From Bryobacterales bacterium (lineage in GTDB: Bacteria > Acidobacteriota > Terriglobia > Bryobacterales > Bryobacteraceae), in the NCBI GenBank assembly GCA_020847975.1, contig JADLBD010000180.1, positions 1 to 64,000 of the forward strand: a stretch of DNA of 64,000 nucleotides. The letters run 5' to 3'. Positions 1-64,000 of the stretch are shown here, one piece after another (the first letter of the stretch is position 1; each line of letters starts with the position of its first letter). The notes under the pieces were generated by a model that saw only the letters and a list, made by a program, of their open reading frames with translations, had not been told where the DNA came from and did no database searches. A program made the translations under genes and the position numbers.

Positions 1-115
1 CGATGTAGCCCATCGTGAAAAACACGCCGAGCAGTACGACTACGATGAAAAAGACGCTGAGCAACTGTTTGTTGCCCAGAATCAGTTCAAATTCCCCGTC
101 TTCGCTGCGTCCCAT
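1..115 (-). CDS. SPOR-type membrane protein, 5' fragment
   Basis: This is the first 38 codons of a leftward gene that leaves the window. The reverse strand reads MGRSEDGEFELILGNKQLLS, then a hydrophobic run of about 19 residues ending FFTMGYI, which is a single N-terminal membrane anchor. A good Shine-Dalgarno (AAGGA) lies 5 bases before the ATG. From memory, acidobacterial SPOR-domain cell-division proteins begin in this way with a short acidic cytoplasmic segment and then one TM helix. The SPOR domain itself would lie outside the window, so the family call is an inference; the existence of the gene is well supported. Confidence 0.6.
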   Translation of the reverse strand, partial: MGRSEDGEFELILGNKQLLSVFFIVVVLLGVFFTMGYI

Positions 116-172
116 TGGATTCCTTGCAGTTAGTCTTCAAGCGAGCGGCGCGCGCCGCCCCTTACAGTCGAG

Positions 173-200
173 AATATATCGTTCCCTCCACCGAACACAA
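173..200 (-). promoter_or_regulatory. Candidate promoter of the leftward SPOR-type gene
   Basis: On the minus strand TTGTGT (195-200) is separated by 16 bases from TATATT (173-178), about 60 bases before the start codon at 115. The -10 is good and the -35 weak. A 14-base perfect palindrome, GCGGCGCGCGCCGC, lies at 145-158 in the predicted leader. The call is based only on sequence resemblance. Confidence 0.3.
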
Positions 201-320
201 CTAGGGCAGCCGGCGTACCCGGTGGCATTGTACTTGCCATCCGCCGATGGGAGAATGGAGGATGGCTCGGGTTGTGTTGCCGCCCGGCATATCCCTCAAG
301 GATCGAGATCAAAACGAAAA

Positions 321-1238
321 ATGTCATTGGTTGCAGTGGGGTCGGTAGCCTACGACGGCGTGGAAACGCCTCATGGCAAAGTGGAGCGGATGCTGGGCGG
401 GGCGTGCACGTACATCGCGCTGTCGGCCAGTTATTTCACGCACGTGAAGATAGTTGCGGTGGTCGGCGAGGATTTCGCCAGGGAGGACCGGAACCTGCTC
501 GATTCGCGTAACATCGATACGAGCGGCATGGAGCAGGTGCCGGGGAAGACTTTCTTCTGGTCCGGCGTTTATTCAGCGGATATGAATGACCGCACCACCC
601 TGCGCACCGATCTGAACGTGTTCGCCGAATTTGATCCGAAACTGCCGGAACACTACAAGTCGCAGCCCTATGTCCTGTTGGGCAATATTCAGCCGGTGCT
701 GCAGCATAGCGTGAAGCAGCAGATGAACGGCACCCGGCTGATTGGCGGGGACACGATGAACTATTGGATCAACGATTTCCGCCATGAGTTGGAGGAGACC
801 ATCCGGCACTGGGATTTTCTGCTGATCAACGATAGCGAGGCGCGGTTGCTTTCCGGGGAGTCGCACCTGGGGCGCGCCGCGAAGAAGATCATGGAGATGG
901 GCCCGCGCACGCTCATTATCAAGCGCGGCGAATATGGAGCATTGCTGTTTCATCCGCGGGGACATTTTGCGGTTCCGGGCTATCTGCTGGAGCAATTGCA
1001 GGATCCGACAGGCGCCGGGGATTGCTTCGCGGGCGGCTTCATGGGATATCTCGCGGAGGAAGGCGTGGACCCGGCAAACGGCCCGATTGACGCGAAGATT
1101 CTGGGCCGGGCTGTTGTGTATGGGTCGGTCATGGGCAGTTTCTGCTGTGAACGGTTTGGTGTGGACCGGTTCCGCACACTGACTCGGAGCGAAATTGACA
1201 AGCGCTTTGAAGAGTTCCGAAACCTCACCGCGTTCTAA
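321..1238 (+). CDS. PfkB-family carbohydrate/nucleoside kinase
   Basis: This 305-residue ribokinase-fold (PfkB) protein would phosphorylate a sugar or nucleoside with ATP in the cytoplasm. The C-terminal PfkB signature DPTGAGD is at residues 228-234, with Asp234 as the expected catalytic base, and a GG-containing N-terminal substrate motif is at 26-28. The reading frame is open upstream to about base 15, but family similarity starts only at MSLVAVGS, so the ATG at 321 is chosen. It is first in a rightward run and overlaps the next gene by 44 bases. The substrate cannot be read from sequence; proximity to a glycosyltransferase and a nucleotide-sugar dehydrogenase suggests sugar metabolism. Confidence 0.88.
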   Translation: MSLVAVGSVAYDGVETPHGKVERMLGGACTYIALSASYFTHVKIVAVVGEDFAREDRNLLDSRNIDTSGMEQVPGKTFFWSGVYSADMNDRTTLRTDLNVFAEFDPKLPEHYKSQPYVLLGNIQPVLQHSVKQQMNGTRLIGGDTMNYWINDFRHELEETIRHWDFLLINDSEARLLSGESHLGRAAKKIMEMGPRTLIIKRGEYGALLFHPRGHFAVPGYLLEQLQDPTGAGDCFAGGFMGYLAEEGVDPANGPIDAKILGRAVVYGSVMGSFCCERFGVDRFRTLTRSEIDKRFEEFRNLTAF

Positions 1239-2859
1239 GCCGGGGCGCGGCGGGCGGAAGGGGGCAAGCGGCAGGCGGGGGCAACGGGGGGCCGCGTTCG
1301 GCGTCCTCGATGTGGGCCTGGTGGGCTTGGCGGCGGCGTTGCTGAGCGCCCTGGCCATCTGGTGGAACCTCAATCACGGCTACCTCCTGTATTACGGAGA
1401 CGCTCAGGCACATCTGGTGAATGCTCGCCGGATGGTGGACTCACGCACACCGGGATTCGATCAACTGGGGACGGTCTGGCTGCCTCTGCCGCACCTGCTG
1501 ATGCTGCCGTTTGTAAGGGTGGAGGAGTGGTGGCGAACGGGGTTGGCGGGCTCCATTCCGAGCGGGGCTTGCTTTGTTCTGGCGACGGCGTTTCTGTACG
1601 CGGCCGTGCGCCGCGTCATGGATTCGCGCGCCGCGGCGGCGGCCGCGGTTCTGATGTTTGCTCTCAACCCGAACGTCCTCTATCTACAATCCATCCCGAT
1701 GACAGAATCCTTTTACTTCGCCGGGTTCTTCGCCCTGGTGTACGCGATGGCGTGGTATGCGCAAAGCGGGAGCGTTTGGGCTGTCCTGCTGGGGGGTGCG
1801 GCTTCGAATGCGGCCTCGCTCACGCGGTATGAGGGATGGTTCCTGATCCCGTTCGCGGCGCTTTTTTTCGCGCTTGCGGGCAAGCGGCGGCGGTTCCTGA
1901 TGGGGGTTGTTTTCGGGGGAGTGGCCTCCGCCGCTCCCTTGGCGTGGCTGACGCACAACTGGTGGTATTACGGAGATGCTTTGGCATTCTACCGCGGGCC
2001 CTATTCCGCGATGGCCATCTACCAGCGGGCACTCGATGCGGGGATGGACAAGTATCCCGGGGATCATGACTGGGGGAAAGCGTGGGGGCAGTTCCGGGCC
2101 GCGGCGCAGTTGTGCGCGGGCAGCGCTCTGGTGGTGTTGGGTCTGGCCGGCATCGCAGCCGCGCTCTGGAAACGGGCGTTCTGGGCGGTGGCGTTTCTTC
2201 TCCTTCCAGCCGGGTTCTATATATGGAGCATCTATTCGTCGGGGACGCCGATCTTCGTGCCGGAGTTGTGGCCGCACAGCTACTACAACACCCGTTACGG
2301 ACTGGCGGCGCTGCCGCTGCTGGTCATCTGCGCGGCGGCCCTGACGGCGCTGGTGCCGATGAGAATTCGCGGGGTGGCCGCGGTGCTGATTGCGGGTGTT
2401 GCGGCGACACCGTGGATCGCCTATCCGCGGGCGGAGTCATGGATCTGCTGGAAGGAATCGCAGGTGAACTCCGAGGCGCGGCGGCAGTGGACAGCGGAAG
2501 CGGCAGCGTACCTCAAGGCGAATTACAGGCAGGGCGAGGGAATCTACTCGAGCCTGGGAGACCTGGCGGGCATTTACCGCGAGGCTGGAATTCCGCTGAG
2601 GCAAGTGCTGCAGGAGGGCAATAATCCGCACTGGGACGCGGTGAAGCAGCGGCCCGATCTGTTCTTGTGGGAGACCTGGGCGGTGGCGATCAGCGGCGAT
2701 GATGTTTCCACTACGCTGGTGAAGAGCGGCAGGCGCGGTCCCCGATATGTGTGTGTGAAAATGATAACGGTCAAAGGCGGTCCGGCAATCGAAATCTACC
2801 GCCGCGATTCGGAAACCGATGAGAATACCCTTCACCAAGGCGCATGGCGCAAGGAATGA
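1195..2859 (+). CDS. GT39/ArnT-like membrane glycosyltransferase
   Basis: This polytopic membrane protein of 554 residues has about ten hydrophobic helices between residues 35 and 410. The first extracytoplasmic loop contains YYGDAQAHL, the position of the conserved acidic residue of PMT/ArnT-type (GT-C) transferases that use polyprenyl-phosphate sugars. The soluble C-terminal third (about 420-554) is probably periplasmic. The start is TTG, overlapping the kinase gene by 44 bases; a basic Ser/Gly-rich N-terminal segment (residues 5-32) could mean that the true start lies further in. It also overlaps dapF downstream by 41 bases, so the four genes are probably co-transcribed. Donor and acceptor are unknown. 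Confidence 0.8.
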   Translation: MTSALKSSETSPRSKPGRGGRKGASGRRGQRGAAFGVLDVGLVGLAAALLSALAIWWNLNHGYLLYYGDAQAHLVNARRMVDSRTPGFDQLGTVWLPLPHLLMLPFVRVEEWWRTGLAGSIPSGACFVLATAFLYAAVRRVMDSRAAAAAAVLMFALNPNVLYLQSIPMTESFYFAGFFALVYAMAWYAQSGSVWAVLLGGAASNAASLTRYEGWFLIPFAALFFALAGKRRRFLMGVVFGGVASAAPLAWLTHNWWYYGDALAFYRGPYSAMAIYQRALDAGMDKYPGDHDWGKAWGQFRAAAQLCAGSALVVLGLAGIAAALWKRAFWAVAFLLLPAGFYIWSIYSSGTPIFVPELWPHSYYNTRYGLAALPLLVICAAALTALVPMRIRGVAAVLIAGVAATPWIAYPRAESWICWKESQVNSEARRQWTAEAAAYLKANYRQGEGIYSSLGDLAGIYREAGIPLRQVLQEGNNPHWDAVKQRPDLFLWETWAVAISGDDVSTTLVKSGRRGPRYVCVKMITVKGGPAIEIYRRDSETDENTLHQGAWRKE

Positions 2860-3646
2860 TTTTTTGTTGACGTGGTCGACGGCAGTGCCCGCGGGAGACA
2901 GGCGAATGATGGCAAGGGCCATCTGCGACAGGCACACCGGAGTAGGCGCGGACGGATGGTTGCTGGTGGCGCCGGCATCGTCTTCCTCCCCGGGGGCGGA
3001 TGGCGGCATCCGGTTGTACAACTCCGACGGGAGCGATTCGGAAATCTCGGGAAACGGGACACGCTGCGCGGCGGCATTTCTGCTCGAGTCAGGCGTGCTC
3101 ACGGATGAAGTGCGGATCGCGACAGGAGCGGGCGTGAAGCACATCCGCGTGCTCGAGCGCCGCGAACATCGCTATCTGCTCGAGATGAACATGGGGCGGG
3201 CAATGGTGGAGGAAGGGCGTCAGCGCTTCGTCTTGGAGGTGGACGGAAGACAATGGGACGCCACCATCCTGAATGTAGGGAATCCACAGTGCGCGGTGTT
3301 TGTGGAGGACTTCGATTTCGACTGGCGCGCGCTCGGCAAGCGTATCGAATATCATGAATTGTTTCCGAACCGGACGAATGTGTCTTTTGTTCGGGAGGCG
3401 GGCCCGCATGCCATTGATGTGCTGTTCTGGGAGCGGGGAGCCGGCGAGACCATGAGTTCGGGCACAGGAAGCACAGGCGCCGCGGCGGCAGCCATGTTGC
3501 GCGGGTTGGTGAGCAGCCCCGTCGAGGTGCGGACACCGGCGGGTCCCCTTCCTTTACGCATGGAGCCGAACGGCGATTTGTATCTGACGGGTCCGGCGGA
3601 GATCATCGGTGGCGGCGAGTTCTATTGGGAAAGAGAGTCATCATAA
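2819..3646 (+). CDS. dapF: Diaminopimelate epimerase with one catalytic Cys replaced
   Basis: DapF interconverts LL- and meso-diaminopimelate for lysine and peptidoglycan synthesis using two cysteines as acid and base. The 275-residue protein keeps the N-terminal ARNDF (11-15), the first cysteine motif SGNGTRC (Cys83), and the second-half motif ERGAGET (206-211). The second catalytic cysteine, normally in an xCGTG context, is serine here: MSSGTG with Ser214. Length and all other landmarks are normal. The start ATG at 2819 lies inside the end of the glycosyltransferase gene, implying coupling. Either the Cys/Ser pair still works, as a lineage variant, or the activity has changed. Confidence 0.88.
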   Translation: MRIPFTKAHGARNDFLLTWSTAVPAGDRRMMARAICDRHTGVGADGWLLVAPASSSSPGADGGIRLYNSDGSDSEISGNGTRCAAAFLLESGVLTDEVRIATGAGVKHIRVLERREHRYLLEMNMGRAMVEEGRQRFVLEVDGRQWDATILNVGNPQCAVFVEDFDFDWRALGKRIEYHELFPNRTNVSFVREAGPHAIDVLFWERGAGETMSSGTGSTGAAAAAMLRGLVSSPVEVRTPAGPLPLRMEPNGDLYLTGPAEIIGGGEFYWERESS

Positions 3647-3649
3647 ACC

Positions 3650-4969
3650 ATGTCATCGAAAAATACGCAGTGGGCGGAACAACTGGCGGCGAAGCTCAGG
3701 AACCGTTCTGCTCAAGTCGGCGTGATCGGCCTAGGGTATGTCGGCCTTCCGCTAGCGGTCGAGTTTGCCAAAGCGGGATTCCATGTGACGGGGATTGATG
3801 TCCAGGAGCAGAAGGTAGAGGAACTCAACCGCGGCGTCTCGTATGTGCAGGATGTTCCTTCCGAAGTGCTGGCTCCGCTTGTGGAAGCAGGCAGATTGCG
3901 CGCGACGGCGGATTTCGCGGCGCTGAGCCGGTTGGATACGGTGAACATCGCAGTGCCGACGCCGCTGCGCAAGACGAAAGATCCGGACATGAGTTTCGTG
4001 GTAGCGGCCTCACAGCAGGTGGCCAGGTTCGCGCATCCGGGAATGCTGGTGATTCTCGAGTCCACCACCTATCCGGGAACGACCGCGGAACTCGTGTTGC
4101 CGATGATTGAGAATGACCGCATGCGGGTGGGAGAGGATTTCTTCCTCTGCTTCTCGCCCGAGCGTGTGGACCCGGGAAATCCTAATTTTCAGACGTGGAA
4201 CATTCCGAAGGTGGTCGGCGGCATTACGCCGGAGTGCACGAAGATGGGGGCGATGTTCTACGGGCAGGCGCTCGAGACCGTGATTCCCGTCAGTTCCACG
4301 GAAGTAGCGGAGATGGTAAAGCTGCTCGAGAATACTTTCCGGATGATCAATATCGGGCTGGTGAACGAACTGGCGGTGATGTGCGACCGGATGGGGATCA
4401 ATGTATGGGAGGTGATCGAGGCGGCGGCGACCAAGCCGTTCGGCTTCATGCCGTTTTATCCGGGCCCCGGCCTGGGCGGGCATTGCATCCCGATCGATCC
4501 CTTCTATCTTTCCTGGAAGACGAAACAGGCGGGAATTGAGGCGCGCTTCATTGAACTGGCGGGCTATGTGAACGGGCAGATGCCGCACTTCGTCGTGGAC
4601 AAGATCCAGAATGCGCTCAACGACCACACGAAGCCGCTCAAGGGATCGAAGGTACATGTGCTGGGAGTGGCTTACAAGAGGAACATCGATGACGTGCGCG
4701 AGTCTCCGGCTCTCGACATCATTCACCTGCTGCAGCGCAGAGGTGCGGAGGTGAGTTATAGCGACCCGTACGTGGGCACCCTGCGAGCCGACGGATTGGA
4801 GATGACAAGCGTTGACACGGTGAAGGGGTGCCGGGAATCCGATTGCGCGGTGGTGGTAACGGATCACGCGGCGTTTGACTACGCCGCCATCCTGGAAGCC
4901 ACACCGTTGGTGGTGGACACGCGCAATGCGCTGAAGGCATTTCAGTCAGAGAAAATTGTGCGGCTGTAA
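3650..4969 (+). CDS. wbpA: UDP-N-acetyl-hexosamine 6-dehydrogenase (WbpA-like)
   Basis: This 439-residue UDP-sugar dehydrogenase oxidises the C6 hydroxyl of a UDP-HexNAc to the uronic acid with NAD in two steps. Visible are the N-terminal Rossmann motif GLGYVGLP (27-34), ESTTYPGTT around 138, the central helix VKLLENTFR, the catalytic cysteine motif GPGLGGHCIP (Cys279), and the C-terminal UDP-binding domain with YSDPYV. The pattern matches P. aeruginosa WbpA more closely than UDP-glucose dehydrogenases. It follows dapF by three bases and closes the run, supporting a surface-polysaccharide role with the upstream glycosyltransferase. Confidence 0.88.
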   Translation: MSSKNTQWAEQLAAKLRNRSAQVGVIGLGYVGLPLAVEFAKAGFHVTGIDVQEQKVEELNRGVSYVQDVPSEVLAPLVEAGRLRATADFAALSRLDTVNIAVPTPLRKTKDPDMSFVVAASQQVARFAHPGMLVILESTTYPGTTAELVLPMIENDRMRVGEDFFLCFSPERVDPGNPNFQTWNIPKVVGGITPECTKMGAMFYGQALETVIPVSSTEVAEMVKLLENTFRMINIGLVNELAVMCDRMGINVWEVIEAAATKPFGFMPFYPGPGLGGHCIPIDPFYLSWKTKQAGIEARFIELAGYVNGQMPHFVVDKIQNALNDHTKPLKGSKVHVLGVAYKRNIDDVRESPALDIIHLLQRRGAEVSYSDPYVGTLRADGLEMTSVDTVKGCRESDCAVVVTDHAAFDYAAILEATPLVVDTRNALKAFQSEKIVRL

Positions 4970-4972
4970 GCG

Positions 4973-5416
4973 TCAAACGGCCGTAGCGAGAACTTCGGCC
5001 GGAGAGGGCTTGCCGCGCCGGGCATAGCGGATGACGCCATCCGGACCGATGAGGTAGACCGTGCGCTTCACGATGAGGCCATTGGTGTGGTAGAGCGCCC
5101 CCACCTTCTGTCCTTTGTCTACCAGCAGCGGAAAGGGCAGATCGAACTTGCGGCGGAACTTCGCGTGGCTCTCCGCGCCTTGTGGGTTGATGCCGTAGAC
5201 AACGGTGTTCTTTGCGGCGGCGGCAGACCAGTTGTCACGAAACTCGCAGAGCTGTTTGCGGCAGACCGTGGTATCGTCGCCGGGATACCAGACGAGGACG
5301 ACGTTCTTTCCGCGCAGGGAGGCGAGGGAGACGGTATGGCCTTCCTCATCCGGGAGATCGAAGGGCGGGGCCGGGGAGCCTGCGGGGAGCGGGTTGGAGA
5401 ACAACCAGGAGAGCAT
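4973..5416 (-). CDS. bcp: Peroxiredoxin, BCP/PrxQ type
   Basis: This 147-residue thiol peroxidase reduces hydroperoxides using thioredoxin. The peroxidatic motif reads WYPGDDTTVC with Cys52, and a second cysteine lies five residues later (Cys57), the arrangement of PrxQ/BCP enzymes that form an intrahelical disulfide. RDNW and the later FPLLVD segment also fit. The frame is open far upstream only as antisense to the neighbouring gene; the ATG at 5416, five bases past the stop of the GH109-like gene, is the natural start and implies co-transcription. The gene converges on the dehydrogenase at 4969 with only three bases between. Confidence 0.88.
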   Translation of the reverse strand: MLSWLFSNPLPAGSPAPPFDLPDEEGHTVSLASLRGKNVVLVWYPGDDTTVCRKQLCEFRDNWSAAAAKNTVVYGINPQGAESHAKFRRKFDLPFPLLVDKGQKVGALYHTNGLIVKRTVYLIGPDGVIRYARRGKPSPAEVLATAV

Positions 5417-5421
5417 TGGGG

Positions 5422-6732
5422 CTAGGCGCCGTGGATCTCGACCGGTTTGCGGGTTTTCCATTTGCCGCGGGTGAAGTCTGGGATATCGACCGGTTGGCTG
5501 CGGGCGGCGACGGATTGCACGGTCAAGGGGTAGAGGGAACTCCAGGCAGCGGCGTCGTAGACATCGATGGGAGTTTGCGTGCGGTTGCGGACGGCCTTGA
5601 GGAATTCGTGGATTTCGATGTAATCGGCGCCGCCGTGGCCGTGACTGCGGGCGGTTTCGGCGAGGTCGCGCCACAGGGGGTGTTCGAACTCCTTGTAGTA
5701 GGGTTCGGGGTCGTCCCAGACGTCCACTTTGGCGGAGCGGCCTTCGAAATAAAACTTGTCGAGCGTCCCGCTGTAGATGCCTTGCGTTCCCTGCACACGG
5801 AGGATGAGGTCGTAAGGACGGGGAGAGACGGTGTCGTGATAGAGGGTGATGGTGGCTCCGTTTTCCGTGCGGATGAGAGTGGTGTTGACGTCGCCGAGCG
5901 CCCAGGCGCGCTTTGCGCTGGGGTGATCGGGGCCGAAGTTTTTGATGGCGAAGTGGGTCATGCCGCGCGATTTGCTCGACATGGAGGTGAGGTAGGAAAA
6001 ACGATCGCCGCGGTTGATGTCGAGCCACCAACTGATGGGGCCGATGGGGTGAGTCGGATACAGGTTGCCGTTGTTCCTGGCGGCGTGCATGCCGCGCCAG
6101 GTGACCTCGCCGGCGGGGCCGCGTTCCCCGCCCCGGGACAGAAACGCCGAGCGAACGTCGTGCTGGTAGCCGCCTTCGCAATGAGTGAGTTCGCCGAACA
6201 TGCCTTTGCGGATCATGTTGAGGACAAGAAGGGCGTTGCGGAAGTAGCAGACGTTCTCGAGGATCATGCATGGCATACCGGTCTCTTCGGAGGCATTGAC
6301 CATGTCCCAGCACTGCTCGACGGTGACTGCGGCAGGGACCTCGGTGGCAGCGTACTTGCCGGCGCGCATGGTGGCGACAGACATGGGGGCGTGGAGTTGC
6401 CAGGGGCCGGCGTTGATGACGGCGTCGAGATCGTCGCGGGCAACGAGGCGCTTCCAATCGTCGATGCCGCGGCCGTAGGCTTCGGGGCGTGGCTGGCCGG
6501 CGGATTCAACGGTGGAGACGGCTCGGGTGAGGGCGGTTTCGTTGATGTCGCAGACGGCGGGAACGAGGACGTTGGGGAACTTGAGCGTGCTGCGAAGCAG
6601 GCTGGAGCCGCGAGAACCGGTACCGATGAAACCAATGCGCAAGGGGCGATCGAGGGGCTTCGGGGATTGGGCCGCGTATGCGGCTGAGAGGGTGGCGGCG
6701 CCGAGGAATTCCCGGCGGTTCCATCGCGTCAT
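5422..6732 (-). CDS. Exported Gfo/Idh/MocA oxidoreductase, GH109-like
   Basis: The protein has 436 residues with a twin-arginine signal (NRREFLGAA, residues 5-13) and then a Rossmann fold with GFIGTGSRG (34-42). The segment from EVPAAVTVEQCW through ENVCYFR and VLNMIRKGMFGELTH follows the GH109 pattern, the NAD-dependent retaining alpha-N-acetylgalactosaminidases that act through a transient 3-keto intermediate. Export together with that pattern suggests periplasmic glycan breakdown. An AAGGAG lies about 11 bases before the ATG. The exact sugar specificity is inferred. It is upstream of, and probably co-transcribed with, the peroxiredoxin. Confidence 0.85.
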   Translation of the reverse strand: MTRWNRREFLGAATLSAAYAAQSPKPLDRPLRIGFIGTGSRGSSLLRSTLKFPNVLVPAVCDINETALTRAVSTVESAGQPRPEAYGRGIDDWKRLVARDDLDAVINAGPWQLHAPMSVATMRAGKYAATEVPAAVTVEQCWDMVNASEETGMPCMILENVCYFRNALLVLNMIRKGMFGELTHCEGGYQHDVRSAFLSRGGERGPAGEVTWRGMHAARNNGNLYPTHPIGPISWWLDINRGDRFSYLTSMSSKSRGMTHFAIKNFGPDHPSAKRAWALGDVNTTLIRTENGATITLYHDTVSPRPYDLILRVQGTQGIYSGTLDKFYFEGRSAKVDVWDDPEPYYKEFEHPLWRDLAETARSHGHGGADYIEIHEFLKAVRNRTQTPIDVYDAAAWSSLYPLTVQSVAARSQPVDIPDFTRGKWKTRKPVEIHGA

Positions 6733-6784
6733 GCGGGGTGTGTCTCCTTTGCGTCTATTCTACGCCACAGCCTCGTCAATACAG

Positions 6785-6818
6785 AAAAAAGGAGCAGCCA
6801 TCTTGTGATGGCCGCTCC
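6785..6818 (-). terminator. Intrinsic terminator after the BON gene
   Basis: On the minus strand a 12-base stem with one mismatch (GGAGCGGCCATC pairing GATGGCTGCTCC, loop of 4) at 6791-6818 is followed directly by TTTTTT (6785-6790). This is a textbook rho-independent terminator, 60 bases downstream of the BON-domain stop codon and upstream of the GH109-like gene on the same strand, so it separates the two units. Confidence 0.85.
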
Positions 6819-6877
6819 GCATTGGCTGCCTTTGTGTCAGGAGGAGGCACAGCCAAGGAACTCGAGTGAACTCGCTG

Positions 6878-7414
6878 TCAACCGTTCTTCGAAACCTGGA
6901 GATTGTTGGTCACCGAGAAAACTCCCGGGACTCCGTTGGCGCGAATGCCTGCCAGGTTCTTATCCATCTGGCTGGCCACAACACCTTCCAAAGTGACGTT
7001 GCCGTTCTTCACGATGATGTGGATGCCGGGAACGGCGCGGAGGGCGTAGCGGTCGAGTCCGGGTTGCGAGTAGATGGCGCGGAACGTCCGGAGGCGGATG
7101 CTGTCGTCAAAGGGCGACAGCGGCAGAACCTCGATGTCGTTCACCACCTTACTGACGCCGGCGATGTGCTTCACGACGTTTCCAGCGTCCGACTTCAGGG
7201 CGGGCCACGTTACCTGGCCATAGAGAGTCACCTCATTCCCGTTAACCTGATAGCTCAGGTTGTCGAACACATTGTAGTAGGGCAGCATCAGCAGCTCGTG
7301 CCTTACCCTGGAGGAAAGATCCTGCACCGTGGTGCTGTTTTTCGTCGATGCGGGTAACAGCATCGCTGATGCAAGTAATCCGGCTGCCAGAACGAGTCCA
7401 AATCTGTTTTTCAT
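6878..7414 (-). CDS. Exported protein with two BON domains
   Basis: This 178-residue protein has a Sec-type signal peptide (about residues 1-22, MKNRFGLVLAAGLLASAMLL). Two BON repeats follow: about 28-95, with NEVTLYGQV and VVKHIAGVSKVVNDIEVL, and about 105-175, with GNVTLEGVV and GVFSVTNNLQV. BON domains bind phospholipid or peptidoglycan-associated partners and are common in osmotic-shock and outer-membrane proteins, so a periplasmic envelope role is likely. The start has a strong Shine-Dalgarno (GGGAGG) 7 bases upstream. It is a single gene with its own terminator. Confidence 0.85.
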   Translation of the reverse strand: MKNRFGLVLAAGLLASAMLLPASTKNSTTVQDLSSRVRHELLMLPYYNVFDNLSYQVNGNEVTLYGQVTWPALKSDAGNVVKHIAGVSKVVNDIEVLPLSPFDDSIRLRTFRAIYSQPGLDRYALRAVPGIHIIVKNGNVTLEGVVASQMDKNLAGIRANGVPGVFSVTNNLQVSKNG

Positions 7415-7543
7415 TGTTTTTCCTCCCTTCGATTCTGTCTTCTATCTCTCTACACCCGAAATGACGGGCGCCTGAATGCAGCGGTTTCAGATATCGAAGA
7501 GCGCAAAGTAAAGATTTGTGAAGAGATGGGAGTCAGAGGAAAA

Positions 7544-8671
7544 CTACAGACTGGAGCGGGCCGCAAGTACAGTCTCTATGGCATTGTCAAGCGTGGAGGC
7601 GAGGGCGGTGAGGTGGCCCATCTTACGGCCGGGGCGGGCTTCGCTCTTGCCGTAGAGGTGGATCTTGACGTTGGGGAGCGCGGCGGCGCGGTCGAATCTC
7701 GGAGATCCGTTACCCCAAAGGTCGCCAAGAATGTTCGCCATCGCGGCCGGGCAATGGAAGGTGGGGGCTCCCAGCGGCAGGCCGCACACCGCCCGCAGTT
7801 GCTGTTCGAACTGGCTGGTGACACAGGCGTCGACGGTGAGGTGCCCGGAGTTGTGGGGCCTGGGGGCGAGTTCGTTGATGAGCAGCGTATCCGTATGGGT
7901 GAGAAAAAATTCGACGCACAGCACGCCCACGACGGAAAGTTTTTCGAGGACGGCGCGAGCAAGTTCGGCGGCATCGCGGGCGACGGTTGCAGGGATGCGC
8001 GCGGGCGAGAGCGAAAGGTCGAGGATATGATTACGGTGTTCATTCTCGATGACCCCATAGTGCATGAACTCGCCGTCGAGACCGCGGGCCGCGACCACGG
8101 AGACTTCCTTGGCAAAGGGTACGAACGCTTCGAGAACGGCCTCACGTTCGCCGATGGAGCGCCACGCAAGAGAAGCATCCGTGGGGCTGTTGATGCGGAA
8201 CTGTCCCTTGCCGTCGTAGCCGAAATCGGCGGTCTTGAGGATGGAGGGGCAGCCAAGCTCCGCGATGGCGGCGATGAGTTCGTCGCAGTTGCGCACGATG
8301 CGGAATGGCGTGACGGGCAGCCCGGAATCGAGGAGGAAGGTTTTTTCGCGGATACGCTGCTGGGTGGTGTGAAGGACGCTGCCCGCGGGACGAACGGGAG
8401 CGGCTGCGGCGGCTGCCGCGGCTGTGGCGGCGGGCACATTTTCAAACTCGAAGGTCACCACCTGCACTTTCGAGGCGAAGCTGCGCACCGCATCGAGATC
8501 GTCGTACGATGCGGTGACCTCCACGTCGCTGATCTGGCCGGTAGGGGTATCGCTATCGGGAGAAAACGTGTGGACGCGATAACCCATGCGGCGCGCGGCG
8601 AGGGCGAACATGCGGCCTAGCTGCCCGCTGCCGAGCACTCCGATGGCGGCCCCGGGAAGGATGGGGTTCAT
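7544..8671 (-). CDS. purK: N5-carboxyaminoimidazole ribonucleotide synthase
   Basis: PurK is the ATP-grasp enzyme that carboxylates AIR to N5-CAIR in purine synthesis. The 375-residue protein has the N-terminal [11 protein letters not shown] (residues 10-20), the ATP-grasp lysine region [14 protein letters not shown], and the distal [11 protein letters not shown] signature, all normal for PurK. The start ATG at 8671 overlaps the purE stop in an ATGA arrangement, so it is translationally coupled. An Ala-rich insert (a run of eight alanines after NVPAAT) follows the FEFENV segment. It is the last gene of the icd-purE-purK operon. Confidence 0.93.
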
Positions 8672-9159
8672 GAGAGGGAATCCGCGCGAACCTTGTCCGT
8701 CTGCTCCTTGCGGAAAGCGTGCAATTTGGCCCGCAGATCCGGGCGCTGGTTGGCGAGGATGGCGACGGCGAGAAGAGCGGCGTTGGTAGCTCCCGCCTTG
8801 CCGATGGCAAGCGTGCCGACAGGGATGCCGCCCGGCATCTGGACAATGGAAAGGAGGGAATCCATGCCCTTGAGCGCATGGCTTTCCACGGGAACGCCGA
8901 GCACCGGCAGCACGGTTTGGGCAGCCACCATTCCGGGGAGATGGGCGGCGCCTCCAGCTCCGGCGATGATCACCTCGAGCCCGCGGGATTCGGCGGTGGA
9001 AGCGTATTCGGCCATCCATGCCGGCGTGCGGTGCGCCGAAACGATGCGGCATTCATGCGGCACGCCGAACCGCTCGAGCATTTCGGCGGCGTGCCGCATG
9101 GTTTCCCAATCGGACTTGCTGCCCATGACGATGCCGACCAGGGGAGCCGTTTCGCTCAT
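8668..9159 (-). CDS. purE: N5-carboxyaminoimidazole ribonucleotide mutase
   Basis: This 163-residue class I PurE converts N5-CAIR to CAIR, the step after PurK. The N-terminal [14 protein letters not shown] carries the conserved SDW nucleotide-binding and catalytic loop; SAHRTP and AGGAAHLPG are also in place. It starts three bases after the icd stop and overlaps purK by four bases. Coupling of purE and purK is common; placing them behind isocitrate dehydrogenase is less usual. Confidence 0.95.
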
Positions 9160-9162
9160 GGC

Positions 9163-10590
9163 TCAGGCCGTGAAGCCGGGCTGCGAATCGAAGTTGTAGA
9201 GGTGCTCCGTCTTGATGAAATCGAAGCCGGCCCCGGCAATCTTGCCGAGCAGTTCGATCACCTGCTGGTGCGTGGCAATGCCCTCGCTGAGGAACCGGCA
9301 GCGCCAGTTGTCCCCGGTGAGGGTATCGGGGAAGCCGCCCGGATAGACTTTGACGCCGCGGGCAGCGATGTTGTCCAGCTTGAGTGCGCCGGTGGAGCAG
9401 CTTTCGAGTTTGCCGCCGAGATCGTCGGCCGTGCCGCCCGTCCAATCGAGGAAGACATCGACGCCGACGAGGTCTTTCTTCGCCGGAACCCGCGCGCGCG
9501 TGGCGCTGGAGGCATCTTGGGCGGGAGCGGAACTATAGGTAACCGCCTTGAGCTTTTCAGGCTTCTGGCCGAGTCGGGCACCAACGGCTTGAGCGAACTC
9601 TCTGGTGCCCACCTTCTCTTTGCTCACGCCTTCGGAATAGATGTCGTAGGTGTGCATGCCGTCTTCAATGGTCTTGAGCCAGGCATTATGAACGCGCTCG
9701 GCGATATCCGGCTGATTGATGTGAACCAGCATGAGAATGGCGCCGTGGAGGAGGCCCGAAGGGTTGGCAAGATTCTGCCCGGCGCGGCGCGGAGCCGAAC
9801 CATGGATGGCCTCGAACATGGCGTACTTCTCGCCGATGTTTGCCGAACCGGCGAGCCCCACCGACCCGGCAATCTGCGCGGCGACGTCGGAGAGGATGTC
9901 TCCGTAAAGGTTAGGCATAACGACGACATCGAAGGCTTCGGGGGTGTCCGCCAGTTTGGCGGCGCCGATATCGACAATCCAGTGCTCGTTCTGAATAGAA
10001 GGATACTCAGCGGCAATCTCATCGAAGACCTTGTGGAACAGGCCGTCGGTGAACTTCATGATGTTGTCTTTGGTGAAGCAGGTGACCTTCTTGCGGTTGT
10101 TTCGCTTGGCGTATTCGAATGCGTAGCGCACGATGCGCTCGCAACCCGGGCGGCTGATCAGTTTGAGACACTGCATGACCTGGTCAGTCTGGCGGTGTTC
10201 GATGCCGGCGTAGAGGTCCTCTTCGTTCTCGCGGACGATCACCACGTCCATGCCGGGGTGTTTCGTTTCCACATAAGGGTGGTAGGCCACACACGGCCGG
10301 ACATTCGCATAAAGGCCGAACATCTTGCGGGTGGTGACATTGAGGCTCTTGAAGCCGCCGCCCTGGGGAGTGGTGATGGGAGCTTTAAGGAAGACGCGTG
10401 TGCGCTTAATGGAATCCCAAGCCGTGGGTTCGACGCCCGTGGAGTGACCCGCGAGATAGACTTTCTCGCCGATCTGAATCTCCTCAATGTCGATGCGCGC
10501 GCCGGCCTCCTTCAATATGTGCAGAGTGGCATCCATGATTTCCGGGCCGATGCCATCGCCCCGAGCTACGGTGATTGCTGTATTTGCCAT
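9163..10590 (-). CDS. icd: NADP-type isocitrate dehydrogenase, long form
   Basis: This enzyme oxidatively decarboxylates isocitrate to 2-oxoglutarate in the TCA cycle. The 475-residue protein has the isopropylmalate/isocitrate dehydrogenase fold in residues 1-340: GDGIGPEIM at 11-19, the RENEEDLYAGIEH phosphorylation-loop region, and the metal and cofactor segment MPNLYGDILSD then FEAIHGSAP. An extra C-terminal domain of about 130 residues follows a Pro/Ala/Ser-rich linker, as in the longer Thermus/Rickettsia-type enzymes. The cofactor choice is inferred from that subfamily. It heads the leftward operon with purE and purK. Confidence 0.88.
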   Translation of the reverse strand: MANTAITVARGDGIGPEIMDATLHILKEAGARIDIEEIQIGEKVYLAGHSTGVEPTAWDSIKRTRVFLKAPITTPQGGGFKSLNVTTRKMFGLYANVRPCVAYHPYVETKHPGMDVVIVRENEEDLYAGIEHRQTDQVMQCLKLISRPGCERIVRYAFEYAKRNNRKKVTCFTKDNIMKFTDGLFHKVFDEIAAEYPSIQNEHWIVDIGAAKLADTPEAFDVVVMPNLYGDILSDVAAQIAGSVGLAGSANIGEKYAMFEAIHGSAPRRAGQNLANPSGLLHGAILMLVHINQPDIAERVHNAWLKTIEDGMHTYDIYSEGVSKEKVGTREFAQAVGARLGQKPEKLKAVTYSSAPAQDASSATRARVPAKKDLVGVDVFLDWTGGTADDLGGKLESCSTGALKLDNIAARGVKVYPGGFPDTLTGDNWRCRFLSEGIATHQQVIELLGKIAGAGFDFIKTEHLYNFDSQPGFTA

Positions 10591-10761
10591 GGGAGTTGAC
10601 TTACGTGGTTCCTACAGGAGGATGAAGTAATACGTTACCGAAGTCGGAGATGAAGAAGCAACAGGCGGGTGCGCGATTGCTGCTCGTCGCCCTTCGATAT
10701 CGCACCTGGAGGCCGAATATTCAGCGCCTTGCAGCCGATATGCTACAAGAGAGCTACTGCG

Positions 10762-11523
10762 ATGTCCACACGTCGAGAAATCCTGATGGGCGCCTTCCTG
10801 GCGCCGTTCGCACGGGCCGATGAGCGCCTTCCAGGGCCGTCCCCCGCGCCGGTGATGAAGACGGCACATGAATCTGCCGCGATGCCGAATGCAGACGCGA
10901 TGCGGGAGGCAGAAAATGTTCTGCGGGAGTTGAAGGCGGGCAACAAGCGCTTCCGCGCGGGCCGGGCGCGGCATCCGCACATGACCGTGGCGCGGATCAG
11001 GGAAACCGCGCGGGGGCAGCACCCGTTTGCCGTGGTTCTGTCCTGCGCCGATTCCAGAGTGCCGCCGGAGATCTTTCTCGATCAGGGGATCGGGGACCTT
11101 TTCACCGTTCGGGTGGCCGGAAACGTGGCGAATACGGATGAAATCGCCTCAGTGGAATACGCAGTCGAACACCTTAGTACTCCGCTGTGTGTCGTTGTAG
11201 GTCATACCAGGTGCGGAGCCGTCACCGCGGTAGTGAACGGCGACAAGGTGTCCGCCGAAATCGCACATCTGGTGCAGCACATCGGGGAGGCCGTCGAGAA
11301 GACCCGGAAGCACAAACCCGCACTCGAGGGCAGCCAGTTGATTGAGGAATCGGTGCGCGTAAACGTGTGGGAGTCGATTGAAGATTTAACACGCGGCAGC
11401 GAGACGATCGCCGGCAGAGTGCATCAGGGCCGCTTGAAGGTGGTGGGGGCCGTATACAACGTGGAAACCGGCGCGGTGGATTGGATGGGAACCAATTCGG
11501 GGGCCCTCTCGATTCTCCGCTGA
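10762..11523 (+). CDS. Exported beta-class carbonic anhydrase
   Basis: This zinc enzyme interconverts CO2 and bicarbonate. All the beta-class residues are visible: SCADSRV (Cys95, Asp97, Arg99) and GHTRCGAV (His148, Cys151). The N-terminus MSTRREILMGAFLAPFARA is an RR-containing export signal, so the mature enzyme is probably periplasmic. An upstream extension is open to 10669 but lacks a plausible Shine-Dalgarno; the ATG at 10762 follows an AGAG element. It is a monocistronic gene, divergent from icd across a 171-base spacer in which no clear promoter could be picked. Confidence 0.88.
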   Translation: MSTRREILMGAFLAPFARADERLPGPSPAPVMKTAHESAAMPNADAMREAENVLRELKAGNKRFRAGRARHPHMTVARIRETARGQHPFAVVLSCADSRVPPEIFLDQGIGDLFTVRVAGNVANTDEIASVEYAVEHLSTPLCVVVGHTRCGAVTAVVNGDKVSAEIAHLVQHIGEAVEKTRKHKPALEGSQLIEESVRVNVWESIEDLTRGSETIAGRVHQGRLKVVGAVYNVETGAVDWMGTNSGALSILR

Positions 11524-11625
11524 CTCGCGGTACCAACTAGGGACGCATTCCGGTACGCCGGATTCCATGGCTAAGGCCCCGCCCTTAAACAGCCGCCAGA
11601 ACCAAAGAACTATCTGCTTTGAAAC

Positions 11626-11670
11626 TTACGTTCAGTTTACTCCCTGGGACTCACGGGTTACGTTTAGTTT
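11626..11670. promoter_or_regulatory. Two direct repeats upstream of the oxidoreductase trio
   Basis: TTACGTTCAGTTT (11626-11638) and TTACGTTTAGTTT (11658-11670) are 13-mers differing at one base and offset by exactly 32 bases, about three helical turns. They lie 46 bases before the TTG start at 11716. Same-face spacing is what a cooperative regulator or activator site would show. The first copy also overlaps a short inverted repeat (AAACT/AGTTT). The function is inferred. Confidence 0.4.
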
Positions 11671-11715
11671 CCGGCGTCGTAAATCGGAATTTGCACCGCG
11701 GAAAGGGGAGATAGT

Positions 11716-12729
11716 TTGCGGGAGTTTCGAGTAGGAATTGTGGGCTTGGGCCGTTGCGGCAATGCGCATCTCGGCGCCTGGCAGAGTCTTGACCAAGCTG
11801 TAAGACTCCCGTCGGTTTGTGATGAATCACTGGCGATTCGGATGAGAGCTTCGCAGGCGGGTTTCACCGTCTACGAGGAGCCTCTCGTGATGGCGAAGAG
11901 GGAATCGCTGGATGCCGTGAGCATTTGCACGCCAACCTGCTCGCACGACTCGGTGGCGGCTTCTTTTTTGCGGCACGGCGTTGCCGTGCTATGCGAAATT
12001 CCGCTGACCATCGATCTCGGCGCGGCATTTCGCATTGTTGATCTGGCCGGTTCCCGGCGTACGGTGTTCGCGCCGGCGACCAGGTTCCGCTTCGTGCCGG
12101 CGGTGAAACAGGCTCGCGACATGATTGCCGCCGGAGAAATCGGCCAGATTTTGAATTTTCGGGTGGAGTTCGCGCGCTACCGGAACATGTTGATGTCCTG
12201 GAAGAGCCTTCCCGAAGTCGGCGGAGGGGGCGTTTTGAGAGACCAGGGCGGCAACGCATTCGATCTCATTCACTACCTCATCGGCCCGCTGGAACGAGTG
12301 CGCGCGATTCGGCTGCGGCAGGCGCAACCGCTCGATGTCGAGGACTCGGCGCTGGTGCTGGCGACGGCGCGCGGCGGAGTGCTGGGAGAGGTTTTTCTCA
12401 GTTGGAGCGCGGAAACCGGATCGCACAATTACGTGACCGTCTGCGGGACCAAGGGTACGGTGGAAATCGGATGGCAGGGAAGCGCCCTGAAGCGGCATGG
12501 AAAAGAGCCGCACCAGTTCGGCGGCCCGTTTCAGAAGTTGGACGCCTATCAACGGATGGTGAAAGCTTTCCTTGCTTGCGTGCAAGGCGGGCAACCGCTG
12601 TGGATCACAGCGGACGAAGCGCTCGAGACCGCCTTCGCCGTGGAGATGGCGTATCACTCGATGCGCCAGGACGCCACCGTGGAGATGGATATCAAGCGGG
12701 AACGGTCCCGAGGACCGTTCCCCGCTTAG
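11716..12729 (+). CDS. Gfo/Idh/MocA-family oxidoreductase
   Basis: This 337-residue cytoplasmic NAD(P)-dependent sugar or inositol-type dehydrogenase has the nucleotide-binding motif GIVGLGRCGNAH at residues 8-19. The ICTPTCSH segment near 77 and CEIPLT near 101 stand where the family has its CTPxxxH and EKPL motifs; the usual EKP lysine is isoleucine here (EIP). GGGVLRDQGGNAFDLIHYL near 172 matches the DxxxHxxD-type catalytic region. The start is TTG with a strong GGGGAG six bases upstream. It is first in a three-gene unit with an unknown protein and a DegT-fold protein, so it may make or alter a keto-sugar. Confidence 0.85.
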   Translation: MREFRVGIVGLGRCGNAHLGAWQSLDQAVRLPSVCDESLAIRMRASQAGFTVYEEPLVMAKRESLDAVSICTPTCSHDSVAASFLRHGVAVLCEIPLTIDLGAAFRIVDLAGSRRTVFAPATRFRFVPAVKQARDMIAAGEIGQILNFRVEFARYRNMLMSWKSLPEVGGGGVLRDQGGNAFDLIHYLIGPLERVRAIRLRQAQPLDVEDSALVLATARGGVLGEVFLSWSAETGSHNYVTVCGTKGTVEIGWQGSALKRHGKEPHQFGGPFQKLDAYQRMVKAFLACVQGGQPLWITADEALETAFAVEMAYHSMRQDATVEMDIKRERSRGPFPA

Positions 12730-12741
12730 AAGGCGGACGTC

Positions 12742-13611
12742 ATGATCGACCTGGTAGCCAACTTCGACAAGCAGGGCTATGGCATCCGGGCGGCGCTACA
12801 GGCTGACCGGATTCCCTACCGGCGAATCCGGTGGGCCAGGGAGGCAGCCTCGACGCTGTTGTTGGTGGCGGATGATGAGATAGGCGAGGAGATAGCGGCG
12901 CTCGCCAGGGTGATGCCGGCGCTGGTCATCGGGAGCCTGCCTGCCGGGCTTGTTCCCCTCTTTCGCGATTGCGGATCGGAAACCATCGTCCGAAGCGGAA
13001 AGTGCTGGTGGTGCCGACTTTCACTCGGGGAGGCCTTCACGGAGTTGCTTTGCGAAGGCCCCGAACCGGCCGCGGGCCAGTTGATGGCGGTGCGGAAGAT
13101 TGCGGAGATCGACAGCGGATGGGCGTTGATTGAATTGCTGAAAACGCTCATCCGGCAGGCGGCAGGCGGACTGGCGCGGCTCGAGCGGTGGCCCGCGCCA
13201 TACCAATCAGCGGAAGACGATGGCGTGAGGTTCTTTCCCCCGTTCCGCCCGCCCGTGGCCGAGGGGCATGGGGAGTTCCGGGCCTCGGAATGCCTGGTTG
13301 TTCCGCGGGCGGAAGCGAGAAGCGCGCTCGAGTGGCAGGACGGCCCGGCTTGGGTGACCACGGCGGAGGCGGTAGCCGCATGGTGGCGAAAGCGGGAACT
13401 GGTGTATCTTGCGCCTTGCCCCGAGGGCTGGCTGGTGGAAAACCACGGAATCGATCCGATTTCCGGTTTGCGCTTCGCGGCGGAGGATGCGCAGGGCGAG
13501 GTCGTGTATGGCGAAACCCTGAACACGATTGATGGTTGCGAATCATTATTTATACAAAACAAATCTTTTTTGTCTTTTTCCGGAGTGGCGAACTATGCGA
13601 CTTCCGTCTGA
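12742..13611 (+). CDS. Uncharacterised protein in the Gfo/Idh-DegT unit
   Basis: No family is recognised in this 289-residue soluble protein; there is no signal peptide and no TM helix. Its first 70 residues (DKQGYGIRAALQ, RRIRW, LLLVADDE) look like a small alpha/beta domain, and a CWWC motif stands at about residue 92. The C-terminal third is Trp-rich and ends in an odd hydrophobic tail read through a T-rich stretch at 13559-13580. It starts 12 bases after the oxidoreductase and overlaps the DegT gene by 17 bases. Its conserved position between two sugar-type enzymes would make it a candidate third subunit or enzyme. Confidence 0.7.
   Translation: MIDLVANFDKQGYGIRAALQADRIPYRRIRWAREAASTLLLVADDEIGEEIAALARVMPALVIGSLPAGLVPLFRDCGSETIVRSGKCWWCRLSLGEAFTELLCEGPEPAAGQLMAVRKIAEIDSGWALIELLKTLIRQAAGGLARLERWPAPYQSAEDDGVRFFPPFRPPVAEGHGEFRASECLVVPRAEARSALEWQDGPAWVTTAEAVAAWWRKRELVYLAPCPEGWLVENHGIDPISGLRFAAEDAQGEVVYGETLNTIDGCESLFIQNKSFLSFSGVANYATSV
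13529..13556 (+). promoter_or_regulatory. Possible internal promoter before the DegT gene
   Basis: TTGATG (13529-13534), a 16-base spacer and TATACA (13551-13556) lie in an abruptly AT-rich patch inside the end of the unknown gene, about 40 bases ahead of the DegT start. Each hexamer matches the sigma70 consensus at four of six positions. Confidence 0.3.
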
Positions 13612-14797
13612 CGCGGATATTTCGGGCCGTGATTTTGGCGCCGAGGAACTGAGATTGCTGCTGCGGGTAGTGGAATCGGGCGCCCTGAACGGGACACGCG
13701 GCAGCCAGGTGAAACTGTTCGAACGGGAGTTCGCGGCCCGGCACGGAGTGCCGTACGCCTGCGCCGTGCTTTCGGGAGGCGCGGCGTGCCATTCCGCGAT
13801 CGCTGCCATCGATCCCGAGCCGGGAGAGGAAGTGATCGTGTCCGCGCTTGCGGGGATGGGAGTGGTGAGCGCCATCCTCTATCAGGGAGCGGTTCCCGTC
13901 TTCGCCGACGTGGACCCGGACACGCTGGTAATGACAGCGGAAACGGTGGCGCCGCAGGTATCGAGCAGCACACGGGCGATCATCGCGGACCATCTGTTCG
14001 GGCAGCCTTGTGACGTAGAGAGTATTCGCGAGGCAGCGCCGGGTGTGCCCATCATCGAAGACTGCTGCCATGCGCCGCTGGCCGCCGTGGGGGGCAAACT
14101 CGCGGGAACCATGGGTGAAATCGCTTTCTTCCACTTCGGGCAGGGCAGCCACCTGACGACGGGCGAAGGCGGGCTGGCGATGAGTTCCGATCCGCATTAT
14201 GGACGCAGGATGGTGCAGTTCGCCGGAGCAGGCTGGGCGGCCGATGGTGACGACGCCGACCCGCTGTTCCTCGCTCCCAACTACCGCATGAGCGAGTTAC
14301 AGGGCGCTGTGGCGCGAGCCCAGCTTGTGAAGTTGGAGGGCCGCGTGTCGCGGAGGCGGCGAGTGGCGGAGATGCTGACGGAACGGCTGACAGACACGGA
14401 AGGGCTGACTCTTCCGGTTGCCGCAAAGAATACGGCACACTCCTACGCGCGATACCCGTTGCTTGTTGACCCGGGTCTGGTGCCGGGCGGCGCCGATGCG
14501 CTGAGCGACATGCTGAAAGAAGAGGGCATCGCCTGCACCCCGGGCTCCCGGCGCAAAGTCGCGCTCGAATCCGAAACCATTGCGGAACGCCGCACATTCG
14601 GCGAGAGCAGCTATCCGTTCTCCCTCAGGCCGGATCTCGTCTATCGCCGGGAGGACTATCCGGACGCCCACCGCGTCCTGGACCGCCTGCTGGTGTTGCC
14701 GTGCAATGAATTTTATACCGGGGAGCACGTGGAGTTTCTCGCGGAACAGGTTCGCCGGGGAGTGGGCAGGCTCCAATCGGCATCCGTGGCCAGTTGA
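13595..14797 (+). CDS. DegT/DnrJ/EryC1-fold protein lacking the PLP lysine
   Basis: DegT-family enzymes are PLP-dependent sugar aminotransferases or, rarely, dehydratases. The 400-residue protein has the full fold: the N-terminal SGALNGTRG, the acidic pair IIEDCCHA (Glu155/Asp156) that contacts PLP nitrogen, and the HLTTGEGG turn (186-193). The residue just before that turn, normally the Schiff-base lysine in a K-(H/N)-(I/L)-T-T-G-E-G-G pattern, is Ser185, with two extra residues inserted before it (FHFGQGSH). The ATG at 13595 follows CGGAG; upstream in-frame codons are rejected. It may be a non-aminating paralogue, a PMP-dependent dehydratase, or a regulator or structural relative. Confidence 0.85.
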   Translation: MRLPSDADISGRDFGAEELRLLLRVVESGALNGTRGSQVKLFEREFAARHGVPYACAVLSGGAACHSAIAAIDPEPGEEVIVSALAGMGVVSAILYQGAVPVFADVDPDTLVMTAETVAPQVSSSTRAIIADHLFGQPCDVESIREAAPGVPIIEDCCHAPLAAVGGKLAGTMGEIAFFHFGQGSHLTTGEGGLAMSSDPHYGRRMVQFAGAGWAADGDDADPLFLAPNYRMSELQGAVARAQLVKLEGRVSRRRRVAEMLTERLTDTEGLTLPVAAKNTAHSYARYPLLVDPGLVPGGADALSDMLKEEGIACTPGSRRKVALESETIAERRTFGESSYPFSLRPDLVYRREDYPDAHRVLDRLLVLPCNEFYTGEHVEFLAEQVRRGVGRLQSASVAS

Positions 14798-14821
14798 GCC
14801 GAACAGGCCGCAGCCGCGGTA

Positions 14822-14854
14822 CGGCGGCCGCTCGCTCAGGAAAAGCGGCCGCCG
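14822..14854. terminator. GC-rich hairpin between convergent genes
   Basis: A perfect 11-base inverted repeat (CGGCGGCCGCT and AGCGGCCGCCG, loop of 11) lies between the stop codons of the DegT gene (+) and the YtxH gene (-). It has only a short T tract (GTTTCCC) on the plus side, so it is a terminator-like hairpin rather than a classic U-tract terminator. Its position suits bidirectional use. Confidence 0.55.
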
Positions 14855-14918
14855 GTTTCCCTCATCACCCGGCTTTAACTCGGACGTGCGCTTCCCATCA
14901 GAAGCACGAACACCGCGG

Positions 14919-15233
14919 TCAGCGCCGGATGACGGCTATCGTTTCATCGAGCAGATGTCTGCTTTGTTCGTACAGATCCTTGTACTTCCGGGACAACTCG
15001 CGAGCGTTGTCATCGAGCATGCCGGAGGTGCTGCGGTAGAGTTGATGGCAATTGTCCACGAGTTCATTTCCGGCCTCGATGACATAATCCGCGGCGTCCT
15101 CCGCCCGGCGCCGGATCTTACGGCGTGTGCGCGCCCCGGACTGTGGAGCGAAAAGCAGCATTGCGGTTGCGCCGGCCAGGGTTCCCAGCAGGAAACCGGC
15201 AAGTAAGCTTGCAGATGATCGGTCTTCCTTCAT
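14919..15233 (-). CDS. YtxH-domain membrane protein
   Basis: This 104-residue protein has a single N-terminal TM helix (ASLLAGFLLGTLAGATAMLLF, about 9-29), then the YtxH signature FAPQSGARTRRKIRRRAED and a charged helical tail that would project into the cytoplasm. YtxH proteins are small stress-associated membrane proteins of unknown mechanism. The ATG at 15233 is chosen over an upstream one because it is preceded by AAAGGAGG at ideal spacing. It is monocistronic and converges on the DegT gene. Confidence 0.8.
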   Translation of the reverse strand: MKEDRSSASLLAGFLLGTLAGATAMLLFAPQSGARTRRKIRRRAEDAADYVIEAGNELVDNCHQLYRSTSGMLDDNARELSRKYKDLYEQSRHLLDETIAVIRR

Positions 15234-15433
15234 GTGGATCCTCCTTTCCAAGAATGAATCGCGTCACTTTGCCGGTGACATTTTACAATCGGCGGAGAGT
15301 TATCTGGTTGACGACGCCTCCTGTGGCGTCACTCCGGAAGGAATCATCGAGAAGCATGAGTGTCTCAATTTTCCTCCGTACTTTCATGGTAGCTCCGTAG
15401 TCCGATTCCGGAAACCATGTTATCGTGCGGTAC

Positions 15434-16948
15434 ATGGCAAATCTCACCCGTAGAGACACGCTGAATCTGCTGCGTCCCGCGGCCATGGCATCCACCTTCC
15501 TGCCCATCGCTGGGCAGTACCGGGTCTGGTCCCATCCCGTGGACCCCAACCGGCTGGTGACGCGCCCCTTAGGGCGTACCGGGCGTGAAGTGACAACGTT
15601 CGGTCTGGCGGGCGGAAACAAAGTGATGTGGGACCTGCCGGGTGACGAAGGCGTGGAGATTGTCGTGAAGGCTGTGAAGTTGGGGATGACCTACCTCGAG
15701 ACCGCGAACAACTACCAGCGCAGCCAGCTCAACTATCACAAAGCGTTTCGAATCCTGAACCTCATTCCCGGACAGCCCGGCTACGACCATAATCTGCGCG
15801 GCAGGCTCTTTCTCGCCACCAAAACGGGCTGGCGCTACTCGGTGATCCGTGACGGATCGAAGCCGATGGGGCGCTCGGCGGGCGGCGGAAGCACATGCAT
15901 CGATGACCTGAAGCGCTCCCTGACGCAGTTCTTCGGCGATGGAAAGGGCTACATCCCCGAGGGCGCTTACATCGACCTGATGCAGATCCATTTCCTTTCC
16001 TATGACGCCGAGGTGGACGCGATCTTCGAGGGCCTGGAGAATCCGTCGGACAAGACGCTGCCGCGAATCGGAGCCCTCGCGGGACTGATCGATTTTCGCG
16101 ACGGAACGAATCACACGGGCGTGAACCCGGAGCACAAAAAGTACATCCGGCACATTGGCATCACAGGGCACGAAAACGCCGCGGCCCACATGTACGCCAT
16201 CCGCCGCGATACGAAAAATGTGCTGGAGACGCTGCTGGTGGCCATCAACCCGAATGACCGCCATTACTTTTGCCATCAGAACAACTCGGTTGCCGCGGCG
16301 GCGGCGAAAGGCATGGGCATTATCGGAATGAAGATCTTCGCCGACGGCGTGATGTACGGGCTCGAGAAGAAGTACGCTTCGCAGCCCGGACAGAGTGTGC
16401 TCTCAGTGGGCCAGAAGGGAAAGGCGCCTTATCAGGATTTCCTTGAGTACAGCCTGTCGGCGCCCGGCGTGAGCACGGTGATCGCCGGCATCGGCCTGAT
16501 CGACAAGACGAACGACCCCACGCGCGACCAATTGACGGCGAACCTTGCCGCCTGCCAGCTTCGCGAGCCTCTTACCTCAGGCAGGCGCAGGCAAATTGAA
16601 GAGCAGGTGGCCGTCCTGCATGGCACGGATACCAACTTCTTCCAGCGGCCTGCGTGCGGCTTGCTTTCCCCGCAATCGGTCAAGGTGGCGCGGGATTCGC
16701 CGCGCGGGCCGGTAAAGGTGCTATGGACGACCGCATACGCGGCGGGCGAGCCGATGGCGCGCTATGAGATCTACCGGCGCGATCAAAAGATTGCGGCGAT
16801 TCCCTACAAGCCGCAGTTGACAGAGGAGCCCTTTGCCTACACCGACGCGGAGGCTCCGGCCGCGGATAGCGGGGGCATCTGGTACAAGGTGCGCGCGGTG
16901 GATTCAAGCGGGGCGTTCGCCGATTCGCTTTCGGTAAAACCTGTTTAA
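15434..16948 (+). CDS. Exported aldo/keto-reductase-like protein
   Basis: The protein has 504 residues. The N-terminal LTRRDTLNLLRPAAMAS is a Tat-like signal. Residues about 45-370 form an AKR-type barrel (RPLGRTGREVTTFGLAGGN, YLETANNYQRS, YIDLMQIH, GIGLIDKTNDPT), although the usual AKR Tyr/Lys/His positions are not all obvious and the barrel carries insertions. The last 95 residues (from about 410) resemble a fibronectin-III-like beta-sandwich. Exported AKR-like proteins of this shape recur in Acidobacteria and Planctomycetes; the substrate is unknown. The in-frame GTG nine bases upstream is an alternative start. Confidence 0.75.
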   Translation: MANLTRRDTLNLLRPAAMASTFLPIAGQYRVWSHPVDPNRLVTRPLGRTGREVTTFGLAGGNKVMWDLPGDEGVEIVVKAVKLGMTYLETANNYQRSQLNYHKAFRILNLIPGQPGYDHNLRGRLFLATKTGWRYSVIRDGSKPMGRSAGGGSTCIDDLKRSLTQFFGDGKGYIPEGAYIDLMQIHFLSYDAEVDAIFEGLENPSDKTLPRIGALAGLIDFRDGTNHTGVNPEHKKYIRHIGITGHENAAAHMYAIRRDTKNVLETLLVAINPNDRHYFCHQNNSVAAAAAKGMGIIGMKIFADGVMYGLEKKYASQPGQSVLSVGQKGKAPYQDFLEYSLSAPGVSTVIAGIGLIDKTNDPTRDQLTANLAACQLREPLTSGRRRQIEEQVAVLHGTDTNFFQRPACGLLSPQSVKVARDSPRGPVKVLWTTAYAAGEPMARYEIYRRDQKIAAIPYKPQLTEEPFAYTDAEAPAADSGGIWYKVRAVDSSGAFADSLSVKPV

Positions 16949-16976
16949 GTACCCGCGAAATGCCGATTGATGCGGC

Positions 16977-17744
16977 ATGTGGTTCCTTGTTGTTTGGCTG
17001 CTGGTCCTGTCACCCCTCCCGGCGCAGCAGGGACAGGAAGCCGGACGCCCCGGCTGGCCTTGTGTACCCGGCCGGGCAGTGGATCCGTCCTATCTCGAGG
17101 TGAGCGAATCCTCGGGCGGCCAGGTGTTCCTTTTTCAGAAAGGCGAGATGCAGCATGCCGCGGCGGTGATGAGCGCGCCTTTCACTCATCCGCGGACTCT
17201 GTTCCGGGCCGTAGGCGAGGTCAACGGGGACCGCATCTTCGAATTCCCGGTGGATTCGGGAGTCGAGAGCATGCTGGTGATGGCGTCCATCCAGTGCCGG
17301 AAGGAAGTGGCGCTTCTCGAACCCGGCGGGAGCGAGGTCGCGCCGGCGCGCGCGGCGGCGAACATCGACCTGCGCAGCGGACGTATTGTCCGCGTGGACC
17401 AGCCGGGTTTCGGCGCGTGGAAACTGCGCGTGTCGGGACAGGGCCTGTTTGTCTTTTCGGTGACCGCGAAATCGAAGACTTCGATTGGGAGCGTGCGGTT
17501 CGGTACAGAGGGTGAGATGGAGGTGCGTGCTGCCGGATTCAGCGGGGAGGTGCGGTTCTTTGCGCTGGATGCTCTCGGGCAGCAGGTGGCGGAACTGCCG
17601 GCGCGTTACGACGAGGACGCGCGGTCATACCGCCTCCGCTATGAGGCTCCACAGGGGCAGAGGTATCGGGTGGCGATGATGGCGCGGGATGAGTTGGGAT
17701 GGCCTGTGTTGCGGGTGTATCCGAACCTCTGGGTCCGTTATTAA
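16977..17744 (+). CDS. Secreted protein of unknown function
   Basis: The family of this 255-residue protein is not recognised. Residues 1-17 (MWFLVVWLLVLSPLPAQ) form a signal peptide. The rest is beta-rich with segments such as PGFGAWKLRVSGQGLFVFSV, suggesting one or two immunoglobulin-like sandwich domains. It starts 28 bases after the aldo/keto-reductase-like gene and is probably in the same transcript. The mature protein is expected in the periplasm or outside the cell. Confidence 0.65.
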   Translation: MWFLVVWLLVLSPLPAQQGQEAGRPGWPCVPGRAVDPSYLEVSESSGGQVFLFQKGEMQHAAAVMSAPFTHPRTLFRAVGEVNGDRIFEFPVDSGVESMLVMASIQCRKEVALLEPGGSEVAPARAAANIDLRSGRIVRVDQPGFGAWKLRVSGQGLFVFSVTAKSKTSIGSVRFGTEGEMEVRAAGFSGEVRFFALDALGQQVAELPARYDEDARSYRLRYEAPQGQRYRVAMMARDELGWPVLRVYPNLWVRY

Positions 17745-17758
17745 ATGTGTATTACCAA

Positions 17759-17767
17759 TGATATAAT
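17759..17767 (+). promoter_or_regulatory. Extended -10 promoter of the former higBA module
   Basis: TGATATAAT is a perfect extended -10 element (TGn plus TATAAT), seven bases before the TTG that begins the higB remnant. No good -35 is present, as is acceptable for extended -10 promoters. A palindrome TGATC-C-GATCA (17775-17785) overlaps the old start and could be the HigA operator. Confidence 0.5.
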
Positions 17768-17773
17768 AAACGC

Positions 17774-17895
17774 TTGATCCGATCATTTCACGATCGAGAC
17801 ACTAGTGGTAGTCCGTCAACTCGACATCAAATGCATCGCCGCCATTCCAACGGAAGCAAATCCGATACTGGTCATTCACGCGAATACTGAACTAG
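17774..17895. pseudogene. higB: Scrambled higB toxin remnant
   Basis: Plus-strand codons from TTG at 17774 read MIRSFHDRDT, a typical HigB N-terminus, and then lose similarity. On the minus strand, 17891 down to 17802 reads FSIRVNDQYRICFRWNGG, then DAFDVELTDYH and a stop, which is the classic HigB/RelE C-terminus. The C-terminal piece is therefore inverted, about 50 central codons are gone, and CTAG tetranucleotides (17802-17805 and 17892-17895) mark both edges of the flipped segment. No toxin can be made. The higA Shine-Dalgarno begins exactly at the right-hand edge. Confidence 0.85.
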
Positions 17896-17907
17896 GAGTG
17901 AAACTGC

Positions 17908-18213
17908 ATGGCGGAACGAAAGATCAAGCTTGCCCCGGTCCATCCCGGCGAGATTCTACGCGAAGACTTCATGGCGCCGCTCGGGCTCTCCATCAACGCT
18001 CTGGCGCGGGCGCTCCACACTCCACCCAACCATGTTTCGGCAATCGTAAATAGGAAGCGGGGAATTAGTGCGGTGATGGCGCTCCGCCTGGCTCGCTATT
18101 TCGGGACCTCCGCCGACCTTTGGTTGGGCCTCCAACTCGATTACGAACTCGATGTGGCCCGTGATACGGCAGCCGGGAAGATCAACCGGGAGGTGCTTCC
18201 GCGGGCGAGTTGA
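17908..18213 (+). CDS. higA: HigA-family antitoxin, XRE helix-turn-helix
   Basis: HigA neutralises the HigB mRNA endonuclease and represses its own operon. The 101-residue protein carries the HigA signature HPGEILREDFMAPLGLS (12-28), a helix-turn-helix (INALARALHTPPNHVSAIVN, 29-48), and the conserved RLARYFGTSADLWLGLQ (60-76). It appears intact and has GGAG about nine bases before its ATG. Its toxin partner is destroyed immediately upstream, so it is now an orphan antitoxin or free DNA-binding protein. It overlaps selA tail to tail by 32 bases. Confidence 0.9.
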   Translation: MAERKIKLAPVHPGEILREDFMAPLGLSINALARALHTPPNHVSAIVNRKRGISAVMALRLARYFGTSADLWLGLQLDYELDVARDTAAGKINREVLPRAS

Positions 18214-19528
18214 TCGTCGGCATCCTCCTGAGGACAGCGAGTAGCGCGTCCTCCTCCTCGGGAAAAACCGTGCGCAGATCAAGCAGCAGGCGGTCATCGG
18301 CGATCCTGGCGATGACTGGAGGCTCGGCCGCGCGGAGGCGGCGCTCCCATTCGGCGGCGTTCCGAACGGAAATGGCGATGTGCCAGGTGGGCAGGAACTG
18401 CTCCGGAGTCGACCCGCCGCCGATGACGGACTGGCCGGGCACGATCTGAGCGGGAACACCAGGCAGGGCGGCGAGCAAAGCCTCGGCGCGGGCGCGGATT
18501 TCCTCCGGCTTCAGGCGAATCATGCGGAGCGTGGGAAGAGCGTCCCACTCCTCGAACAGGACGTGGCGGAGCGTTGTTTCAAGAGAGGCGAGGATCAGCT
18601 TGTCGAGGCGCAGCGCGCGAAACATGGGATTGCGGCGAATGCGCTGAATGAGCGGCGCATCGCCCGCAATGATGCCGGCCTGCGGCCCGCCGAGGAGTTT
18701 GTCGCCGCTGAAGCTGACGGCATTGACTCCTGCACCCAGCGATTGCTGGGCGAGCGGTTCGTCAATGCCGTAAGGGATGAGATCGACGAGGCAGCCGCTG
18801 CCGAGGTCCTCGTAGACAGGGATGCCGTGTTCGCGGCCGAGGGCGGCAATCTCCTCGCGGGATGGCTGGGCGGTGAACCCTTCGATGCGGAAGTTGCTCG
18901 GGTGAACAATCAGCAGCAGACGCGTGCGGTCACTGATGGCGCGGCGGAAGTCGTCAACGTGGGTTCGGTTGGTGGTTCCGACTTCTTTCAGTTGCACCCC
19001 TGCGCGCTGCATGATGTCCGGGATGCGGAAGCCGTCGCCGATCTCGATCAACTGGCCGCGGGAGACGATGACTTCGGCTCCGGCGGCAAGTTCCTGAAGC
19101 ACGAGATAGACGGCGGCGGCGTTGTTGTTGACGGTGATGGCGGGCTTGCCGAGGATGCATTCGAGCAGCGCGCCGCAGTGCGCGTCGCGCTTGCCGCGCC
19201 GCCCGCGAGCGAGGTCGTACTCGAGGTTCGAATAGCCCTCGGGCACGGACATGGCTGCAAGCGGCGCTCGGCCGAGGTTGGTGTGCAGAATCACGCCGGT
19301 GGCATTGATGACGCGCCGAAGCGAGGCGCTGCGCAAGGCCGACAGCGAGGCAATCACCTGGCTGTCGATAGCGACGTCCGCCGCGCCCCCGCGCAGTTGT
19401 TCGCGCGCATCGGCGAGGACGCGCCGGATTTCGGCAATCAGCAGCCGGCGCGGGTAGCCGAAGCCTGCGAGACGGAGCGCGACTTCGTCAACGGAGGGCA
19501 GCAGGCGTAGGCGTTCGGCAATCTCCAT
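18182..19528 (-). CDS. selA: L-seryl-tRNA(Sec) selenium transferase
   Basis: SelA converts seryl-tRNA(Sec) to selenocysteyl-tRNA(Sec) with selenophosphate, using PLP. The 448-residue protein has the N-terminal LPSVDEVAL helix, RVINATGVILHTNLGRAPL (72-90), and the PLP lysine in SFSGDKLLGGPQAG (Lys277). Length and motifs are those of a functional bacterial enzyme. It directly follows a PIG-L gene (start codon adjacent to that stop) and an S9 peptidase. No selB, selC or selD is visible within the window, so the rest of the pathway would have to lie elsewhere. The 3' end overlaps higA on the other strand. Confidence 0.93.
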   Translation of the reverse strand: MEIAERLRLLPSVDEVALRLAGFGYPRRLLIAEIRRVLADAREQLRGGAADVAIDSQVIASLSALRSASLRRVINATGVILHTNLGRAPLAAMSVPEGYSNLEYDLARGRRGKRDAHCGALLECILGKPAITVNNNAAAVYLVLQELAAGAEVIVSRGQLIEIGDGFRIPDIMQRAGVQLKEVGTTNRTHVDDFRRAISDRTRLLLIVHPSNFRIEGFTAQPSREEIAALGREHGIPVYEDLGSGCLVDLIPYGIDEPLAQQSLGAGVNAVSFSGDKLLGGPQAGIIAGDAPLIQRIRRNPMFRALRLDKLILASLETTLRHVLFEEWDALPTLRMIRLKPEEIRARAEALLAALPGVPAQIVPGQSVIGGGSTPEQFLPTWHIAISVRNAAEWERRLRAAEPPVIARIADDRLLLDLRTVFPEEEDALLAVLRRMPTINSPAEAPPG

Positions 19529-20383
19529 TTACTTGGGGAACAGCGTGCGCAACTGCGCAAGAGTGGGCTGGCGGCCGTATTCGCACAGCTCGAATGTTTC
19601 GACGCGCTTGATGCGATCCGCCGCCCCGGGCCCGTAGATCTCCTCGATCGCTTTCCGGACAGCGGCCGGGTGGGGGCGGGTGCGCTGCTTGCTCAGCCAC
19701 TCCTTGCGAGCCTGTTTGTCTTTCGGCACCTGGTCGAGCGTGTGATCCACCCAGGGAAGCCATTCGTAAACCTGGGAAACATGGGCGTCCAGGGAGTTGA
19801 CCTTCGTTTCCCACACATCGTCAATGTTCACCACCACATCGGGACGGAAAGGCGCTGGTTTCTGGAAGCCGTCCTGGTAGTAAAGGAAAATCGGATTATC
19901 GTGCAGCGGCGGAGTGTCGGGAACGATGTTCGGCACGACAACCATGTAAGCGGCATCCTGCACCAAAACCCCCGTATAGCGGTGATCGGGATGGTAATCA
20001 TTGGGCCGCGGCGCCACCACGATGTCGGCCTTCCACTTCCGAATCGCGCGAATGATCTGTTTGCGCACTTCGACATTGGGCGTGAGTTCGCCGTCGTGAT
20101 TGTCAAGGACCTCGTATTCGGCGATACCGAGCCGGCGCGCCGATTCCTGGGTTTCCAGATAGCGGCGCTTGGCAAGCATGCCTCCGCCCATCTCCTGGTG
20201 GCCGGCGTCGCCGTTGGTGACGGAAAGGAACTTCACCATATGTCCGGCGCGGGCGAACTTGGCGGCCGTGGCTGCAAACTTGATGTCGCAGTCATCGGGA
20301 TGCGCGCCGATGGCGATGATGCGGAGTTTTTGTTGAGCCTGCATGGTCACAGCAAGCAGAAAGATGAGTGCGAGGCGGGGCAT
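19529..20383 (-). CDS. Exported PIG-L/LmbE-family deacetylase
   Basis: PIG-L proteins are zinc-dependent N-acetyl-sugar deacetylases. The 284-residue protein has a signal peptide (MPRLALIFLLAVTMQAQQ), the zinc-site motif GAHPDDCD (about 27-34), and the distal RPNDYHPDHR (about 126-135) that supplies the other histidine. An AAGGAG lies seven bases before the ATG. It sits 12 bases after the S9 peptidase and abuts selA, so the three are one transcript. A role in periplasmic aminosugar or thiol-glycoside processing is an inference. Confidence 0.85.
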   Translation of the reverse strand: MPRLALIFLLAVTMQAQQKLRIIAIGAHPDDCDIKFAATAAKFARAGHMVKFLSVTNGDAGHQEMGGGMLAKRRYLETQESARRLGIAEYEVLDNHDGELTPNVEVRKQIIRAIRKWKADIVVAPRPNDYHPDHRYTGVLVQDAAYMVVVPNIVPDTPPLHDNPIFLYYQDGFQKPAPFRPDVVVNIDDVWETKVNSLDAHVSQVYEWLPWVDHTLDQVPKDKQARKEWLSKQRTRPHPAAVRKAIEEIYGPGAADRIKRVETFELCEYGRQPTLAQLRTLFPK

Positions 20384-20395
20384 GATGGCGCTCCT

Positions 20396-22447
20396 TCAGG
20401 GTTGCGTCGGCTTACGGGTCCACTCGGTGACCCAATCAAGGAATGAGTTGTACCACAGAACGGAATTCAGCGGCTTGAGAATCCAGTGGCCTTCATCGGG
20501 AAAGAGAATGAGCTTCGAGGGCACCTTCTTCATTTGCAATGCGGTGAACAGTTGCTGGCCCTGGCCAATGGGGACGCGGTAATCCAACTCGCCTTGAATG
20601 ACGAGCGTAGGGGTCTTGAACTCGTTGACGAAATAGCTGGGAGACCAGCGCTGGTAGACCTCGGGGTTATCCCAGGGCATGCCGCGGAATTCCCACAGCG
20701 GAAACCAGAGTTCTTCCGTGGTTCCCGCCATGCTGCGCAGATCGAAAACTCCGGCGTGAGAGACGAAGGCCTTGAAGCGCTGCGTATGGCCCAGCATCCA
20801 GTTGATCATGTAGCCGCCGTAGCTGCCCCCCGCTGCGGCAAAGCGATCCGGGTCGGCATACGGCTGGCCGGCAACGTAATCCACCACAGCCATGATGTCG
20901 TCATAAACTTTGCCGCCCCAATCAGAATTGATGTCGTCGGTGAACTTCTGACCGTATCCGGTCGAGCCTCGGGGATTCGGCATGACGATGACAAATCCGG
21001 CGGCGGCGAAGACCTGCGGATTCCAACGATAGCTCCAACTCTCTGACCATGCGCCTTGCGGACCGCCGTGGATGAGGAAAAGCACGGGGTATTTCTTCTT
21101 CGGGTCGAAGCCGGGCGGCTTGAGAAGAAAGCTTTGCACCTTGGCATCCTCCGCCCCGGTAACCCAGAAATCCTCGAACGGCGGCAGGGAGTATTCGGCG
21201 AGCAGGGCATCATTCAGGTGGGTGAGCGCAGTAGCCGGGCCGCCGGTGGAAGCCACGGTGTAGATTTCCGTAGGGTGCGACCCGGTCTGCTCGGTGTAGA
21301 TCATGTTCTTGCCGTCAGCGGAGAACTGCACATCGTCAATGGCGCCCGCGCCGCTGATGAGAATGCGCGAGGCGCCGCCCGTGACGGGGATCATCTGAAG
21401 GACAGTACGCCCGCGGTCTTCCGTGACGAAGAAGAGGCGTTTCGAGTCTGCGGACCAGGACATGCTCTCCACGTTCCGGTCGATGTTTTCCGTCAGAACC
21501 GTGGTGCGCGCGCTGGCGCGATCGAGGACCACCAGACGCCAGCGGTCGCTTTCATAACCGGCGCGCTGCTGCTGGCGGAATGCGATCCAGCGGCCATCCG
21601 GCGAGTACAGCGGAGAATTGTCGGCGGCGGCGTTGACGGTGATCTTGCGGGATTCCCCGCCTTCCATGGGCACGACGTAGAGTTCGGAGTTGGTGCTGAC
21701 GGCCGGTTCGGGGTCGGGATTCATGACATAGCAGAGTTCCTTGCCGTCCGGCGAGATGGCGTAGTCATCGGGACCGCCGAGAGAGAACGGGGGGACAAGG
21801 CGTGGTCCCGGCGTCAGGTCTTTGGGCGAGCCGCCCTCGAGGGGAACAGCCAGCAGGTGAGCGCGGCGGGCAGTCTGGTATTCGGTCCAGTGGCGATAAA
21901 GAAGTGACGTATAAATGCGCGCCTTCACCTTCGAAGTCTTCTCTTCCTCCAGATGCTTCTTGTTGCACGCGTCGTCGGGACAATCGGGATAGACCTCGCT
22001 GTTGAAGACCACCGCCTTCCCGTCGGGAGAGAACAGGACGCCTGAAGCCTCCGTGCTCACATTGGTGACCTGCCGCGAGTTGGCTCCGTCGGGGTCCATC
22101 AGCCAGACCTGAGACGATCCGCCGCGATTGGAGACAAAGGCAATATGCTTGGAATCGGGCGACCAGCGGGGCCGTTCATTTGTGGTCCCTTCGTTGGTAA
22201 TTCTCCTCGGAGTGCCGCCCGCCACGGGAACCACCCAAATCTGCTTTGGCTTCGTGTTCTTGTCGAGGTCGATCGTCTGAACCGTGAATGCAACTGTGGT
22301 TCCATCAGGCGATACCTGCGGCTCACTGATGCGGGAAATGCGCATCATCGCCTGCACATCGAACGGTTTTTTCTGCGCCAGCAGCGCAGGGACGGCCAAC
22401 ATCACGGAAAGTGCCACAAACCGCATATTGACGATTGTAGCTGCCAT
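20396..22447 (-). CDS. Exported S9 prolyl-oligopeptidase-type peptidase
   Basis: This 683-residue serine peptidase of the acylaminoacyl-peptidase/DPP group has a signal peptide (RFVALSVMLAVPALLAQ), then a TolB/WD-type beta-propeller (residues about 35-420, repeated SPDG and SADGK motifs), then an alpha/beta-hydrolase domain. The nucleophile elbow is GGSYGG with Ser542; ELDYRVP supplies the Asp and DEGHW the His. The start could be the internal ATG at 22426 (MRFVALS), which would place the signal peptide at the very N-terminus; the upstream ATG has a GGAAAG before it. It heads the operon with PIG-L and selA. Confidence 0.9.
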   Translation of the reverse strand: MAATIVNMRFVALSVMLAVPALLAQKKPFDVQAMMRISRISEPQVSPDGTTVAFTVQTIDLDKNTKPKQIWVVPVAGGTPRRITNEGTTNERPRWSPDSKHIAFVSNRGGSSQVWLMDPDGANSRQVTNVSTEASGVLFSPDGKAVVFNSEVYPDCPDDACNKKHLEEEKTSKVKARIYTSLLYRHWTEYQTARRAHLLAVPLEGGSPKDLTPGPRLVPPFSLGGPDDYAISPDGKELCYVMNPDPEPAVSTNSELYVVPMEGGESRKITVNAAADNSPLYSPDGRWIAFRQQQRAGYESDRWRLVVLDRASARTTVLTENIDRNVESMSWSADSKRLFFVTEDRGRTVLQMIPVTGGASRILISGAGAIDDVQFSADGKNMIYTEQTGSHPTEIYTVASTGGPATALTHLNDALLAEYSLPPFEDFWVTGAEDAKVQSFLLKPPGFDPKKKYPVLFLIHGGPQGAWSESWSYRWNPQVFAAAGFVIVMPNPRGSTGYGQKFTDDINSDWGGKVYDDIMAVVDYVAGQPYADPDRFAAAGGSYGGYMINWMLGHTQRFKAFVSHAGVFDLRSMAGTTEELWFPLWEFRGMPWDNPEVYQRWSPSYFVNEFKTPTLVIQGELDYRVPIGQGQQLFTALQMKKVPSKLILFPDEGHWILKPLNSVLWYNSFLDWVTEWTRKPTQP

Positions 22448-22502
22448 GACTTTCCGCTGTCTGAACTGCTGGTGGCGCTTCCAGGTCGCGCGGGAACGCC
22501 GG

Positions 22503-23906
22503 CTACTTCGTCACCACGAAGCGGTCCACTTCCTTGCCGTTTTCATCCACCTGGCGGACCGTCAGCTTCGAGTCTTCGGCATCGGCGAGGGTGAACGAGT
22601 GCACATTCGACACGAAGCGTGTGGTGAACTCCTGCCAGGACTCCGGCTTGTTCTCCTGCTCCGGATTGTAGAGACGCGCGCCGCCCGCGCCGGTGACAAG
22701 ATAGAGAACCCCATTGGGTTTGGTGTGGGCGACCCCATCGTAGGTCTTGTCGATGGTCCACTTCCCGTCCACGTCGGAGCGCCATTCCTCCGGTTTCTCA
22801 GGAACCAGCCGCAAGGGATGGCTGCGCTGGTAATTGTGCACGTGACCGGCGAAAACGATGTCGACCTTGCCCTGCTCGAAGATCGGGGCGAGCAGCCGCA
22901 TCCACTGGTCCTTGAAATGGGCCTTCGAGGAGTTGAACCCGGGATGATGGAAGATGACGAAGCGCCACTTGGCGGATTGCGCGGAGGCGAGGTCCTTCTC
23001 CAACCACGTGCGCAGAACGGGCGAGGTCCACTCGGCGTACTTGTTGGAATCGAGTACGGTCCAGTGCGAGTTGCCGTAATCGAAGGAGTAGCTGGCCATG
23101 CGCGGGAACTGTTTGCCCGCGGAATCGAGGAATGTCTGGAGCGCGGCAGCGGGTCCTTTGGCCGGCGGCGCGCCGGCGTCGGAAACGGAGGACAGCGGAC
23201 CGTTGAGCGGCATGGACCAATACAGGAAGTACGCAAGCCCATCGGGCGTGGAGCCGAGGTCAGAGCCGCCGATATCGTGATTCCCTGGTGAGGAGACGAA
23301 CAGCGTGGAACGAATCAGAGGGGCCCCGGCATCCGGCGCCGCTGTTTCCGAGTTGTAGATGGGAAAATATTTTTTCTGATATTCGGAGATGAGGCCTTTG
23401 CTGTAAACGATGTCGCCCGTAATGGCCACGAAGTCAGGTTTGGCCTGCCAGGCGTAATAGGCGACCCCCTTTTGCCCGGGCGTATTCTGGCCGCAATCCC
23501 CGAACACCACGAAGCGGGTAGGTGATCCGGCCGGCTTGCGGGCGTGGGCGGCGGATTCGAAGACCGGCTTGCCGGCCAGCAGAACCCGGTAGTGGTATTC
23601 GAAGCCCGGAGTGAGGCCCCGGAAGTCCGCGGCGTACACACGGTGCGGCGGGATGCCGGCGGCGGCGACGCGGCGCAGCAGGGTGGCTTTCACCGCCTGC
23701 CACGCGGTTACTCCCTTGGCGCGATATTGCGCCGACCATACCGCATCCTGGTCAGCGGCGTGCCACAGGATGCGAATCTGCTCTCTTCGCGGGAGTTTCG
23801 GGTTGTCTCCTAACTGCACATAAGGTTCAGCGAGAAACGGGCTGTCCGGCGGCGCGGCTGCACACGCGAGGGCCAGCAGAGCGGAACATAAAAGAAACTT
23901 GCGCAT
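22503..23906 (-). CDS. Exported metallophosphoesterase, purple-acid-phosphatase type
   Basis: This 467-residue protein has a Sec signal (MRKFLLCSALLALACAAA). Residues about 45-120 form a fibronectin-like N-domain of the purple acid phosphatase type, and the catalytic domain follows with FGDCGQ, ITGDIVY, SPGNHD, FHHPGF and GHVHNY, which are the five metal-binding blocks of calcineurin-like phosphoesterases. A beta-rich C-terminal strip ends the protein. It is likely periplasmic and releases phosphate from organic esters. The gene is monocistronic, on the same strand as the S9 peptidase operon and 55 bases ahead of it. Confidence 0.88.
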   Translation of the reverse strand: MRKFLLCSALLALACAAAPPDSPFLAEPYVQLGDNPKLPRREQIRILWHAADQDAVWSAQYRAKGVTAWQAVKATLLRRVAAAGIPPHRVYAADFRGLTPGFEYHYRVLLAGKPVFESAAHARKPAGSPTRFVVFGDCGQNTPGQKGVAYYAWQAKPDFVAITGDIVYSKGLISEYQKKYFPIYNSETAAPDAGAPLIRSTLFVSSPGNHDIGGSDLGSTPDGLAYFLYWSMPLNGPLSSVSDAGAPPAKGPAAALQTFLDSAGKQFPRMASYSFDYGNSHWTVLDSNKYAEWTSPVLRTWLEKDLASAQSAKWRFVIFHHPGFNSSKAHFKDQWMRLLAPIFEQGKVDIVFAGHVHNYQRSHPLRLVPEKPEEWRSDVDGKWTIDKTYDGVAHTKPNGVLYLVTGAGGARLYNPEQENKPESWQEFTTRFVSNVHSFTLADAEDSKLTVRQVDENGKEVDRFVVTK

Positions 23907-24027
23907 CCTCTGTCAATGTAGCGTACCCGTCTCAGAGATGACTCCACAGCCGGGCGGATCGCCTGATGCAGGGCGTTTCCCAAGATCTTTCGTTTCTACA
24001 GCAGCGGGAACCACGACAGTGAACCCA

Positions 24028-25419
24028 CTACGCGGCCGTCGCCCCGGTCTCCGCGGGCGCGATATTCTGGTTCACTCGAAACAGATTGCCGGGGTCGTAC
24101 TTCGCCTTGATGCGGCGCAATTTCGCATAATTGCTGCCGTAGGTGGCTTCCACGCGTCCAGAGCCCTCCTCCATCATGAAGTTGACGTAGGCGCCGGGAG
24201 CGGAGTAGGGGTGCAGGGCTTCCCAGTAGCTGCGCGCCCAGGCGGAGATTTTCTCCTTGTTGGCGGGGTCCGGATCGATGCCTCCAATCACTCCGGCCCA
24301 CTTGGTATTGCGGTAGCTGAAAGCGGTGGCATCCTGGGCGACGCGGTGGACCGCGCCGTTGATGGGGTAAAGGTGCATCGTGGATAGCAGGGAGGGCGGA
24401 TTGGAGCCGTAGCGGATATGCAGGGCGATCGCCTCATCGGAGAGATGGTCGACGAAGTCGGCTTTCCAGTACCATTGGAGGCCGCTCGGGAGGAGGCCGT
24501 CGAACAAGGTATTGAGTACGGGAAGAGGCATGGGGCCGACGCCGGTGAGCAGGGGTTTGGGCCAGGCGGCGACGGGAGCGAGGAGTTGATTGGTGCGCTC
24601 CATGTTTTCCGTCGAACACCACACCACGCCGCAGACCTTGCGGAGGTGTAAGTCCGGGGGAAAGAGCGGCACGGGGGGAACGGTCATGAAGGCGAAGAAG
24701 CCGTTGATCTCTTCCGGGGCGCCGGTGATGAAGTCTTCATAGCAGCGCATGACTTCGGCGGCGTCTTCGAGGTTCCAGAACATGGGGCCGGCACAAACCA
24801 TGGCGGTGGGCTGCATGCGGAAAGTGAAGTTCGTGACGACCCCGAAATTGCCGCCTCCGCCGCGCAGGGCCCAGAAGAGATCCGGGTTTTCGGTTTCGCT
24901 GGCGCGGGCGAAGGAGCCGTCGGCCAGCACGACGTCGGCGGCCAGCAGGTGATCGATCGTCAGCCCGTACTTGCGGGAGAGATGGCCGATGCCGCCGCCC
25001 AGGGTTATGCCGCCGACGCCGGTGGTGGAGACGATTCCGGAAGGAACGCAGCAACCGAAGGCGTGGGCGGCGTGATCCACATCGCCCAACAGCGCGCCTC
25101 CGGCGGCATCGATTGTGCCTGCGGCGGGATCAGGGCGGACCCAGCGCATGCGGGACAGGTCGATGACGAGACCATCGTCGACGCTGCCGAGGCCCGGGCC
25201 GTTATGGCCGCCGCCGCGGATGGCGAGCGGGAGCGCGGAGTCGCGGGCGTAGTTCACCGAAGTCATGACGTCTGCCACATCGACGCAGCGGACAATGAGC
25301 GCGGGCCTCTTGTCGATCATGGCGTTGTAGAGTTTGCGGGCCTCATGGTAGCCGGCATCGTCCGGCTGGATCACTTCGCCGCGAATGCCGGCGCGAAACT
25401 GTATATGGTCACTTGACAT
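24028..25419 (-). CDS. FAD-linked oxidase, berberine-bridge-enzyme type
   Basis: This 463-residue flavoprotein oxidase has an FAD_binding_4 domain with IRGGGHNGPG (His72, the usual covalent FAD ligand) and STTGVGGITLGGGIGHLSRK further on. The C-terminal BBE motif has YVNFMMEEG and YGSNYAKLRRIKAKYDP(G)N. Such enzymes oxidise alcohols, sugars or secondary metabolites and pass electrons to O2. The ATG at 25419 is preferred because AAGGA precedes it; an upstream in-frame start at 25461 is less likely. No signal peptide is seen. It is divergent from the MDR gene. Confidence 0.88.
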   Translation of the reverse strand: MSSDHIQFRAGIRGEVIQPDDAGYHEARKLYNAMIDKRPALIVRCVDVADVMTSVNYARDSALPLAIRGGGHNGPGLGSVDDGLVIDLSRMRWVRPDPAAGTIDAAGGALLGDVDHAAHAFGCCVPSGIVSTTGVGGITLGGGIGHLSRKYGLTIDHLLAADVVLADGSFARASETENPDLFWALRGGGGNFGVVTNFTFRMQPTAMVCAGPMFWNLEDAAEVMRCYEDFITGAPEEINGFFAFMTVPPVPLFPPDLHLRKVCGVVWCSTENMERTNQLLAPVAAWPKPLLTGVGPMPLPVLNTLFDGLLPSGLQWYWKADFVDHLSDEAIALHIRYGSNPPSLLSTMHLYPINGAVHRVAQDATAFSYRNTKWAGVIGGIDPDPANKEKISAWARSYWEALHPYSAPGAYVNFMMEEGSGRVEATYGSNYAKLRRIKAKYDPGNLFRVNQNIAPAETGATAA

Positions 25420-25560
25420 TCCTTGGTTCCCCTCTTGGGGTTGGATAATACCACTATCCACGCTCGTGATCGAGCCTCACATCGATGATTCCTCCGGCCC
25501 TTGGGAAGCAAGTGGCCGGTTCGACAATCCGGATGTATGCTGGCAGGAAGCGAGGAATCC

Positions 25561-26628
25561 GTGAAACACATGCGCATCGTCGTATCTCACTACGGCGGGC
25601 CCGATGAGCTTCGGGCGGTGGAAGAAGAGTGCCCGGATCCCAAGGCCGGTGAAGTGCGGGTGAAAGTGCTGGCCGCGGGTGTCGCCTTGCCGGACGTGAT
25701 GGCGCGAGAGGGGATTCATCCGGAGACGCCCCGGGTGCCCTTCACGCCCGGTTGGGATCTGGTTGGCGTGGTGGATCGCCCCGGCGCCGGCGTCTCCGGC
25801 ATCGAACCGGGCCAAATCGTCGCTGCGATGCCGATTCACGGCGCTTACGCGGAGTTTGTCTGCCTGGCGCAACGCGAACTGGTTCCTGTGCCATCCGGCT
25901 TGGACGCCGCCGAAGCTGTCAGCCTGGTGTTGAACTACATCACCGCGTACCAGATGTTGCACCATTGCGCTGAGGTCAAACCAGGCCGGCGCGTCCTGAT
26001 TCATGGCGCGGCAGGCGGGGTCGGCACGGCACTGCTACAGCTTGGGCGCCTCGAGGAGTTGGAAATGTATGGAACCTGTTCCTCCTCGGGGGCGGCGGCT
26101 GTTGCCGAAATGGGCGGCGTCCCAATCGACTACAAGCGCCAGGATTTTGTGAAGGAAATTCACCGCCTCACGGGTGACGGTGTGGACGCTGTCTTCGATC
26201 CCATTGGCGGCGCCCATCTCTGGCACTCCCGCAAGGCGCTCCGCCGCGGCGGAAAGGTGGTGGGCTACGGTCTTATCTCGTCCATCCGCGGGCAGGGATT
26301 GTCTTCCGGACGGCCGGGCCGCCGCCAACGTTTTCGCGGGAGCGCTATCTTCGCGTTGTACATCGGCGCAGGGTGGCTTCTTCCGGGCCGGAAACGAATT
26401 GTCCCCTATAGCATCCAGACACTCAAACGGCTGAAGCCGGAATTGTTCCGGCAGGATCTGATTGCCCTGCTTGACCTCCTGCAACAGCGGAAGGTCAAGC
26501 CCGTAATCGCCCATCGGATTCCACTTGCCGAGGCAAGGCGCGCGCAGGAGTTGCTCGGCCAGGGAGGCGTGATCGGCAAGATCGTGCTGTTGTGCAACGA
26601 ATCAACGATCGAGTCAGAACAGGCGTGA
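25561..26628 (+). CDS. Medium-chain dehydrogenase/quinone-oxidoreductase-like protein
   Basis: This 355-residue MDR-superfamily protein has a GroES-like N-domain (PGEVRVKV-like segment, PFTPGWDLVGVV) and a Rossmann domain with HGAAGGVGTALLQL. Zinc-binding cysteines are absent, as in quinone oxidoreductases (zeta-crystallin type) that reduce quinones or enones with NADPH. GAGG spaced five bases before the GTG at 25561 favours that start; the ATG at 25570 is the alternative. A downstream frame starts in a GTGA overlap with its stop codon. Confidence 0.85.
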   Translation: MKHMRIVVSHYGGPDELRAVEEECPDPKAGEVRVKVLAAGVALPDVMAREGIHPETPRVPFTPGWDLVGVVDRPGAGVSGIEPGQIVAAMPIHGAYAEFVCLAQRELVPVPSGLDAAEAVSLVLNYITAYQMLHHCAEVKPGRRVLIHGAAGGVGTALLQLGRLEELEMYGTCSSSGAAAVAEMGGVPIDYKRQDFVKEIHRLTGDGVDAVFDPIGGAHLWHSRKALRRGGKVVGYGLISSIRGQGLSSGRPGRRQRFRGSAIFALYIGAGWLLPGRKRIVPYSIQTLKRLKPELFRQDLIALLDLLQQRKVKPVIAHRIPLAEARRAQELLGQGGVIGKIVLLCNESTIESEQA

Positions 26629-27143
26629 GACGGCAAGCCGCGCGGCGGGTTCGCACGATTGCGAAACTGAGCTTACTGGCATCTCTCTTCACCGGCTGCG
26701 CGAAGAAGGCCGCGGACACAGTTCCTCGAGGCCCCGGCGGCTCCGCGCGGCTTCGTTATCCGGTTCTGCTGGCCGGCGAACACCGGCTGGTGGTGAAAGA
26801 CGACGATGGGAGCCTCACCACAACTTCTGCTGCCACCGGCCTGAACACCCAGTGCACCGTGCTCGATTCGAATGGCGATAGGAAGGCTCGGAGGGCGTCA
26901 GGCGAGAGCCTTTGCATAGAGCGCGAGCAGGCGGCTCCAGGCTTTTTCGGCCTGCGGCTCGTTGTAGACGCGGGAATCCGGAGGGCACCAGCCATGGGCG
27001 GCGCCGGCGTACACCTCGATTTCAGCGGGCAGATGCGCCTTGGCGAACGTCTCGCGCAGGACGTTCTTGTCATTGGGCGCCCGCTCGTCATCGTTCGAGG
27101 CGATGGCAATGAGGAACTGCGCTTTGGTTTTTGCAGCCTGTAG
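26625..27143 (+). pseudogene. Lipoprotein-like gene, probably 3'-truncated
   Basis: A GTG overlaps the MDR stop codon (GTGA), the usual sign of coupling. The product begins with arginines, then a hydrophobic stretch ending in a lipobox-like LFTGC, then about 65 residues of plausible secreted sequence (LVVKDDDGSLTTTS, LNTQCTVLDSNG). From about 26890 the frame simply runs antisense through the dienelactone hydrolase gene up to 27143, which cannot be native coding. The best reading is that the 5' part is a real lipoprotein gene whose 3' end was replaced. The family is not recognised. Confidence 0.35.
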
Positions 27144-27761
27144 ATGCGGGCTGTTGGGCGTGTCGCGGACAAGGCCGCCGCCATGGAACGAGGCCACGGC
27201 TCCCACGCGGTCCGGCGCCGCAGCCGCGGTGCGGAACGCCATCGGTCCGCCCATGCAATAACCTTGCGTGCCCATCTTGCGATTTTTGGCGACCTGTGGC
27301 TGGCGGTCCAGCCAGGCGATGAAGGCTTTCGCGTCGGTCATGTGGGTGGTTTCGTTGAGGCTCTGTGCGAGCGGCATCAGTTGCTGGATGGGGGTGGCGG
27401 AGCCGGCTTCGGCCGTGGGAGCTTTCTTAGTGCGATAGAACGGATTCACCACAAGCACGGAATAACCCGATTCGGCGAGCCGCTTGCCCATCTGGCGGAA
27501 TGCCGGCCGGAGGCCGAAGATGTCGGGCCAGACGAGAACGCCCGGAGCGGCTCCGCTGGCGGGGTGGACGAAATAGCAGTCGGCGGCTCCATCAGGCGTG
27601 GTCACCTTGACATCGGATTCCGCCACGGCTACCGCGTTGGCGGCCTGCGGCAGAGCCATGGCCACGCCCGCTCCGAGCAGGACGCCGAATTGCTTGCGTG
27701 TTACCAGACCGAGAGCTTCATACTTCTTCCGGTCTTCCTCGAAATGATCCTGATCACACAT
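26898..27761 (-). CDS. Dienelactone hydrolase family protein, exported
   Basis: This 287-residue alpha/beta hydrolase has the nucleophile motif GYCMGG (Cys169, the cysteine typical of dienelactone hydrolases), with the Asp in IASNDDERAP and the His in GAAHGW. The N-terminus carries TRKQFGVLLGAGVAMALPQAANA (21-43), a Tat-like or Sec signal placed behind a 20-residue acidic leader. The ATG at 27761 has AGGAGG eight bases upstream; the frame extends to 27953 without a better start. Dienelactone hydrolases open lactones in chloro-aromatic breakdown, which fits the extradiol dioxygenase encoded divergently. Confidence 0.88.
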   Translation of the reverse strand: MCDQDHFEEDRKKYEALGLVTRKQFGVLLGAGVAMALPQAANAVAVAESDVKVTTPDGAADCYFVHPASGAAPGVLVWPDIFGLRPAFRQMGKRLAESGYSVLVVNPFYRTKKAPTAEAGSATPIQQLMPLAQSLNETTHMTDAKAFIAWLDRQPQVAKNRKMGTQGYCMGGPMAFRTAAAAPDRVGAVASFHGGGLVRDTPNSPHLQAAKTKAQFLIAIASNDDERAPNDKNVLRETFAKAHLPAEIEVYAGAAHGWCPPDSRVYNEPQAEKAWSRLLALYAKALA

Positions 27762-28093
27762 AGTTCCCCTCCTGTTTACCGTCGCGTTTGAGCCCAGTCG
27801 ATCGAAACGTGACTTATATTCTACCGCCGGCGGGGGAACCCGTACGCAGCTTGACGTGAGGCGCTCCGCCGGCAAACGTTTCCCGGCATTTATAGTCCAC
27901 CAGCAGTTCATTGCGGCATTCGACAAGAACACGGGCAAGCAAGTCTGACGCACCAGCCGCTCGATTCACGTTCAAGGCTCGGATCGCCAGACCGGCTGGT
28001 CAACCTCCTACATTTTGCGAGATCAGACGTCCGCTGCCAGATGTACAATTGGCACTACGATCCGGAACTGGAATCTTGAAAGGAGCAGCCACC
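27762..28093. other. 332-base spacer between divergent hydrolase and dioxygenase
   Basis: There is no supported gene here. The left end holds the hydrolase Shine-Dalgarno, and the right end has AGGAG before the dioxygenase start. TATAAG on the minus strand near 27812 and TGTACAAT on the plus strand near 28043 are possible -10 elements without convincing -35 partners. No repeats or strong hairpins were seen. Confidence 0.4.
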
Positions 28094-29020
28094 ATGGCCA
28101 GCGTGTCTCAACTCGGCTATATAGGCATCGGCGCCAGCGATGTGAAGGCCTGGCATGATCTCGCCACACACGTTCTCGGGATGCAGGTGATCCCGGGTGA
28201 TGAGAGATCCACATCTTACCTTCGGATGGACGAATATCACCATCGGGTGGAACTACGGCCGAGCGGAAGCGACGATCTCGATTTCGCCGGCTGGGAGGCG
28301 CCGGACCAGGCGACACTGCATCGTGTGGCGCAGCAACTGGAGGACGGCGGTGTGAAAGTGACCGCGGGCACAAGGGACGAGGCTGATGGCCGCCGGGTGA
28401 TCGACCTGATCCACTGCGTAGATCCAAGCGGCGTGAGAACGGAGATTTTCTGCGGGCGCCCGATCAACTCGAAGCCTTTTCATGCGGGCCGCCCCATTTC
28501 GGGATTCAAGACCGGCGAGATGGGCCTGGGGCACATGGTTCTGTGCACTCCGAGCCTCGAGGAGTCACTGCGGTTTTACCGCGATTTGCTCGGGTTTCGG
28601 GTCTCGGATTTCACCGAAGTTCGCTTCCCCGGAGGAGGGCTGCGCCTTGCCTTCCTGCACTGCAATCCGCGCCATCACTCCGTGGCTTTCCTGGAGACAA
28701 AGGGTGCTCCAAAGCGGATCAATCATTTCATGCTGGAATGCAATTCTCTGCTCGACGTGGGCATCGGGCGCGACCTGTGCATGCAGCGCGGGGTTCCGAT
28801 CGGGATTGACCTTGGCTGCCACATGAACGACCGCATGGTTTCGTTCTATCTGGCGAATCCTTCCGGTTTCGCAGTGGAATACGGATGGGGAGGACGCATG
28901 ATCGACGATAGTGTTTGGCAAGCGGAGCATTACGACACGGTGGAGAGCATATGGGGGCACCCGGAACTCAAGGCGATGGTGGCGAATATGGCCGCGCGGG
29001 CGGCAGGATCGGGACAATAA
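28094..29020 (+). CDS. Extradiol ring-cleavage dioxygenase, BphC-like
   Basis: This 308-residue two-domain vicinal-oxygen-chelate protein is of the 2,3-dihydroxybiphenyl 1,2-dioxygenase type, cleaving catechols next to the diol with Fe(II). Domain 1 (1-135) has LGYIGIGASDVKAW and FAGWEAP. Domain 2 carries the 2-His-1-Glu iron site: GHMVLCTP (His147), INHFMLE (His211) and FAVEYGW (Glu262). HHSVAFLE (194-201) supplies the second-shell histidine. The start ATG has GGAG nine bases before it; an upstream open frame lacks family similarity. With the hydrolase and the class IV aminotransferase it may form an aromatic-catabolism island. Confidence 0.9.
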   Translation: MASVSQLGYIGIGASDVKAWHDLATHVLGMQVIPGDERSTSYLRMDEYHHRVELRPSGSDDLDFAGWEAPDQATLHRVAQQLEDGGVKVTAGTRDEADGRRVIDLIHCVDPSGVRTEIFCGRPINSKPFHAGRPISGFKTGEMGLGHMVLCTPSLEESLRFYRDLLGFRVSDFTEVRFPGGGLRLAFLHCNPRHHSVAFLETKGAPKRINHFMLECNSLLDVGIGRDLCMQRGVPIGIDLGCHMNDRMVSFYLANPSGFAVEYGWGGRMIDDSVWQAEHYDTVESIWGHPELKAMVANMAARAAGSGQ

Positions 29021-29093
29021 TCGTGGCACTGGGTGCGAGCGTGCTGCCGGGAACCGGCAAAGGGATAGGAACGGCTAAGATAGCAGAGACACC

Positions 29094-30020
29094 ATGACAC
29101 AGCCGAACAACAGCCGCATTGCCTGGTTCAATGGAAAGTTCCTACCTGAAAACCAGGTGCTGATCTCCTTCCGCGACCGGGGCTGGAGGTACGGAGACGG
29201 AGCCTTCGACATGACGCGCACCTTTCACGGGCGGCCGTTCCGCCTGAAGGAGCACATTGACCGCTTCTATCGCTCGCTGCGCTATTTACGGCTGGATCCC
29301 GGCGTGAGTCCGCAGGAGTTGATCGACATCTCGGAGCAGATTGTGGCGCGGAATGAACATCTCCGCGCGGCGGCGGGCGATTGGTGGATCGGGCAACGGG
29401 TGAGCCGCGGCGTGGACCCGATCGGGGATGAAGCGCCGGAGCACAAAGGTCCGAACGTGGTTGTGGAATGCACGCCGCTGCCGCTGAAGGCGCGTGCGCG
29501 CCAGTACCGCGACGGGTTCAGCGTGTGGACGCCGGCGCAGCGGCGGATCGCGCCGGATATGCTCAGCCCGCGGGCGAAGACGCACAACTACCTGAACATG
29601 ATTGTGGCGGAGCAGTCAGTGAAAGCGCACGATCCCGACGGATGGGCGCTGCTGCTGGATGTCAACGGCAATCTTGCCGAGGGGATCGGGTGCAACGTGT
29701 TTGTGGTCCGCGACGGGAAGCTGCATACGCCGAGTGAGCAGTATGTTCTTCCCGGCATCAGCCGCCAGATGACGCTTGACCTGGCGCACAAGCTCAGCAT
29801 TGCCGTCATCGAGGGGAACATTGACCTGTTCGACGCGGCCAACGCCGATGAGATGTTTCTCACCTCGACGAGCCTCTGTATCGCCGGCGTGCGGCGCTTC
29901 AATGGAGCCGCGGTGGGCGACGGGCGCACGCCCGGCCCGGTTACACAGCGCCTGATTGATGCCTACATTGCCGAGGTGGGATGCGATTTCGTGAAGCAGT
30001 ATCTTGACCGGCTGAGTTAA
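29094..30020 (+). CDS. Class IV PLP aminotransferase (BCAT/D-AAT family)
   Basis: This 308-residue fold-type IV PLP enzyme has the lysine in SPRAKTHNYLN (Lys162), EGIGCNVFVV downstream as the PLP phosphate-binding segment, and TSTSLCIAGV near the C-terminus. The family includes branched-chain aminotransferase, D-amino-acid transaminase and 4-amino-4-deoxychorismate lyase. The sequence FRDRGWRYGDGAFDMTRTF and the length suit a BCAT-like or (R)-selective transaminase, but the substrate cannot be fixed. It is 73 bases downstream of the dioxygenase on the same strand. Confidence 0.85.
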   Translation: MTQPNNSRIAWFNGKFLPENQVLISFRDRGWRYGDGAFDMTRTFHGRPFRLKEHIDRFYRSLRYLRLDPGVSPQELIDISEQIVARNEHLRAAAGDWWIGQRVSRGVDPIGDEAPEHKGPNVVVECTPLPLKARARQYRDGFSVWTPAQRRIAPDMLSPRAKTHNYLNMIVAEQSVKAHDPDGWALLLDVNGNLAEGIGCNVFVVRDGKLHTPSEQYVLPGISRQMTLDLAHKLSIAVIEGNIDLFDAANADEMFLTSTSLCIAGVRRFNGAAVGDGRTPGPVTQRLIDAYIAEVGCDFVKQYLDRLS

Positions 30021-30051
30021 CGCCGAGTCTTGACGGACAACGCAAACCAGT

Positions 30052-30486
30052 CTAACTTGCAGCGAAAGGATTGACCCAGCGCACATTTGGAAACCGCCTG
30101 AAATCCTGGTCTGTCGAGGCCAGAGTGGCTCCATACTCCATGGCAAGGGCAGCCAGAACTGCGTCCGTCACCAGGGGTCCTACCGCGCGGTGTCCCGTTA
30201 CCAGACGCCTGAGGATCTCTCCATGTCTAGCGCCCGGCCCGACGGGGACCACGTCCGGTTGACCGAGCCACGCCTCGATAATGGCGAATGCCCGTTCCGG
30301 CGCCAGGGGACTGGGCCAGATTCTCGCACTCGTGCCGATACGCAGAAACGCCCACACCGTGATCCATGGCAGCCCGATCGTTTCGCCGCTTGCCAGGAGT
30401 TCATCGAGCCACGCCGCCGCCGCGGCTTGCTCCGGCGCATCGGTGTTATACGCATAGAGCAGGATATTCGCATCGGGGAGAGTCAC
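30052..30486 (-). CDS. vapC: VapC-type PIN-domain toxin
   Basis: This 144-residue PIN-domain ribonuclease has the first Asp in LPDANILLYAY (Asp5) and the distal acidic cluster in VTDAVLAALAMEYGATLASTDQDF. The second acidic position of many PIN domains is alanine here (VWAFLRI), as is usual for this mycobacterial-type subfamily. The GTG start overlaps the vapB stop by four bases (GTGA), so toxin follows antitoxin in the standard order. Both genes look intact. Confidence 0.88.
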   Translation of the reverse strand: MTLPDANILLYAYNTDAPEQAAAAAWLDELLASGETIGLPWITVWAFLRIGTSARIWPSPLAPERAFAIIEAWLGQPDVVPVGPGARHGEILRRLVTGHRAVGPLVTDAVLAALAMEYGATLASTDQDFRRFPNVRWVNPFAAS

Positions 30487-30734
30487 CGCCGCAACTCGCC
30501 TTCGGCGTACTCGAGCAGAGCCGCGACGTCATCGAAGTTCAGTCCGTCTTTCCGGCCCATGGGCACAGGTTCAATTCGAAGGGTCCGGCGGGCAGGGCGT
30601 TGGGCAGCGGCGAGCAATCCCAGACGCAAAAGGTCATTCAGCGTTTCGCGAAACGAGGCGCCACGGACCTTGGACTCGCGTTGGACACGCTCCATGACGT
30701 CCTCGTCGAGAGTCACCGTAGTCCTGATGCTCAT
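30483..30734 (-). CDS. vapB: VapB-type ribbon-helix-helix antitoxin
   Basis: This 83-residue protein has the N-terminal strand MSIRTTVTLDEDVMERV and then helices ending SFRETLNDLLRLGLLAA, a ribbon-helix-helix DNA-binding dimer. The C-terminal half (PVPMGRKDGLNFDDVAALLEYAEG) is the toxin-binding tail. It precedes vapC with a four-base overlap and should repress the pair. It is located between the class IV aminotransferase and the MacB-like permease. Confidence 0.88.
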   Translation of the reverse strand: MSIRTTVTLDEDVMERVQRESKVRGASFRETLNDLLRLGLLAAAQRPARRTLRIEPVPMGRKDGLNFDDVAALLEYAEGELRR

Positions 30735-30760
30735 GATGTCTCGAGTTTAGCATCCGGGAA

Positions 30761-31975
30761 TCATTCAAACCTCAGCGCCTCGATCGGGTCGAGTTCCGCG
30801 GCCTTGCGGGCCGGGTAATACCCGAAGAAAACCCCGATCGCCATGGAAAAGATGGCGGACCCGAAGACCGCCGTAGTCGAGATCAATTGCGGCCATTGGA
30901 AGACGCGGGAGAGGACAAACGACGTGCCCACCCCAACGAGAATGCCCAGCAGGCCGCCGGTGAGTCCGAGCACGACGGACTCGATGAGGAACTGATACTG
31001 CACGTGGCGCGAGCGTGCGCCGACGGCCATACGGATGCCGATCTCGCGCGTCCGTTCGGTTACGGAAACCAACATGATGTTCATGATGCCGATACCGCCC
31101 ACGAGCAGCGAGACCGCGGCGATTCCGCCAAGCAGCATGGTCATGACTTTGGAAGCCTGCTCGGCGGTTTCGGCGACGTCGGTGAGGTTGCGGACGGTGA
31201 AGTCATCGTCCTGCCCGGGGCGGATATTGTGCCGCTGGCGGAGGATGGCGGTGATCTCTTTTTGCGCCTCGGCGGTGGCGGAGGCGCTGACGGCGGAGAA
31301 ACTGGCCGAGGGAATGTAAGTGGTGGCCAGCAGCTTCTTCATCACCGTGGTGTACGGCATCACGATGGTATCGTCCTGATCCTGGCCGAACTGGCTCTGG
31401 CCCTTTGCCACCAGGACGCCCACCACACGGAACGGCAGGTTGCGGACGCGGATGATCTGGCCCACGGGGTTGAGGCCGGGGAATAGCTGATTGGCGACTG
31501 TCTGTCCGATGACCGCAACACGCGCGGCGGTGCGGACATCGGTTTCGCTGAAGAATTCCCCGGAGGCGACGGCACGGGCGCGGATAGAGAGGTAACTGGC
31601 GTTGGCGCCTTCGGCGCGGGTGGTCCAGTTCTGATTCCCGAAGACCAGCGGGACCGCTGTGGAGACGGTTGGCGTAGCCGCAGCCACTGCCGGAGCCTCG
31701 CGCAAGATTGCCTCGACGTCTTCCGGGGTCAGAGTGGTGCTGGTGCCCAGGCCGCCGCGGAAGCCGCCGCTCTTCTGGCTGCCCGCCATCACCACGAGGA
31801 GGTTGGTCCCCATGCCTGCGATCTGCGACTGCACCTGCTGCTGCGCGCCTTGCCCCAGGCTGACCATCGCAATGACGGAGGCGACGCCGATGATGATGCC
31901 GAGCATGGTGAGCGCGGAGCGGACTTTGTTTCGCGCCAGCGCGCGGAGGGCGATGCGTAAGAGATCGAGGATCAT
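30761..31975 (-). CDS. MacB-type ABC transporter permease
   Basis: This 404-residue permease has one N-terminal TM helix (about 20-45), a large periplasmic MacB_PCD domain (about 50-250, GTNLLVVMAGSQ, ARVAVIGQTVANQLF), and three TM helices at the C-terminus with the FtsX signature EIGIRMAVGAR. It pairs with the ATPase encoded upstream (ATGA overlap at 31972-31975) and the periplasmic adaptor to form a tripartite efflux or lipoprotein/peptide-extrusion pump with a TolC partner not present here. Confidence 0.9.
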   Translation of the reverse strand: MILDLLRIALRALARNKVRSALTMLGIIIGVASVIAMVSLGQGAQQQVQSQIAGMGTNLLVVMAGSQKSGGFRGGLGTSTTLTPEDVEAILREAPAVAAATPTVSTAVPLVFGNQNWTTRAEGANASYLSIRARAVASGEFFSETDVRTAARVAVIGQTVANQLFPGLNPVGQIIRVRNLPFRVVGVLVAKGQSQFGQDQDDTIVMPYTTVMKKLLATTYIPSASFSAVSASATAEAQKEITAILRQRHNIRPGQDDDFTVRNLTDVAETAEQASKVMTMLLGGIAAVSLLVGGIGIMNIMLVSVTERTREIGIRMAVGARSRHVQYQFLIESVVLGLTGGLLGILVGVGTSFVLSRVFQWPQLISTTAVFGSAIFSMAIGVFFGYYPARKAAELDPIEALRFE

Positions 31976-32742
31976 GACAATGTCACCTCCAACGGTTTTT
32001 CATAGAGGCTCGAGGCGAGTTCCACGCGCGCGTCGCGCCGCTGCCGGACGGGCTGGTCGAGGATGATCCGGCCGTCCTTCATCACCACGATGCGCTTGGC
32101 GAACTGGGCGATATCGGGTTCGTGCGTCACCAAAACGACCGTGTTTCCCGAACTGCGGTTGAGAAGCTGGAACAGTTCCATGATCTCGACCGAGGTGCGG
32201 CTATCCAGGTTGCCCGTGGGCTCGTCAGCGAGAAGGAGCGACGGGTGGTTGACGAGCGCACGGGCAATGGCGACGCGCTGCTGCTGGCCGCCGGATAGCT
32301 GGTTCGGATGGCTGCTTTCCTTCTGCGCCAGGCCGACGGCGGCGAGCGCCTGCCGGCTGCGGCGATGCCGTTCGAGGGCCGGAACACCGGCATAGATGAG
32401 CGGCAGTTCCACGTTTTCGATGGCGCTGGTGCGGCTGAGCAGGTTGAAGCCCTGGAAGACGAAACCGATCTTGCGGTTGCGCACGTCCGCGCGCTGGTCT
32501 TTGCTCAGTTCGGAAACGTCCACCCCATCGAGGTGATAGGTTCCCCGCGTGGGATGGTCGAGGCAGCCGATCAGGTTCATGAGAGTCGATTTGCCGGAGC
32601 CGGAGGCGCCCATGATGGCGACAAACTCGCCGCGATCCACGCGGAGAGAAACGCCGCGCAAGGCGTGCACACGAATGGCTCCCGTCTCGTAGATCTTATG
32701 GACGTTCGCCAGTTCAATGACGGGCTTGGTTTCACCGGACAT
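31972..32742 (-). CDS. MacB-type ABC transporter ATP-binding protein
   Basis: This 256-residue ATPase belongs to the LolD/MacB group: Walker A GASGSGKST (45-53), Q-loop FVFQGFN, signature LSGGQQQR (149-156), Walker B LLLADEPTGNLD (169-180), H-loop VTHEPD. The usual MacB gene fuses this domain to the permease; here the two are separate. The start at 32742 shares one base with the adaptor's stop codon (TGATG), and the 3' end overlaps the permease start. Confidence 0.92.
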   Translation of the reverse strand: MSGETKPVIELANVHKIYETGAIRVHALRGVSLRVDRGEFVAIMGASGSGKSTLMNLIGCLDHPTRGTYHLDGVDVSELSKDQRADVRNRKIGFVFQGFNLLSRTSAIENVELPLIYAGVPALERHRRSRQALAAVGLAQKESSHPNQLSGGQQQRVAIARALVNHPSLLLADEPTGNLDSRTSVEIMELFQLLNRSSGNTVVLVTHEPDIAQFAKRIVVMKDGRIILDQPVRQRRDARVELASSLYEKPLEVTLS

Positions 32743-34187
32743 CAGCGTCGCCCTCCTCTCATGGGATTCAACGGGTTCGCCGCGCCTTGAGGCGTCTGTC
32801 CCAGCGCGATCATCGGAACCGCAATGCGGTCGCCCTGTTGGAGATCGCCGCTGACGACTTCCGTGGAAACTCCGTCGGTCAGGCCAAGGCGGAGGCGTAC
32901 TGGCTGGAGCGTGCCGGCGGTTTCCTTCCACACCACGGGTGCGCGGGAAGTGCGTGGCGTCTCCACGGCCGGGGCGGCTGCTTCCTGCGGACGGAAGCGA
33001 AGCGCGGTGTTCGGAATCAGCAGCACGTTCTGCCGGCTGTCCACCGTCGCCGTGATATTGGCCGTCATGCCCGGCTTCAACTTGAGGTCGGGGTTCTCCA
33101 CGTCGATGACGGCTGTATAGGTGGTGACGTTCTGCACCACTTGTGGGGCCAGGCGGACGGAGGAAATCTTTCCGTTGAAGGTATCCCGCGGGAAGGCGTC
33201 CACCGTGAATGTGGCTTTGTCGCCGGACCGAAGCTGGCCGACATCGGCCTCGTCCACATCGGCAAGCACCTGCATGTGCGTCAGATCGTTGGCGATGAGG
33301 AAGAGCGTGGGCGATTGCAGGCTGGCCGCCACGGTCTGGCCGACGTCTACGTTGCGCGATACCACGACACCGTCAATAGGGGCGCGAATCACACTACGGT
33401 CGAGATTGACCTTCGCCGCCACGGCAGCCGCATCCGCCTGCTTGACGTCAGCCTGGGCCTGTTCGAGTTGCGCGCGGGCGGAAAGAGCCTGCGCCTTGGC
33501 CTGATTAGCCTGAGCCACGGCCTGCGCCTTTTGAGCCACGGCCTGGGTAAGTGCAGCCTTTGCGGAGTCCAACTGCTGCCGCGGCACGGCCTGCGCTTCC
33601 ATCAGGAGGTTCGTGCGATTGAAGGTCACCTGAGCGTCGTTGACGACGGATTCGGCGCGCTCGACGTTAGCCTCGGCGGCCTGCACGGCGGCATCAGCAT
33701 TCGTAATTCCGCTGCGAGCGGTCTCCACGCGCGCCTGCGCGCTGTGAAGATTGGCGACGGCCTGGTTGTACTGCGCCTGGAATTGAGATGGATCGAGGCG
33801 CGCGATGACCTCGCCGGCCCGGACACGGTCATTGAAATCGGCGTGCAGTTCCGACACCGTACCGGAGACCTGGGTGCCTACCTGAACGGTGACGACTGCC
33901 TGTACCTTCCCGGTGGCGGTGATGGTCTTGAAGATATTGCCGCGGTTGACTGTTACCAGGGAATACGTGGGCGCCGGCTGACGTGTGAGACTCCGCCAGA
34001 TGAGGAATCCGGCTGTGCCGATCGCAGCCAGGATCGCCGCCGCAATCCAGTAGCGAACCGGGCCGCGCCGCCGCGCGGGTGGCTCCTCCAAGGGAGGAGG
34101 CAACTCCAGGAAGGGCGGCTCTTGCGGCGCGGCCAAACCTTCCTTCTTGGGCTCCTCCAAAAGGGATTTTTCTGCAAGATGATTCAT
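32742..34187 (-). CDS. MacA/HlyD-type periplasmic adaptor protein
   Basis: This 481-residue membrane-fusion protein has a Pro/Glu-rich cytoplasmic N-terminus (about 1-40), one TM helix (YWIAAAILAAIGTAGFLIW), a lipoyl half-motif (TATGKVQAVVTVQVGTQVSG), a long coiled-coil hairpin of Ala/Gln-rich heptads (about 140-255), the second lipoyl half (RAPIDGVVVSRNVDVGQTV), then beta-barrel and membrane-proximal domains. AAAGGAG precedes the ATG at 34187. It is first in a three-gene efflux operon with the ATPase and permease. The substrate is unknown. Confidence 0.9.
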   Translation of the reverse strand: MNHLAEKSLLEEPKKEGLAAPQEPPFLELPPPLEEPPARRRGPVRYWIAAAILAAIGTAGFLIWRSLTRQPAPTYSLVTVNRGNIFKTITATGKVQAVVTVQVGTQVSGTVSELHADFNDRVRAGEVIARLDPSQFQAQYNQAVANLHSAQARVETARSGITNADAAVQAAEANVERAESVVNDAQVTFNRTNLLMEAQAVPRQQLDSAKAALTQAVAQKAQAVAQANQAKAQALSARAQLEQAQADVKQADAAAVAAKVNLDRSVIRAPIDGVVVSRNVDVGQTVAASLQSPTLFLIANDLTHMQVLADVDEADVGQLRSGDKATFTVDAFPRDTFNGKISSVRLAPQVVQNVTTYTAVIDVENPDLKLKPGMTANITATVDSRQNVLLIPNTALRFRPQEAAAPAVETPRTSRAPVVWKETAGTLQPVRLRLGLTDGVSTEVVSGDLQQGDRIAVPMIALGQTPQGAANPLNPMRGGRR

Positions 34188-34291
34188 GAGAGTCGCTCCT
34201 TTGCCTTCACTCATAGACTCCCACTGGAATGTAAAGCAACTATTTGGCCAAGAGGGGAGAAACGTAAAGATTTGGTAAAGACGGCCGTCGT

Positions 34292-34876
34292 TCAGATGCG
34301 GATGCCGGCGGACCACAGCGCATAACCCACTGCCTGGCGGAAACATAGCCAGCGAAGTGTCCATTCGTTGTGGATCTGGGATGGCCGCGGGGAGCCGTAG
34401 ACCGAGATGCCTTGATGCTCGAGGATCTTCTTGGCGCGGTAGATATGGTAGCCGTCGCTCACGACGATGCAGGATGTGAGGTCCATGCGGCGCATGATCT
34501 CGGCGGCGGAGGTGGCGCTTTCGGCGGTGGTTTCGCCTTCCGGCTCTATGATGATCGCTTCCACCGGGACCCCGTGCTTGCTGAGGTAGCTCCGGCCGAC
34601 TTCGCTCTCCGTGAAGATGGGATCTCCGCCGGCTCCACCGGTGGTGAGGATACGCGGAGCGAGGCCCCGGCGGTAGACGTCGAGGGCGTGATCGAGGCGG
34701 GCCTTCAGGACGGGAGATGGTCTGCCGCGGTATTCGGCCGCGCCCAGGACGACGATGACGTCGGCCGGACGGGCTTCGTCCACCACCGCCTGACGCTCGA
34801 TGGCGAGCGTCAGCCGCCCCAGATAGATTGCCGCCAAGAGGCCGAACACGGCCGGAATCAGGACCCAGCGCTTCAT
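34292..34876 (-). CDS. YdcF/DUF218-family membrane-anchored protein
   Basis: This 194-residue protein has an N-terminal TM helix (KRWVLIPAVFGLLAAIYLGRL) followed by a DUF218 Rossmann-like domain: DVIVVLGAAEYRGRPSPVL, TTGGAGGDP, TESEVGRSYL, EGETTAESA and IVVSDGYHIYRA. YdcF-like proteins have been linked to envelope polysaccharide or lipid-carrier metabolism, but no reaction is settled. An upstream in-frame ATG exists at 34900; AAGGA before 34876 favours the shorter form. It lies upstream of the adaptor on the same strand, 104 bases away. Confidence 0.82.
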   Translation of the reverse strand: MKRWVLIPAVFGLLAAIYLGRLTLAIERQAVVDEARPADVIVVLGAAEYRGRPSPVLKARLDHALDVYRRGLAPRILTTGGAGGDPIFTESEVGRSYLSKHGVPVEAIIIEPEGETTAESATSAAEIMRRMDLTSCIVVSDGYHIYRAKKILEHQGISVYGSPRPSQIHNEWTLRWLCFRQAVGYALWSAGIRI

Positions 34877-34977
34877 CGCTTCCTTATCAGAATACGGCAC
34901 ATAGGGAGCTTAACGATTCTTTACGAATCTGTTCGGCCCGTGAGGTAACGGTGATCGTCTGAGGATCGACTAGACAA

Positions 34978-36084
34978 GTGACGCCAATGACGCTAAGAAA
35001 AGCGATGAATGCGATGTTCCTGTTCATGATGTGCGGCGCTGCCGCCGCGCAACCACAGGGGCGTGTGCTGGGGTTGGTGACTGCCGTCTCGGCCGGCGGG
35101 GACATTACGGTACAGGCGGACGCGGGCGGAACCTACGCCGCGAAGGCGCTGGAAGGAGCCAAGATATACCGCGTCGAGCCGGGGGAAAAAGATCTCTCCA
35201 AGGCGACAAAGGGGACGCTTACCGATATCGCCGCCGGTGACCGCATTCTGATCCGCGGCGAGGTGAACGCGGCTGAGAAGATCGTGCTCGCCAGTTCGCT
35301 GATTGTGATGAAGAAGGAAGCCATAACCAGCCTCCAGGCGAAAGAAGAAGCGGATTGGAAGCAGCACAGCGTGGCAGGGGTGATCAAGAGCGTGGATGCG
35401 GAGGGGAAGCAGTTCCGCATGAGCGCTCGCTCGGCCGGTGTGGTGAAGGAATGGACGGTAGCGGTGACGGACAAGACCGGCATCAAGCGGTACGCCGATG
35501 AGTCCATTCGCTACCAGGACGCGCAGCCGAGCGGCTTGAAGGCGATGGTGGCGGGCGACCAGGTGCGCGTAATGGGGAACCGCCAGGATGCGGAATTGAA
35601 GGTGACGGCCGAACAGATTGTCTTTGGCAGCTTCCAGACTCTCGGCGGGGAAATTGTTTCGCTGAAGCCGGAGACCGGCGACGTAGTGCTGCTCGATGTG
35701 CAGACGAAAAAGAAAGTGGCGTTGAAGATTTCGCCGGAAGCCCGATTGCGCAGGATGCCGGCGTTTGGCGGCCGGCCCGGCGGGATGCGTCCGGGCGGCG
35801 GGCCTCCCGGCGGCATGCGGCCAGGAGGTGGCGGCGGTTTCGGTATGCGCGCGGGCGGCGGAAACGGGCCGGATTTCCAACAGATGATGGAGCGCCTGCC
35901 GAAAGCCACGCTCGGGGATCTGAAGGCCGGGGACGCGGTGGTGACTTCGGTGGCGCGGCCCAAGGACGGGCATCCGGCCAACGTGATTTCGATGATCGCG
36001 GGAATGGATTTTCTGCTGCGGGCGCCTGCTTCGGAAGTCAACCAGGTGATCGGCAACTGGAACATGGAAGTTGGAACTCCGTAA
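34978..36084 (+). CDS. DUF5666-like exported protein with Gly/Met/Arg-rich linker
   Basis: This 368-residue protein has a signal peptide (to about residue 24, MFLFMMCGAAAAQ). Three OB-like beta modules follow, each with phrases such as GRVLGLVTAVS, DRILIRGEV, VAGVIKSVDAEGKQF and GGEIVSLKPETGDVVL, as in DUF5666 repeats. Residues about 258-300 form a low-complexity linker of GGRPGGMRPGGG units. The start is GTG; the ATG three codons in is an alternative. The gene ends 16 bases before a TonB receptor start, implying co-expression; the receptor has a similar Gly-rich insert. The function is unknown and probably envelope-associated. Confidence 0.75.
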   Translation: MTPMTLRKAMNAMFLFMMCGAAAAQPQGRVLGLVTAVSAGGDITVQADAGGTYAAKALEGAKIYRVEPGEKDLSKATKGTLTDIAAGDRILIRGEVNAAEKIVLASSLIVMKKEAITSLQAKEEADWKQHSVAGVIKSVDAEGKQFRMSARSAGVVKEWTVAVTDKTGIKRYADESIRYQDAQPSGLKAMVAGDQVRVMGNRQDAELKVTAEQIVFGSFQTLGGEIVSLKPETGDVVLLDVQTKKKVALKISPEARLRRMPAFGGRPGGMRPGGGPPGGMRPGGGGGFGMRAGGGNGPDFQQMMERLPKATLGDLKAGDAVVTSVARPKDGHPANVISMIAGMDFLLRAPASEVNQVIGNWNMEVGTP

Positions 36085-36100
36085 AGGGTTTGACACACAT

Positions 36101-39070
36101 ATGAATTGCTGGATTTCCCTAGTGGCGGGATTATTGTCAGTTGCCGGGCTGCATGCCCAGCAAATGGGACAGATCAAGGGTACGGTAGTGGACCCTTCGG
36201 CGGCATCCGTGCCGGGAGCAACGGTGAACGCGAAGGGACCGGGCACGAACCGCACGGTGACCACCAATGAAATGGGCGTCTACGAGCTCGACAATCTTCC
36301 TCCGGGCAAGTACAGCATCCGCATCAGCGCACCCGGATTTACGCCGTTTGAAATCCGCAATGCGCGGGTGAACATGGGAAGCCCGGTGGAGTTCAAGGTG
36401 CAACTGTCGATCGCCTCGCAGACGGAATCGGTGACAGTAGCGGATCAGGAGGCGGTTTCGGTGGATCCGCAGAGCACGGCGGGAGCGGTGGTGCTGAAGG
36501 GGGAGGACCTCAATGTGCTTTCCGACGATCCGGACGACCTTGCGTCGGATCTGCAAGCGCTCGCCGGACCGGCGGCGGGGCCGAACGGCGGGGAGATTTT
36601 CGTGGACGGGTTCAGCGGCGGGCAACTGCCTCCGAAATCGGCGATACGCGAAGTGCGCATCAACCAGAATCCGTTTTCCGCCGAATACGACAAGATGGGG
36701 TTCGGGCGTATCGAGATTCTGACGAAACCGGGCACGGACAAACTGCGGGGGCAGGCATTTCTCAGTTTCGGCGATCAGTATCTCAACTCGAGGAATCCCT
36801 TTTCTCCCACGCGCGCCCCTTACAAAGCTCTCAATTACGGAGTCGAGTTGGGGGGCCCGATCAGCAAGAAGGCTTCGTATTTTCTCGATGTCGAGCGCCG
36901 CGGGATCGATGAGAACGCCGTGGTCAACGCAACCATCCTCGATCCGAACCTCCAGCAGAATCTGCTCCAGCAGGCGATCGTGACGCCGATCCGGCGGCTG
37001 TCGGTTTCGCCGCGCATCGACTACCAATTGAGCACCAACAATACGCTTGTGGCGCGGTACCACTTCAGCCGGATGGAGGAGGACAACCAGGGGATCGGCC
37101 AGTTCACGCTGCCTTCGCGCGCGTTGAACATGGATAACAATAACCACACTTTCCAACTGACGGAAACCGCGGTGCTGAACGCGAAGATGATCAACGAGAC
37201 GCGGTTTCAGTACATGCATATGGACACGCGCCAGATGGGCGACAACACGACGCCGGCAATCAACGTGCTCGAGTCGTTCAACTCGGGAGGCGCCCTGATC
37301 GGCAATTCCGGCTCAACGCAGAATCACTTCGAGATCACCAACATGACCTCCATTACCCAGGGAACGCACTTCCTGAAATTCGGAGGACGCGCGCGGGTGG
37401 TTTCGGTGAATGACTCCTCGGACAGCAATTTCAACGGCACCTTTACGTTCGCCGGCGGGCTGGCGCCTGCGCTCGATGCCAATAACCAGGTGGTTCTCGG
37501 CTCCGACGGACAGCCCGTGTTGGAGCAGATCACGTCCATTGACCGCTACCAGCGCACGCTGCTGTTCCAATCGATGAACTTGCCGTTTGCGCAGATCCGG
37601 CAGTTGGGCGGCGGCCCCAGCCAGTTTACGTTGACCAGCGGGCTGGCTAAGTCGGGGGTGAATCAGACCGATGTCGGCGTTTTCGCCGAGGATTCCTGGC
37701 GCCTGCGGCCGCGGTTTACGTTGAACTACGGATTGCGCTACGAGACGCAGACGAATATTCATAACTACAACAACATTGCTCCGCGGTTGAGCGTCGCTTG
37801 GGGGCTCGATGGCGGCAAGAACGGCAAGACGACGAAGACGGTGCTGCGCACGGGGTTCGGCATGTTTTATGACCGCATTGACGACAGCCTCACTCTCCAG
37901 GCGCTGCGCTTCAACGGCACGACGCAGCAGCAGTATTTCGTGCCGAATCCCAGCTTCTACCCGAATATCCCCGCGCTCGGCTCCATTGCGAACTTCAGGC
38001 TGGATAACACGGTGCGGCGTTTGGCGCCGGATATCCGCGCGCCCTATATCGCGCAGGGCGTGATCGGAGTGGACCGGCAGTTGCCATGGAGGACATCTCT
38101 ATCGGCGAACTTCATCTACTCGCGGGGCGAACACATGCTGCGCACGGCGAACATCAACACTCCTCTTCCGGATGGCACACGGCCTTTGGGGAACATCGGC
38201 AACCTCTACCAGTTCGAATCGAACGGAATTCTGCGGCAGAAGCAGTTCATGGTGAATCTGCGGTCCCAGTTCAACCGCCATGTGATGCTGTTTGGATTCT
38301 ACGTGTATGGGCACGCCAATAGCGATACGGACGGCGTGGGGACATTTCCCGCGAATCCCTACAATTTCGCGACAGAGTATGGCCGCGCCTCCTATGATGT
38401 GCGCCACCGTTTTGTGATGGGCGGAAACATTCGCGGAAAGTGGGGCATGAGTTTGAACCCGTTCATCATCGCCAGCAGCGGCCCGCCGTTCAACATAACC
38501 ACAGGCCGTGACAACAATGGCGATACGACCTTCAATGACCGTCCGTCGCTGGCGGCGCCCGGCGCTACCGGGGCGGACATCATCGCCACTCAATTTGGAG
38601 CTTTCAACATCGCTCCCGGCCCGGGCGCGGTGCTGATCCCGCGCAACTACGGCGACGGTCCGGGGAACTTCAGCGTCAACCTGCGGCTGAGCAAGACGTG
38701 GGGATTCGGAGATCGAGGCGAACAGGCAGCGCAGGCAGCGCCGTCTGGACCGGATCGTCCTCCCGTGATGGTGGGTGGACCGGGAGGCCCCGGCGGGCAC
38801 GGCGGATACCATGGCGGGGGCGGATACCGCGGCGGTGGAAGATCGGGCGGGGTGTTCGGCGCGGCGAACTCGGAAAAGCGCTTCAACCTGACGCTTTCGG
38901 CCTCGGCGCGGAACCTCTTCAACCACGTGAATCTGGGACTGCCTGTGGGAAACCTGAGTTCTCCGCTGTTCGGCGAGTCGACGTCGATCGCAGGCGGATT
39001 TGGGCCCGGCGGCGCAATGGCCGGAGCGGGGAACCGGCGATTGGAATTGCAACTGCGGCTTTCGTTCTGA
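36101..39070 (+). CDS. Oar-like TonB-dependent receptor with Gly-rich insert
   Basis: This 989-residue outer-membrane protein has a signal peptide (to about residue 20), a carboxypeptidase-regulatory-like (CarboxypepD_reg) domain (about 24-105, GQIKGTVVDPSAASVPGATV), a plug-like region, then a long beta-barrel rich in YLNSRNPF- and FVMGG-type strands ending in the C-terminal Phe (LELQLRLSF). Near the C-terminus (about 885-925) a GGPGGPGGHGGYHGGGG-type disordered insert interrupts the barrel. Oar-like receptors import large or bulky substrates, often glycans or peptides. No partner SusD gene is present. Confidence 0.9.
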   Translation: MNCWISLVAGLLSVAGLHAQQMGQIKGTVVDPSAASVPGATVNAKGPGTNRTVTTNEMGVYELDNLPPGKYSIRISAPGFTPFEIRNARVNMGSPVEFKVQLSIASQTESVTVADQEAVSVDPQSTAGAVVLKGEDLNVLSDDPDDLASDLQALAGPAAGPNGGEIFVDGFSGGQLPPKSAIREVRINQNPFSAEYDKMGFGRIEILTKPGTDKLRGQAFLSFGDQYLNSRNPFSPTRAPYKALNYGVELGGPISKKASYFLDVERRGIDENAVVNATILDPNLQQNLLQQAIVTPIRRLSVSPRIDYQLSTNNTLVARYHFSRMEEDNQGIGQFTLPSRALNMDNNNHTFQLTETAVLNAKMINETRFQYMHMDTRQMGDNTTPAINVLESFNSGGALIGNSGSTQNHFEITNMTSITQGTHFLKFGGRARVVSVNDSSDSNFNGTFTFAGGLAPALDANNQVVLGSDGQPVLEQITSIDRYQRTLLFQSMNLPFAQIRQLGGGPSQFTLTSGLAKSGVNQTDVGVFAEDSWRLRPRFTLNYGLRYETQTNIHNYNNIAPRLSVAWGLDGGKNGKTTKTVLRTGFGMFYDRIDDSLTLQALRFNGTTQQQYFVPNPSFYPNIPALGSIANFRLDNTVRRLAPDIRAPYIAQGVIGVDRQLPWRTSLSANFIYSRGEHMLRTANINTPLPDGTRPLGNIGNLYQFESNGILRQKQFMVNLRSQFNRHVMLFGFYVYGHANSDTDGVGTFPANPYNFATEYGRASYDVRHRFVMGGNIRGKWGMSLNPFIIASSGPPFNITTGRDNNGDTTFNDRPSLAAPGATGADIIATQFGAFNIAPGPGAVLIPRNYGDGPGNFSVNLRLSKTWGFGDRGEQAAQAAPSGPDRPPVMVGGPGGPGGHGGYHGGGGYRGGGRSGGVFGAANSEKRFNLTLSASARNLFNHVNLGLPVGNLSSPLFGESTSIAGGFGPGGAMAGAGNRRLELQLRLSF

Positions 39071-39137
39071 TTCGGATAATCATCGATTATTCATACGCGA
39101 GGCGTATACTGGAGTGATCACCTTCAGGAGGAGCGCC

Positions 39138-42077
39138 ATGCAGAAAGTTCCGCTCGCATTGCTGTTCTTGTTTTCTCTTGTCCCATGCGTCTTCGCTCAA
39201 TCGGAAGTCGGAGGAGCAACACTGAATGGCGCGGTCACTGATCCATCGGGCGCCGCCGTGGCGGGCGCCAAAGTAACCATCAGGAGTCCCGCTATCGGTT
39301 TTACGCGCGCCATGGAATCGACCACAGCCGGCCTGTTTAGCTTCAGCAGGCTGCCGGTGGGAAGCTTCGATCTCTCCGTGGAGATGCAGGGCTTCAAGAC
39401 CGCGGTGCGCCAGGGCATCGTTCTCAATGTGGGAGCAGTGGCCACGCTCGACATCAGCCTGGAACTGGGGACGGCGACAGAAACCGTCTCCGTCACTTCT
39501 GAACTCCCGGTTGTCGAGGTGACGCGCACCGCCTCGACCGCAACGGTCAACACTCGCGCCATTGCTGATCTTCCGGTGAACGGCCGCAACTTCCTCGACT
39601 TCACGACGCTGACTCCCGGTGTGGTGCGCGATCCCACGCGCGGCGGCGATCTTGCCTTCGGCGGTCAGCGCGGCCCGAACAATTCGCTGCTGGTGGATGG
39701 AGCCGATTCCAATAACCTGTTCTACGGACAGGCTACCGGCCGGACGGGATTCCGGCCGTACGCCTTCAGCCAGGAAGCGGTGCAGGAGTTTCAGGTGAAC
39801 ACAAACTCCTTTCCTCCGGAAATCGGGCGCGCCAGCGGCGGGGCCATCAACGTGATCACCAAGTCGGGCACGAACGAATATCACGGTTCGGTGTTCGAGT
39901 ATTACCGCGACAAAGGGATGAACGCCAATACGTTCGTCAATAATCGCGTAGGCGCGCGCAAGAACCCATACCACTTCAACCAGTTCGGAGGCACGCTCGG
40001 CGGGCGCATCATCAGGGACAAGCTCTTCTTCTTTTTCAGTTATGACGGGCAGCGCAACGCGCAGACGCAGATTGTGACCCCGGTGATTCCCCCTCCGGCA
40101 TCCGCTCTCAATGTCTTCGGAAAGTACCTCACGCCTTATCAGATCGGGCTGAACAACAATGTGGGCCTGGTGAAAGTGGACTGGAACGCGACGGACCGCG
40201 ACCGGCTGAGTGTGCGCTACAACATGAGCCGCTATACGGGCGTGAACCAGGAATCCTTCGGCACAAACGTCGCCGAGGAACACTCGGGCAACAACGAAGT
40301 GAATACGGACAACGTCGCCGCGGTTTACACCCGCCTGTTGGGCGCCGACAAAGTGCTGGAAGTACGCTTCAACTCGGTTCAGGACAAGCAGCCGGGTTAC
40401 GCCAATACCACCGGTCCGGAGGTGAGCATCATCAATGGAATTGTTTTTGGCGCGAACAACTTCAGCCCTCGTTATACGAACAGCTATGCTTACCAGCCCA
40501 CGGCGAGCCTCAGTTATGTGCGTGGCCGCCACGCATACAAGATGGGGTTCGATTTCAACTTCGTTCGCGTGGAGAACTACTTCCCTGGATTCTTCGCCGG
40601 AGGCTACACCTACTCGAGTTACGACGCCTTCCTCAACGGCCAGCCCAGCAGTTTCCGGCAGTCATTTCCCGGGACGGGGACGGGTTTCCCCATCAGCCAC
40701 CCGGATGTGAACGAATGGGCTTTCTATGTGCAGGATGCCTGGCGCGTCACAGACAGGCTTACCTTGAACTACGGCATTCGCTACGACTATTTCGGTTACC
40801 GGCAACCCACAACGCTCAATAACAACGCCGCTCTGGTGGCGGCGAATCTGTTGACGAACCGCATTGCCACGGACGCCGCCAATATCGGCCCCAGGTTCGG
40901 GTTCGCCTACAAGGTGACGACGAGTGACGCCGTGGTCGTGCGAGGGGGATACGGAATTTATTACGCCCGCACCCCGGGGCTGTTGTTGAGCACGGCGATC
41001 TTGAACAACGGCATCGAATCGCAGCAGTATGAAATTCGCGCCAATCTTCCCACCTACCCGAACATACTCTCCGCCCCGCCCGGACCCGGGAATCCGCCGG
41101 ACATCTATGTTACCGATGGGAATTACAAGACTCCGCGGACGCAGCAGTTCAGCCTGCAAACCGAATTCGCCCTGGGCTCGAAGAGCAGCGTCACCATCGG
41201 CTATCTGGGAGTGAACGGCACTCATCTGACACGGACTCGAGACATCAACCTTTACCCCTCGATCGCTGCCAACGGCTATATTTGTCCAACCTCGGCGGCC
41301 TGCACGGCCCAGACAGGTTCGCCGGTAACCTACTACCGGCATTCTGGAGCTTCCGGCCCGGCGCGGCCCAATCCGGCTTTCGGCCGCATCTCCCTGTTCG
41401 ACAGCGGCGGCAACTCTCTCTATCACGGCGGATTCGTATCCTTCAACCGGCGCTTTGCAAATAACTTCCAGGTGATGAGTTCCTATACGCTGTCGAAGGT
41501 GATCGACACGACGCCGGACGGGACATCGGTGGTGCCGGGCAACGGCGGAGACGACGCGAAAGTTGCGCAGGACACGCTGCTGCCGAACCTGGATCGCGGC
41601 CCGGGCGTAGCGGATATCCGGCACCGGTTTATTCTTTCCGGAGTATTTGACATGGATTACGCCAAATCGCTCGGAAACCCTCTCCTGCGCGCAATCTTGA
41701 GCAACTGGCAGCTTGGCATGATCACCCAGGCCCAGTCCGGGCGCCGCTTCCAGGACATCGCGAGCGGCGACCCCGGCAACGACGGGAATAACTTCAATGA
41801 CCGCAGCCCGGCCGTGGGCCGCAACACGCTCGAGGGCCCCTGGTTCGTCGCCGTGGACGCGCGCTTGAGCAAGGATATTCCCGTCCTGAAGGAACGTCTG
41901 CGCGTGCGCCTGCTGGGCGAGGCGTTCAACCTCACCAACCGTGCCAATTTCAACGGCATTCAGACAACCCGCTACACCTTTAGCGGCGGATTCTTCCGGC
42001 CCACCACCAACTTCCTGTTCCGGCAGACGAATTTCGATCCGCGGATCATGCAGTTGGCAGTGAAGATCATTTTCTGA
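39138..42077 (+). CDS. Oar-like TonB-dependent receptor
   Basis: This 979-residue receptor has the signal peptide MQKVPLALLFLFSLVPCVFA, a carboxypeptidase-regulatory-like domain (ATLNGAVTDPSGAAVAGAKV) and a clear plug (VEVTRTASTATVNTRAIADL, PVNGRNFLDFTTLTPGVVRD, AINVITKSGTNEYHGSVFEYYR), then a barrel ending QLAVKIIF. It has a strong AGGAGG Shine-Dalgarno. It follows the first receptor by 67 bases and is its paralogue but lacks the Gly-rich insert. A TATACT at 39105-39110 could be a -10 for separate expression. Confidence 0.92.
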   Translation: MQKVPLALLFLFSLVPCVFAQSEVGGATLNGAVTDPSGAAVAGAKVTIRSPAIGFTRAMESTTAGLFSFSRLPVGSFDLSVEMQGFKTAVRQGIVLNVGAVATLDISLELGTATETVSVTSELPVVEVTRTASTATVNTRAIADLPVNGRNFLDFTTLTPGVVRDPTRGGDLAFGGQRGPNNSLLVDGADSNNLFYGQATGRTGFRPYAFSQEAVQEFQVNTNSFPPEIGRASGGAINVITKSGTNEYHGSVFEYYRDKGMNANTFVNNRVGARKNPYHFNQFGGTLGGRIIRDKLFFFFSYDGQRNAQTQIVTPVIPPPASALNVFGKYLTPYQIGLNNNVGLVKVDWNATDRDRLSVRYNMSRYTGVNQESFGTNVAEEHSGNNEVNTDNVAAVYTRLLGADKVLEVRFNSVQDKQPGYANTTGPEVSIINGIVFGANNFSPRYTNSYAYQPTASLSYVRGRHAYKMGFDFNFVRVENYFPGFFAGGYTYSSYDAFLNGQPSSFRQSFPGTGTGFPISHPDVNEWAFYVQDAWRVTDRLTLNYGIRYDYFGYRQPTTLNNNAALVAANLLTNRIATDAANIGPRFGFAYKVTTSDAVVVRGGYGIYYARTPGLLLSTAILNNGIESQQYEIRANLPTYPNILSAPPGPGNPPDIYVTDGNYKTPRTQQFSLQTEFALGSKSSVTIGYLGVNGTHLTRTRDINLYPSIAANGYICPTSAACTAQTGSPVTYYRHSGASGPARPNPAFGRISLFDSGGNSLYHGGFVSFNRRFANNFQVMSSYTLSKVIDTTPDGTSVVPGNGGDDAKVAQDTLLPNLDRGPGVADIRHRFILSGVFDMDYAKSLGNPLLRAILSNWQLGMITQAQSGRRFQDIASGDPGNDGNNFNDRSPAVGRNTLEGPWFVAVDARLSKDIPVLKERLRVRLLGEAFNLTNRANFNGIQTTRYTFSGGFFRPTTNFLFRQTNFDPRIMQLAVKIIF

Positions 42078-42175
42078 GCGCGCTTGGAATAAATGAGGCC
42101 CGCGTCCGCGCCATTCTGGCTTCCACCTCCTGACTCCCTCGTCTCCCATATCCCGCAAGCCGAAGCCTTGGCCCG

Positions 42176-44755
42176 TCAGGCCTTTCCCCGCAGGCGCGCG
42201 GTGAGTCCTCTGATCTGCACGGGTTTGCCCTTGTCGGGAATGAGCCGCACCGTGTACCGGCCTTGGTGGAAGACTCCTGGGGCGAATCGCCTTCCCGCGA
42301 TGCGCACCGTGTAGACGATTTCGCGGTTTGATTCGTCCACTACCTGCGCCACCATGTCATCCGTGGGGGCGGTAACTGGTTCCAGTTCATAACGCGCCTG
42401 GTGGATGCCGTTGTCGAATTGATGGATGACAATCGGCCAGCCGGGATAGGGCTGCGTGCCGGGCTTTGTGGCATCCACATGCCGGGGCCAGTTGGCCAGA
42501 GTGATGCGGCGCGTGGCCCGCTCCACTTCCACGATGCCGTAGCCTACGGAGCGGTCAAACAACTCGCCGGGTTTCCATCCGTACTGTTGCGGGTTCGCTA
42601 CCGCGTGAACTGTGATCCTGTTGCCGAACCCGTCCAGGTACTCGCCGCAGTAGCGTGGGGCGCCTTCCGGGCGGTTCGCGCCGGGCGTTGGAGGGAACCA
42701 GCGGCGCGGAAAAATGTTGCTGATGGCCGGAGTGCAAAGCATGTACGGCCCATCGTTGAATTCGTCAATGCCGTACCTCACGGTGGAAGCGAGGTGCTGA
42801 TCGCCTCCTATGTGGAAGGCAAGCGCCTTGCGCATGGCGCGCACCCCGCGCGTGCGCGGAGTTTGCGGCCAGCCGTTCGAATCGTGGTCGCACACCAATA
42901 CCTCGCCTTCGGCATACTCGCCGGGTTTGAGGATCGGCAGTTTTCCCGTCACGGCGTCCGTGTTAGCCGGCGGAGGCAGCGTGCACAGGTTCGCCCACAA
43001 GGTCTGCGAAACGAGAATTTTCAAGAACGCGCCGCGCCAATCCTGGGCCCAGTGATCGAGAAATCTCATTTGCCGCTCGCCGAGCAGTTCCGCTCCGGGA
43101 ACATCACCGTCTTTGGCGCCGTTGTATTTCGGATTCTGGGCCCAACCGTTGCGGATATCCGCCCAGGGGATGGCGTTGCGCGGAGACGATTTCCACTTCC
43201 GGTCCTCGATGATGGCGAAGCTGACGCCGCCGTAGAGAAGGGAGGTGTAGTAAACGCTGATGTTCTGGAGAACGGGCGTAGGGTCGAAGGGATCGGGCAG
43301 GTGGCTGGTTTGCGTCCGCTGCACCACGTTCACCCATTCCGCCGGCATCTTGTAGCCGCCGGAGTCCTGCCAGGCGTCGGTGCGGTCCACCATGGACTCC
43401 AGGTCCTTGGGATCGACCACCGCCTTCTTGCCGCCCGATCCCCAGACGTTGCCATGATACACGTCGTGGTCGTCCGGCATGCACACGGTTGGGATTTCGC
43501 GCATCAGATCGCCGAAACTCCAGCCGAAGAGGAACCACTTGCGAAGGTAATCGTGCGTAGCCTGTTCGAGGGGGGCGAGTTGATTGCCGAAGCCTCCGAC
43601 CCCCTCGTAAATCTGGTCTCCCGTGAAGAGCAGGATATCTGGCTGAAAGTGTCGCAGGTTGCTCACGATATCCTGGTGCGGGAAGCCGGCGTCATTGCAG
43701 CAGGTGAGCGCGCCGACGGTGAGCTTTTCTTTCGCCGGATCCTTGCGGATCACGCCGTCGAAAGTGTGTTCCACCTCCTCACCGGCCTCGTTCCGGCAGG
43801 TGAAGGAGATGCGGTAGGGCGTGTCGCGAGTGTCGTCCCAACCGGCGGCCCGGAACGTGGCAGTGCAGGCCGCGGGATGCAGCGGGGATCGCGCAATGGT
43901 ACGCCACACGGCGCCGGTTTTTGTCTGGAGCAGCGCTTCGTGCCTGCCGGGTTCGAGCGGAGGGAATTGCACTGTGAGCTTGAGCACTCTCCGGCTGAGC
44001 GTGTGCATCGCAAACAGGATGGGGCCGAAGGAGCGGTCACTGTGCTGCGTTACTTTGCTTCCCTTCAAACTCCAGTCCTGAAACCAGAACCGCATGTTGC
44101 CGCCGCGCTGGGTTCCGGTTGCCTGCGCGCTGCACACCAGCGCGACTCCGCCTTCAATCCAGGTGTTCGGCGCGCCGGAACGTTTCACTTCAGCCAGTTT
44201 CCTTCCCTCTTTGTCCAGCACTTGAAGGGAAAGGTCATACCTGGCGGGGCTTGCCGGGGTGGCGGAAAGCCTCAGTTCGAGTTCCTGCCGCGTGAGCGGC
44301 GCCTTGGGCGCGCCTGGCTCTATGTCATGGATGAACACGGAACCATCGGCGGCAATCCCCGAGTCAATGCCGCGGCCGTGAACCGCTGTGTCGCGGTAGT
44401 CGTGAAAACGGCCGCGCACGCCGGTCCGAAAACCCACGAAGCCCTTGGCCAGCGGCTGGCTGTCTTCCTCCATCCGGCCGAACTGAACGGTCATCGTGAA
44501 ATCGCCGGTTAGTTTGCTCACTTCGCGGGTCAGCAGAGAAACATTCCGGCCGCCGCCGGAGACCCAGCACTCCATTCTTCCATTTCGGACACGCCAGTCC
44601 TGAAAAGGATTGGCCCAATAATCCGCGCCGAGCCAGGGGCGGGTGAGGGTGGCGGGATAGTGCGCCTGGAAGTCGGCGGCATGGATGGCCGCGGCGGCGG
44701 TAGCGGTGACAAAACCGCGGCGCGAGAGGCGTGTGGTGGCCATGATGTTCAGCAT
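42176..44755 (-). CDS. Exported PhoD-like phosphodiesterase/alkaline phosphatase
   Basis: This large 859-residue protein has a twin-arginine signal (TTRLSRRGFVTATAAAAIHA). Residues about 30-230 look like a laminin/concanavalin-type beta-sandwich, and the catalytic PhoD_2-like domain contains TGDQIYEG, MPDDHDVYHGN, EDRKWK and HIGGDQHL, which provide metal ligands as in calcium/iron-dependent PhoD phosphatases. The C-terminal strip is beta-rich. The ATG at 44743 (MATTRLSRR) is an equally good start. It is expected to act in the periplasm. It faces the reb cluster across a 177-base spacer. Confidence 0.85.
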   Translation of the reverse strand: MLNIMATTRLSRRGFVTATAAAAIHAADFQAHYPATLTRPWLGADYWANPFQDWRVRNGRMECWVSGGGRNVSLLTREVSKLTGDFTMTVQFGRMEEDSQPLAKGFVGFRTGVRGRFHDYRDTAVHGRGIDSGIAADGSVFIHDIEPGAPKAPLTRQELELRLSATPASPARYDLSLQVLDKEGRKLAEVKRSGAPNTWIEGGVALVCSAQATGTQRGGNMRFWFQDWSLKGSKVTQHSDRSFGPILFAMHTLSRRVLKLTVQFPPLEPGRHEALLQTKTGAVWRTIARSPLHPAACTATFRAAGWDDTRDTPYRISFTCRNEAGEEVEHTFDGVIRKDPAKEKLTVGALTCCNDAGFPHQDIVSNLRHFQPDILLFTGDQIYEGVGGFGNQLAPLEQATHDYLRKWFLFGWSFGDLMREIPTVCMPDDHDVYHGNVWGSGGKKAVVDPKDLESMVDRTDAWQDSGGYKMPAEWVNVVQRTQTSHLPDPFDPTPVLQNISVYYTSLLYGGVSFAIIEDRKWKSSPRNAIPWADIRNGWAQNPKYNGAKDGDVPGAELLGERQMRFLDHWAQDWRGAFLKILVSQTLWANLCTLPPPANTDAVTGKLPILKPGEYAEGEVLVCDHDSNGWPQTPRTRGVRAMRKALAFHIGGDQHLASTVRYGIDEFNDGPYMLCTPAISNIFPRRWFPPTPGANRPEGAPRYCGEYLDGFGNRITVHAVANPQQYGWKPGELFDRSVGYGIVEVERATRRITLANWPRHVDATKPGTQPYPGWPIVIHQFDNGIHQARYELEPVTAPTDDMVAQVVDESNREIVYTVRIAGRRFAPGVFHQGRYTVRLIPDKGKPVQIRGLTARLRGKA

Positions 44756-44876
44756 ATCGGAGGTGGGATGGGGGAGGGGTCCCGGCGCGTCCTCGAACGG
44801 AGACCCGCCGGCTACTTTTCCGTATCGAATTCAAATTGAGAAAAAAAAGACTTTATCATCAAATAAGAAAAATTTG

Positions 44877-44905
44877 TTGACTCTCCGGCAGAACCGTGAT
44901 AAAAA
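44877..44905 (+). promoter_or_regulatory. Sigma70-type promoter of the reb (R-body) cluster
   Basis: TTGACT (44877-44882, five of six to consensus), a 17-base spacer, and an extended -10 TGA-TAAAAA (44897-44905) sit 28 bases before the first reb start. The region 44830-44880 is strikingly A/T-rich (A8 run, AAATAAGAAAAATTT) in a GC-rich genome, like an UP element. This is the best-looking promoter in the window. Confidence 0.65.
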
Positions 44906-44932
44906 TGCTGAAGACTGGGGGCTCAATAACTT

Positions 44933-45172
44933 ATGGCATTTCCAACTGCGGTGAACAGTCAAATCACCGATGCGGTGACGCAATCGAACGTAAAAGTTCT
45001 GGGGGACGCGCCGGCGGTGGCCGTGGGAAACCTTTACATGGCCATGGCGCAGGCGATGTCCACCGCCGCCCAGAACGCGGTTACAGCGCAACAGCAGAGC
45101 AACATCCTGGCTCAAGCCGTCACCACCCGCTGCGTCGAAACCTTGGTGGGCAGCGCGGGAGACAGCAAATAG
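44933..45172 (+). CDS. rebB: RebB-family R-body structural protein 1
   Basis: This 79-residue protein of the RebB ('killing trait') family makes up R-bodies, the coiled, extendable protein ribbons of Caedibacter. It begins MAFPTAVNSQITDAVTQSNV and continues with the Ala/Gln-rich helix LYMAMAQAMSTAAQNAVTAQ, the family hallmark. It lacks a signal peptide and assembles in the cytoplasm. It is first in a tight four-gene unit behind a strong promoter and is nearly identical in its first 30 residues to the third gene, pointing to tandem duplication. Confidence 0.85.
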   Translation: MAFPTAVNSQITDAVTQSNVKVLGDAPAVAVGNLYMAMAQAMSTAAQNAVTAQQQSNILAQAVTTRCVETLVGSAGDSK

Positions 45173-45181
45173 CGGGCGGCT

Positions 45182-45367
45182 ATGCCGGAAGATACTCCCC
45201 AACCGGAACCAGCGGAAGCGCCAGCGGGGGAATCCGCAAAAGCGCCTGACAGCGCGCATCTGGCGTCTTATGAAGCGGCAAAAAATGCGGCCGAAGCGGC
45301 GGAGGCGGCGGTTGCCGCGGCTGTTCAGGCCATGAGTCAACAACAGCAGCCCGGAAAGGACAAGTGA
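45182..45367 (+). CDS. Small acidic Ala/Pro/Glu-rich protein in the reb cluster
   Basis: The 61 residues comprise a Pro/Glu/Ala-rich first third (PEDTPQPEPAEAPAGES), then a helical Ala-rich stretch (YEAAKNAAEAAEAAVAAAVQ) and a Gln4 run. No domain is recognised. It starts 9 bases after rebB-1 and ends 4 bases before the next reb gene, so it is almost certainly translated. By position it may be the equivalent of the small accessory Reb proteins of other R-body loci (assembly or extension modifier), but no homology to them can be shown by eye. Confidence 0.65.
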   Translation: MPEDTPQPEPAEAPAGESAKAPDSAHLASYEAAKNAAEAAEAAVAAAVQAMSQQQQPGKDK

Positions 45368-45371
45368 ACCA

Positions 45372-45614
45372 GTGGCATTTCCCACCTCAGTCAATGATCA
45401 GATCACCGATGCGGTGACACAGTCGAACGTCAAGGTGCTGAGCGATGCGCCGGCCCAGGCGATGGGAAGCCTGTACCAGGCTTGCGCACAGGCTTTGGCA
45501 ACCGCGGCGCAAAACGCCGTCAGCGCCCAGCAGCAGGCCAACACGCTCGAGCAGGCAGTGACCACGGCTTGCGTGCAGGCGTTGACCCGCTCCGGAGCGG
45601 GAAGCGCGAAATGA
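45372..45614 (+). CDS. rebB: RebB-family R-body structural protein 2
   Basis: This 80-residue RebB-family protein starts at GTG with a clear paralogous match to the first gene: AFPTSVNDQITDAVTQSNVK, then LYQACAQALATAAQNAVSAQ. The central helix is the polymerising element of R-body proteins. One Cys occurs in that helix and one more in TACVQALTR. Its stop overlaps the next start codon (ATGA), giving translational coupling. Confidence 0.85.
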   Translation: MAFPTSVNDQITDAVTQSNVKVLSDAPAQAMGSLYQACAQALATAAQNAVSAQQQANTLEQAVTTACVQALTRSGAGSAK

Positions 45615-46009
45615 GCGGGCCGACAGCCCTCAACGACCAGATACAGGATGCCTTGGAACAGGTGAACGCCACGCTTGGCGGAAGCGGACGCAGCCTCCTC
45701 GAGGCGGCCGCTTACCAGGCGATGGCGCAAGCGCTTGCCCTCGGTTTACAGAACGCTGTCGCCCAGCAGCAGCATGCCTACATGCTGCGCAATGCGCTCA
45801 CCACCGCGGCTGCCCAAGCCATCCTCGAGGGGAAACGCGAGGAGGCCTCGGAGGTCTTGAAACTGGCCGAGTCAAAGCTGGTCAACCCGAGTTTGTCCGA
45901 TGCCCTCGCGGAGGTACACGCGGCGCTGCGCGCCTTGCGCGAGGAACTGAAAAGATCCGGGGAGCCCGTCAGTTCGGACTCTTCAGCCACTTCAGCGGAA
46001 ACCGGGTGA
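45611..46009 (+). CDS. Long RebB-family protein with coiled-coil tail
   Basis: This 132-residue protein has an N-terminal RebB-like part (TALNDQIQDALEQVNATLGG, then YQAMAQALALGLQNAVAQQQ) and a 55-residue charged helical extension (EEASEVLKLAESKLVNPSLS and ALREELKRSGEP) that its shorter paralogues lack. The extra tail could cap, tether or regulate the ribbon. It overlaps the previous gene by four bases and ends 41 bases inside the convergent sialidase gene, so the reb transcript must read into antisense sialidase sequence. Confidence 0.8.
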   Translation: MSGPTALNDQIQDALEQVNATLGGSGRSLLEAAAYQAMAQALALGLQNAVAQQQHAYMLRNALTTAAAQAILEGKREEASEVLKLAESKLVNPSLSDALAEVHAALRALREELKRSGEPVSSDSSATSAETG

Positions 46010-47060
46010 AGGTGATCACCTCGTAGGGCGACTTCCCGCCGCGTTCGTAGAGCAGGCCGATTTCGCCGTCCTTCAATTCGGTGAGGTTCGAATACGCGCT
46101 TGGCCCTGAGTAGATCGCCTTGGACGCGCTCCAGGTTTTCCCTTGATCGGTGGAAACACGCACCGTCATGTTTTCGCGCTTCGTGCTCGCCGGATTGGAG
46201 AACAAAAGCTCGGTGTTCTTCCCCTTTCCCGCCCGCAGCAGGCTCGCCTGGCAGACCGGTTCGATCAGCGCCTCGTCAGGAACCGGTTCGGAAAATGTGA
46301 TGCCGGCATCGCGGCTGATCGAGACGTAGCGGCGGTTGCGCCCATGATAGCTGCGCATGTTGAGCAGCAATGACCCATCCGGCAGTTCCGCAATGGTGGA
46401 TTCGTTGCACATCGGCCCGGCGCTTCCTCCGAGTTTCCAGGTCTTGCCATGGTCGTCGCTGTAGACCACGTGGCTGTAGCGCTCGGTCTCGTCGCCGCGG
46501 TTGTGGTCGCAGGCGATGACCATGCGCCCGGAGCGCAATTGAATGCCGTTTCCCGGCCCTGTGGCATACCACGTCCACTCGGGCTTCTTCACTTCGCGGG
46601 TAATCTCATCGGGCTTTGCCCAGGTGAGGCCGTCATCCGTGCTGTGGGTCGCCCACACCGTGCGCGTGCCGCGCTTGTTGCCGCTGAGGATATCCTTCTC
46701 CGTGACAACACCGGGATTGCGGGTCAGCAAAAGCCAGATGTAGCCGGTGGACCGGTCCATCACAGGCGCCGGATTCCCGACGGTGTCCGTGCCGAAGTCC
46801 GCGATCGTGATGGCGGAAGACCACGTCCTGCCGCCGTCCGTGCTGCGCTTCAGCAGCACGTCGATGTTGCCGGAATCGGACCGGCTGTCGCGCCGCCCTT
46901 CGCAAAACGCGAGCAGGGTCCCTTTGGCGGAAACAAGCAGTGCCGGAATGCGATAGGCGAAATATCCGTCCACTCCGCCGCGAAACACGTCGATCTGCGC
47001 CGGCGGTGCGGCGAAAGCGGCGAAAGCAGCGAGTGAGAGCGTCACTGGAGCCAGGATCAT
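45969..47060 (-). CDS. Exported sialidase (exo-alpha-sialidase, GH33-like)
   Basis: This 363-residue six-bladed propeller enzyme has a signal peptide (to about residue 18), the FRIP-type arginine motif YRIP (Arg37), and four Asp-boxes of the S-x-D-x-G-x-x-W type (STDGGRTW at 73-80, STDDGLTW, SDDHGKTW, STDQGKTW). LLYERGG carries a candidate nucleophile region. It is likely to release terminal sialic acids from host or environmental glycans outside the cell. The gene converges with the reb cluster and overlaps its last gene by 41 bases. Confidence 0.88.
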   Translation of the reverse strand: MILAPVTLSLAAFAAFAAPPAQIDVFRGGVDGYFAYRIPALLVSAKGTLLAFCEGRRDSRSDSGNIDVLLKRSTDGGRTWSSAITIADFGTDTVGNPAPVMDRSTGYIWLLLTRNPGVVTEKDILSGNKRGTRTVWATHSTDDGLTWAKPDEITREVKKPEWTWYATGPGNGIQLRSGRMVIACDHNRGDETERYSHVVYSDDHGKTWKLGGSAGPMCNESTIAELPDGSLLLNMRSYHGRNRRYVSISRDAGITFSEPVPDEALIEPVCQASLLRAGKGKNTELLFSNPASTKRENMTVRVSTDQGKTWSASKAIYSGPSAYSNLTELKDGEIGLLYERGGKSPYEVITFTRFPLKWLKSPN

Positions 47061-47084
47061 ACGAGTGATCCAAGTATATAGCGC

Positions 47085-49187
47085 TCACTTTATGATGCGA
47101 AACAGATTGCTGTAGTTGTCCGTCCAGAGCCGCACGCCGGGTTTGGTTCCCGGCGGAGCGAAATTGCGCAAGGCGGGTTTGTCGAACACTGCTTTGCTCG
47201 AGGCCAGCAGCACCATGTCTGTGCCGAAGTAGCCGAGGTCATCGTCGCCGGGGTCGCTCACAAAGATGCCGGCTTTGTGGAGAGCTTCGCCTGCGCGCGC
47301 AATCACAGGCTCCAGATTCAGGTAGCGGTTCGAGATGTGGATCACCAGAATGCCATCCGGCTTCAAATGACGGAAGTACAGTTGGAAGGCCTCGAGTGTC
47401 AGCAGGTGCACGGGAACGGAGTCGCTCGAGAACGCATCCATGTGGAGGACATCGAAGTTCTGGGGCGGCTCGCTTTCGAGCGAAAGCCGCGCGTCACCCA
47501 GCACGATATCGAGTTTGGCGGGACAATCCTGAATGAAGGTGAACTCCTTCTTCGCCACGTCAATCACCAGTGGGTTGATCTCGTAAATGCGGTAGTAGTC
47601 GCCAGGACGCGCGTAGGTGAGCATCACGCCCGCGCCGAGACCGGTAATGCCGATGCGCTGCGGACGGTCGCGGTGCGTCGAAACGATCGCGCGCGCGACG
47701 CCGGTGTTCGGGCCGAAGTAACTGGTCGATTCCCGATGGCGCAGCGGGTTCAGATACTGTTCACCATGATTGATGAGCCCGTGGGTCAGCTTGCGCGTCC
47801 AATCCACTTCATCCGGACTGCCGTAGTCCGCCGTGCGCAAGCCGCCATAAAAATTGCGCGCCACCACGCGGTAGGAACGGACCGTCAACCGCGCCTGCTG
47901 CGCCAGTACCAGGGCCAGGGCCAAGGTTGCGGCGCCGCCGGCGATCCAGCCCCAGCGATACGGCAAACGGTGAAGCGGGCTCGACGGGTCGCCATAGTGG
48001 ACCACAAGGACCAGAACGGCGCATGCCACGAGGGCGATCGGGAGTTCGTAGTATTGCGAGAAGAAATAGGGGCCGATAACTCCCGTGAACACGCCGCCCA
48101 GCGCGCCTCCGGCCGAGATCATGAGATAGAACGCCGTGAGGTAGCGCGGATGCGGTTTGAGCGTCGCCACCTCCCCGTGGCAGGTCATACAGCAGATGAA
48201 TAATGAAGCCGCGAACAGCCCGGCTTTGGGCAGCGCATGCATCTGCGATTCCGAGGTCAACGCATACGCCATGGCGGCAAGCGCCGCCGCGGTGAGCGGC
48301 AGATAGAGCCTGCGGTTGTACCAGCCCTTGCTGTCGAAGGTAAGAATGAAGCTCAGCAGATACAGGCTGAGGGGGAGAACCCAGAGGAAGGGGATGGGAG
48401 CGACATCCTGCGTGAGATGAGTGGTGACGCCCAGCAGCAGTGTCGAGGCGCACGCCGCCAAGCCGGTCCAGAGCAGCCATAACTTCACGCCGGGCGCCTC
48501 GGCGGGAGGTTCGGCGTACTCCGCCTGGGATATCGCTTCCGTCAGATTCCGGCTGCGCCACACACAAGCCAGGCACAGCGCCGCGAAGAGGCAATAGGCG
48601 GCGCTCCAGAGATAGGCTTGACTGCGTGTGGCAAGGTAAGGCTCCACCAGCACCGGATAGCCGAGAAGCGCCAGCATCGACCCCACGTTCGACAAGGCGA
48701 ACAGGCGATAGGGGGAGGCCCCCGGGAAGGCTAGCGCATACCAGGATTGAATGAGCGGACCCGTGGTCGAGAGCAGAAAATAGGGCAGGCCCACGACGGC
48801 AACCAGCAGCGCCAGAATGCCGAGTGTCGGATTATCGCCGCCATGCGGCTTCCACGCATCGCCGGGAACGACAGGCAACACGAGCAGGCTGGCGGCGATG
48901 AGCGCCAAATGGATGGCTGCTTGCCCACGCGTGGCGAGACGGGAACTGATCGAGTGCGCATAGAGATACCCGCACAGCAGCGCGGTCTGGAAAAAGAGCA
49001 TGCATGTGGTCCACACCGCGGCCGACCCGCCGAACCAGGGCAGGATGATCTTCGCCAGAACCGGCTGCACCTGAAACAACAGAAAGGCGCTGGTGAAGAT
49101 GGTGACCGCGTAGAGGAGCATCCCCTGTGTGACCTGCTTCGGCGCGCTTGGCGCGGCCGTCGGGAGCGGCGCTGTCAAGGGTTCCAT
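47085..49187 (-). CDS. Fused membrane/spermidine-synthase-like protein
   Basis: The 700 residues comprise about 12 hydrophobic helices (40-455) followed by a soluble Rossmann methyltransferase-like domain (about 490-700) of the spermidine-synthase fold: GITGLGAGVMLTYARPGDYY, YEINPLVID, LGDARLSLE, HMDAFSSDSVPVHLLT. These fused proteins are widespread in Acidobacteria; most lack proven aminopropyltransferase activity. The ATG at 49187 gives MEPLTAPL; longer frames have no family support. It shares its 3' start region with the thiolase stump (13 bases of overlap). Confidence 0.85.
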   Translation of the reverse strand: MEPLTAPLPTAAPSAPKQVTQGMLLYAVTIFTSAFLLFQVQPVLAKIILPWFGGSAAVWTTCMLFFQTALLCGYLYAHSISSRLATRGQAAIHLALIAASLLVLPVVPGDAWKPHGGDNPTLGILALLVAVVGLPYFLLSTTGPLIQSWYALAFPGASPYRLFALSNVGSMLALLGYPVLVEPYLATRSQAYLWSAAYCLFAALCLACVWRSRNLTEAISQAEYAEPPAEAPGVKLWLLWTGLAACASTLLLGVTTHLTQDVAPIPFLWVLPLSLYLLSFILTFDSKGWYNRRLYLPLTAAALAAMAYALTSESQMHALPKAGLFAASLFICCMTCHGEVATLKPHPRYLTAFYLMISAGGALGGVFTGVIGPYFFSQYYELPIALVACAVLVLVVHYGDPSSPLHRLPYRWGWIAGGAATLALALVLAQQARLTVRSYRVVARNFYGGLRTADYGSPDEVDWTRKLTHGLINHGEQYLNPLRHRESTSYFGPNTGVARAIVSTHRDRPQRIGITGLGAGVMLTYARPGDYYRIYEINPLVIDVAKKEFTFIQDCPAKLDIVLGDARLSLESEPPQNFDVLHMDAFSSDSVPVHLLTLEAFQLYFRHLKPDGILVIHISNRYLNLEPVIARAGEALHKAGIFVSDPGDDDLGYFGTDMVLLASSKAVFDKPALRNFAPPGTKPGVRLWTDNYSNLFRIIK

Positions 49188-49453
49188 CTTTCGACAATGG
49201 TCGCGGTGTTGCGAACGGTAAGGCGGGCTTGGGGCGCCGCGAGACGCGCGATGTTCGTGCCCTGTTCCCCCACTGCCGGCACGCAACCGGCATTCACGTC
49301 CCGAACGTGCGAAGGCTCGACGCCGGCCCGTACCGTGACGGCGTTCAACGTTGCGGCCAGAAGATCGGCGGGATGAATGCCGTGCAGCGCGCCATCGGCT
49401 GTGCCCCGGCCGATGGGCGTGCCGATGGCGTCCACCAGGAAAACATCACGCAT
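49175..49453 (-). pseudogene. Thiolase N-terminal fragment
   Basis: The 92 codons read as the start of an acetyl-CoA acyltransferase: MRDVFLVDAIGTPIGR, then HPADLLAATLNAV, EPSHVRDVNAGCV, EQGTNIARLAAP and finally ATIVERW, where a stop intervenes just before the expected active-site Cys motif (RWCxSG). A full thiolase is about 390 residues, so more than three-quarters is missing. The upstream start codon overlaps, head to head, the MSETS start option of the CoA-transferase gene. It looks like a gene broken by the arrival of the neighbouring membrane protein. Confidence 0.75.
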
Positions 49454-49484
49454 GAGCGAAACCTCGAATCAGTATACTCTCCGA

Positions 49485-50687
49485 ATGGGCGTTCTCACAG
49501 GAATCAAAGTCTTGGACCTGGCCACTTACATTGCCGCGCCGGCGGCGGCCACGGTGATGGCGGATTTCGGGGCCGAGGTGATCAAAGTGGAACGCCCGCC
49601 GTTTGGCGATCCGTATCGATATCTTTCCCAGGTTCCCGGCATGCCCGTCTCCCCCGAACCTTACTGCTGGTTCCTCGAGGGAAGAAACAAGAAAAGCCTC
49701 GCCTTGAACCTCGAGCGGCCGCCGTCGCGGGATGTTGTCGAGCGCCTGGTGCGGTGGTGCGACGTGCTGATCACTAACTACCAGCCTCAGTTGCAGCGCA
49801 AGTTTCGCGTCCGCTATGAAGACATCCGCGAATGGAATCCAAGAATGATCTATGCCTCGGTGACGGGCTACGGGGAGTGCGGCGAGGAATCGGAAAAGCC
49901 CGGCTACGACATGACCGCCTATTGGGCGCGAAGCGGGCTGATGGGCCTGATGCACAATGCCAGCGCCGACCCCACCCTTTCCGTCGCCGGTTTTGGCGAC
50001 CACCCTACCTCGATGACGCTGTTCGGAGCCATCATGATGGCTCTCTACCGGCGCGAACGCACCGGCGTGGGCGGCAAGGTCTCCACCACTCTCATGGCCA
50101 ATGGAGCGTGGGCCAACAGCAGTCTTCTCCAGGCGCAGTTCGTGGGAGCCCATTGGATGCCGCGCCAAAACCGTACTCACCCCAACAATCCTTTTGTAAA
50201 CCACTACCTCACTCGGGACGGACAGCGCTTTCTGCTCTGCATGCTCGAACCGGAGCGCGATTGGGTTCGGCTGTGCCGGGCTCTCGAATGGCACGATCGC
50301 GTGGCCGATGAGCGCTTTACCACCCCAGCGGCCCGAAGGGAACATGCCGCCGAACTCGTGGCCTTGATCGACGCGGAAATCGCCAAACGCGACATGGCCG
50401 AATGGGCCGCCATTTTTCACACCCAGGAGATTATCTGGGGACCCGTGCCCTGTATGGAGCAGGTGGCCGCCGACCCGGTGATGGAGGCGGCAGGAGTGTT
50501 CGCGCCCATCGAGGATACGCCTTACCGTACCGTAACGTCGCCGATCGATCTGCATGGAGAGGAAAAAACACGGCCGAGGCCTGCCCCAGCAGTAGGCGAG
50601 CACTCGGCCGAGATATTGCAATTGCTCGGGTACACAAAGGAGGAGGCAAAGCAATTGCAGGAATCCGGAGCAGTCTCTGGAAAGTGA
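49485..50687 (+). CDS. CaiB/BaiF-type (class III) CoA-transferase
   Basis: This 400-residue protein moves CoA between carboxylic acids without a ping-pong intermediate at large scale. The N-terminal GIKVLDLATYIAAPAAATVMADFGAEVIKVE is typical; YDMTAYWARSGLMG holds the catalytic Asp (142). Two starts compete: ATG at 49452 (MSETS) and ATG at 49485, where family similarity begins. TATACT at 49473-49478 directly before the latter could be a -10, giving a nearly leaderless message. The gene faces the thiolase stump and may once have shared a fatty- or aromatic-acid pathway with it. Confidence 0.88.
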   Translation: MGVLTGIKVLDLATYIAAPAAATVMADFGAEVIKVERPPFGDPYRYLSQVPGMPVSPEPYCWFLEGRNKKSLALNLERPPSRDVVERLVRWCDVLITNYQPQLQRKFRVRYEDIREWNPRMIYASVTGYGECGEESEKPGYDMTAYWARSGLMGLMHNASADPTLSVAGFGDHPTSMTLFGAIMMALYRRERTGVGGKVSTTLMANGAWANSSLLQAQFVGAHWMPRQNRTHPNNPFVNHYLTRDGQRFLLCMLEPERDWVRLCRALEWHDRVADERFTTPAARREHAAELVALIDAEIAKRDMAEWAAIFHTQEIIWGPVPCMEQVAADPVMEAAGVFAPIEDTPYRTVTSPIDLHGEEKTRPRPAPAVGEHSAEILQLLGYTKEEAKQLQESGAVSGK

Positions 50688-50690
50688 GGT

Positions 50691-51056
50691 TTACTGGACC
50701 CGGGTGGCGGTGGTTTCCCGCTCGTTGCCGTTGACTTCCATGGTCAGCTTCATCTCATCGCCGCTGACTTTGCCCTTGTAGTTGATTTTCATTTCGTTTC
50801 CGTTGAAGTTCCGGACCACGCTGAAGGAAACGTTGTCGCCGTCGACTTTGCCGTCGGTAATGTCCACCGAGCCCCGCTGGCTCTCCATCTTGCCGGTCAG
50901 CTTGTTGCCGTCCGCCTTGAGTTCGATAATACTCTCGCGTTTGTCGCCGTTTCGCGTGGTGAAGGATGTTTTCCACTTGCCGGTGACATCGGCGGCGAAG
51001 GCGGAAATGGCGAGCGTGGCGGCGAGAAGGGAGTAGCGAAGGATGCGCAGTTTCAT
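50691..51056 (-). CDS. Small secreted protein of unknown function
   Basis: The 121 residues comprise a signal peptide (MKLRILRYSLLAATLAISAFA) and a beta-rich body (VTGKWKTSFTTRNGDKRESI, VSGDEMKLTMEVNG) that resembles the small lipocalin-like 'GKW' proteins common in Acidobacteria. CAGGAGG precedes the ATG at 51056. It is monocistronic, with three bases between its stop and the convergent CoA-transferase. The upstream 170 bases hold nothing else convincing. Confidence 0.7.
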   Translation of the reverse strand: MKLRILRYSLLAATLAISAFAADVTGKWKTSFTTRNGDKRESIIELKADGNKLTGKMESQRGSVDITDGKVDGDNVSFSVVRNFNGNEMKINYKGKVSGDEMKLTMEVNGNERETTATRVQ

Positions 51057-51228
51057 AATGGAGGACCTCCTGCAACAGGAGGATGGTGAGCGCGACGGGG
51101 AGGTTACCGGATGAAGAAACAATAATGAAGGGGGTGAGCGATATCGATGGCCACGACCCCTCCTTTCCCTCCCGCCTCCCCTCCATTTTTCTGCCACCGC
51201 CCGCCCCTCGAATCTATTAAGCTGTAGG

Positions 51229-51606
51229 ATGTCTGTGAAGACCGCAATCATCGTGTTCGCGCATGGTTCCAGTGTGGAATCCGCCAATGAAGCTGTCCGG
51301 TCCGTTACTGCCGCGGTCGCCGCAAGCGGCGGCTTCGGACTGGCGGAGACCGCTTTCCTCGAACTGGCGAGCCCCGATCTGCCCCAAGCCGTTGCCCGCG
51401 TAGCCGGGCAGGGCGCGGTCCACGTCATCGTTGTGCCCTATTTCCTCACCCTGGGAATTCATCTCCGCCGGGACCTGCCACGGATTGTCGCAGACATCCT
51501 GCGGAATCATCCGGGCTTGCGCATCGAGGTGACCGAACCCCTCGATGGGCACCCCGGTCTGCGGGAAATTGTGCTCGAACGCGCCAAGAAGGCTTTAGAA
51601 TGCTAG
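51229..51606 (+). CDS. CbiX/SirB-family sirohydrochlorin chelatase
   Basis: This 125-residue single-domain class II chelatase inserts Co or Fe (possibly Ni) into a tetrapyrrole and probably works as a dimer. The N-terminal IIVFAHGSSVESAN supplies the metal-binding His (His12), and VVPYFLTLGIHLRRDLP the second (His77). It is short, as in CbiXS-type enzymes. It overlaps the next gene by seven bases. The metal is not determined by sequence. Confidence 0.88.
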   Translation: MSVKTAIIVFAHGSSVESANEAVRSVTAAVAASGGFGLAETAFLELASPDLPQAVARVAGQGAVHVIVVPYFLTLGIHLRRDLPRIVADILRNHPGLRIEVTEPLDGHPGLREIVLERAKKALEC

Positions 51607-52310
51607 CTCACCAAATCCCTCATCAGGCAAGACTGATTCGATATATAGAAATCGCCCCCGACGTCCGCCATTTCTGGTTCGAGATTCCGGATATGGAGGA
51701 GTTCCCGTTTGTCCCCGGACAGTTCGTTTCGCTGTCTGGAATCGTTAACGACAAGAAAGTAACCCGTGCCTATTCCATTGCCTCCTGCTGGTACGAAAAC
51801 AAGTTCGAACTATGCCTGAATGAGGTGAAGGACGGGATCTTCTCCCCATTTCTCTTCCGCCTCAAACCGGGAGACACCGTGGAGATGAAGGGGCCCCACG
51901 GCATGTTTGTCCTCAAGGATCCGCCAAGCCATTCCATGTTCGTGGCTACAGGCACGGGGATCGCGCCGTTCCTTCCGATGCTTCAGGACCGCCTGGCCAA
52001 GGACAGCGAGCACGACTACATTCTCGTCTTTGGGGTCCGCTATGACCATAGCGTTCTCTACAAGGAAACTTTCGAGGAGATGGCGCGCAAGCACGCGAAC
52101 TTCAAATTCATTTGCACGGTTACCCGTCCCGGCTCCGAATGGAGCGGCAACTCAGGCCGCGTGCAACAGTATGTCTTTGGAGAAATCGGCGGCCGGCGCG
52201 ACCTCGATGTGTATATCTGCGGCCTGAAAGAGATGGTCAACGACGTGCGCGACCGCCTCAAGGAACTCGGCTTCCATAAGAAACAGGTCATCTTCGAGCG
52301 CTACGATTGA
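51600..52310 (+). CDS. Ferredoxin-NADP(+) reductase-like flavoprotein
   Basis: This 236-residue protein of the FNR superfamily has an FAD-binding barrel with FVSLSGIV then RAYSIASCW, the RxYS-type FAD motif, and an NAD(P)-binding half with VATGTGIAPFLPML and ICGLKEMV, ending at FERYD. It passes electrons between NAD(P)H and a ferredoxin or flavodoxin. It overlaps the chelatase gene by seven bases and is followed by a small membrane protein, suggesting an electron-transfer/tetrapyrrole unit. Confidence 0.88.
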   Translation: MLAHQIPHQARLIRYIEIAPDVRHFWFEIPDMEEFPFVPGQFVSLSGIVNDKKVTRAYSIASCWYENKFELCLNEVKDGIFSPFLFRLKPGDTVEMKGPHGMFVLKDPPSHSMFVATGTGIAPFLPMLQDRLAKDSEHDYILVFGVRYDHSVLYKETFEEMARKHANFKFICTVTRPGSEWSGNSGRVQQYVFGEIGGRRDLDVYICGLKEMVNDVRDRLKELGFHKKQVIFERYD

Positions 52311-52342
52311 GGCTGCTTCCGGGCAGCGATTACAATTAGAAG

Positions 52343-52582
52343 GTGCGTCGAACGCTACTTCTGGGAGCGGGCATCGTAGTCGTGTTCGCTCTCACCATCG
52401 CCATCATGTGGCAGCTCATGCCCACCCCGCGCAAGCAGGTGGATTACCTGGTCATGGGGGCCACGGCCACCATGCTCTCGATGGCGGTGCTCTTCATCGT
52501 GCTGATCAACACCACCCACAAGTCAAAGGATATCTTCTTCAAACGGCGCAAGCCGGATCCGCCTACAGACCCAGTCCCATGA
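52343..52582 (+). CDS. Small two-helix membrane protein
   Basis: The 79 residues hold two TM helices (TLLLGAGIVVVFALTIAIMW and YLVMGATATMLSMAVLFIVL) and a basic tail KSKDIFFKRRKPD. The start is GTG. No family name is assigned. It follows the reductase by 32 bases and overlaps the convergent fabI by 20 bases. It could anchor the reductase, but there is no direct evidence. Confidence 0.6.
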   Translation: MRRTLLLGAGIVVVFALTIAIMWQLMPTPRKQVDYLVMGATATMLSMAVLFIVLINTTHKSKDIFFKRRKPDPPTDPVP

Positions 52583-53339
52583 TCTGAAAGCCCGCATCCA
52601 CGTAGATCACGTTCCCGGTAACGCCCCGGCCGAGATCGCTTCCCAGAAAGACAGCCGTATCGGCCACTTCCGCCGGGTCCGTGTTGCGGCGCAGCGGCGC
52701 GAGATTCGCCACGACGTCCAGCACCTTCGAGAAATCCCTGATGCCGCGGGCGGAGGCGGTCTTGATGGGGCCCGCCGAGATGGCATTCACGCGGATATTC
52801 CCAGCGCCCAGGTCGCTTGCCAGGTAGCGGACGCAGGCCTCGAGCGCCGCCTTGGCCACCCCCATGACATTGTAGTTCCGCACCACGCGAACGCCCCCGA
52901 GGTAGCTCAAGGTCAGGATCGCTCCGCCATGGGTCATCAGCGGACTCAGCGCTCGCGACACAGCCACCAGCGAGTACGCGCTCACGTTCTGAGCCAGCAG
53001 GTAGCCGTCCCTCGATGTTTCGACAAACGGCCGCGAGAGGTCTTCGCGGTTGGCGAAGGCGATGCTGTGCACAATGATGTCGAGCGTCGTGCCGTCCGCC
53101 TTCAACTGTTCCACCAACGCCCCAATCTCTTCCTCCATGGTGACGTCGCACGGAAGCACCTTCGCCGCGCCGATCTCCGCGTTCAATTCTTCCACGGTCT
53201 GACGCTGCCGCTCGCCCTGATAGGTGATGAGGACCTTGGCGCCCTCGCGCACGTACGCCTGCGCGATCGCATACGCGATGCTCCATTTGTTCGCCAGACC
53301 GAGAATGATTGCGGTCTTCCCCGCCAGTAGTTGAGCCAT
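52563..53339 (-). CDS. fabI: Enoyl-[acyl-carrier-protein] reductase, NADH
   Basis: FabI catalyses the last step of the fatty-acid elongation cycle. The 258-residue SDR-fold protein has GLANKWSIAYAIA at residues 14-26 for NAD binding. Its catalytic tyrosines match the E. coli numbering exactly: Tyr146 in SYLGG and Tyr156-(x6)-Lys163 in YNVMGVAK. The active site is intact. The start ATG is at 53339. It is convergent with the small membrane protein and 17 bases ahead of the epimerase stop on the same strand. Confidence 0.95.
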   Translation of the reverse strand: MAQLLAGKTAIILGLANKWSIAYAIAQAYVREGAKVLITYQGERQRQTVEELNAEIGAAKVLPCDVTMEEEIGALVEQLKADGTTLDIIVHSIAFANREDLSRPFVETSRDGYLLAQNVSAYSLVAVSRALSPLMTHGGAILTLSYLGGVRVVRNYNVMGVAKAALEACVRYLASDLGAGNIRVNAISAGPIKTASARGIRDFSKVLDVVANLAPLRRNTDPAEVADTAVFLGSDLGRGVTGNVIYVDAGFQIMGLGL

Positions 53340-53356
53340 GTTCCGCTATTGTAGCG

Positions 53357-54196
53357 TCATGCCCAATTCTGCTTCAAAAATTTCAGACCTTGGTAGGCGA
53401 TCGCATCGGGCGTGGGCGCCAGATCGCGCCAGATCGCCGCGGCGCCGGAGATCTCCGGCAGGTTGAACCCGAAGCTCTCGATGGTGAACCATCCGTCATA
53501 GCCCACCTCCCGGATGGCGGAAAACACCGGCCCCCATTCGACATGCCCGCTGCCGGGTATGCCGCGGTCGTTTTCGCACGTGTGCACGTGCTTCAGGTGG
53601 CGCCCCGCTGTGCGGTAGGCGGCCGCGATGTCCTTCTCCTCGATGTTGCAATGGAACGTGTCGATAAGCAGTCCGACGCGCGGATGATTCACCGCGTCGC
53701 AGAGGGCCGCGCCATCCGCCGCCGTATTCAGGAAAAACGTCTCGAACCGGTTCAGCGGCTCAATCGCCATCGTCACTCCGTGCTCATCGAGAGCGCTCCC
53801 CAACTCCTGATAAGATTCGATGGCGCGCGACCATTCCTCCGCCGTTCGCCTGCGTCCCGGCAGGTACCCCACAGGCGAATAGAGCGGCCCGGCCATCACC
53901 TTGCTCCCCAATTCGGCATTTACCTCAATCTGCTTCCGCACATGGTCCATGGCCCTGTTCCGGCTGGAGGCATCCGAGTCAAACAGGCTGCACCCGCCCG
54001 GAAGAATGCAGCACGTCGTAGTCTCCAATCCGTTCCGCTCGAGTTCCTTGCGCACGACCCCCGCCGGGTAGCCATCCGGCGCGAACAGCGGAAGTTCCAC
54101 CCCGTCAAATCCCCCTGCCTTGATCTCCGGCAGCAATGGAAAATGCTGCTCCGTGAAGTTCGCTGTCCAGATGAGTAAGTTCACTCCGAATTTCAA
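53357..54196 (-). CDS. Sugar 3-epimerase/isomerase of the xylose-isomerase TIM-barrel family
   Basis: The 279 residues form an AP_endonuc_2-type barrel: GVNLLIWTANF at the N-terminus, MAIEPLNRFE with the first metal-binding Glu, LLIDTFHCN with Asp and His, HVHTCENDRGIPG and WFTIESFGF with the last Glu. The pattern is that of D-tagatose/D-psicose 3-epimerases; a rotated assignment to other ketose isomerases cannot be excluded. The ATG at 54196 is immediately preceded by a GGAGGACC-type Shine-Dalgarno. It is divergent from the SDR gene. Confidence 0.85.
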   Translation of the reverse strand: MKFGVNLLIWTANFTEQHFPLLPEIKAGGFDGVELPLFAPDGYPAGVVRKELERNGLETTTCCILPGGCSLFDSDASSRNRAMDHVRKQIEVNAELGSKVMAGPLYSPVGYLPGRRRTAEEWSRAIESYQELGSALDEHGVTMAIEPLNRFETFFLNTAADGAALCDAVNHPRVGLLIDTFHCNIEEKDIAAAYRTAGRHLKHVHTCENDRGIPGSGHVEWGPVFSAIREVGYDGWFTIESFGFNLPEISGAAAIWRDLAPTPDAIAYQGLKFLKQNWA

Positions 54197-54279
54197 TGTG
54201 GTCCTCCTGCCTTGGACAGGATACTACCAATCTGGGGAATAATTGGGATAGGGGATCAGATCATGCCAGCGAGGATGCA

Positions 54280-55086
54280 ATGGATCAGAAACTAAGAGGA
54301 CAAAGGGCGCTCATCACGGGCGCCAACAGCGGCATCGGCAAGGCTGTGGCTTACGAAATGGGCCGCGCCGGAGCCGATGTCGTCATCAACTATCTGAGCG
54401 GAGACGACATCGCCAACCAGATCGCCTCGGATATCTCTTCGCGCTTCAGCGTGCGCGCCATCGCCCATAAAGCCGACGTCTCGGTAGAGGCCGGCGTGCT
54501 GGCGATGTTCGAGCGCGCCGCTTCCGAATTCGGCGGCATCGACATCATGGTCAATAATGCAGGCTTGCAGAAAGACTCCCCGTTCGATGAGATGACTCTC
54601 GACCAGTGGAACACTGTCATCAGCGTGAATCTGACCGGGCAGTTCCTTTGTTCCCGCGAAGCTGTTCGCGCCTTCAAGCGGCAGGGCATGCGCCCCGGCG
54701 TTTCCCGCGCTCTCGGGAAGATCATCTGCATCAGTTCGGTGCATGAGGTCATCCCCTGGTCCGGGCACGTCAACTACGCCGCTTCGAAGGGGGGCGTGAT
54801 GCAGATGATGAAATCCATTGCCCAGGAAGTGGCGCCGCTTCGAATTCGCGTCAACAGCATCTGCCCCGGAGCCATTCGCACGCCCATCAACAAGGATGCC
54901 TGGGACACGCCGCAGGCCCTCGATTCACTCATGCACCTGATTCCCAACAAGCGCATCGGCGAACCCGAGGATATTGGCCGCACCGCCGTGTGGCTCGCCT
55001 CCGACGATTCCGATTACGTCACCGGAGCCAGCATCTTCGTCGATGGCGGCATGCTGCTCTACCCCGGCTTCGCGGCGGGCGGCTGA
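54280..55086 (+). CDS. Short-chain dehydrogenase, glucose-1-dehydrogenase-like
   Basis: This 268-residue classical SDR has the NAD(P) site TGANSGIG (13-20), VNNAG (91-95), and the triad Ser152/153, Tyr166 and Lys170 (YAASK); the ending ASIFVDGGMLLYPGF is typical. The sequence is close to bacterial glucose 1-dehydrogenases. The chosen ATG has GAGG nine bases upstream. It is next to a sugar epimerase encoded divergently, so both may act on free hexoses. The 3' end overlaps proC by 28 bases. Confidence 0.88.
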   Translation: MDQKLRGQRALITGANSGIGKAVAYEMGRAGADVVINYLSGDDIANQIASDISSRFSVRAIAHKADVSVEAGVLAMFERAASEFGGIDIMVNNAGLQKDSPFDEMTLDQWNTVISVNLTGQFLCSREAVRAFKRQGMRPGVSRALGKIICISSVHEVIPWSGHVNYAASKGGVMQMMKSIAQEVAPLRIRVNSICPGAIRTPINKDAWDTPQALDSLMHLIPNKRIGEPEDIGRTAVWLASDDSDYVTGASIFVDGGMLLYPGFAAGG

Positions 55087-55925
55087 TCCTGATCAAGCTT
55101 CTGCGCCAGCGCCTTGCTGCGCTCCTTGGCGTGCCGCGTGGCGGTTTCGATAGCCGATATCAGCATCGACCGGAGTCCGTGGCGCTCCAACTCGTGAATC
55201 GCCACGATGGTGGTGCCTCCCGGCGTGGTCACCTCGTCCCGCAGGATGGCCGGGTGGAGCATCGACTCGCGGACGTGCTTCGCCGCGCCCAGCACTGTCT
55301 GCTCCGCCAACCGCGTCGAGGCCTCGCGGGAAAGCCCCATCTTTACGCCGCCGGCGATGAAGGCCTCAATCACCATGTACACGTAGGCAGGGCCGCTGCC
55401 GGAAAGCGCGGTCACCGCATCCATCATCTCCTCTTCCACCGTGCACACAATGCCCACGGCGCGGAACATCCGCTCCACCACCAGATGATGCTCGGGCCGC
55501 GCGTGCGCGTTGCCGCAGATGGCCACAGCCCCTTCTTCCACGACGACGGGGATATTGGGCATGGCGCGAAAACAGGGCATGGCGGCGAGCAGGCGTTTTT
55601 CAATCACCGCCAGCGGAAGCGCCGCCGCCAGAGACACGAGTATCTGCTCCTTCTTCAGCACCGGAGCAATCTCGTCCACCACCTTCGGGACAATGTGCGG
55701 CTTGGTGGCGAGCACAATCAGCGCAGCCCCTTCCGCCGCCGCCCGGTTGCCCCCCGCAAGCACGTCGCATCCGTACTTTGCCCGTAAGGCGTCCGCCTTC
55801 CCCTCGCTGCGTACGGTGGCCACCACGTGATCTTTGTCCACCACGCCTGCCTTGAGAATTCCGCCAAGCAACGCGCCGCCCATGTTTCCGGCGCCCAGAA
55901 TCGCCACTCTTAGTTCTTGAGACAC
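55059..55925 (-). CDS. proC: Pyrroline-5-carboxylate reductase
   Basis: ProC makes L-proline from pyrroline-5-carboxylate with NAD(P)H. The 288-residue protein has the Rossmann GAGNMGGALLGG (11-22), ATKPHIVP, MPNIPVVVEEG, and the ALSGSGPAYVYM and DEVTTPGGTT signatures with the substrate-binding Ser/Thr. It is intact and of normal length. It converges on the SDR gene with a 28-base overlap. Confidence 0.93.
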   Translation of the reverse strand: MSQELRVAILGAGNMGGALLGGILKAGVVDKDHVVATVRSEGKADALRAKYGCDVLAGGNRAAAEGAALIVLATKPHIVPKVVDEIAPVLKKEQILVSLAAALPLAVIEKRLLAAMPCFRAMPNIPVVVEEGAVAICGNAHARPEHHLVVERMFRAVGIVCTVEEEMMDAVTALSGSGPAYVYMVIEAFIAGGVKMGLSREASTRLAEQTVLGAAKHVRESMLHPAILRDEVTTPGGTTIVAIHELERHGLRSMLISAIETATRHAKERSKALAQKLDQDQPPAAKPG

Positions 55926-55965
55926 TCAACTTATTCTACCGGGACACCCGGACTCCGGCGGATTC

Positions 55966-56529
55966 ATGGAAAGATTCGGACAGCGTGGGATAATTCCTTC
56001 AGAGACTTCCGTGGTCTACGTCAATACATTCTTCGAGAAGCGCGTGGAGCAACTCTTCGACCTGGCAAAACGGCTGGATGCCGCATTCACCGCGGCAGGC
56101 TTGGATTATCGCGTCGTCGGAGGACTAGCGGCATACCTCTACGTCGAGGACGTGGAACCGGACGCCGGACGCCTGACCAAGGACATCGACATCACTGTCC
56201 GGCGCGAGGATCTCGAAAAGATCAAGGAGGCTGTGGCGCCGTTCGGGTTCCAATACCGTCAGCGGATGGAGTGGACATGCTCGTGCAAGCCGGAGAGCCT
56301 TCCGGACGGCGCGCAGTGCATTTGTTGTTTGCCGGCGAGAAAGTTCGCGAGACCTGGCCGGACCCGTCTCCACGGCTAGGCCCCTGCCGTGTCCTCCAAG
56401 GCGTGCGACTGATTCCCCTGGAAGATCATCAAAGACCTTGACGAAGCGCGCCTCATCACCGCGGAGATCGAAGCCGCCCTCTCGCCCCTCCTGCGCGATC
56501 GCCTGCGGCAGGTGCGAGAGCACGAGTGA
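55966..56529 (+). pseudogene. Frameshifted nucleotidyltransferase-like gene
   Basis: The N-terminal part (frame of 55966) has VVGGLAAYLYVED and KDIDITVRREDLEKIKEAV, the MNT/NTP_transf_2-like signature. At about 56265 similarity jumps frame to VDMLVQAGEPSGRRAVHLLF, then GEKVRETWPDP and GVRLIPLE. At about 56420 it jumps again to KDLDEARLITAEIEAALSP and RLRQVREHE, ending at 56529. A missing stretch of about 20 residues between the last two segments also fits. At least two indels make this a dead gene. It may derive from an AbiEii/MNT-type toxin system. Confidence 0.75.
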
Positions 56530-56538
56530 GTCCGCGCC

Positions 56539-58668
56539 TCAGTTCAGGAACGCCCGCACCAGAAAGACCGCCATCTGCTCCCGCGTCACCGGATCCTCCG
56601 GGCAGAATCTGCCGCTGGCGCACCCCTGTGTGACCCCCAGTTCCCTCAACTTCTGCACAAACGGAAACCGGGGGTCCCCGGTCCCAACGTCCGAGAAATA
56701 GGCCGTCGAGGGGAATGTGAAATTATCGCCGAACAGCGCCCCGAACTTCGCCCGAATGACGAAGACTGCCGCCTGTGAGCGCGTCACCGTGTCGTCTGGG
56801 CAGAATTTCGTCGCCGTGCATCCCTGTGTGATTCCCAGTTCCCGCAGTTTCTGGATGTAGGCGAATTGCGGGTGCGTGGCGGGTACGTCTGTAAAATAGG
56901 GCGTCGAAGGGGGCGTGAATTTTTCCCCATGGATCGAACGGACCACAAAAGCCGCCATCTGGCTGCGAGTAGTCTGGCTGCCGGGGCAGAAGATTCCCGC
57001 GCCGCACCCGCCGGTGATTCCCCACAATCCAAGCACGTTCACCGCATCGAAGAAGGGCGATGCCGTGGACACATCGCTGTAAAGAGGGGTGGTTCCCCAA
57101 GGGAAATACGACACCCACGTCCCGTATTGCGACACCCCCGAAAGACGCGGCTTGGCGTATTCTCCCGTTACCCACATGCCTCCATTCACCGGGTCCACAG
57201 CGCCCCCGAAGTATTCTCCATACCTCGCCTGGCCGTCCCCGCTCGGGCGGTAGACGTCCTCGCCGGCTTTCACGTCCGTAATCCCGCCATAGGTCAGCTT
57301 CCCATCAGCACCGGTTGTCGTCCCCGTTATCAGCTTGTTGGGCAATGTCACTGCCGGTCCGGTGGTGGCCGGAACGTCGAAGGCGGGGAAGAAGAAGTTG
57401 CCGTTTGTCCAGCGCGCCTGGGAGAGGACGCTGTTGGAGGCTACGTTGATCCTCGTGTACGCCACGGTAGTCGGCTCATCGGCGAAACCCACATTCTGCG
57501 CAGCCGTCAGCACTCCTTCCCGGTAGACCGCTTTCAGAACATCCGGATCCGTTCCGGTGAAGAGCAGGGTGATCGTCCCCAACTGTGCCGCCGGGGCAGG
57601 CGCGCCATACTTCCATAACCCGCTCAACGTGGTCCGCGCAGCCGACGGATTTCCCGGATTGTTGATCCGCCACATCGTGAGGTAATCCGCCCCCGCCATC
57701 CCCGATGCGTTGATCAGCAGCGCCCCCGGACCCGCCACGCCTGTGCGTCCGCGCATGTGAACCGGCTGCAGAGTCAGCACCTGTGAACTGTCGGCGTTCG
57801 TGAAGCCGGTCAGGTCCTTATACGGCAGCGCCGTAGCTCCCGCCTTATACAGATCAGCCTTGAGCAGAATGCGCACTTTCGGGGTCAACAGGCTGTTGAA
57901 GAACGACCGGAACCGTACCATCGTGATGTAGATCGCCTGATCGTCCAGGCCAACCTGTGGAAAGTCCGCGTAGCTGCGCACCGGGCCGTTGACGTCCATG
58001 GCCTCCAGCACCCAGTTCTTCCACCCGCTCGCATACGTCGCGCCGTTCGAGACAGAAACCAGAATGAATGAGTTGTCCGCCAGTTCATCTCGCGCTTGCA
58101 GAATCATCACGAACCGGCCGTGGTACTGGTCATACCGCACCGACACGTCGCCAAGAATACAGGCGCCTTGAGACGACGAAGGGCACAGCGCCGGCATGTC
58201 GGACTGAAACCACTGTTGCAGGTGGACGGAGTCGGTCATCTTTCCGTCTCGCGAAAACCGGGCGATGCGCGAGTTCACTACCTCGATTACATCGTCCGGC
58301 CCAACTGCGATGCTCGGCGAAGGCGGCAGCAATTCTGTTTGCGCAATCCCCTCGAAACTGATACTTGCCGCGTCCGCGAGCGGCGATCCACCGAGCGCCG
58401 GCGCGCGTGCCGGTTGTGCGTCTATCGAGCTTTCCAGCCGCGGCGGGGCCGGCGTCCTTTCCGGACTGCGCGGCTTCACGAAAGCTTCCTGCGCCGCCTG
58501 TTGCTCCGGCGTCAGCAGAGACCGGTGAACCGGAGCCTTGGTCTTGCCCGCAACCACAGTTCCGCGAGGCGTCGTGGCCGGATCGAAGGTAGAGGCCCGA
58601 ACCGAAACTCCACTCGTCACCTCCGCCCACAAGGAAACCGTAAGCATGAAGCAGCAGAATAGACGCAT
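56539..58668 (-). CDS. Exported protein with three C-terminal SLH domains
   Basis: This 709-residue protein has a signal peptide (MRLFCCFMLTVSLWAEV). Residues about 60-500 form a beta-rich catalytic or adhesion domain of unknown type with a PSPSIAVGPDDVIEVVN core. Three S-layer-homology repeats end the protein, each with the Cys pair G(I/V)T-x-GC...FCP followed by a TR-(S/E)-Q motif, so each SLH unit probably has a disulfide. SLH domains bind pyruvylated cell-wall polymer or peptidoglycan; they are unusual in diderms but known in Acidobacteria. Its first 19 codons are duplicated at 63748-63804. Confidence 0.8.
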   Translation of the reverse strand: MRLFCCFMLTVSLWAEVTSGVSVRASTFDPATTPRGTVVAGKTKAPVHRSLLTPEQQAAQEAFVKPRSPERTPAPPRLESSIDAQPARAPALGGSPLADAASISFEGIAQTELLPPSPSIAVGPDDVIEVVNSRIARFSRDGKMTDSVHLQQWFQSDMPALCPSSSQGACILGDVSVRYDQYHGRFVMILQARDELADNSFILVSVSNGATYASGWKNWVLEAMDVNGPVRSYADFPQVGLDDQAIYITMVRFRSFFNSLLTPKVRILLKADLYKAGATALPYKDLTGFTNADSSQVLTLQPVHMRGRTGVAGPGALLINASGMAGADYLTMWRINNPGNPSAARTTLSGLWKYGAPAPAAQLGTITLLFTGTDPDVLKAVYREGVLTAAQNVGFADEPTTVAYTRINVASNSVLSQARWTNGNFFFPAFDVPATTGPAVTLPNKLITGTTTGADGKLTYGGITDVKAGEDVYRPSGDGQARYGEYFGGAVDPVNGGMWVTGEYAKPRLSGVSQYGTWVSYFPWGTTPLYSDVSTASPFFDAVNVLGLWGITGGCGAGIFCPGSQTTRSQMAAFVVRSIHGEKFTPPSTPYFTDVPATHPQFAYIQKLRELGITQGCTATKFCPDDTVTRSQAAVFVIRAKFGALFGDNFTFPSTAYFSDVGTGDPRFPFVQKLRELGVTQGCASGRFCPEDPVTREQMAVFLVRAFLN

Positions 58669-58704
58669 CCCTCGAATCCTAACAGTTCGTCCAATGACAG
58701 GTCC
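58612..58704. repeat. 93-bp repeat, copy A (start region of the SLH gene)
   Basis: This direct repeat of 63748-63840 has four mismatches in 93 bases. It spans the first 19 codons of the SLH protein and 36 bases before its start. Both copies point the same way, 5.1 kb apart, and enclose the ECF/kinase locus and the TIGR03437-type gene. Confidence 0.9.
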
Positions 58705-58717
58705 ATATGGGTGGAGG

Positions 58718-60250
58718 TCAATAGGTTCGACTCTCATCCAGGTTCTGGACCACCCAGACGTTGCTCTCCATCGTGTTTTCTCCGAACGCGATATGGCGCC
58801 CGTCAGGAGATGGCACGGGATTCTCGGTGTGGAGCAGCCCCTTGTGCAGCAACGTCACCTCGCCATCGAGTGAAATGCGCAGCAGCGGCGGCTCTTTCGA
58901 AGCCCAGACGGTCGCGAACACTGCTTTCCCATCGGCCGCCCAAGCGACGCATTGAATATTTCTCCAGCCGTTTACGGAGATGTCGCGCGGCGGCTGGCCG
59001 GTCAGAGACAGAAGCCGGATGCGGCTGCCGCCCCATCGCCAGCCTAGCGCAATCCACTGTCCATCCGGCGACAAGTCCCAGGAGTCCGGAAGTGGTGCGT
59101 CGATCCTCGCCATCTCGCGTTTCCTACCCTCGACAGGATCGAATGCCGTGAAGATCACCTGGTTGTGCATCTTCTCACTCAACACGCAAAGGGATTGCGG
59201 CGCGGAAGGACAGCGGAATCGTGGATGGTCCAACAGGGTCGCGCCGGGGGCGGTTCCGATGGCGGCCACACGTGACGGCCCGGGGTATCCAGCCACGCCG
59301 AGCACCGGTTGAGGAGGCCCCCCGCTAACCGCGATCCGCATCAACCGGCCCTCGGCGCGCTGCCTTCGCCCCTCGCTGTCAGCCGAAGCGAGGTATAGTA
59401 TCCAGCGGCCGTCGGGGCTGAATCGCGCGTCCCTTCTCTCTTCCTGCCCGGCAACGATCGCCAGCGGTACCTGCGCCTCCAGATTCTGCCGGAAGATATC
59501 CAAGTGCCCGGCGCGGTCGGAGGTGTACAGAAGGGACTGGCCATCCGGGCTCCACGCCGTCGGCCAGTTAATCTGTTCATCGAAAGTCAGACGCCGGGGT
59601 GTGCTCAAGCGGGCGCCGCCCGCCTCCAGGTCCCCCACGTAGACAGTACACCGAAAGCGCTTTCGGACAAACGACAAGCGGGAGCCGCCGGCGCTGAGGA
59701 TGTCGAACATATGGCCGCCCCAGTTGGTCAGGCGCCGGGACTCGCCGCGAACTCGCCCCGTCCGCGAATCGACTCGTATGTCCCACAGGTTGGAGCTGGT
59801 CTCGTTCGGCGGCTCTTCCTGCCGGGAGTAGATGATGCGCCCATCCCGCGCCCAGCAAAAGCTTCCCAGCTTTGGATCCGAAAGAATCACGTTGCTCTGG
59901 CCGCTGTCCAGATCGTAGCTTTCGATGCTGGATTCACCCCGCTTGCGCCTGCTGTACGCCACCCGGCGGCCGTCCGGAGACCACGCGAATCCCTCCTGGT
60001 AACCGGACGGGATGGTAATGATCTTGTGCGCGCCCTTGCCGGAGGCGTCTACCAGCCAGATCGCATCCAGGCCGCCTTGATAGACAATGTGAGATTCGTC
60101 AGGCGACAAGGCCGCGAAATTGGCCCCGTCGATTAGCTTGCGCGGCGCCGCGCCATCGAGCGGGAATACCCAGATTCCGGAGCGATCCTTCGACCCGAAC
60201 GGTCCGCTGACCAGCAGTTTGGTTCCATCCTGGAACCAGCTTACGGTCGT
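58718..60250 (-). CDS. TolB/WD40 propeller, 3' half of an interrupted kinase receptor
   Basis: The frame is identical to the kinase gene upstream, separated from it only by TGA at 60251-60253. Immediately after the stop the reading continues TTVSWFQDGTKLLVSG then GPFGSKDRSGIWVFPL and LSPDESHIVYQGGL, which are the propeller repeats normally fused to such kinases. The repeats run to the end (SPDGQSLLYTSDRAG, FSPDGRWILYLAS, LSPDGQWIALGW). If translated on its own, the most likely start is TTG at 60109. There is no signal peptide. The domain would sense an extracytoplasmic signal for the kinase. Confidence 0.7.
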   Translation of the reverse strand, partial: TTVSWFQDGTKLLVSGPFGSKDRSGIWVFPLDGAAPRKLIDGANFAALSPDESHIVYQGGLDAIWLVDASGKGAHKIITIPSGYQEGFAWSPDGRRVAYSRRKRGESSIESYDLDSGQSNVILSDPKLGSFCWARDGRIIYSRQEEPPNETSSNLWDIRVDSRTGRVRGESRRLTNWGGHMFDILSAGGSRLSFVRKRFRCTVYVGDLEAGGARLSTPRRLTFDEQINWPTAWSPDGQSLLYTSDRAGHLDIFRQNLEAQVPLAIVAGQEERRDARFSPDGRWILYLASADSEGRRQRAEGRLMRIAVSGGPPQPVLGVAGYPGPSRVAAIGTAPGATLLDHPRFRCPSAPQSLCVLSEKMHNQVIFTAFDPVEGRKREMARIDAPLPDSWDLSPDGQWIALGWRWGGSRIRLLSLTGQPPRDISVNGWRNIQCVAWAADGKAVFATVWASKEPPLLRISLDGEVTLLHKGLLHTENPVPSPDGRHIAFGENTMESNVWVVQNLDESRTY

Positions 60251-61618
60251 TCACCGGAAACAGTAGTTTTCGGGCGGCGGAAAGCTGCGAGTCTCTCCCG
60301 TGTCGATCTTGCGGATGTGAAGTCCGGCCAGGTCCACATAAGCCAGGGATGTTCCGTCGGGGGAGATGGATGCGCGGGGTGGGGGATCCTCAGGCGGATT
60401 GTTCGTCACCTGCCGGATCGTCAGTTCAGGCGGCGCGGACGGCTCGCCGAACCATCCGAGTTCCCAACCCGTAAGCGCGACCCCCAGCGGCAACAGTAGC
60501 GCCACGGCCGCCGCCGGCCACCGCCTGCGCCCCGGCGCGGGCTTCTGGAATCGCTCCAGGTCCGCCCGCAGTTCCGCGGCCGTCTGATACCGCAGGGCTC
60601 GGTCTCCCTCCAGCGCCTTCAGAATGACCCGTTCCAGCTTTGCCGGGATAGCGGAATTCCGAAGCCGCGGCGGAACGGGATTCCCGGCAAGGATCGCCTC
60701 CGCCGTTTGCGCCGGCGTGCCGCCCTCGAACGGCCGACTCCCCGTGGTCATTTGATACAGCACTACTCCCAGAGAGAAGAGGTCGCTCCTGGCATCCACA
60801 TTCTCTCCCCGCGCCTGCTCCGGCGACATGTAGCTTGCCGTCCCCATCGCCCGCCCCGGAATGGTTACCGTGGATTCGGATGCCGAAGTCGCGGAGCCCG
60901 CCGTTGCCTCGGAAACTGCATGCGGCTCAGACCGCAGCTTCGCCAACCCGAAATCCAGGATCTTCACCCGCCCCCGGGCCGTAATGAAAAGGTTCGCAGG
61001 CTTGATATCCCGGTGCACGATCCCCTTGGCGTGGGCGGCCTCCAGCGCTTCGCAGACTTGCGAGGCGATCGCAACCGCTTCATCCCCCGCCAGCGCGCCC
61101 CCTGCCAGCCGTTGCTTCAGCGATTCTCCTTCGATCAGTTCCATCACCAGGAACGGCTGCCCATCGTACTCGGCGACATCGTGCAGCGTGCAGATATTCG
61201 GATGGTTCAGCGCGGAGATCGCCCGCGCCTCCCTCCGGAACCTCTCGCGCGCATCCGGGGTATCGACATAGTCCGCCGGCAGAAATTTCAGCGCCACATC
61301 GCGCTCCAGCCGGGTATCGGTAGCCTGGTAGACCTCGCCCATGCCTCCGCGCCCGATCAGCGCGGCAATGCGGTAAGGGCCGATTTCCTGGCCTTCCGGG
61401 AATCTCGCCGCCGACGCTTCGCCGCCGAACAACTCCAGTACCGGAGCCGGCAGGAACTGTTCAACCCGCCCTTCGTATGCCAGCAGTGACTCCACTTCCC
61501 GGCGCAACCCCTCATCGCCGGCACAGGCCGCGTTCAGGAAGGCAGACCGGCGCGCCCCCTCGAGCGCCATCGCCCGCTCGACGATCTCCTCAACTCGCTG
61601 CCATTCAGACGGCTCCAT
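60251..61618 (-). CDS. Hanks-type Ser/Thr kinase with TM helix
   Basis: The 455 residues hold a kinase domain at about 83-345 with a complete active site: glycine loop GRGGMGEVY (89-97), Lys111, HRDIKPAN (202-209), DFGLAK (222-227) and an APE-like SPEQAR. A TM helix follows (about 380-400, [18 protein letters not shown]), then the first propeller blades, ending YCFR and TGA. Acidobacterial proteins of this type normally continue for about 500 more residues of propeller. The start is coupled to the sigma-factor stop (TGATATG). It is a likely membrane-embedded sensor kinase partner of the ECF factor. Confidence 0.9.
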
Positions 61619-61619
61619 A

Positions 61620-62195
61620 TCATGCCGCCGAATCCATCTGCCGCATCAGCCACATCCTCGCCAATCGCCAGTCCCGCGCCACGCTATCCGGCGAAATACT
61701 CAAGACCGCGGCCGTCTCCTCCACCGTCAACCCTCCGAAAAAACGCAACTCGACCACGCGGCACTTGCGCGGATCGATCCTGGCCAACTCCCGCAGCGCG
61801 TCATCAATAGCGGCCAAATCGGAAGCATGCTCCTCCGAAACCGCCAAAGCCTCATCGAGGGGGACATGGGGCGCCCCGCCGCCGCGCTTGACAGCATGCC
61901 GCGCCCGCGCATGATCCACCACGATCCCGCGGATGATCTCCGCGCACAAAGCGAAGAAGTGCGCGCGTCCGAGCCAATCCACCTTCTGGCTCCCCAACAG
62001 CCGGACATAAGCTTCCTGCACGAGCGAAGTAGTCGTCAAACTGGCATCCGCTTGACCCGTTCTCCTCAGCCGCTGCTTGGCAATCCGCCGCAAATCGCGT
62101 CCAATCAGGGGAACGAGTTGCTCGAGTGCGCCCCGGTCGCCTTGCCGCCAGTCCTGAAGCAACCGCGTGATGTCGTCTTGTGAAGCGGATTCCAT
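61620..62195 (-). CDS. ECF-subfamily RNA polymerase sigma factor
   Basis: This 191-residue sigma-70-type ECF factor of the acidobacterial TIGR02999-like group has region 2 with [11 protein letters not shown] and [22 protein letters not shown], and region 4 with [20 protein letters not shown] ending in the helix [14 protein letters not shown]. The ATG at 62195 is chosen; a TTG at 62222 would extend it. The stop and the kinase start are one base apart, so sigma factor and kinase are co-produced, as in many acidobacterial ECF/kinase operons. No separate anti-sigma factor is visible. Confidence 0.88.
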
Positions 62196-62404
62196 GGCTG
62201 GAACGCGAATCGAGCATATCAAAAATTCAGCCTCGCGTTACAGGTTTTCGTTCACCATTCCGGTAAGCCAAGTGAGGGACCACCCCGGCGCTGTCAAATT
62301 TCGTTTGGAACGCCTGCCACTCGTCGAACTCGCAGGCGTCCGCGGCCCGGCGGCAACAGGATCGCAAGTCCGGCCCTCTGATTGACTCGAAAGGAGAGTG
62401 GAGT

Positions 62405-63382
62405 ATGAATATCGTCGCCAGCGTGTTGCGGAACAGCTTCAGAGCCGCAACGCTCACTATCGTCTTGCTCCTCCCGGCGCTCGCGCTCGGGCAGGCATCT
62501 ACGGAAGTTAAACTCACGGTCCAACTGGACAAGTTCTCCTGGTACTGGGAAGACGGAGATCCGAATAATTACGGCACTGCTGCCCGCGACCTCACGCCCT
62601 TGCCTGCGGGGACTGCAAAGTCAATGATGCGGAATGTGATCTACGCGGACGTTGTCTCGATCAACGGCAAACCCGCTCGCGGCGCCTACGTATCGCACGG
62701 CGTCGGACTGGCTACCGCCAACAGTGACCTGTCGCGCAACCACGCACACTACTTCGTGCTCGATATCAAGACGCCGGAACTCGCGCAAATCGGCGACCTG
62801 TTCGGTACTTTGCTCGCCTCCGGGGCCTCTGCCCCCGGTGCCCCGCTCGGCGCGGGGTTGTGGTGTGTCTACGGCGGCAGCGGAGCCTACATCGGCGTCC
62901 GCGGTCAAGGCTCCAATGTCGGCGGAACCAATTTCCACACGACAACCATGAAGGAGGACTTGACGGCGCGGCGGGCCTTCAGCAACGGTCAACTGAAGCT
63001 CGATTTTTACCTGACCGTCGAGAACGCCCCCGAAATCCAGGCCGCCTATCATTCCGCTGACGGCAGTGCCGTGACGAATGCCAATCCGGCAAGCCCCGGT
63101 GAAACCTTGATGCTCCAGGTGAGAGCGAATTGGCCCACCAGTCCGCCGCGTGAGCCGGGCAGGATGTTTCCCGAGAATCCGCTGAACCAGGTGGCGAACC
63201 TGGTCGAGGCTTCCGTGAACGACATTGCCGCGGAAACAATCAACATGGTCGGCTGGCCGGGTACGCGGGACCGGTTCCGGGTCGATGTCCGATTGCCCGC
63301 GGGAACCGCTCGAGGAGATGCAAACCTGCAGTTGACCAGCGGCTACATTCCCGGCGTCCCTTATGTGCTCCCGGTGCGGTAG
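62405..63382 (+). CDS. Secreted protein with a Solibacter-type C-terminal domain (TIGR03437-like)
   Basis: The 325 residues comprise a signal peptide (to about residue 30, TLTIVLLLPALALGQ), a unique middle region (VVSINGKPARGAYVSHG, FHTTTMKEDLTARRAF), and a C-terminal 90 residues of the Solibacter C-terminal type: YHSADGSAVTNANPASPGET, then GRMFPENPLNQV and the ending LTSGYIPGVPYVLPVR. The function of that domain is unknown but it is concentrated in Solibacter-like genomes. AAGGAGAG stands before the ATG. It is divergent from the ECF factor. Confidence 0.8.
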   Translation: MNIVASVLRNSFRAATLTIVLLLPALALGQASTEVKLTVQLDKFSWYWEDGDPNNYGTAARDLTPLPAGTAKSMMRNVIYADVVSINGKPARGAYVSHGVGLATANSDLSRNHAHYFVLDIKTPELAQIGDLFGTLLASGASAPGAPLGAGLWCVYGGSGAYIGVRGQGSNVGGTNFHTTTMKEDLTARRAFSNGQLKLDFYLTVENAPEIQAAYHSADGSAVTNANPASPGETLMLQVRANWPTSPPREPGRMFPENPLNQVANLVEASVNDIAAETINMVGWPGTRDRFRVDVRLPAGTARGDANLQLTSGYIPGVPYVLPVR

Positions 63383-63747
63383 GCGCACGGAAACCGTTCG
63401 AGAAAAGGTGAGACTTGAACAAATCGGTTGTGCTTGGGCAATTCCCGTAAGCTGCGTCCGGTCTGACCACGGCATCTCCAGGTCAGTCCGGACACCATGG
63501 TCTCGCCAGTCGAGTTGCAGAAATCGCGCGGACTGCCCCAACTCTCTGCGCACCATCCAGGAAGTTGTCGCACGGCCCCCGGTGGGGCCTCTCGGTGAAC
63601 GGCAAGCCCGCGAAAGGAGTCTGGACCAACTATGGTCACACTCTGAACTTGAGTCCGGCTCCTACACCCGGTCAGGCCATCGCCAACGTTCCGGTGTCGT
63701 CGGTCACATTGAATGCAGTTGGGAGTTCTACAAGGCCGCGGCCTGTT
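63383..63747. pseudogene. Decayed paralogue of the 62405 gene
   Basis: No intact gene lies here. On the plus strand, 63588-63735 reads SVNGKPAKGVWTNYGHTLNL, SPAPTPGQAIANVP and VSSVTLNAVGSS, which resembles the SINGKPARGAYVSHG block of the preceding gene, without a usable start, signal peptide or C-terminal domain. The rest of the interval is not interpretable. It is probably a broken tandem copy. Confidence 0.5.
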
Positions 63748-63804
63748 ACTCGTCACCTCCGCCCACAAGGAAACCGTCAGCATGAAGCAGCAGAAAAGAC
63801 GCAT
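63746..63804 (-). pseudogene. Orphan 5' end of an SLH-protein gene copy
   Basis: This repeats the start of the SLH gene (MRLFCCFMLTVSLWAEVTS) and then loses all similarity at 63747, so only a signal peptide is left. It lies inside the 93-bp repeat copy B. It could be translated as a junk peptide but has no mature domain. Confidence 0.75.
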
Positions 63805-63840
63805 CCCGCGAATCCTGACAGTTCGTCCAATGACAGGTCC
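63748..63840. repeat. 93-bp repeat, copy B
   Basis: This matches copy A (58612-58704) at 89 of 93 positions in the same orientation. It carries a truncated SLH-gene start (63746-63804, minus) and the 36 bases before it. Similarity ends sharply at both edges. Confidence 0.9.
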
Positions 63841-63899
63841 GAGTGCGCGCGGGCGGCGCGGGCCGCGTCAGGCGGCGCGCCTCACCAGCCGTTTCCTCA

Positions 63900-64000
63900 T
63901 CAGGACGACCGGTAGCTCCCCCCGCTCCCGTCGCTGTCGTGCCCGTGCCACACAATCACGTCCACCGAACTGTTGCTGCTCTTCTTCACCCGTGCCGAAA
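63900..64000 (-). CDS. Possible 3' end of a gene entering from the right
   Basis: The minus-strand frame open at the window edge reads SARVKKSSNSSVDVIVWHGH, then DSDGSGGSYRSS, and a stop at 63900-63902. It is only 33 codons, of low complexity and with no recognised domain, so this is a tentative call that rests on the frame being open to the edge. Confidence 0.25.
   Translation of the reverse strand, partial: SARVKKSSNSSVDVIVWHGHDSDGSGGSYRSS

What the first reader, a model, noticed from the sequence alone, without database searches (positions are those of the whole stretch)
44877..46009. A compact R-body (reb) operon with its own promoter
Four genes in 1.08 kb, spaced 9, 4 and -4 bases apart: three RebB-family proteins (79, 80 and 132 residues) and an Ala/Pro/Glu-rich 61-residue protein. 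R-bodies are coiled protein ribbons that uncoil on an acid or other trigger and can rupture membranes; they are best known from Caedibacter, a killer endosymbiont of Paramecium. The promoter is unusually good for this window (TTGACT, 17 bases, extended -10) in an A/T-rich patch. The third RebB has a coiled-coil tail the others lack. A free-living soil-type bacterium with an R-body operon would be of interest for predator defence or contact killing. Family membership is seen; function is inferred.
Basis: partly seen in the sequence, partly recalled or inferred. Interest (0 to 1): 0.85.

Follow-up and report, generated by a model that had tools for sequence, protein, structure and literature searches.

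The report
Compact R-body operon in an acidobacterium
A bacterium of the phylum Acidobacteriota carries a small, intact set of genes for R-bodies, coiled protein ribbons that can spring open; such genes were already reported from this phylum, so this is a new, compact member of a known kind rather than a new system.

Summary
Window 44933-46009 carries four tightly packed genes: two canonical RebB proteins (Pfam PF11747, E 1.6e-27 and 1.8e-25), a longer divergent RebB (6.3e-10) and a 61-residue Ala/Pro/Glu-rich protein without a family. A congener at about 89% DNA identity (G009, Bryobacterales MAG SJ154) has the same four genes, promoter block and neighbours; the Reb genes are under purifying selection (dN/dS 0.00-0.15). 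The cluster is accessory: 2 of 12 genomes of the genus, 0 of 109 other relatives. G008, 97% identical to G009 in the flanks, lacks it through what reads as a clean 3.9-kb deletion. The two canonical Rebs form one clade, apart from the main Rebs of two other acidobacteria, which suggests separate gains in the phylum (inference). Partner proteins of 'group 1' clusters are absent from the genome, with positive controls. Most likely it makes an R-body, perhaps against grazing protists; ribbon, trigger and target are untested. A 2026 survey already reports Acidobacteriota with three or more reb genes (PMC13430693), and grazing defence was proposed in 2013 (PMC3583457). Real, but a new member of a known kind.

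The parts
44859..44932 (+). Conserved leader with promoter-like TTGACT(44877-44882)-17-TGA-TAAAAA(44900-44905) and a GGGGG run before the first start codon
   Evidence: read; scan (2 sites against 0.5 expected in 3 kb); 64 of 74 columns identical in G009, 27 of 29 over 44877-44905
44933..45172 (+). reb1: canonical RebB protein, 79 aa
   Evidence: PF11747 E 1.6e-27; dN/dS about 0.10 against G009; QITD, NAV and QQQ motifs
45182..45367 (+). 61-aa protein: Pro/Glu-rich first half, Ala-rich (helical by inference) second half ending SQQQQPGKDK
   Evidence: no Pfam or NCBIfam family; conserved in G009, 77% identical, dN/dS about 0.23; Reb-profile score not clearly above segment shuffles
45372..45614 (+). 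reb2: canonical RebB protein, 80 aa, GTG start
   Evidence: PF11747 E 1.8e-25; protein identical in G009, 9 base changes, all at third positions
45611..46009 (+). reb3: long divergent RebB protein, 132 aa, overlapping reb2 by 4 bases; about 58 residues after the Reb domain, charged and helical in a weak model; its last 41 bases overlap the convergent BNR gene
   Evidence: PF11747 E 6.3e-10, residues 11-72; 89% identical in G009, dN/dS about 0.15; model
42176..44755 (-). Divergent neighbour: PhoD-like phosphatase (context, not a required partner: internally deleted in G009)
   Evidence: PF09423 E 4e-7; G009 lacks window 42815-44465
45969..47060 (-). Convergent neighbour: BNR-repeat (sialidase-like) protein; 12 of 12 genomes of the genus have a match, the closest at 90-91% identity in G008, G009 and G011
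   Evidence: PF13088 E 2.4e-41

Best explanation
It is a complete, compact R-body operon. Shown: three Reb-family proteins and one conserved small protein, in one tight head-to-tail run behind a conserved promoter-like block, kept intact by selection in two species and missing, by a clean deletion on the best reading, from a third. Inferred: reb1 and reb2, a canonical pair that arose by duplication, are the two ribbon subunits (as RebA/RebB in Caedibacter and RebP1/RebP2 in Pseudomonas); reb3, translated from the overlapping ATGA, and the 61-aa protein act in assembly or as minor ribbon components (the places of RebC/RebD or RapA). The ribbon rolls up in the cytoplasm in some cells and unrolls when the cell is stressed or engulfed, breaking it and perhaps a grazer's vacuole. 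It is an accessory trait that is gained and lost.
For: Family matches. Conserved gene set, order, spacing and lengths in G009, with dN/dS of 0.04/0.36, 0.11/0.49, 0/0.17 and 0.06/0.42 for the four genes in order. Conserved leader. Residues N8, Q10, D13, N48 and A62 invariant and I11, T12, T16, Q17, N19, Q54, Q55 nearly so in 20 chosen Rebs from 8 sources. The neighbouring PhoD gene is broken in G009 while all four genes stay open. G000, G009 and G008 share both flanks; 66 of 80 informative sites in the right flank join G009 with G008 (10 and 4 for the other two pairings), support 100, G011 taken as outgroup because it is the most distant; the absence in G008 then reads as a deletion of about window 42076-45982. 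The two-subunit model follows PMC8322103 (passages) and PMC3583457 (passages).
Against: No ribbon has been seen and no transcript measured. The two carriers are the most contaminated of the 12 genomes of the genus (7% and 6%; 89% and 85% complete); 0 of 7 cleaner genomes of the genus have it. HP1.1- and HP1.2-like partner proteins of group 1 clusters are not in either carrier's genome, so the cluster may lack something needed. The models of reb1 and reb3 are of low confidence (mean pLDDT 59 and 49). Selection is measured from one pair of species only.
Confidence: 0.82

Rival explanations
1. The Reb proteins form a stable polymer or inclusion with a role other than membrane rupture or killing, such as a stress-related scaffold, so the R-body label is right in structure but wrong in function.
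For: The genome lacks HP1.1/HP1.2-like proteins, none of the four proteins matches a toxin family, and the habitat is unknown. R-bodies made in E. coli from the Caedibacter genes did not kill (PMC3583457, passage).
Against: In Azorhizobium and in P. aeruginosa PA14 reb genes go with harm to eukaryotic hosts (PMC5527310, abstract passages; PMC8322103, abstract). These are distant bacteria.
Confidence: 0.3
2. A decaying or cryptic remnant of a larger, horizontally gained reb cluster that no longer makes R-bodies.
For: Smaller than the clusters of Azospirillum and Eleftheria (6 annotated reb genes plus HP1.2- and HP1.1-like genes) and of G313 and G498 (6 and 5 Reb matches); absent from 10 of 12 genomes of the genus; missing in G008.
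Against: All four frames open in two species at about 89% identity; dN/dS far below 1; reb2 protein unchanged; leader conserved.
Confidence: 0.1
3. A bin or assembly artefact: proteobacterial reb genes joined to acidobacterial DNA.
For: Both carriers are draft genomes with 6-7% contamination, and G009 is a MAG.
Against: The same genes sit at the same place in two assemblies with 11% DNA difference, and the flanks on the window's contig align to G008 and G011 of the genus at 83-88%.
Confidence: 0.02

Closest known systems
reb clusters of Azospirillum argentinense Az39 plasmid p4 and Eleftheria terrae plasmid (group 1 type)
   Same: Canonical Rebs up to 69-70% identical to reb1; the run ends in a short Reb overlapping a long Reb, by 4 bases in Azospirillum and 1 in Eleftheria, as reb2/reb3 do by 4
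   Different: Six annotated reb genes, gaps of 29-124 bases before the last pair, HP1.2- and HP1.1-like genes downstream (my assignment by size, order and PMC3583457); the long Reb has a Pro- or Gly-rich tail, not a charged one
reb locus of Caedibacter taeniospiralis pKAP298 (rebA, rebB, rebC, rebD)
   Same: Two canonical Reb genes side by side plus a further Reb; reb1 54% identical over 65 residues to one of them
   Different: Plasmid-borne in a Paramecium endosymbiont; longer Rebs (105, 114 aa); RebC has no homologue elsewhere (PMC3583457)
reb cluster of Pseudomonas aeruginosa PA14 (rebP1, rebP2, rebD, rapA, rcgA, fecI2), group 2
   Same: Two main Reb subunits plus an accessory protein of the Pro/charge-rich group S4 (PMC8322103 section 6 and passages; PMC13430693)
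   Different: Carries its own regulators (sigma factor, transcription factor); none lies next to the window's cluster. Compared from papers only, no sequence fetched
   Same: Same phylum, same Pfam family
   Different: Six and five Reb matches in the cluster and an HP1.2-like gene; 9 of the 10 Rebs of the two in the tree form a separate clade, support 100/98
Acidobacteriota with three or more reb genes reported in PMC13430693
   Same: Same phylum and gene family
   Different: The acidobacterial species and gene orders are not named in the parts that I read (abstract, Results in full, part 1 of 2 of the Discussion, passages); supplements are capped at 0 here and were not tried, so the window's own lineage may be among them

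Membership tests
Reb proteins / R-body operon (PF11747) | Reb-domain proteins above the curated cut-off | tested here: met
   3 of the 4 proteins above 24 bits
Reb proteins / R-body operon (PF11747) | Signature motifs QITD flanked by Pro, KxxxD/E, NAV, QQQ | tested here: met
   All in reb1 and reb2 (QITD, KVLGD or KVLSD, NAV, QQQ; Pro at 4 and 26); reb3 has QIQD, NAV, QQQ and the first Pro but not KxxxD or the second Pro (read by eye; motifs from PMC13430693)
Reb proteins / R-body operon (PF11747) | Three or more reb genes clustered (the 2026 survey's criterion) | tested here: met
   Three in 1.08 kb
Reb proteins / R-body operon (PF11747) | Coiled, SDS-resistant ribbon that extends on a trigger | not testable with these tools
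   Needs expression and microscopy
Group 1 synteny (Raymann 2013) | HP1.1 and HP1.2 partner proteins | tested here: not met
   The Azospirillum HP1.2-like protein matches 3 of 5 (G313, G498, the Eleftheria plasmid) and not G000 or G009; the HP1.1-like protein matches 1 of 5 (Eleftheria) and none of the four acidobacteria. Own genome 89% complete, G009 85%
Group 2 synteny (Raymann 2013) | HP2 proteins, sigma factor and Crp-type regulator beside the reb genes | tested here: not met
   Six proteins of the Ruegeria pomeroyi reb region (sigma factor, a Crp fragment, four hypothetical) give no match in the window at E <= 1e-3. 33 of the window's 53 ORFs of 100+ aa were scanned with Pfam: one ECF sigma, 61620-62222, 15.6 kb away. 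Rest of the genome not searched for these
61-aa protein as a degenerate Reb | Reb-profile score above composition-matched shuffles | tested here: not met
   7.4 bits; 11 of 500 full and 80 of 500 segment shuffles score as high (G009: 4.8 bits, 10 and 73)

The most novel reading that the evidence does not exclude
The window holds a naturally minimal R-body machine: two near-twin subunits, one long Reb and one 61-residue Ala/Pro/Glu accessory protein that stands in for HP1.1/HP1.2, RebC and RapA, in about 1.1 kb and without linked regulators, in an acidobacterial lineage that gained it separately from other acidobacteria and can lose it cleanly. If so, the 61-aa protein is a new kind of R-body assembly factor.
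Probability: 0.2. Interest if true: 0.5.

Novelty: new member of a known kind. Interest (0 to 1): 0.3.

Why it matters
It adds a separately placed lineage of reb genes within Acidobacteriota, and a close pair of genomes with and without the cluster in which the cost and use of R-bodies could be compared. The compact unit is a handy candidate for asking which proteins suffice to build a ribbon. It does not overturn anything: reb genes in this phylum and the grazing-defence idea are in print.

Tried and rejected
Looked for a solved relative by sequence: none by reb1 alone (best E 0.84) or by a 20-row profile (best E 0.21). Structure prediction with the six sequences used gave low confidence (mean pLDDT 48.9 for reb3, 59.4 for reb1), so no fold search was run; reb1 comes out as helix 5-24, a break at the conserved Pro, then helix 27-75. 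Phage origin or carriage: reb1 has no match in 50,697 phage records and, in a search that finds close relatives only, none confirmed in viral contigs (13 pattern stretches, 0 relatives); plasmids gave 17 records, all of proteobacterial genera. A Reb ancestry of the 61-aa protein was tested and not supported. The divergent PhoD gene as an R-body partner was rejected because it is broken in G009 and has matches in 7 reb-free congeners. Foreign base composition was looked for and not found: GC of the three Reb genes 60-64% against 61.7% in the window, GC3 0.74-0.75 against 0.73-0.80 in five neighbours; only the 61-aa gene is lower in GC3, 0.55. A search outside the phylum by naming another centre was not possible.

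Rows dropped: the Reb tree used 55 of 58 Reb-profile hits; three with the shortest profile matches were left out. The tree rests on 80 columns; the join of reb1/reb2 with the Azospirillum group has support 87/83 only, and reb3 sits on a long branch without a sure place. The profile was built from 18 of the 20 rows of A2 (the two reb3 rows left out).

Full report
Observation. Genes one, three and four match RebB (PF11747) with E 1.6e-27, 1.8e-25 and 6.3e-10; the 61-aa second gene matches nothing in Pfam or NCBIfam. The genome, 8.67 Mb in 302 contigs and 89% complete, shows no other Reb gene. The promoter has the stated layout (TTGACT, 17 bases, TGA before TAAAAA; read), but the -10 hexamer is a middling fit and the tool scored an 18-base spacing.

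Conservation. In 121 genomes (own genome and 120 relatives) two carry PF11747: the own genome and G009 of the same genus, that is 2 of 12 in the genus and 0 of 109 others. G009's contig is identical to JADLBG010000015.1, a Bryobacterales MAG, isolate SJ154; Bryobacterales are Acidobacteriota. G009 has the same four ORFs with identical lengths. Protein identity is 93, 77, 100 and 89% in order (stop counted), and dN/dS is about 0.10, 0.23, 0 and 0.15. The leader 44859-44932 is identical at 64 of 74 columns and the promoter stretch 44877-44905 at 27 of 29, while 44700-44858 is at 85 of 160. So the cluster is a selected unit in at least two species, as far as one pair can show. A side remark: reb2 is low in synonymous change too (dS 0.17 against 0.36-0.49), which could mean a codon-level constraint or exchange; I did not follow it.

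Gain and loss. The flanks 36000-42075 and 45983-49182 align to G008 at 88%, with two bases between; G011 aligns up to 39070 and again from 45969, with five bases between. In the right flank G009 and G008 are 96.9% identical, each 89-90% to the window, and 66 of 80 informative sites join G009 with G008, support 100; the root on G011's side is assumed from its greater distance (84-86%). The absence in G008 is therefore best read as a deletion that took the PhoD gene and the whole reb cluster, from the last codons of the outer-membrane-barrel gene 39000-42077 to the end of the BNR gene, whose own last codons changed (read). An exchange with an empty allele is not excluded. G011's state may be the older empty site or another deletion; I cannot tell. 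In G009 the PhoD gene has lost window 42815-44465, yet the reb genes are open, so PhoD is a neighbour and not a partner. Base composition is that of the host, so any transfer is old or came from a donor of like composition.

Origin. In 396 genomes drawn evenly from the phylum, 5 have PF11747, the own genome among them. G313 and G498, of one family, have larger clusters (6 and 5 Reb matches; G313 has a further weak one on another contig) with an HP1.2-like gene; G484 has two divergent matches and G402 one. In a tree of 55 Reb domains, reb1 and reb2 of window and G009 form one clade (100/91) that joins Azospirillum, Eleftheria, Vibrio and Photobacterium Rebs (87/83), while 9 of the 10 Rebs of G313 and G498 form a separate clade (100/98). 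Separate gains within the phylum are the simplest reading, with the caution that 80 columns resolve little.

Partners. The Azospirillum proteins that I take for HP1.1 and HP1.2 (by size, order and the description in PMC3583457) were sought in the own genome without a match. Since an empty answer alone shows little, I repeated the search with controls: HP1.2 is found in G313, G498 and the Eleftheria plasmid but not in G000 or G009; HP1.1 is found in Eleftheria only, in none of the four acidobacteria. So the window's cluster is not of the full group 1 type; it also has no sigma or Crp gene beside it as group 2 clusters do.

How it likely works. In Caedibacter, RebA, RebB and RebC are enough for R-bodies in E. 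coli (PMC3583457, section read); in P. aeruginosa PA14, RebP1, RebP2 and RapA are found in the insoluble fraction and RebD is not (PMC8322103, passages). By analogy reb1 and reb2 are the ribbon subunits; reb3 and the 61-aa protein are assembly or accessory parts. The model of reb1, a short helix, a break at the conserved Pro and a long helix (mean pLDDT 59), agrees with the kinked helix that the 2026 survey describes, but is weak. The 61-aa protein is not demonstrably a Reb. Its Pro/charge-rich start recalls the group S4 description, and its Ala-rich half the Ala/Pro-rich proteins downstream in Azospirillum and Eleftheria (Azo_x, Elef_x); those two do score above all 500 full shuffles against the Reb profile, though I ran no segment shuffle on them. 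That likeness is a lead and not a test. Trigger and target are inference: type 51 R-bodies of Caedibacter unroll below pH 6.5, unrolling in the food vacuole is the held but unproven idea, and defence against grazers was proposed for free-living bacteria in 2013 (PMC3583457, passages).

What is known. PMC13430693 (abstract, Results in full, part 1 of 2 of the Discussion, passages) surveys Reb proteins and says that multiple species of Acidobacteriota have three or more reb genes. A search for R-bodies with Acidobacteria found 1 paper, a dinoflagellate study seen as a listing only; one for R-body terms with Bryobacter, Solibacter or Acidobacteriota held 371 papers, 10 listed, of which only PMC13430693 has both kinds of term. 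So the family, the phylum and the proposed use are known. What this window adds is an exact, compact gene set without the group 1 or group 2 partners, a close pair of genomes with and without it, and a Reb lineage separate from the other acidobacterial ones in this sample.

Verdict. Real, in use by its conservation, and a new member of a known kind.

Noticed in passing
window 42176-44755: PhoD-like phosphatase gene, intact here, with an internal deletion of about 1.65 kb in G009 and missing in G008 together with the reb cluster.
   Followed up: partly
L030 (G008) near 10284-10287; window 42075/45983: Clean 3.9-kb absence between two gene ends, read as a deletion; it changes the last codons of the BNR gene.
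   Followed up: yes
L031 (G011) near 10483-10489: A different, larger absence at the same place (window 39071-45968), ending at the BNR stop: a spot that has changed more than once.
   Followed up: partly
window 45372-45614 (reb2): reb2 has no amino-acid change and about half or less of the synonymous change of the other three genes against G009 (dS 0.17 against 0.36-0.49).
   Followed up: no
window 60251-62222: ECF sigma factor (PF07638) directly next to a Ser/Thr protein kinase gene, both on the minus strand; no link to reb shown.
   Followed up: no
L025 (G313) 5675-6960 and L026 (G498) 9227-10522: Two other acidobacteria share, by eye, a pair of similar hypothetical genes (290-293 and 115-126 aa) just upstream of their larger reb clusters, as if part of the unit.
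   Followed up: no
L025 (G313) 3358-3852 and L026 (G498) 12376-12873: Both of these clusters also have a match to the sigma factor of the Ruegeria reb region a few kb upstream (E 8e-10 and 1e-4); the window has none.
   Followed up: no
L027 (G484) 7211-8276: Three short genes in a row whose ends overlap by one base, the first two with divergent Reb domains and the first with an insertion between QITD and the rest of the domain.
   Followed up: no
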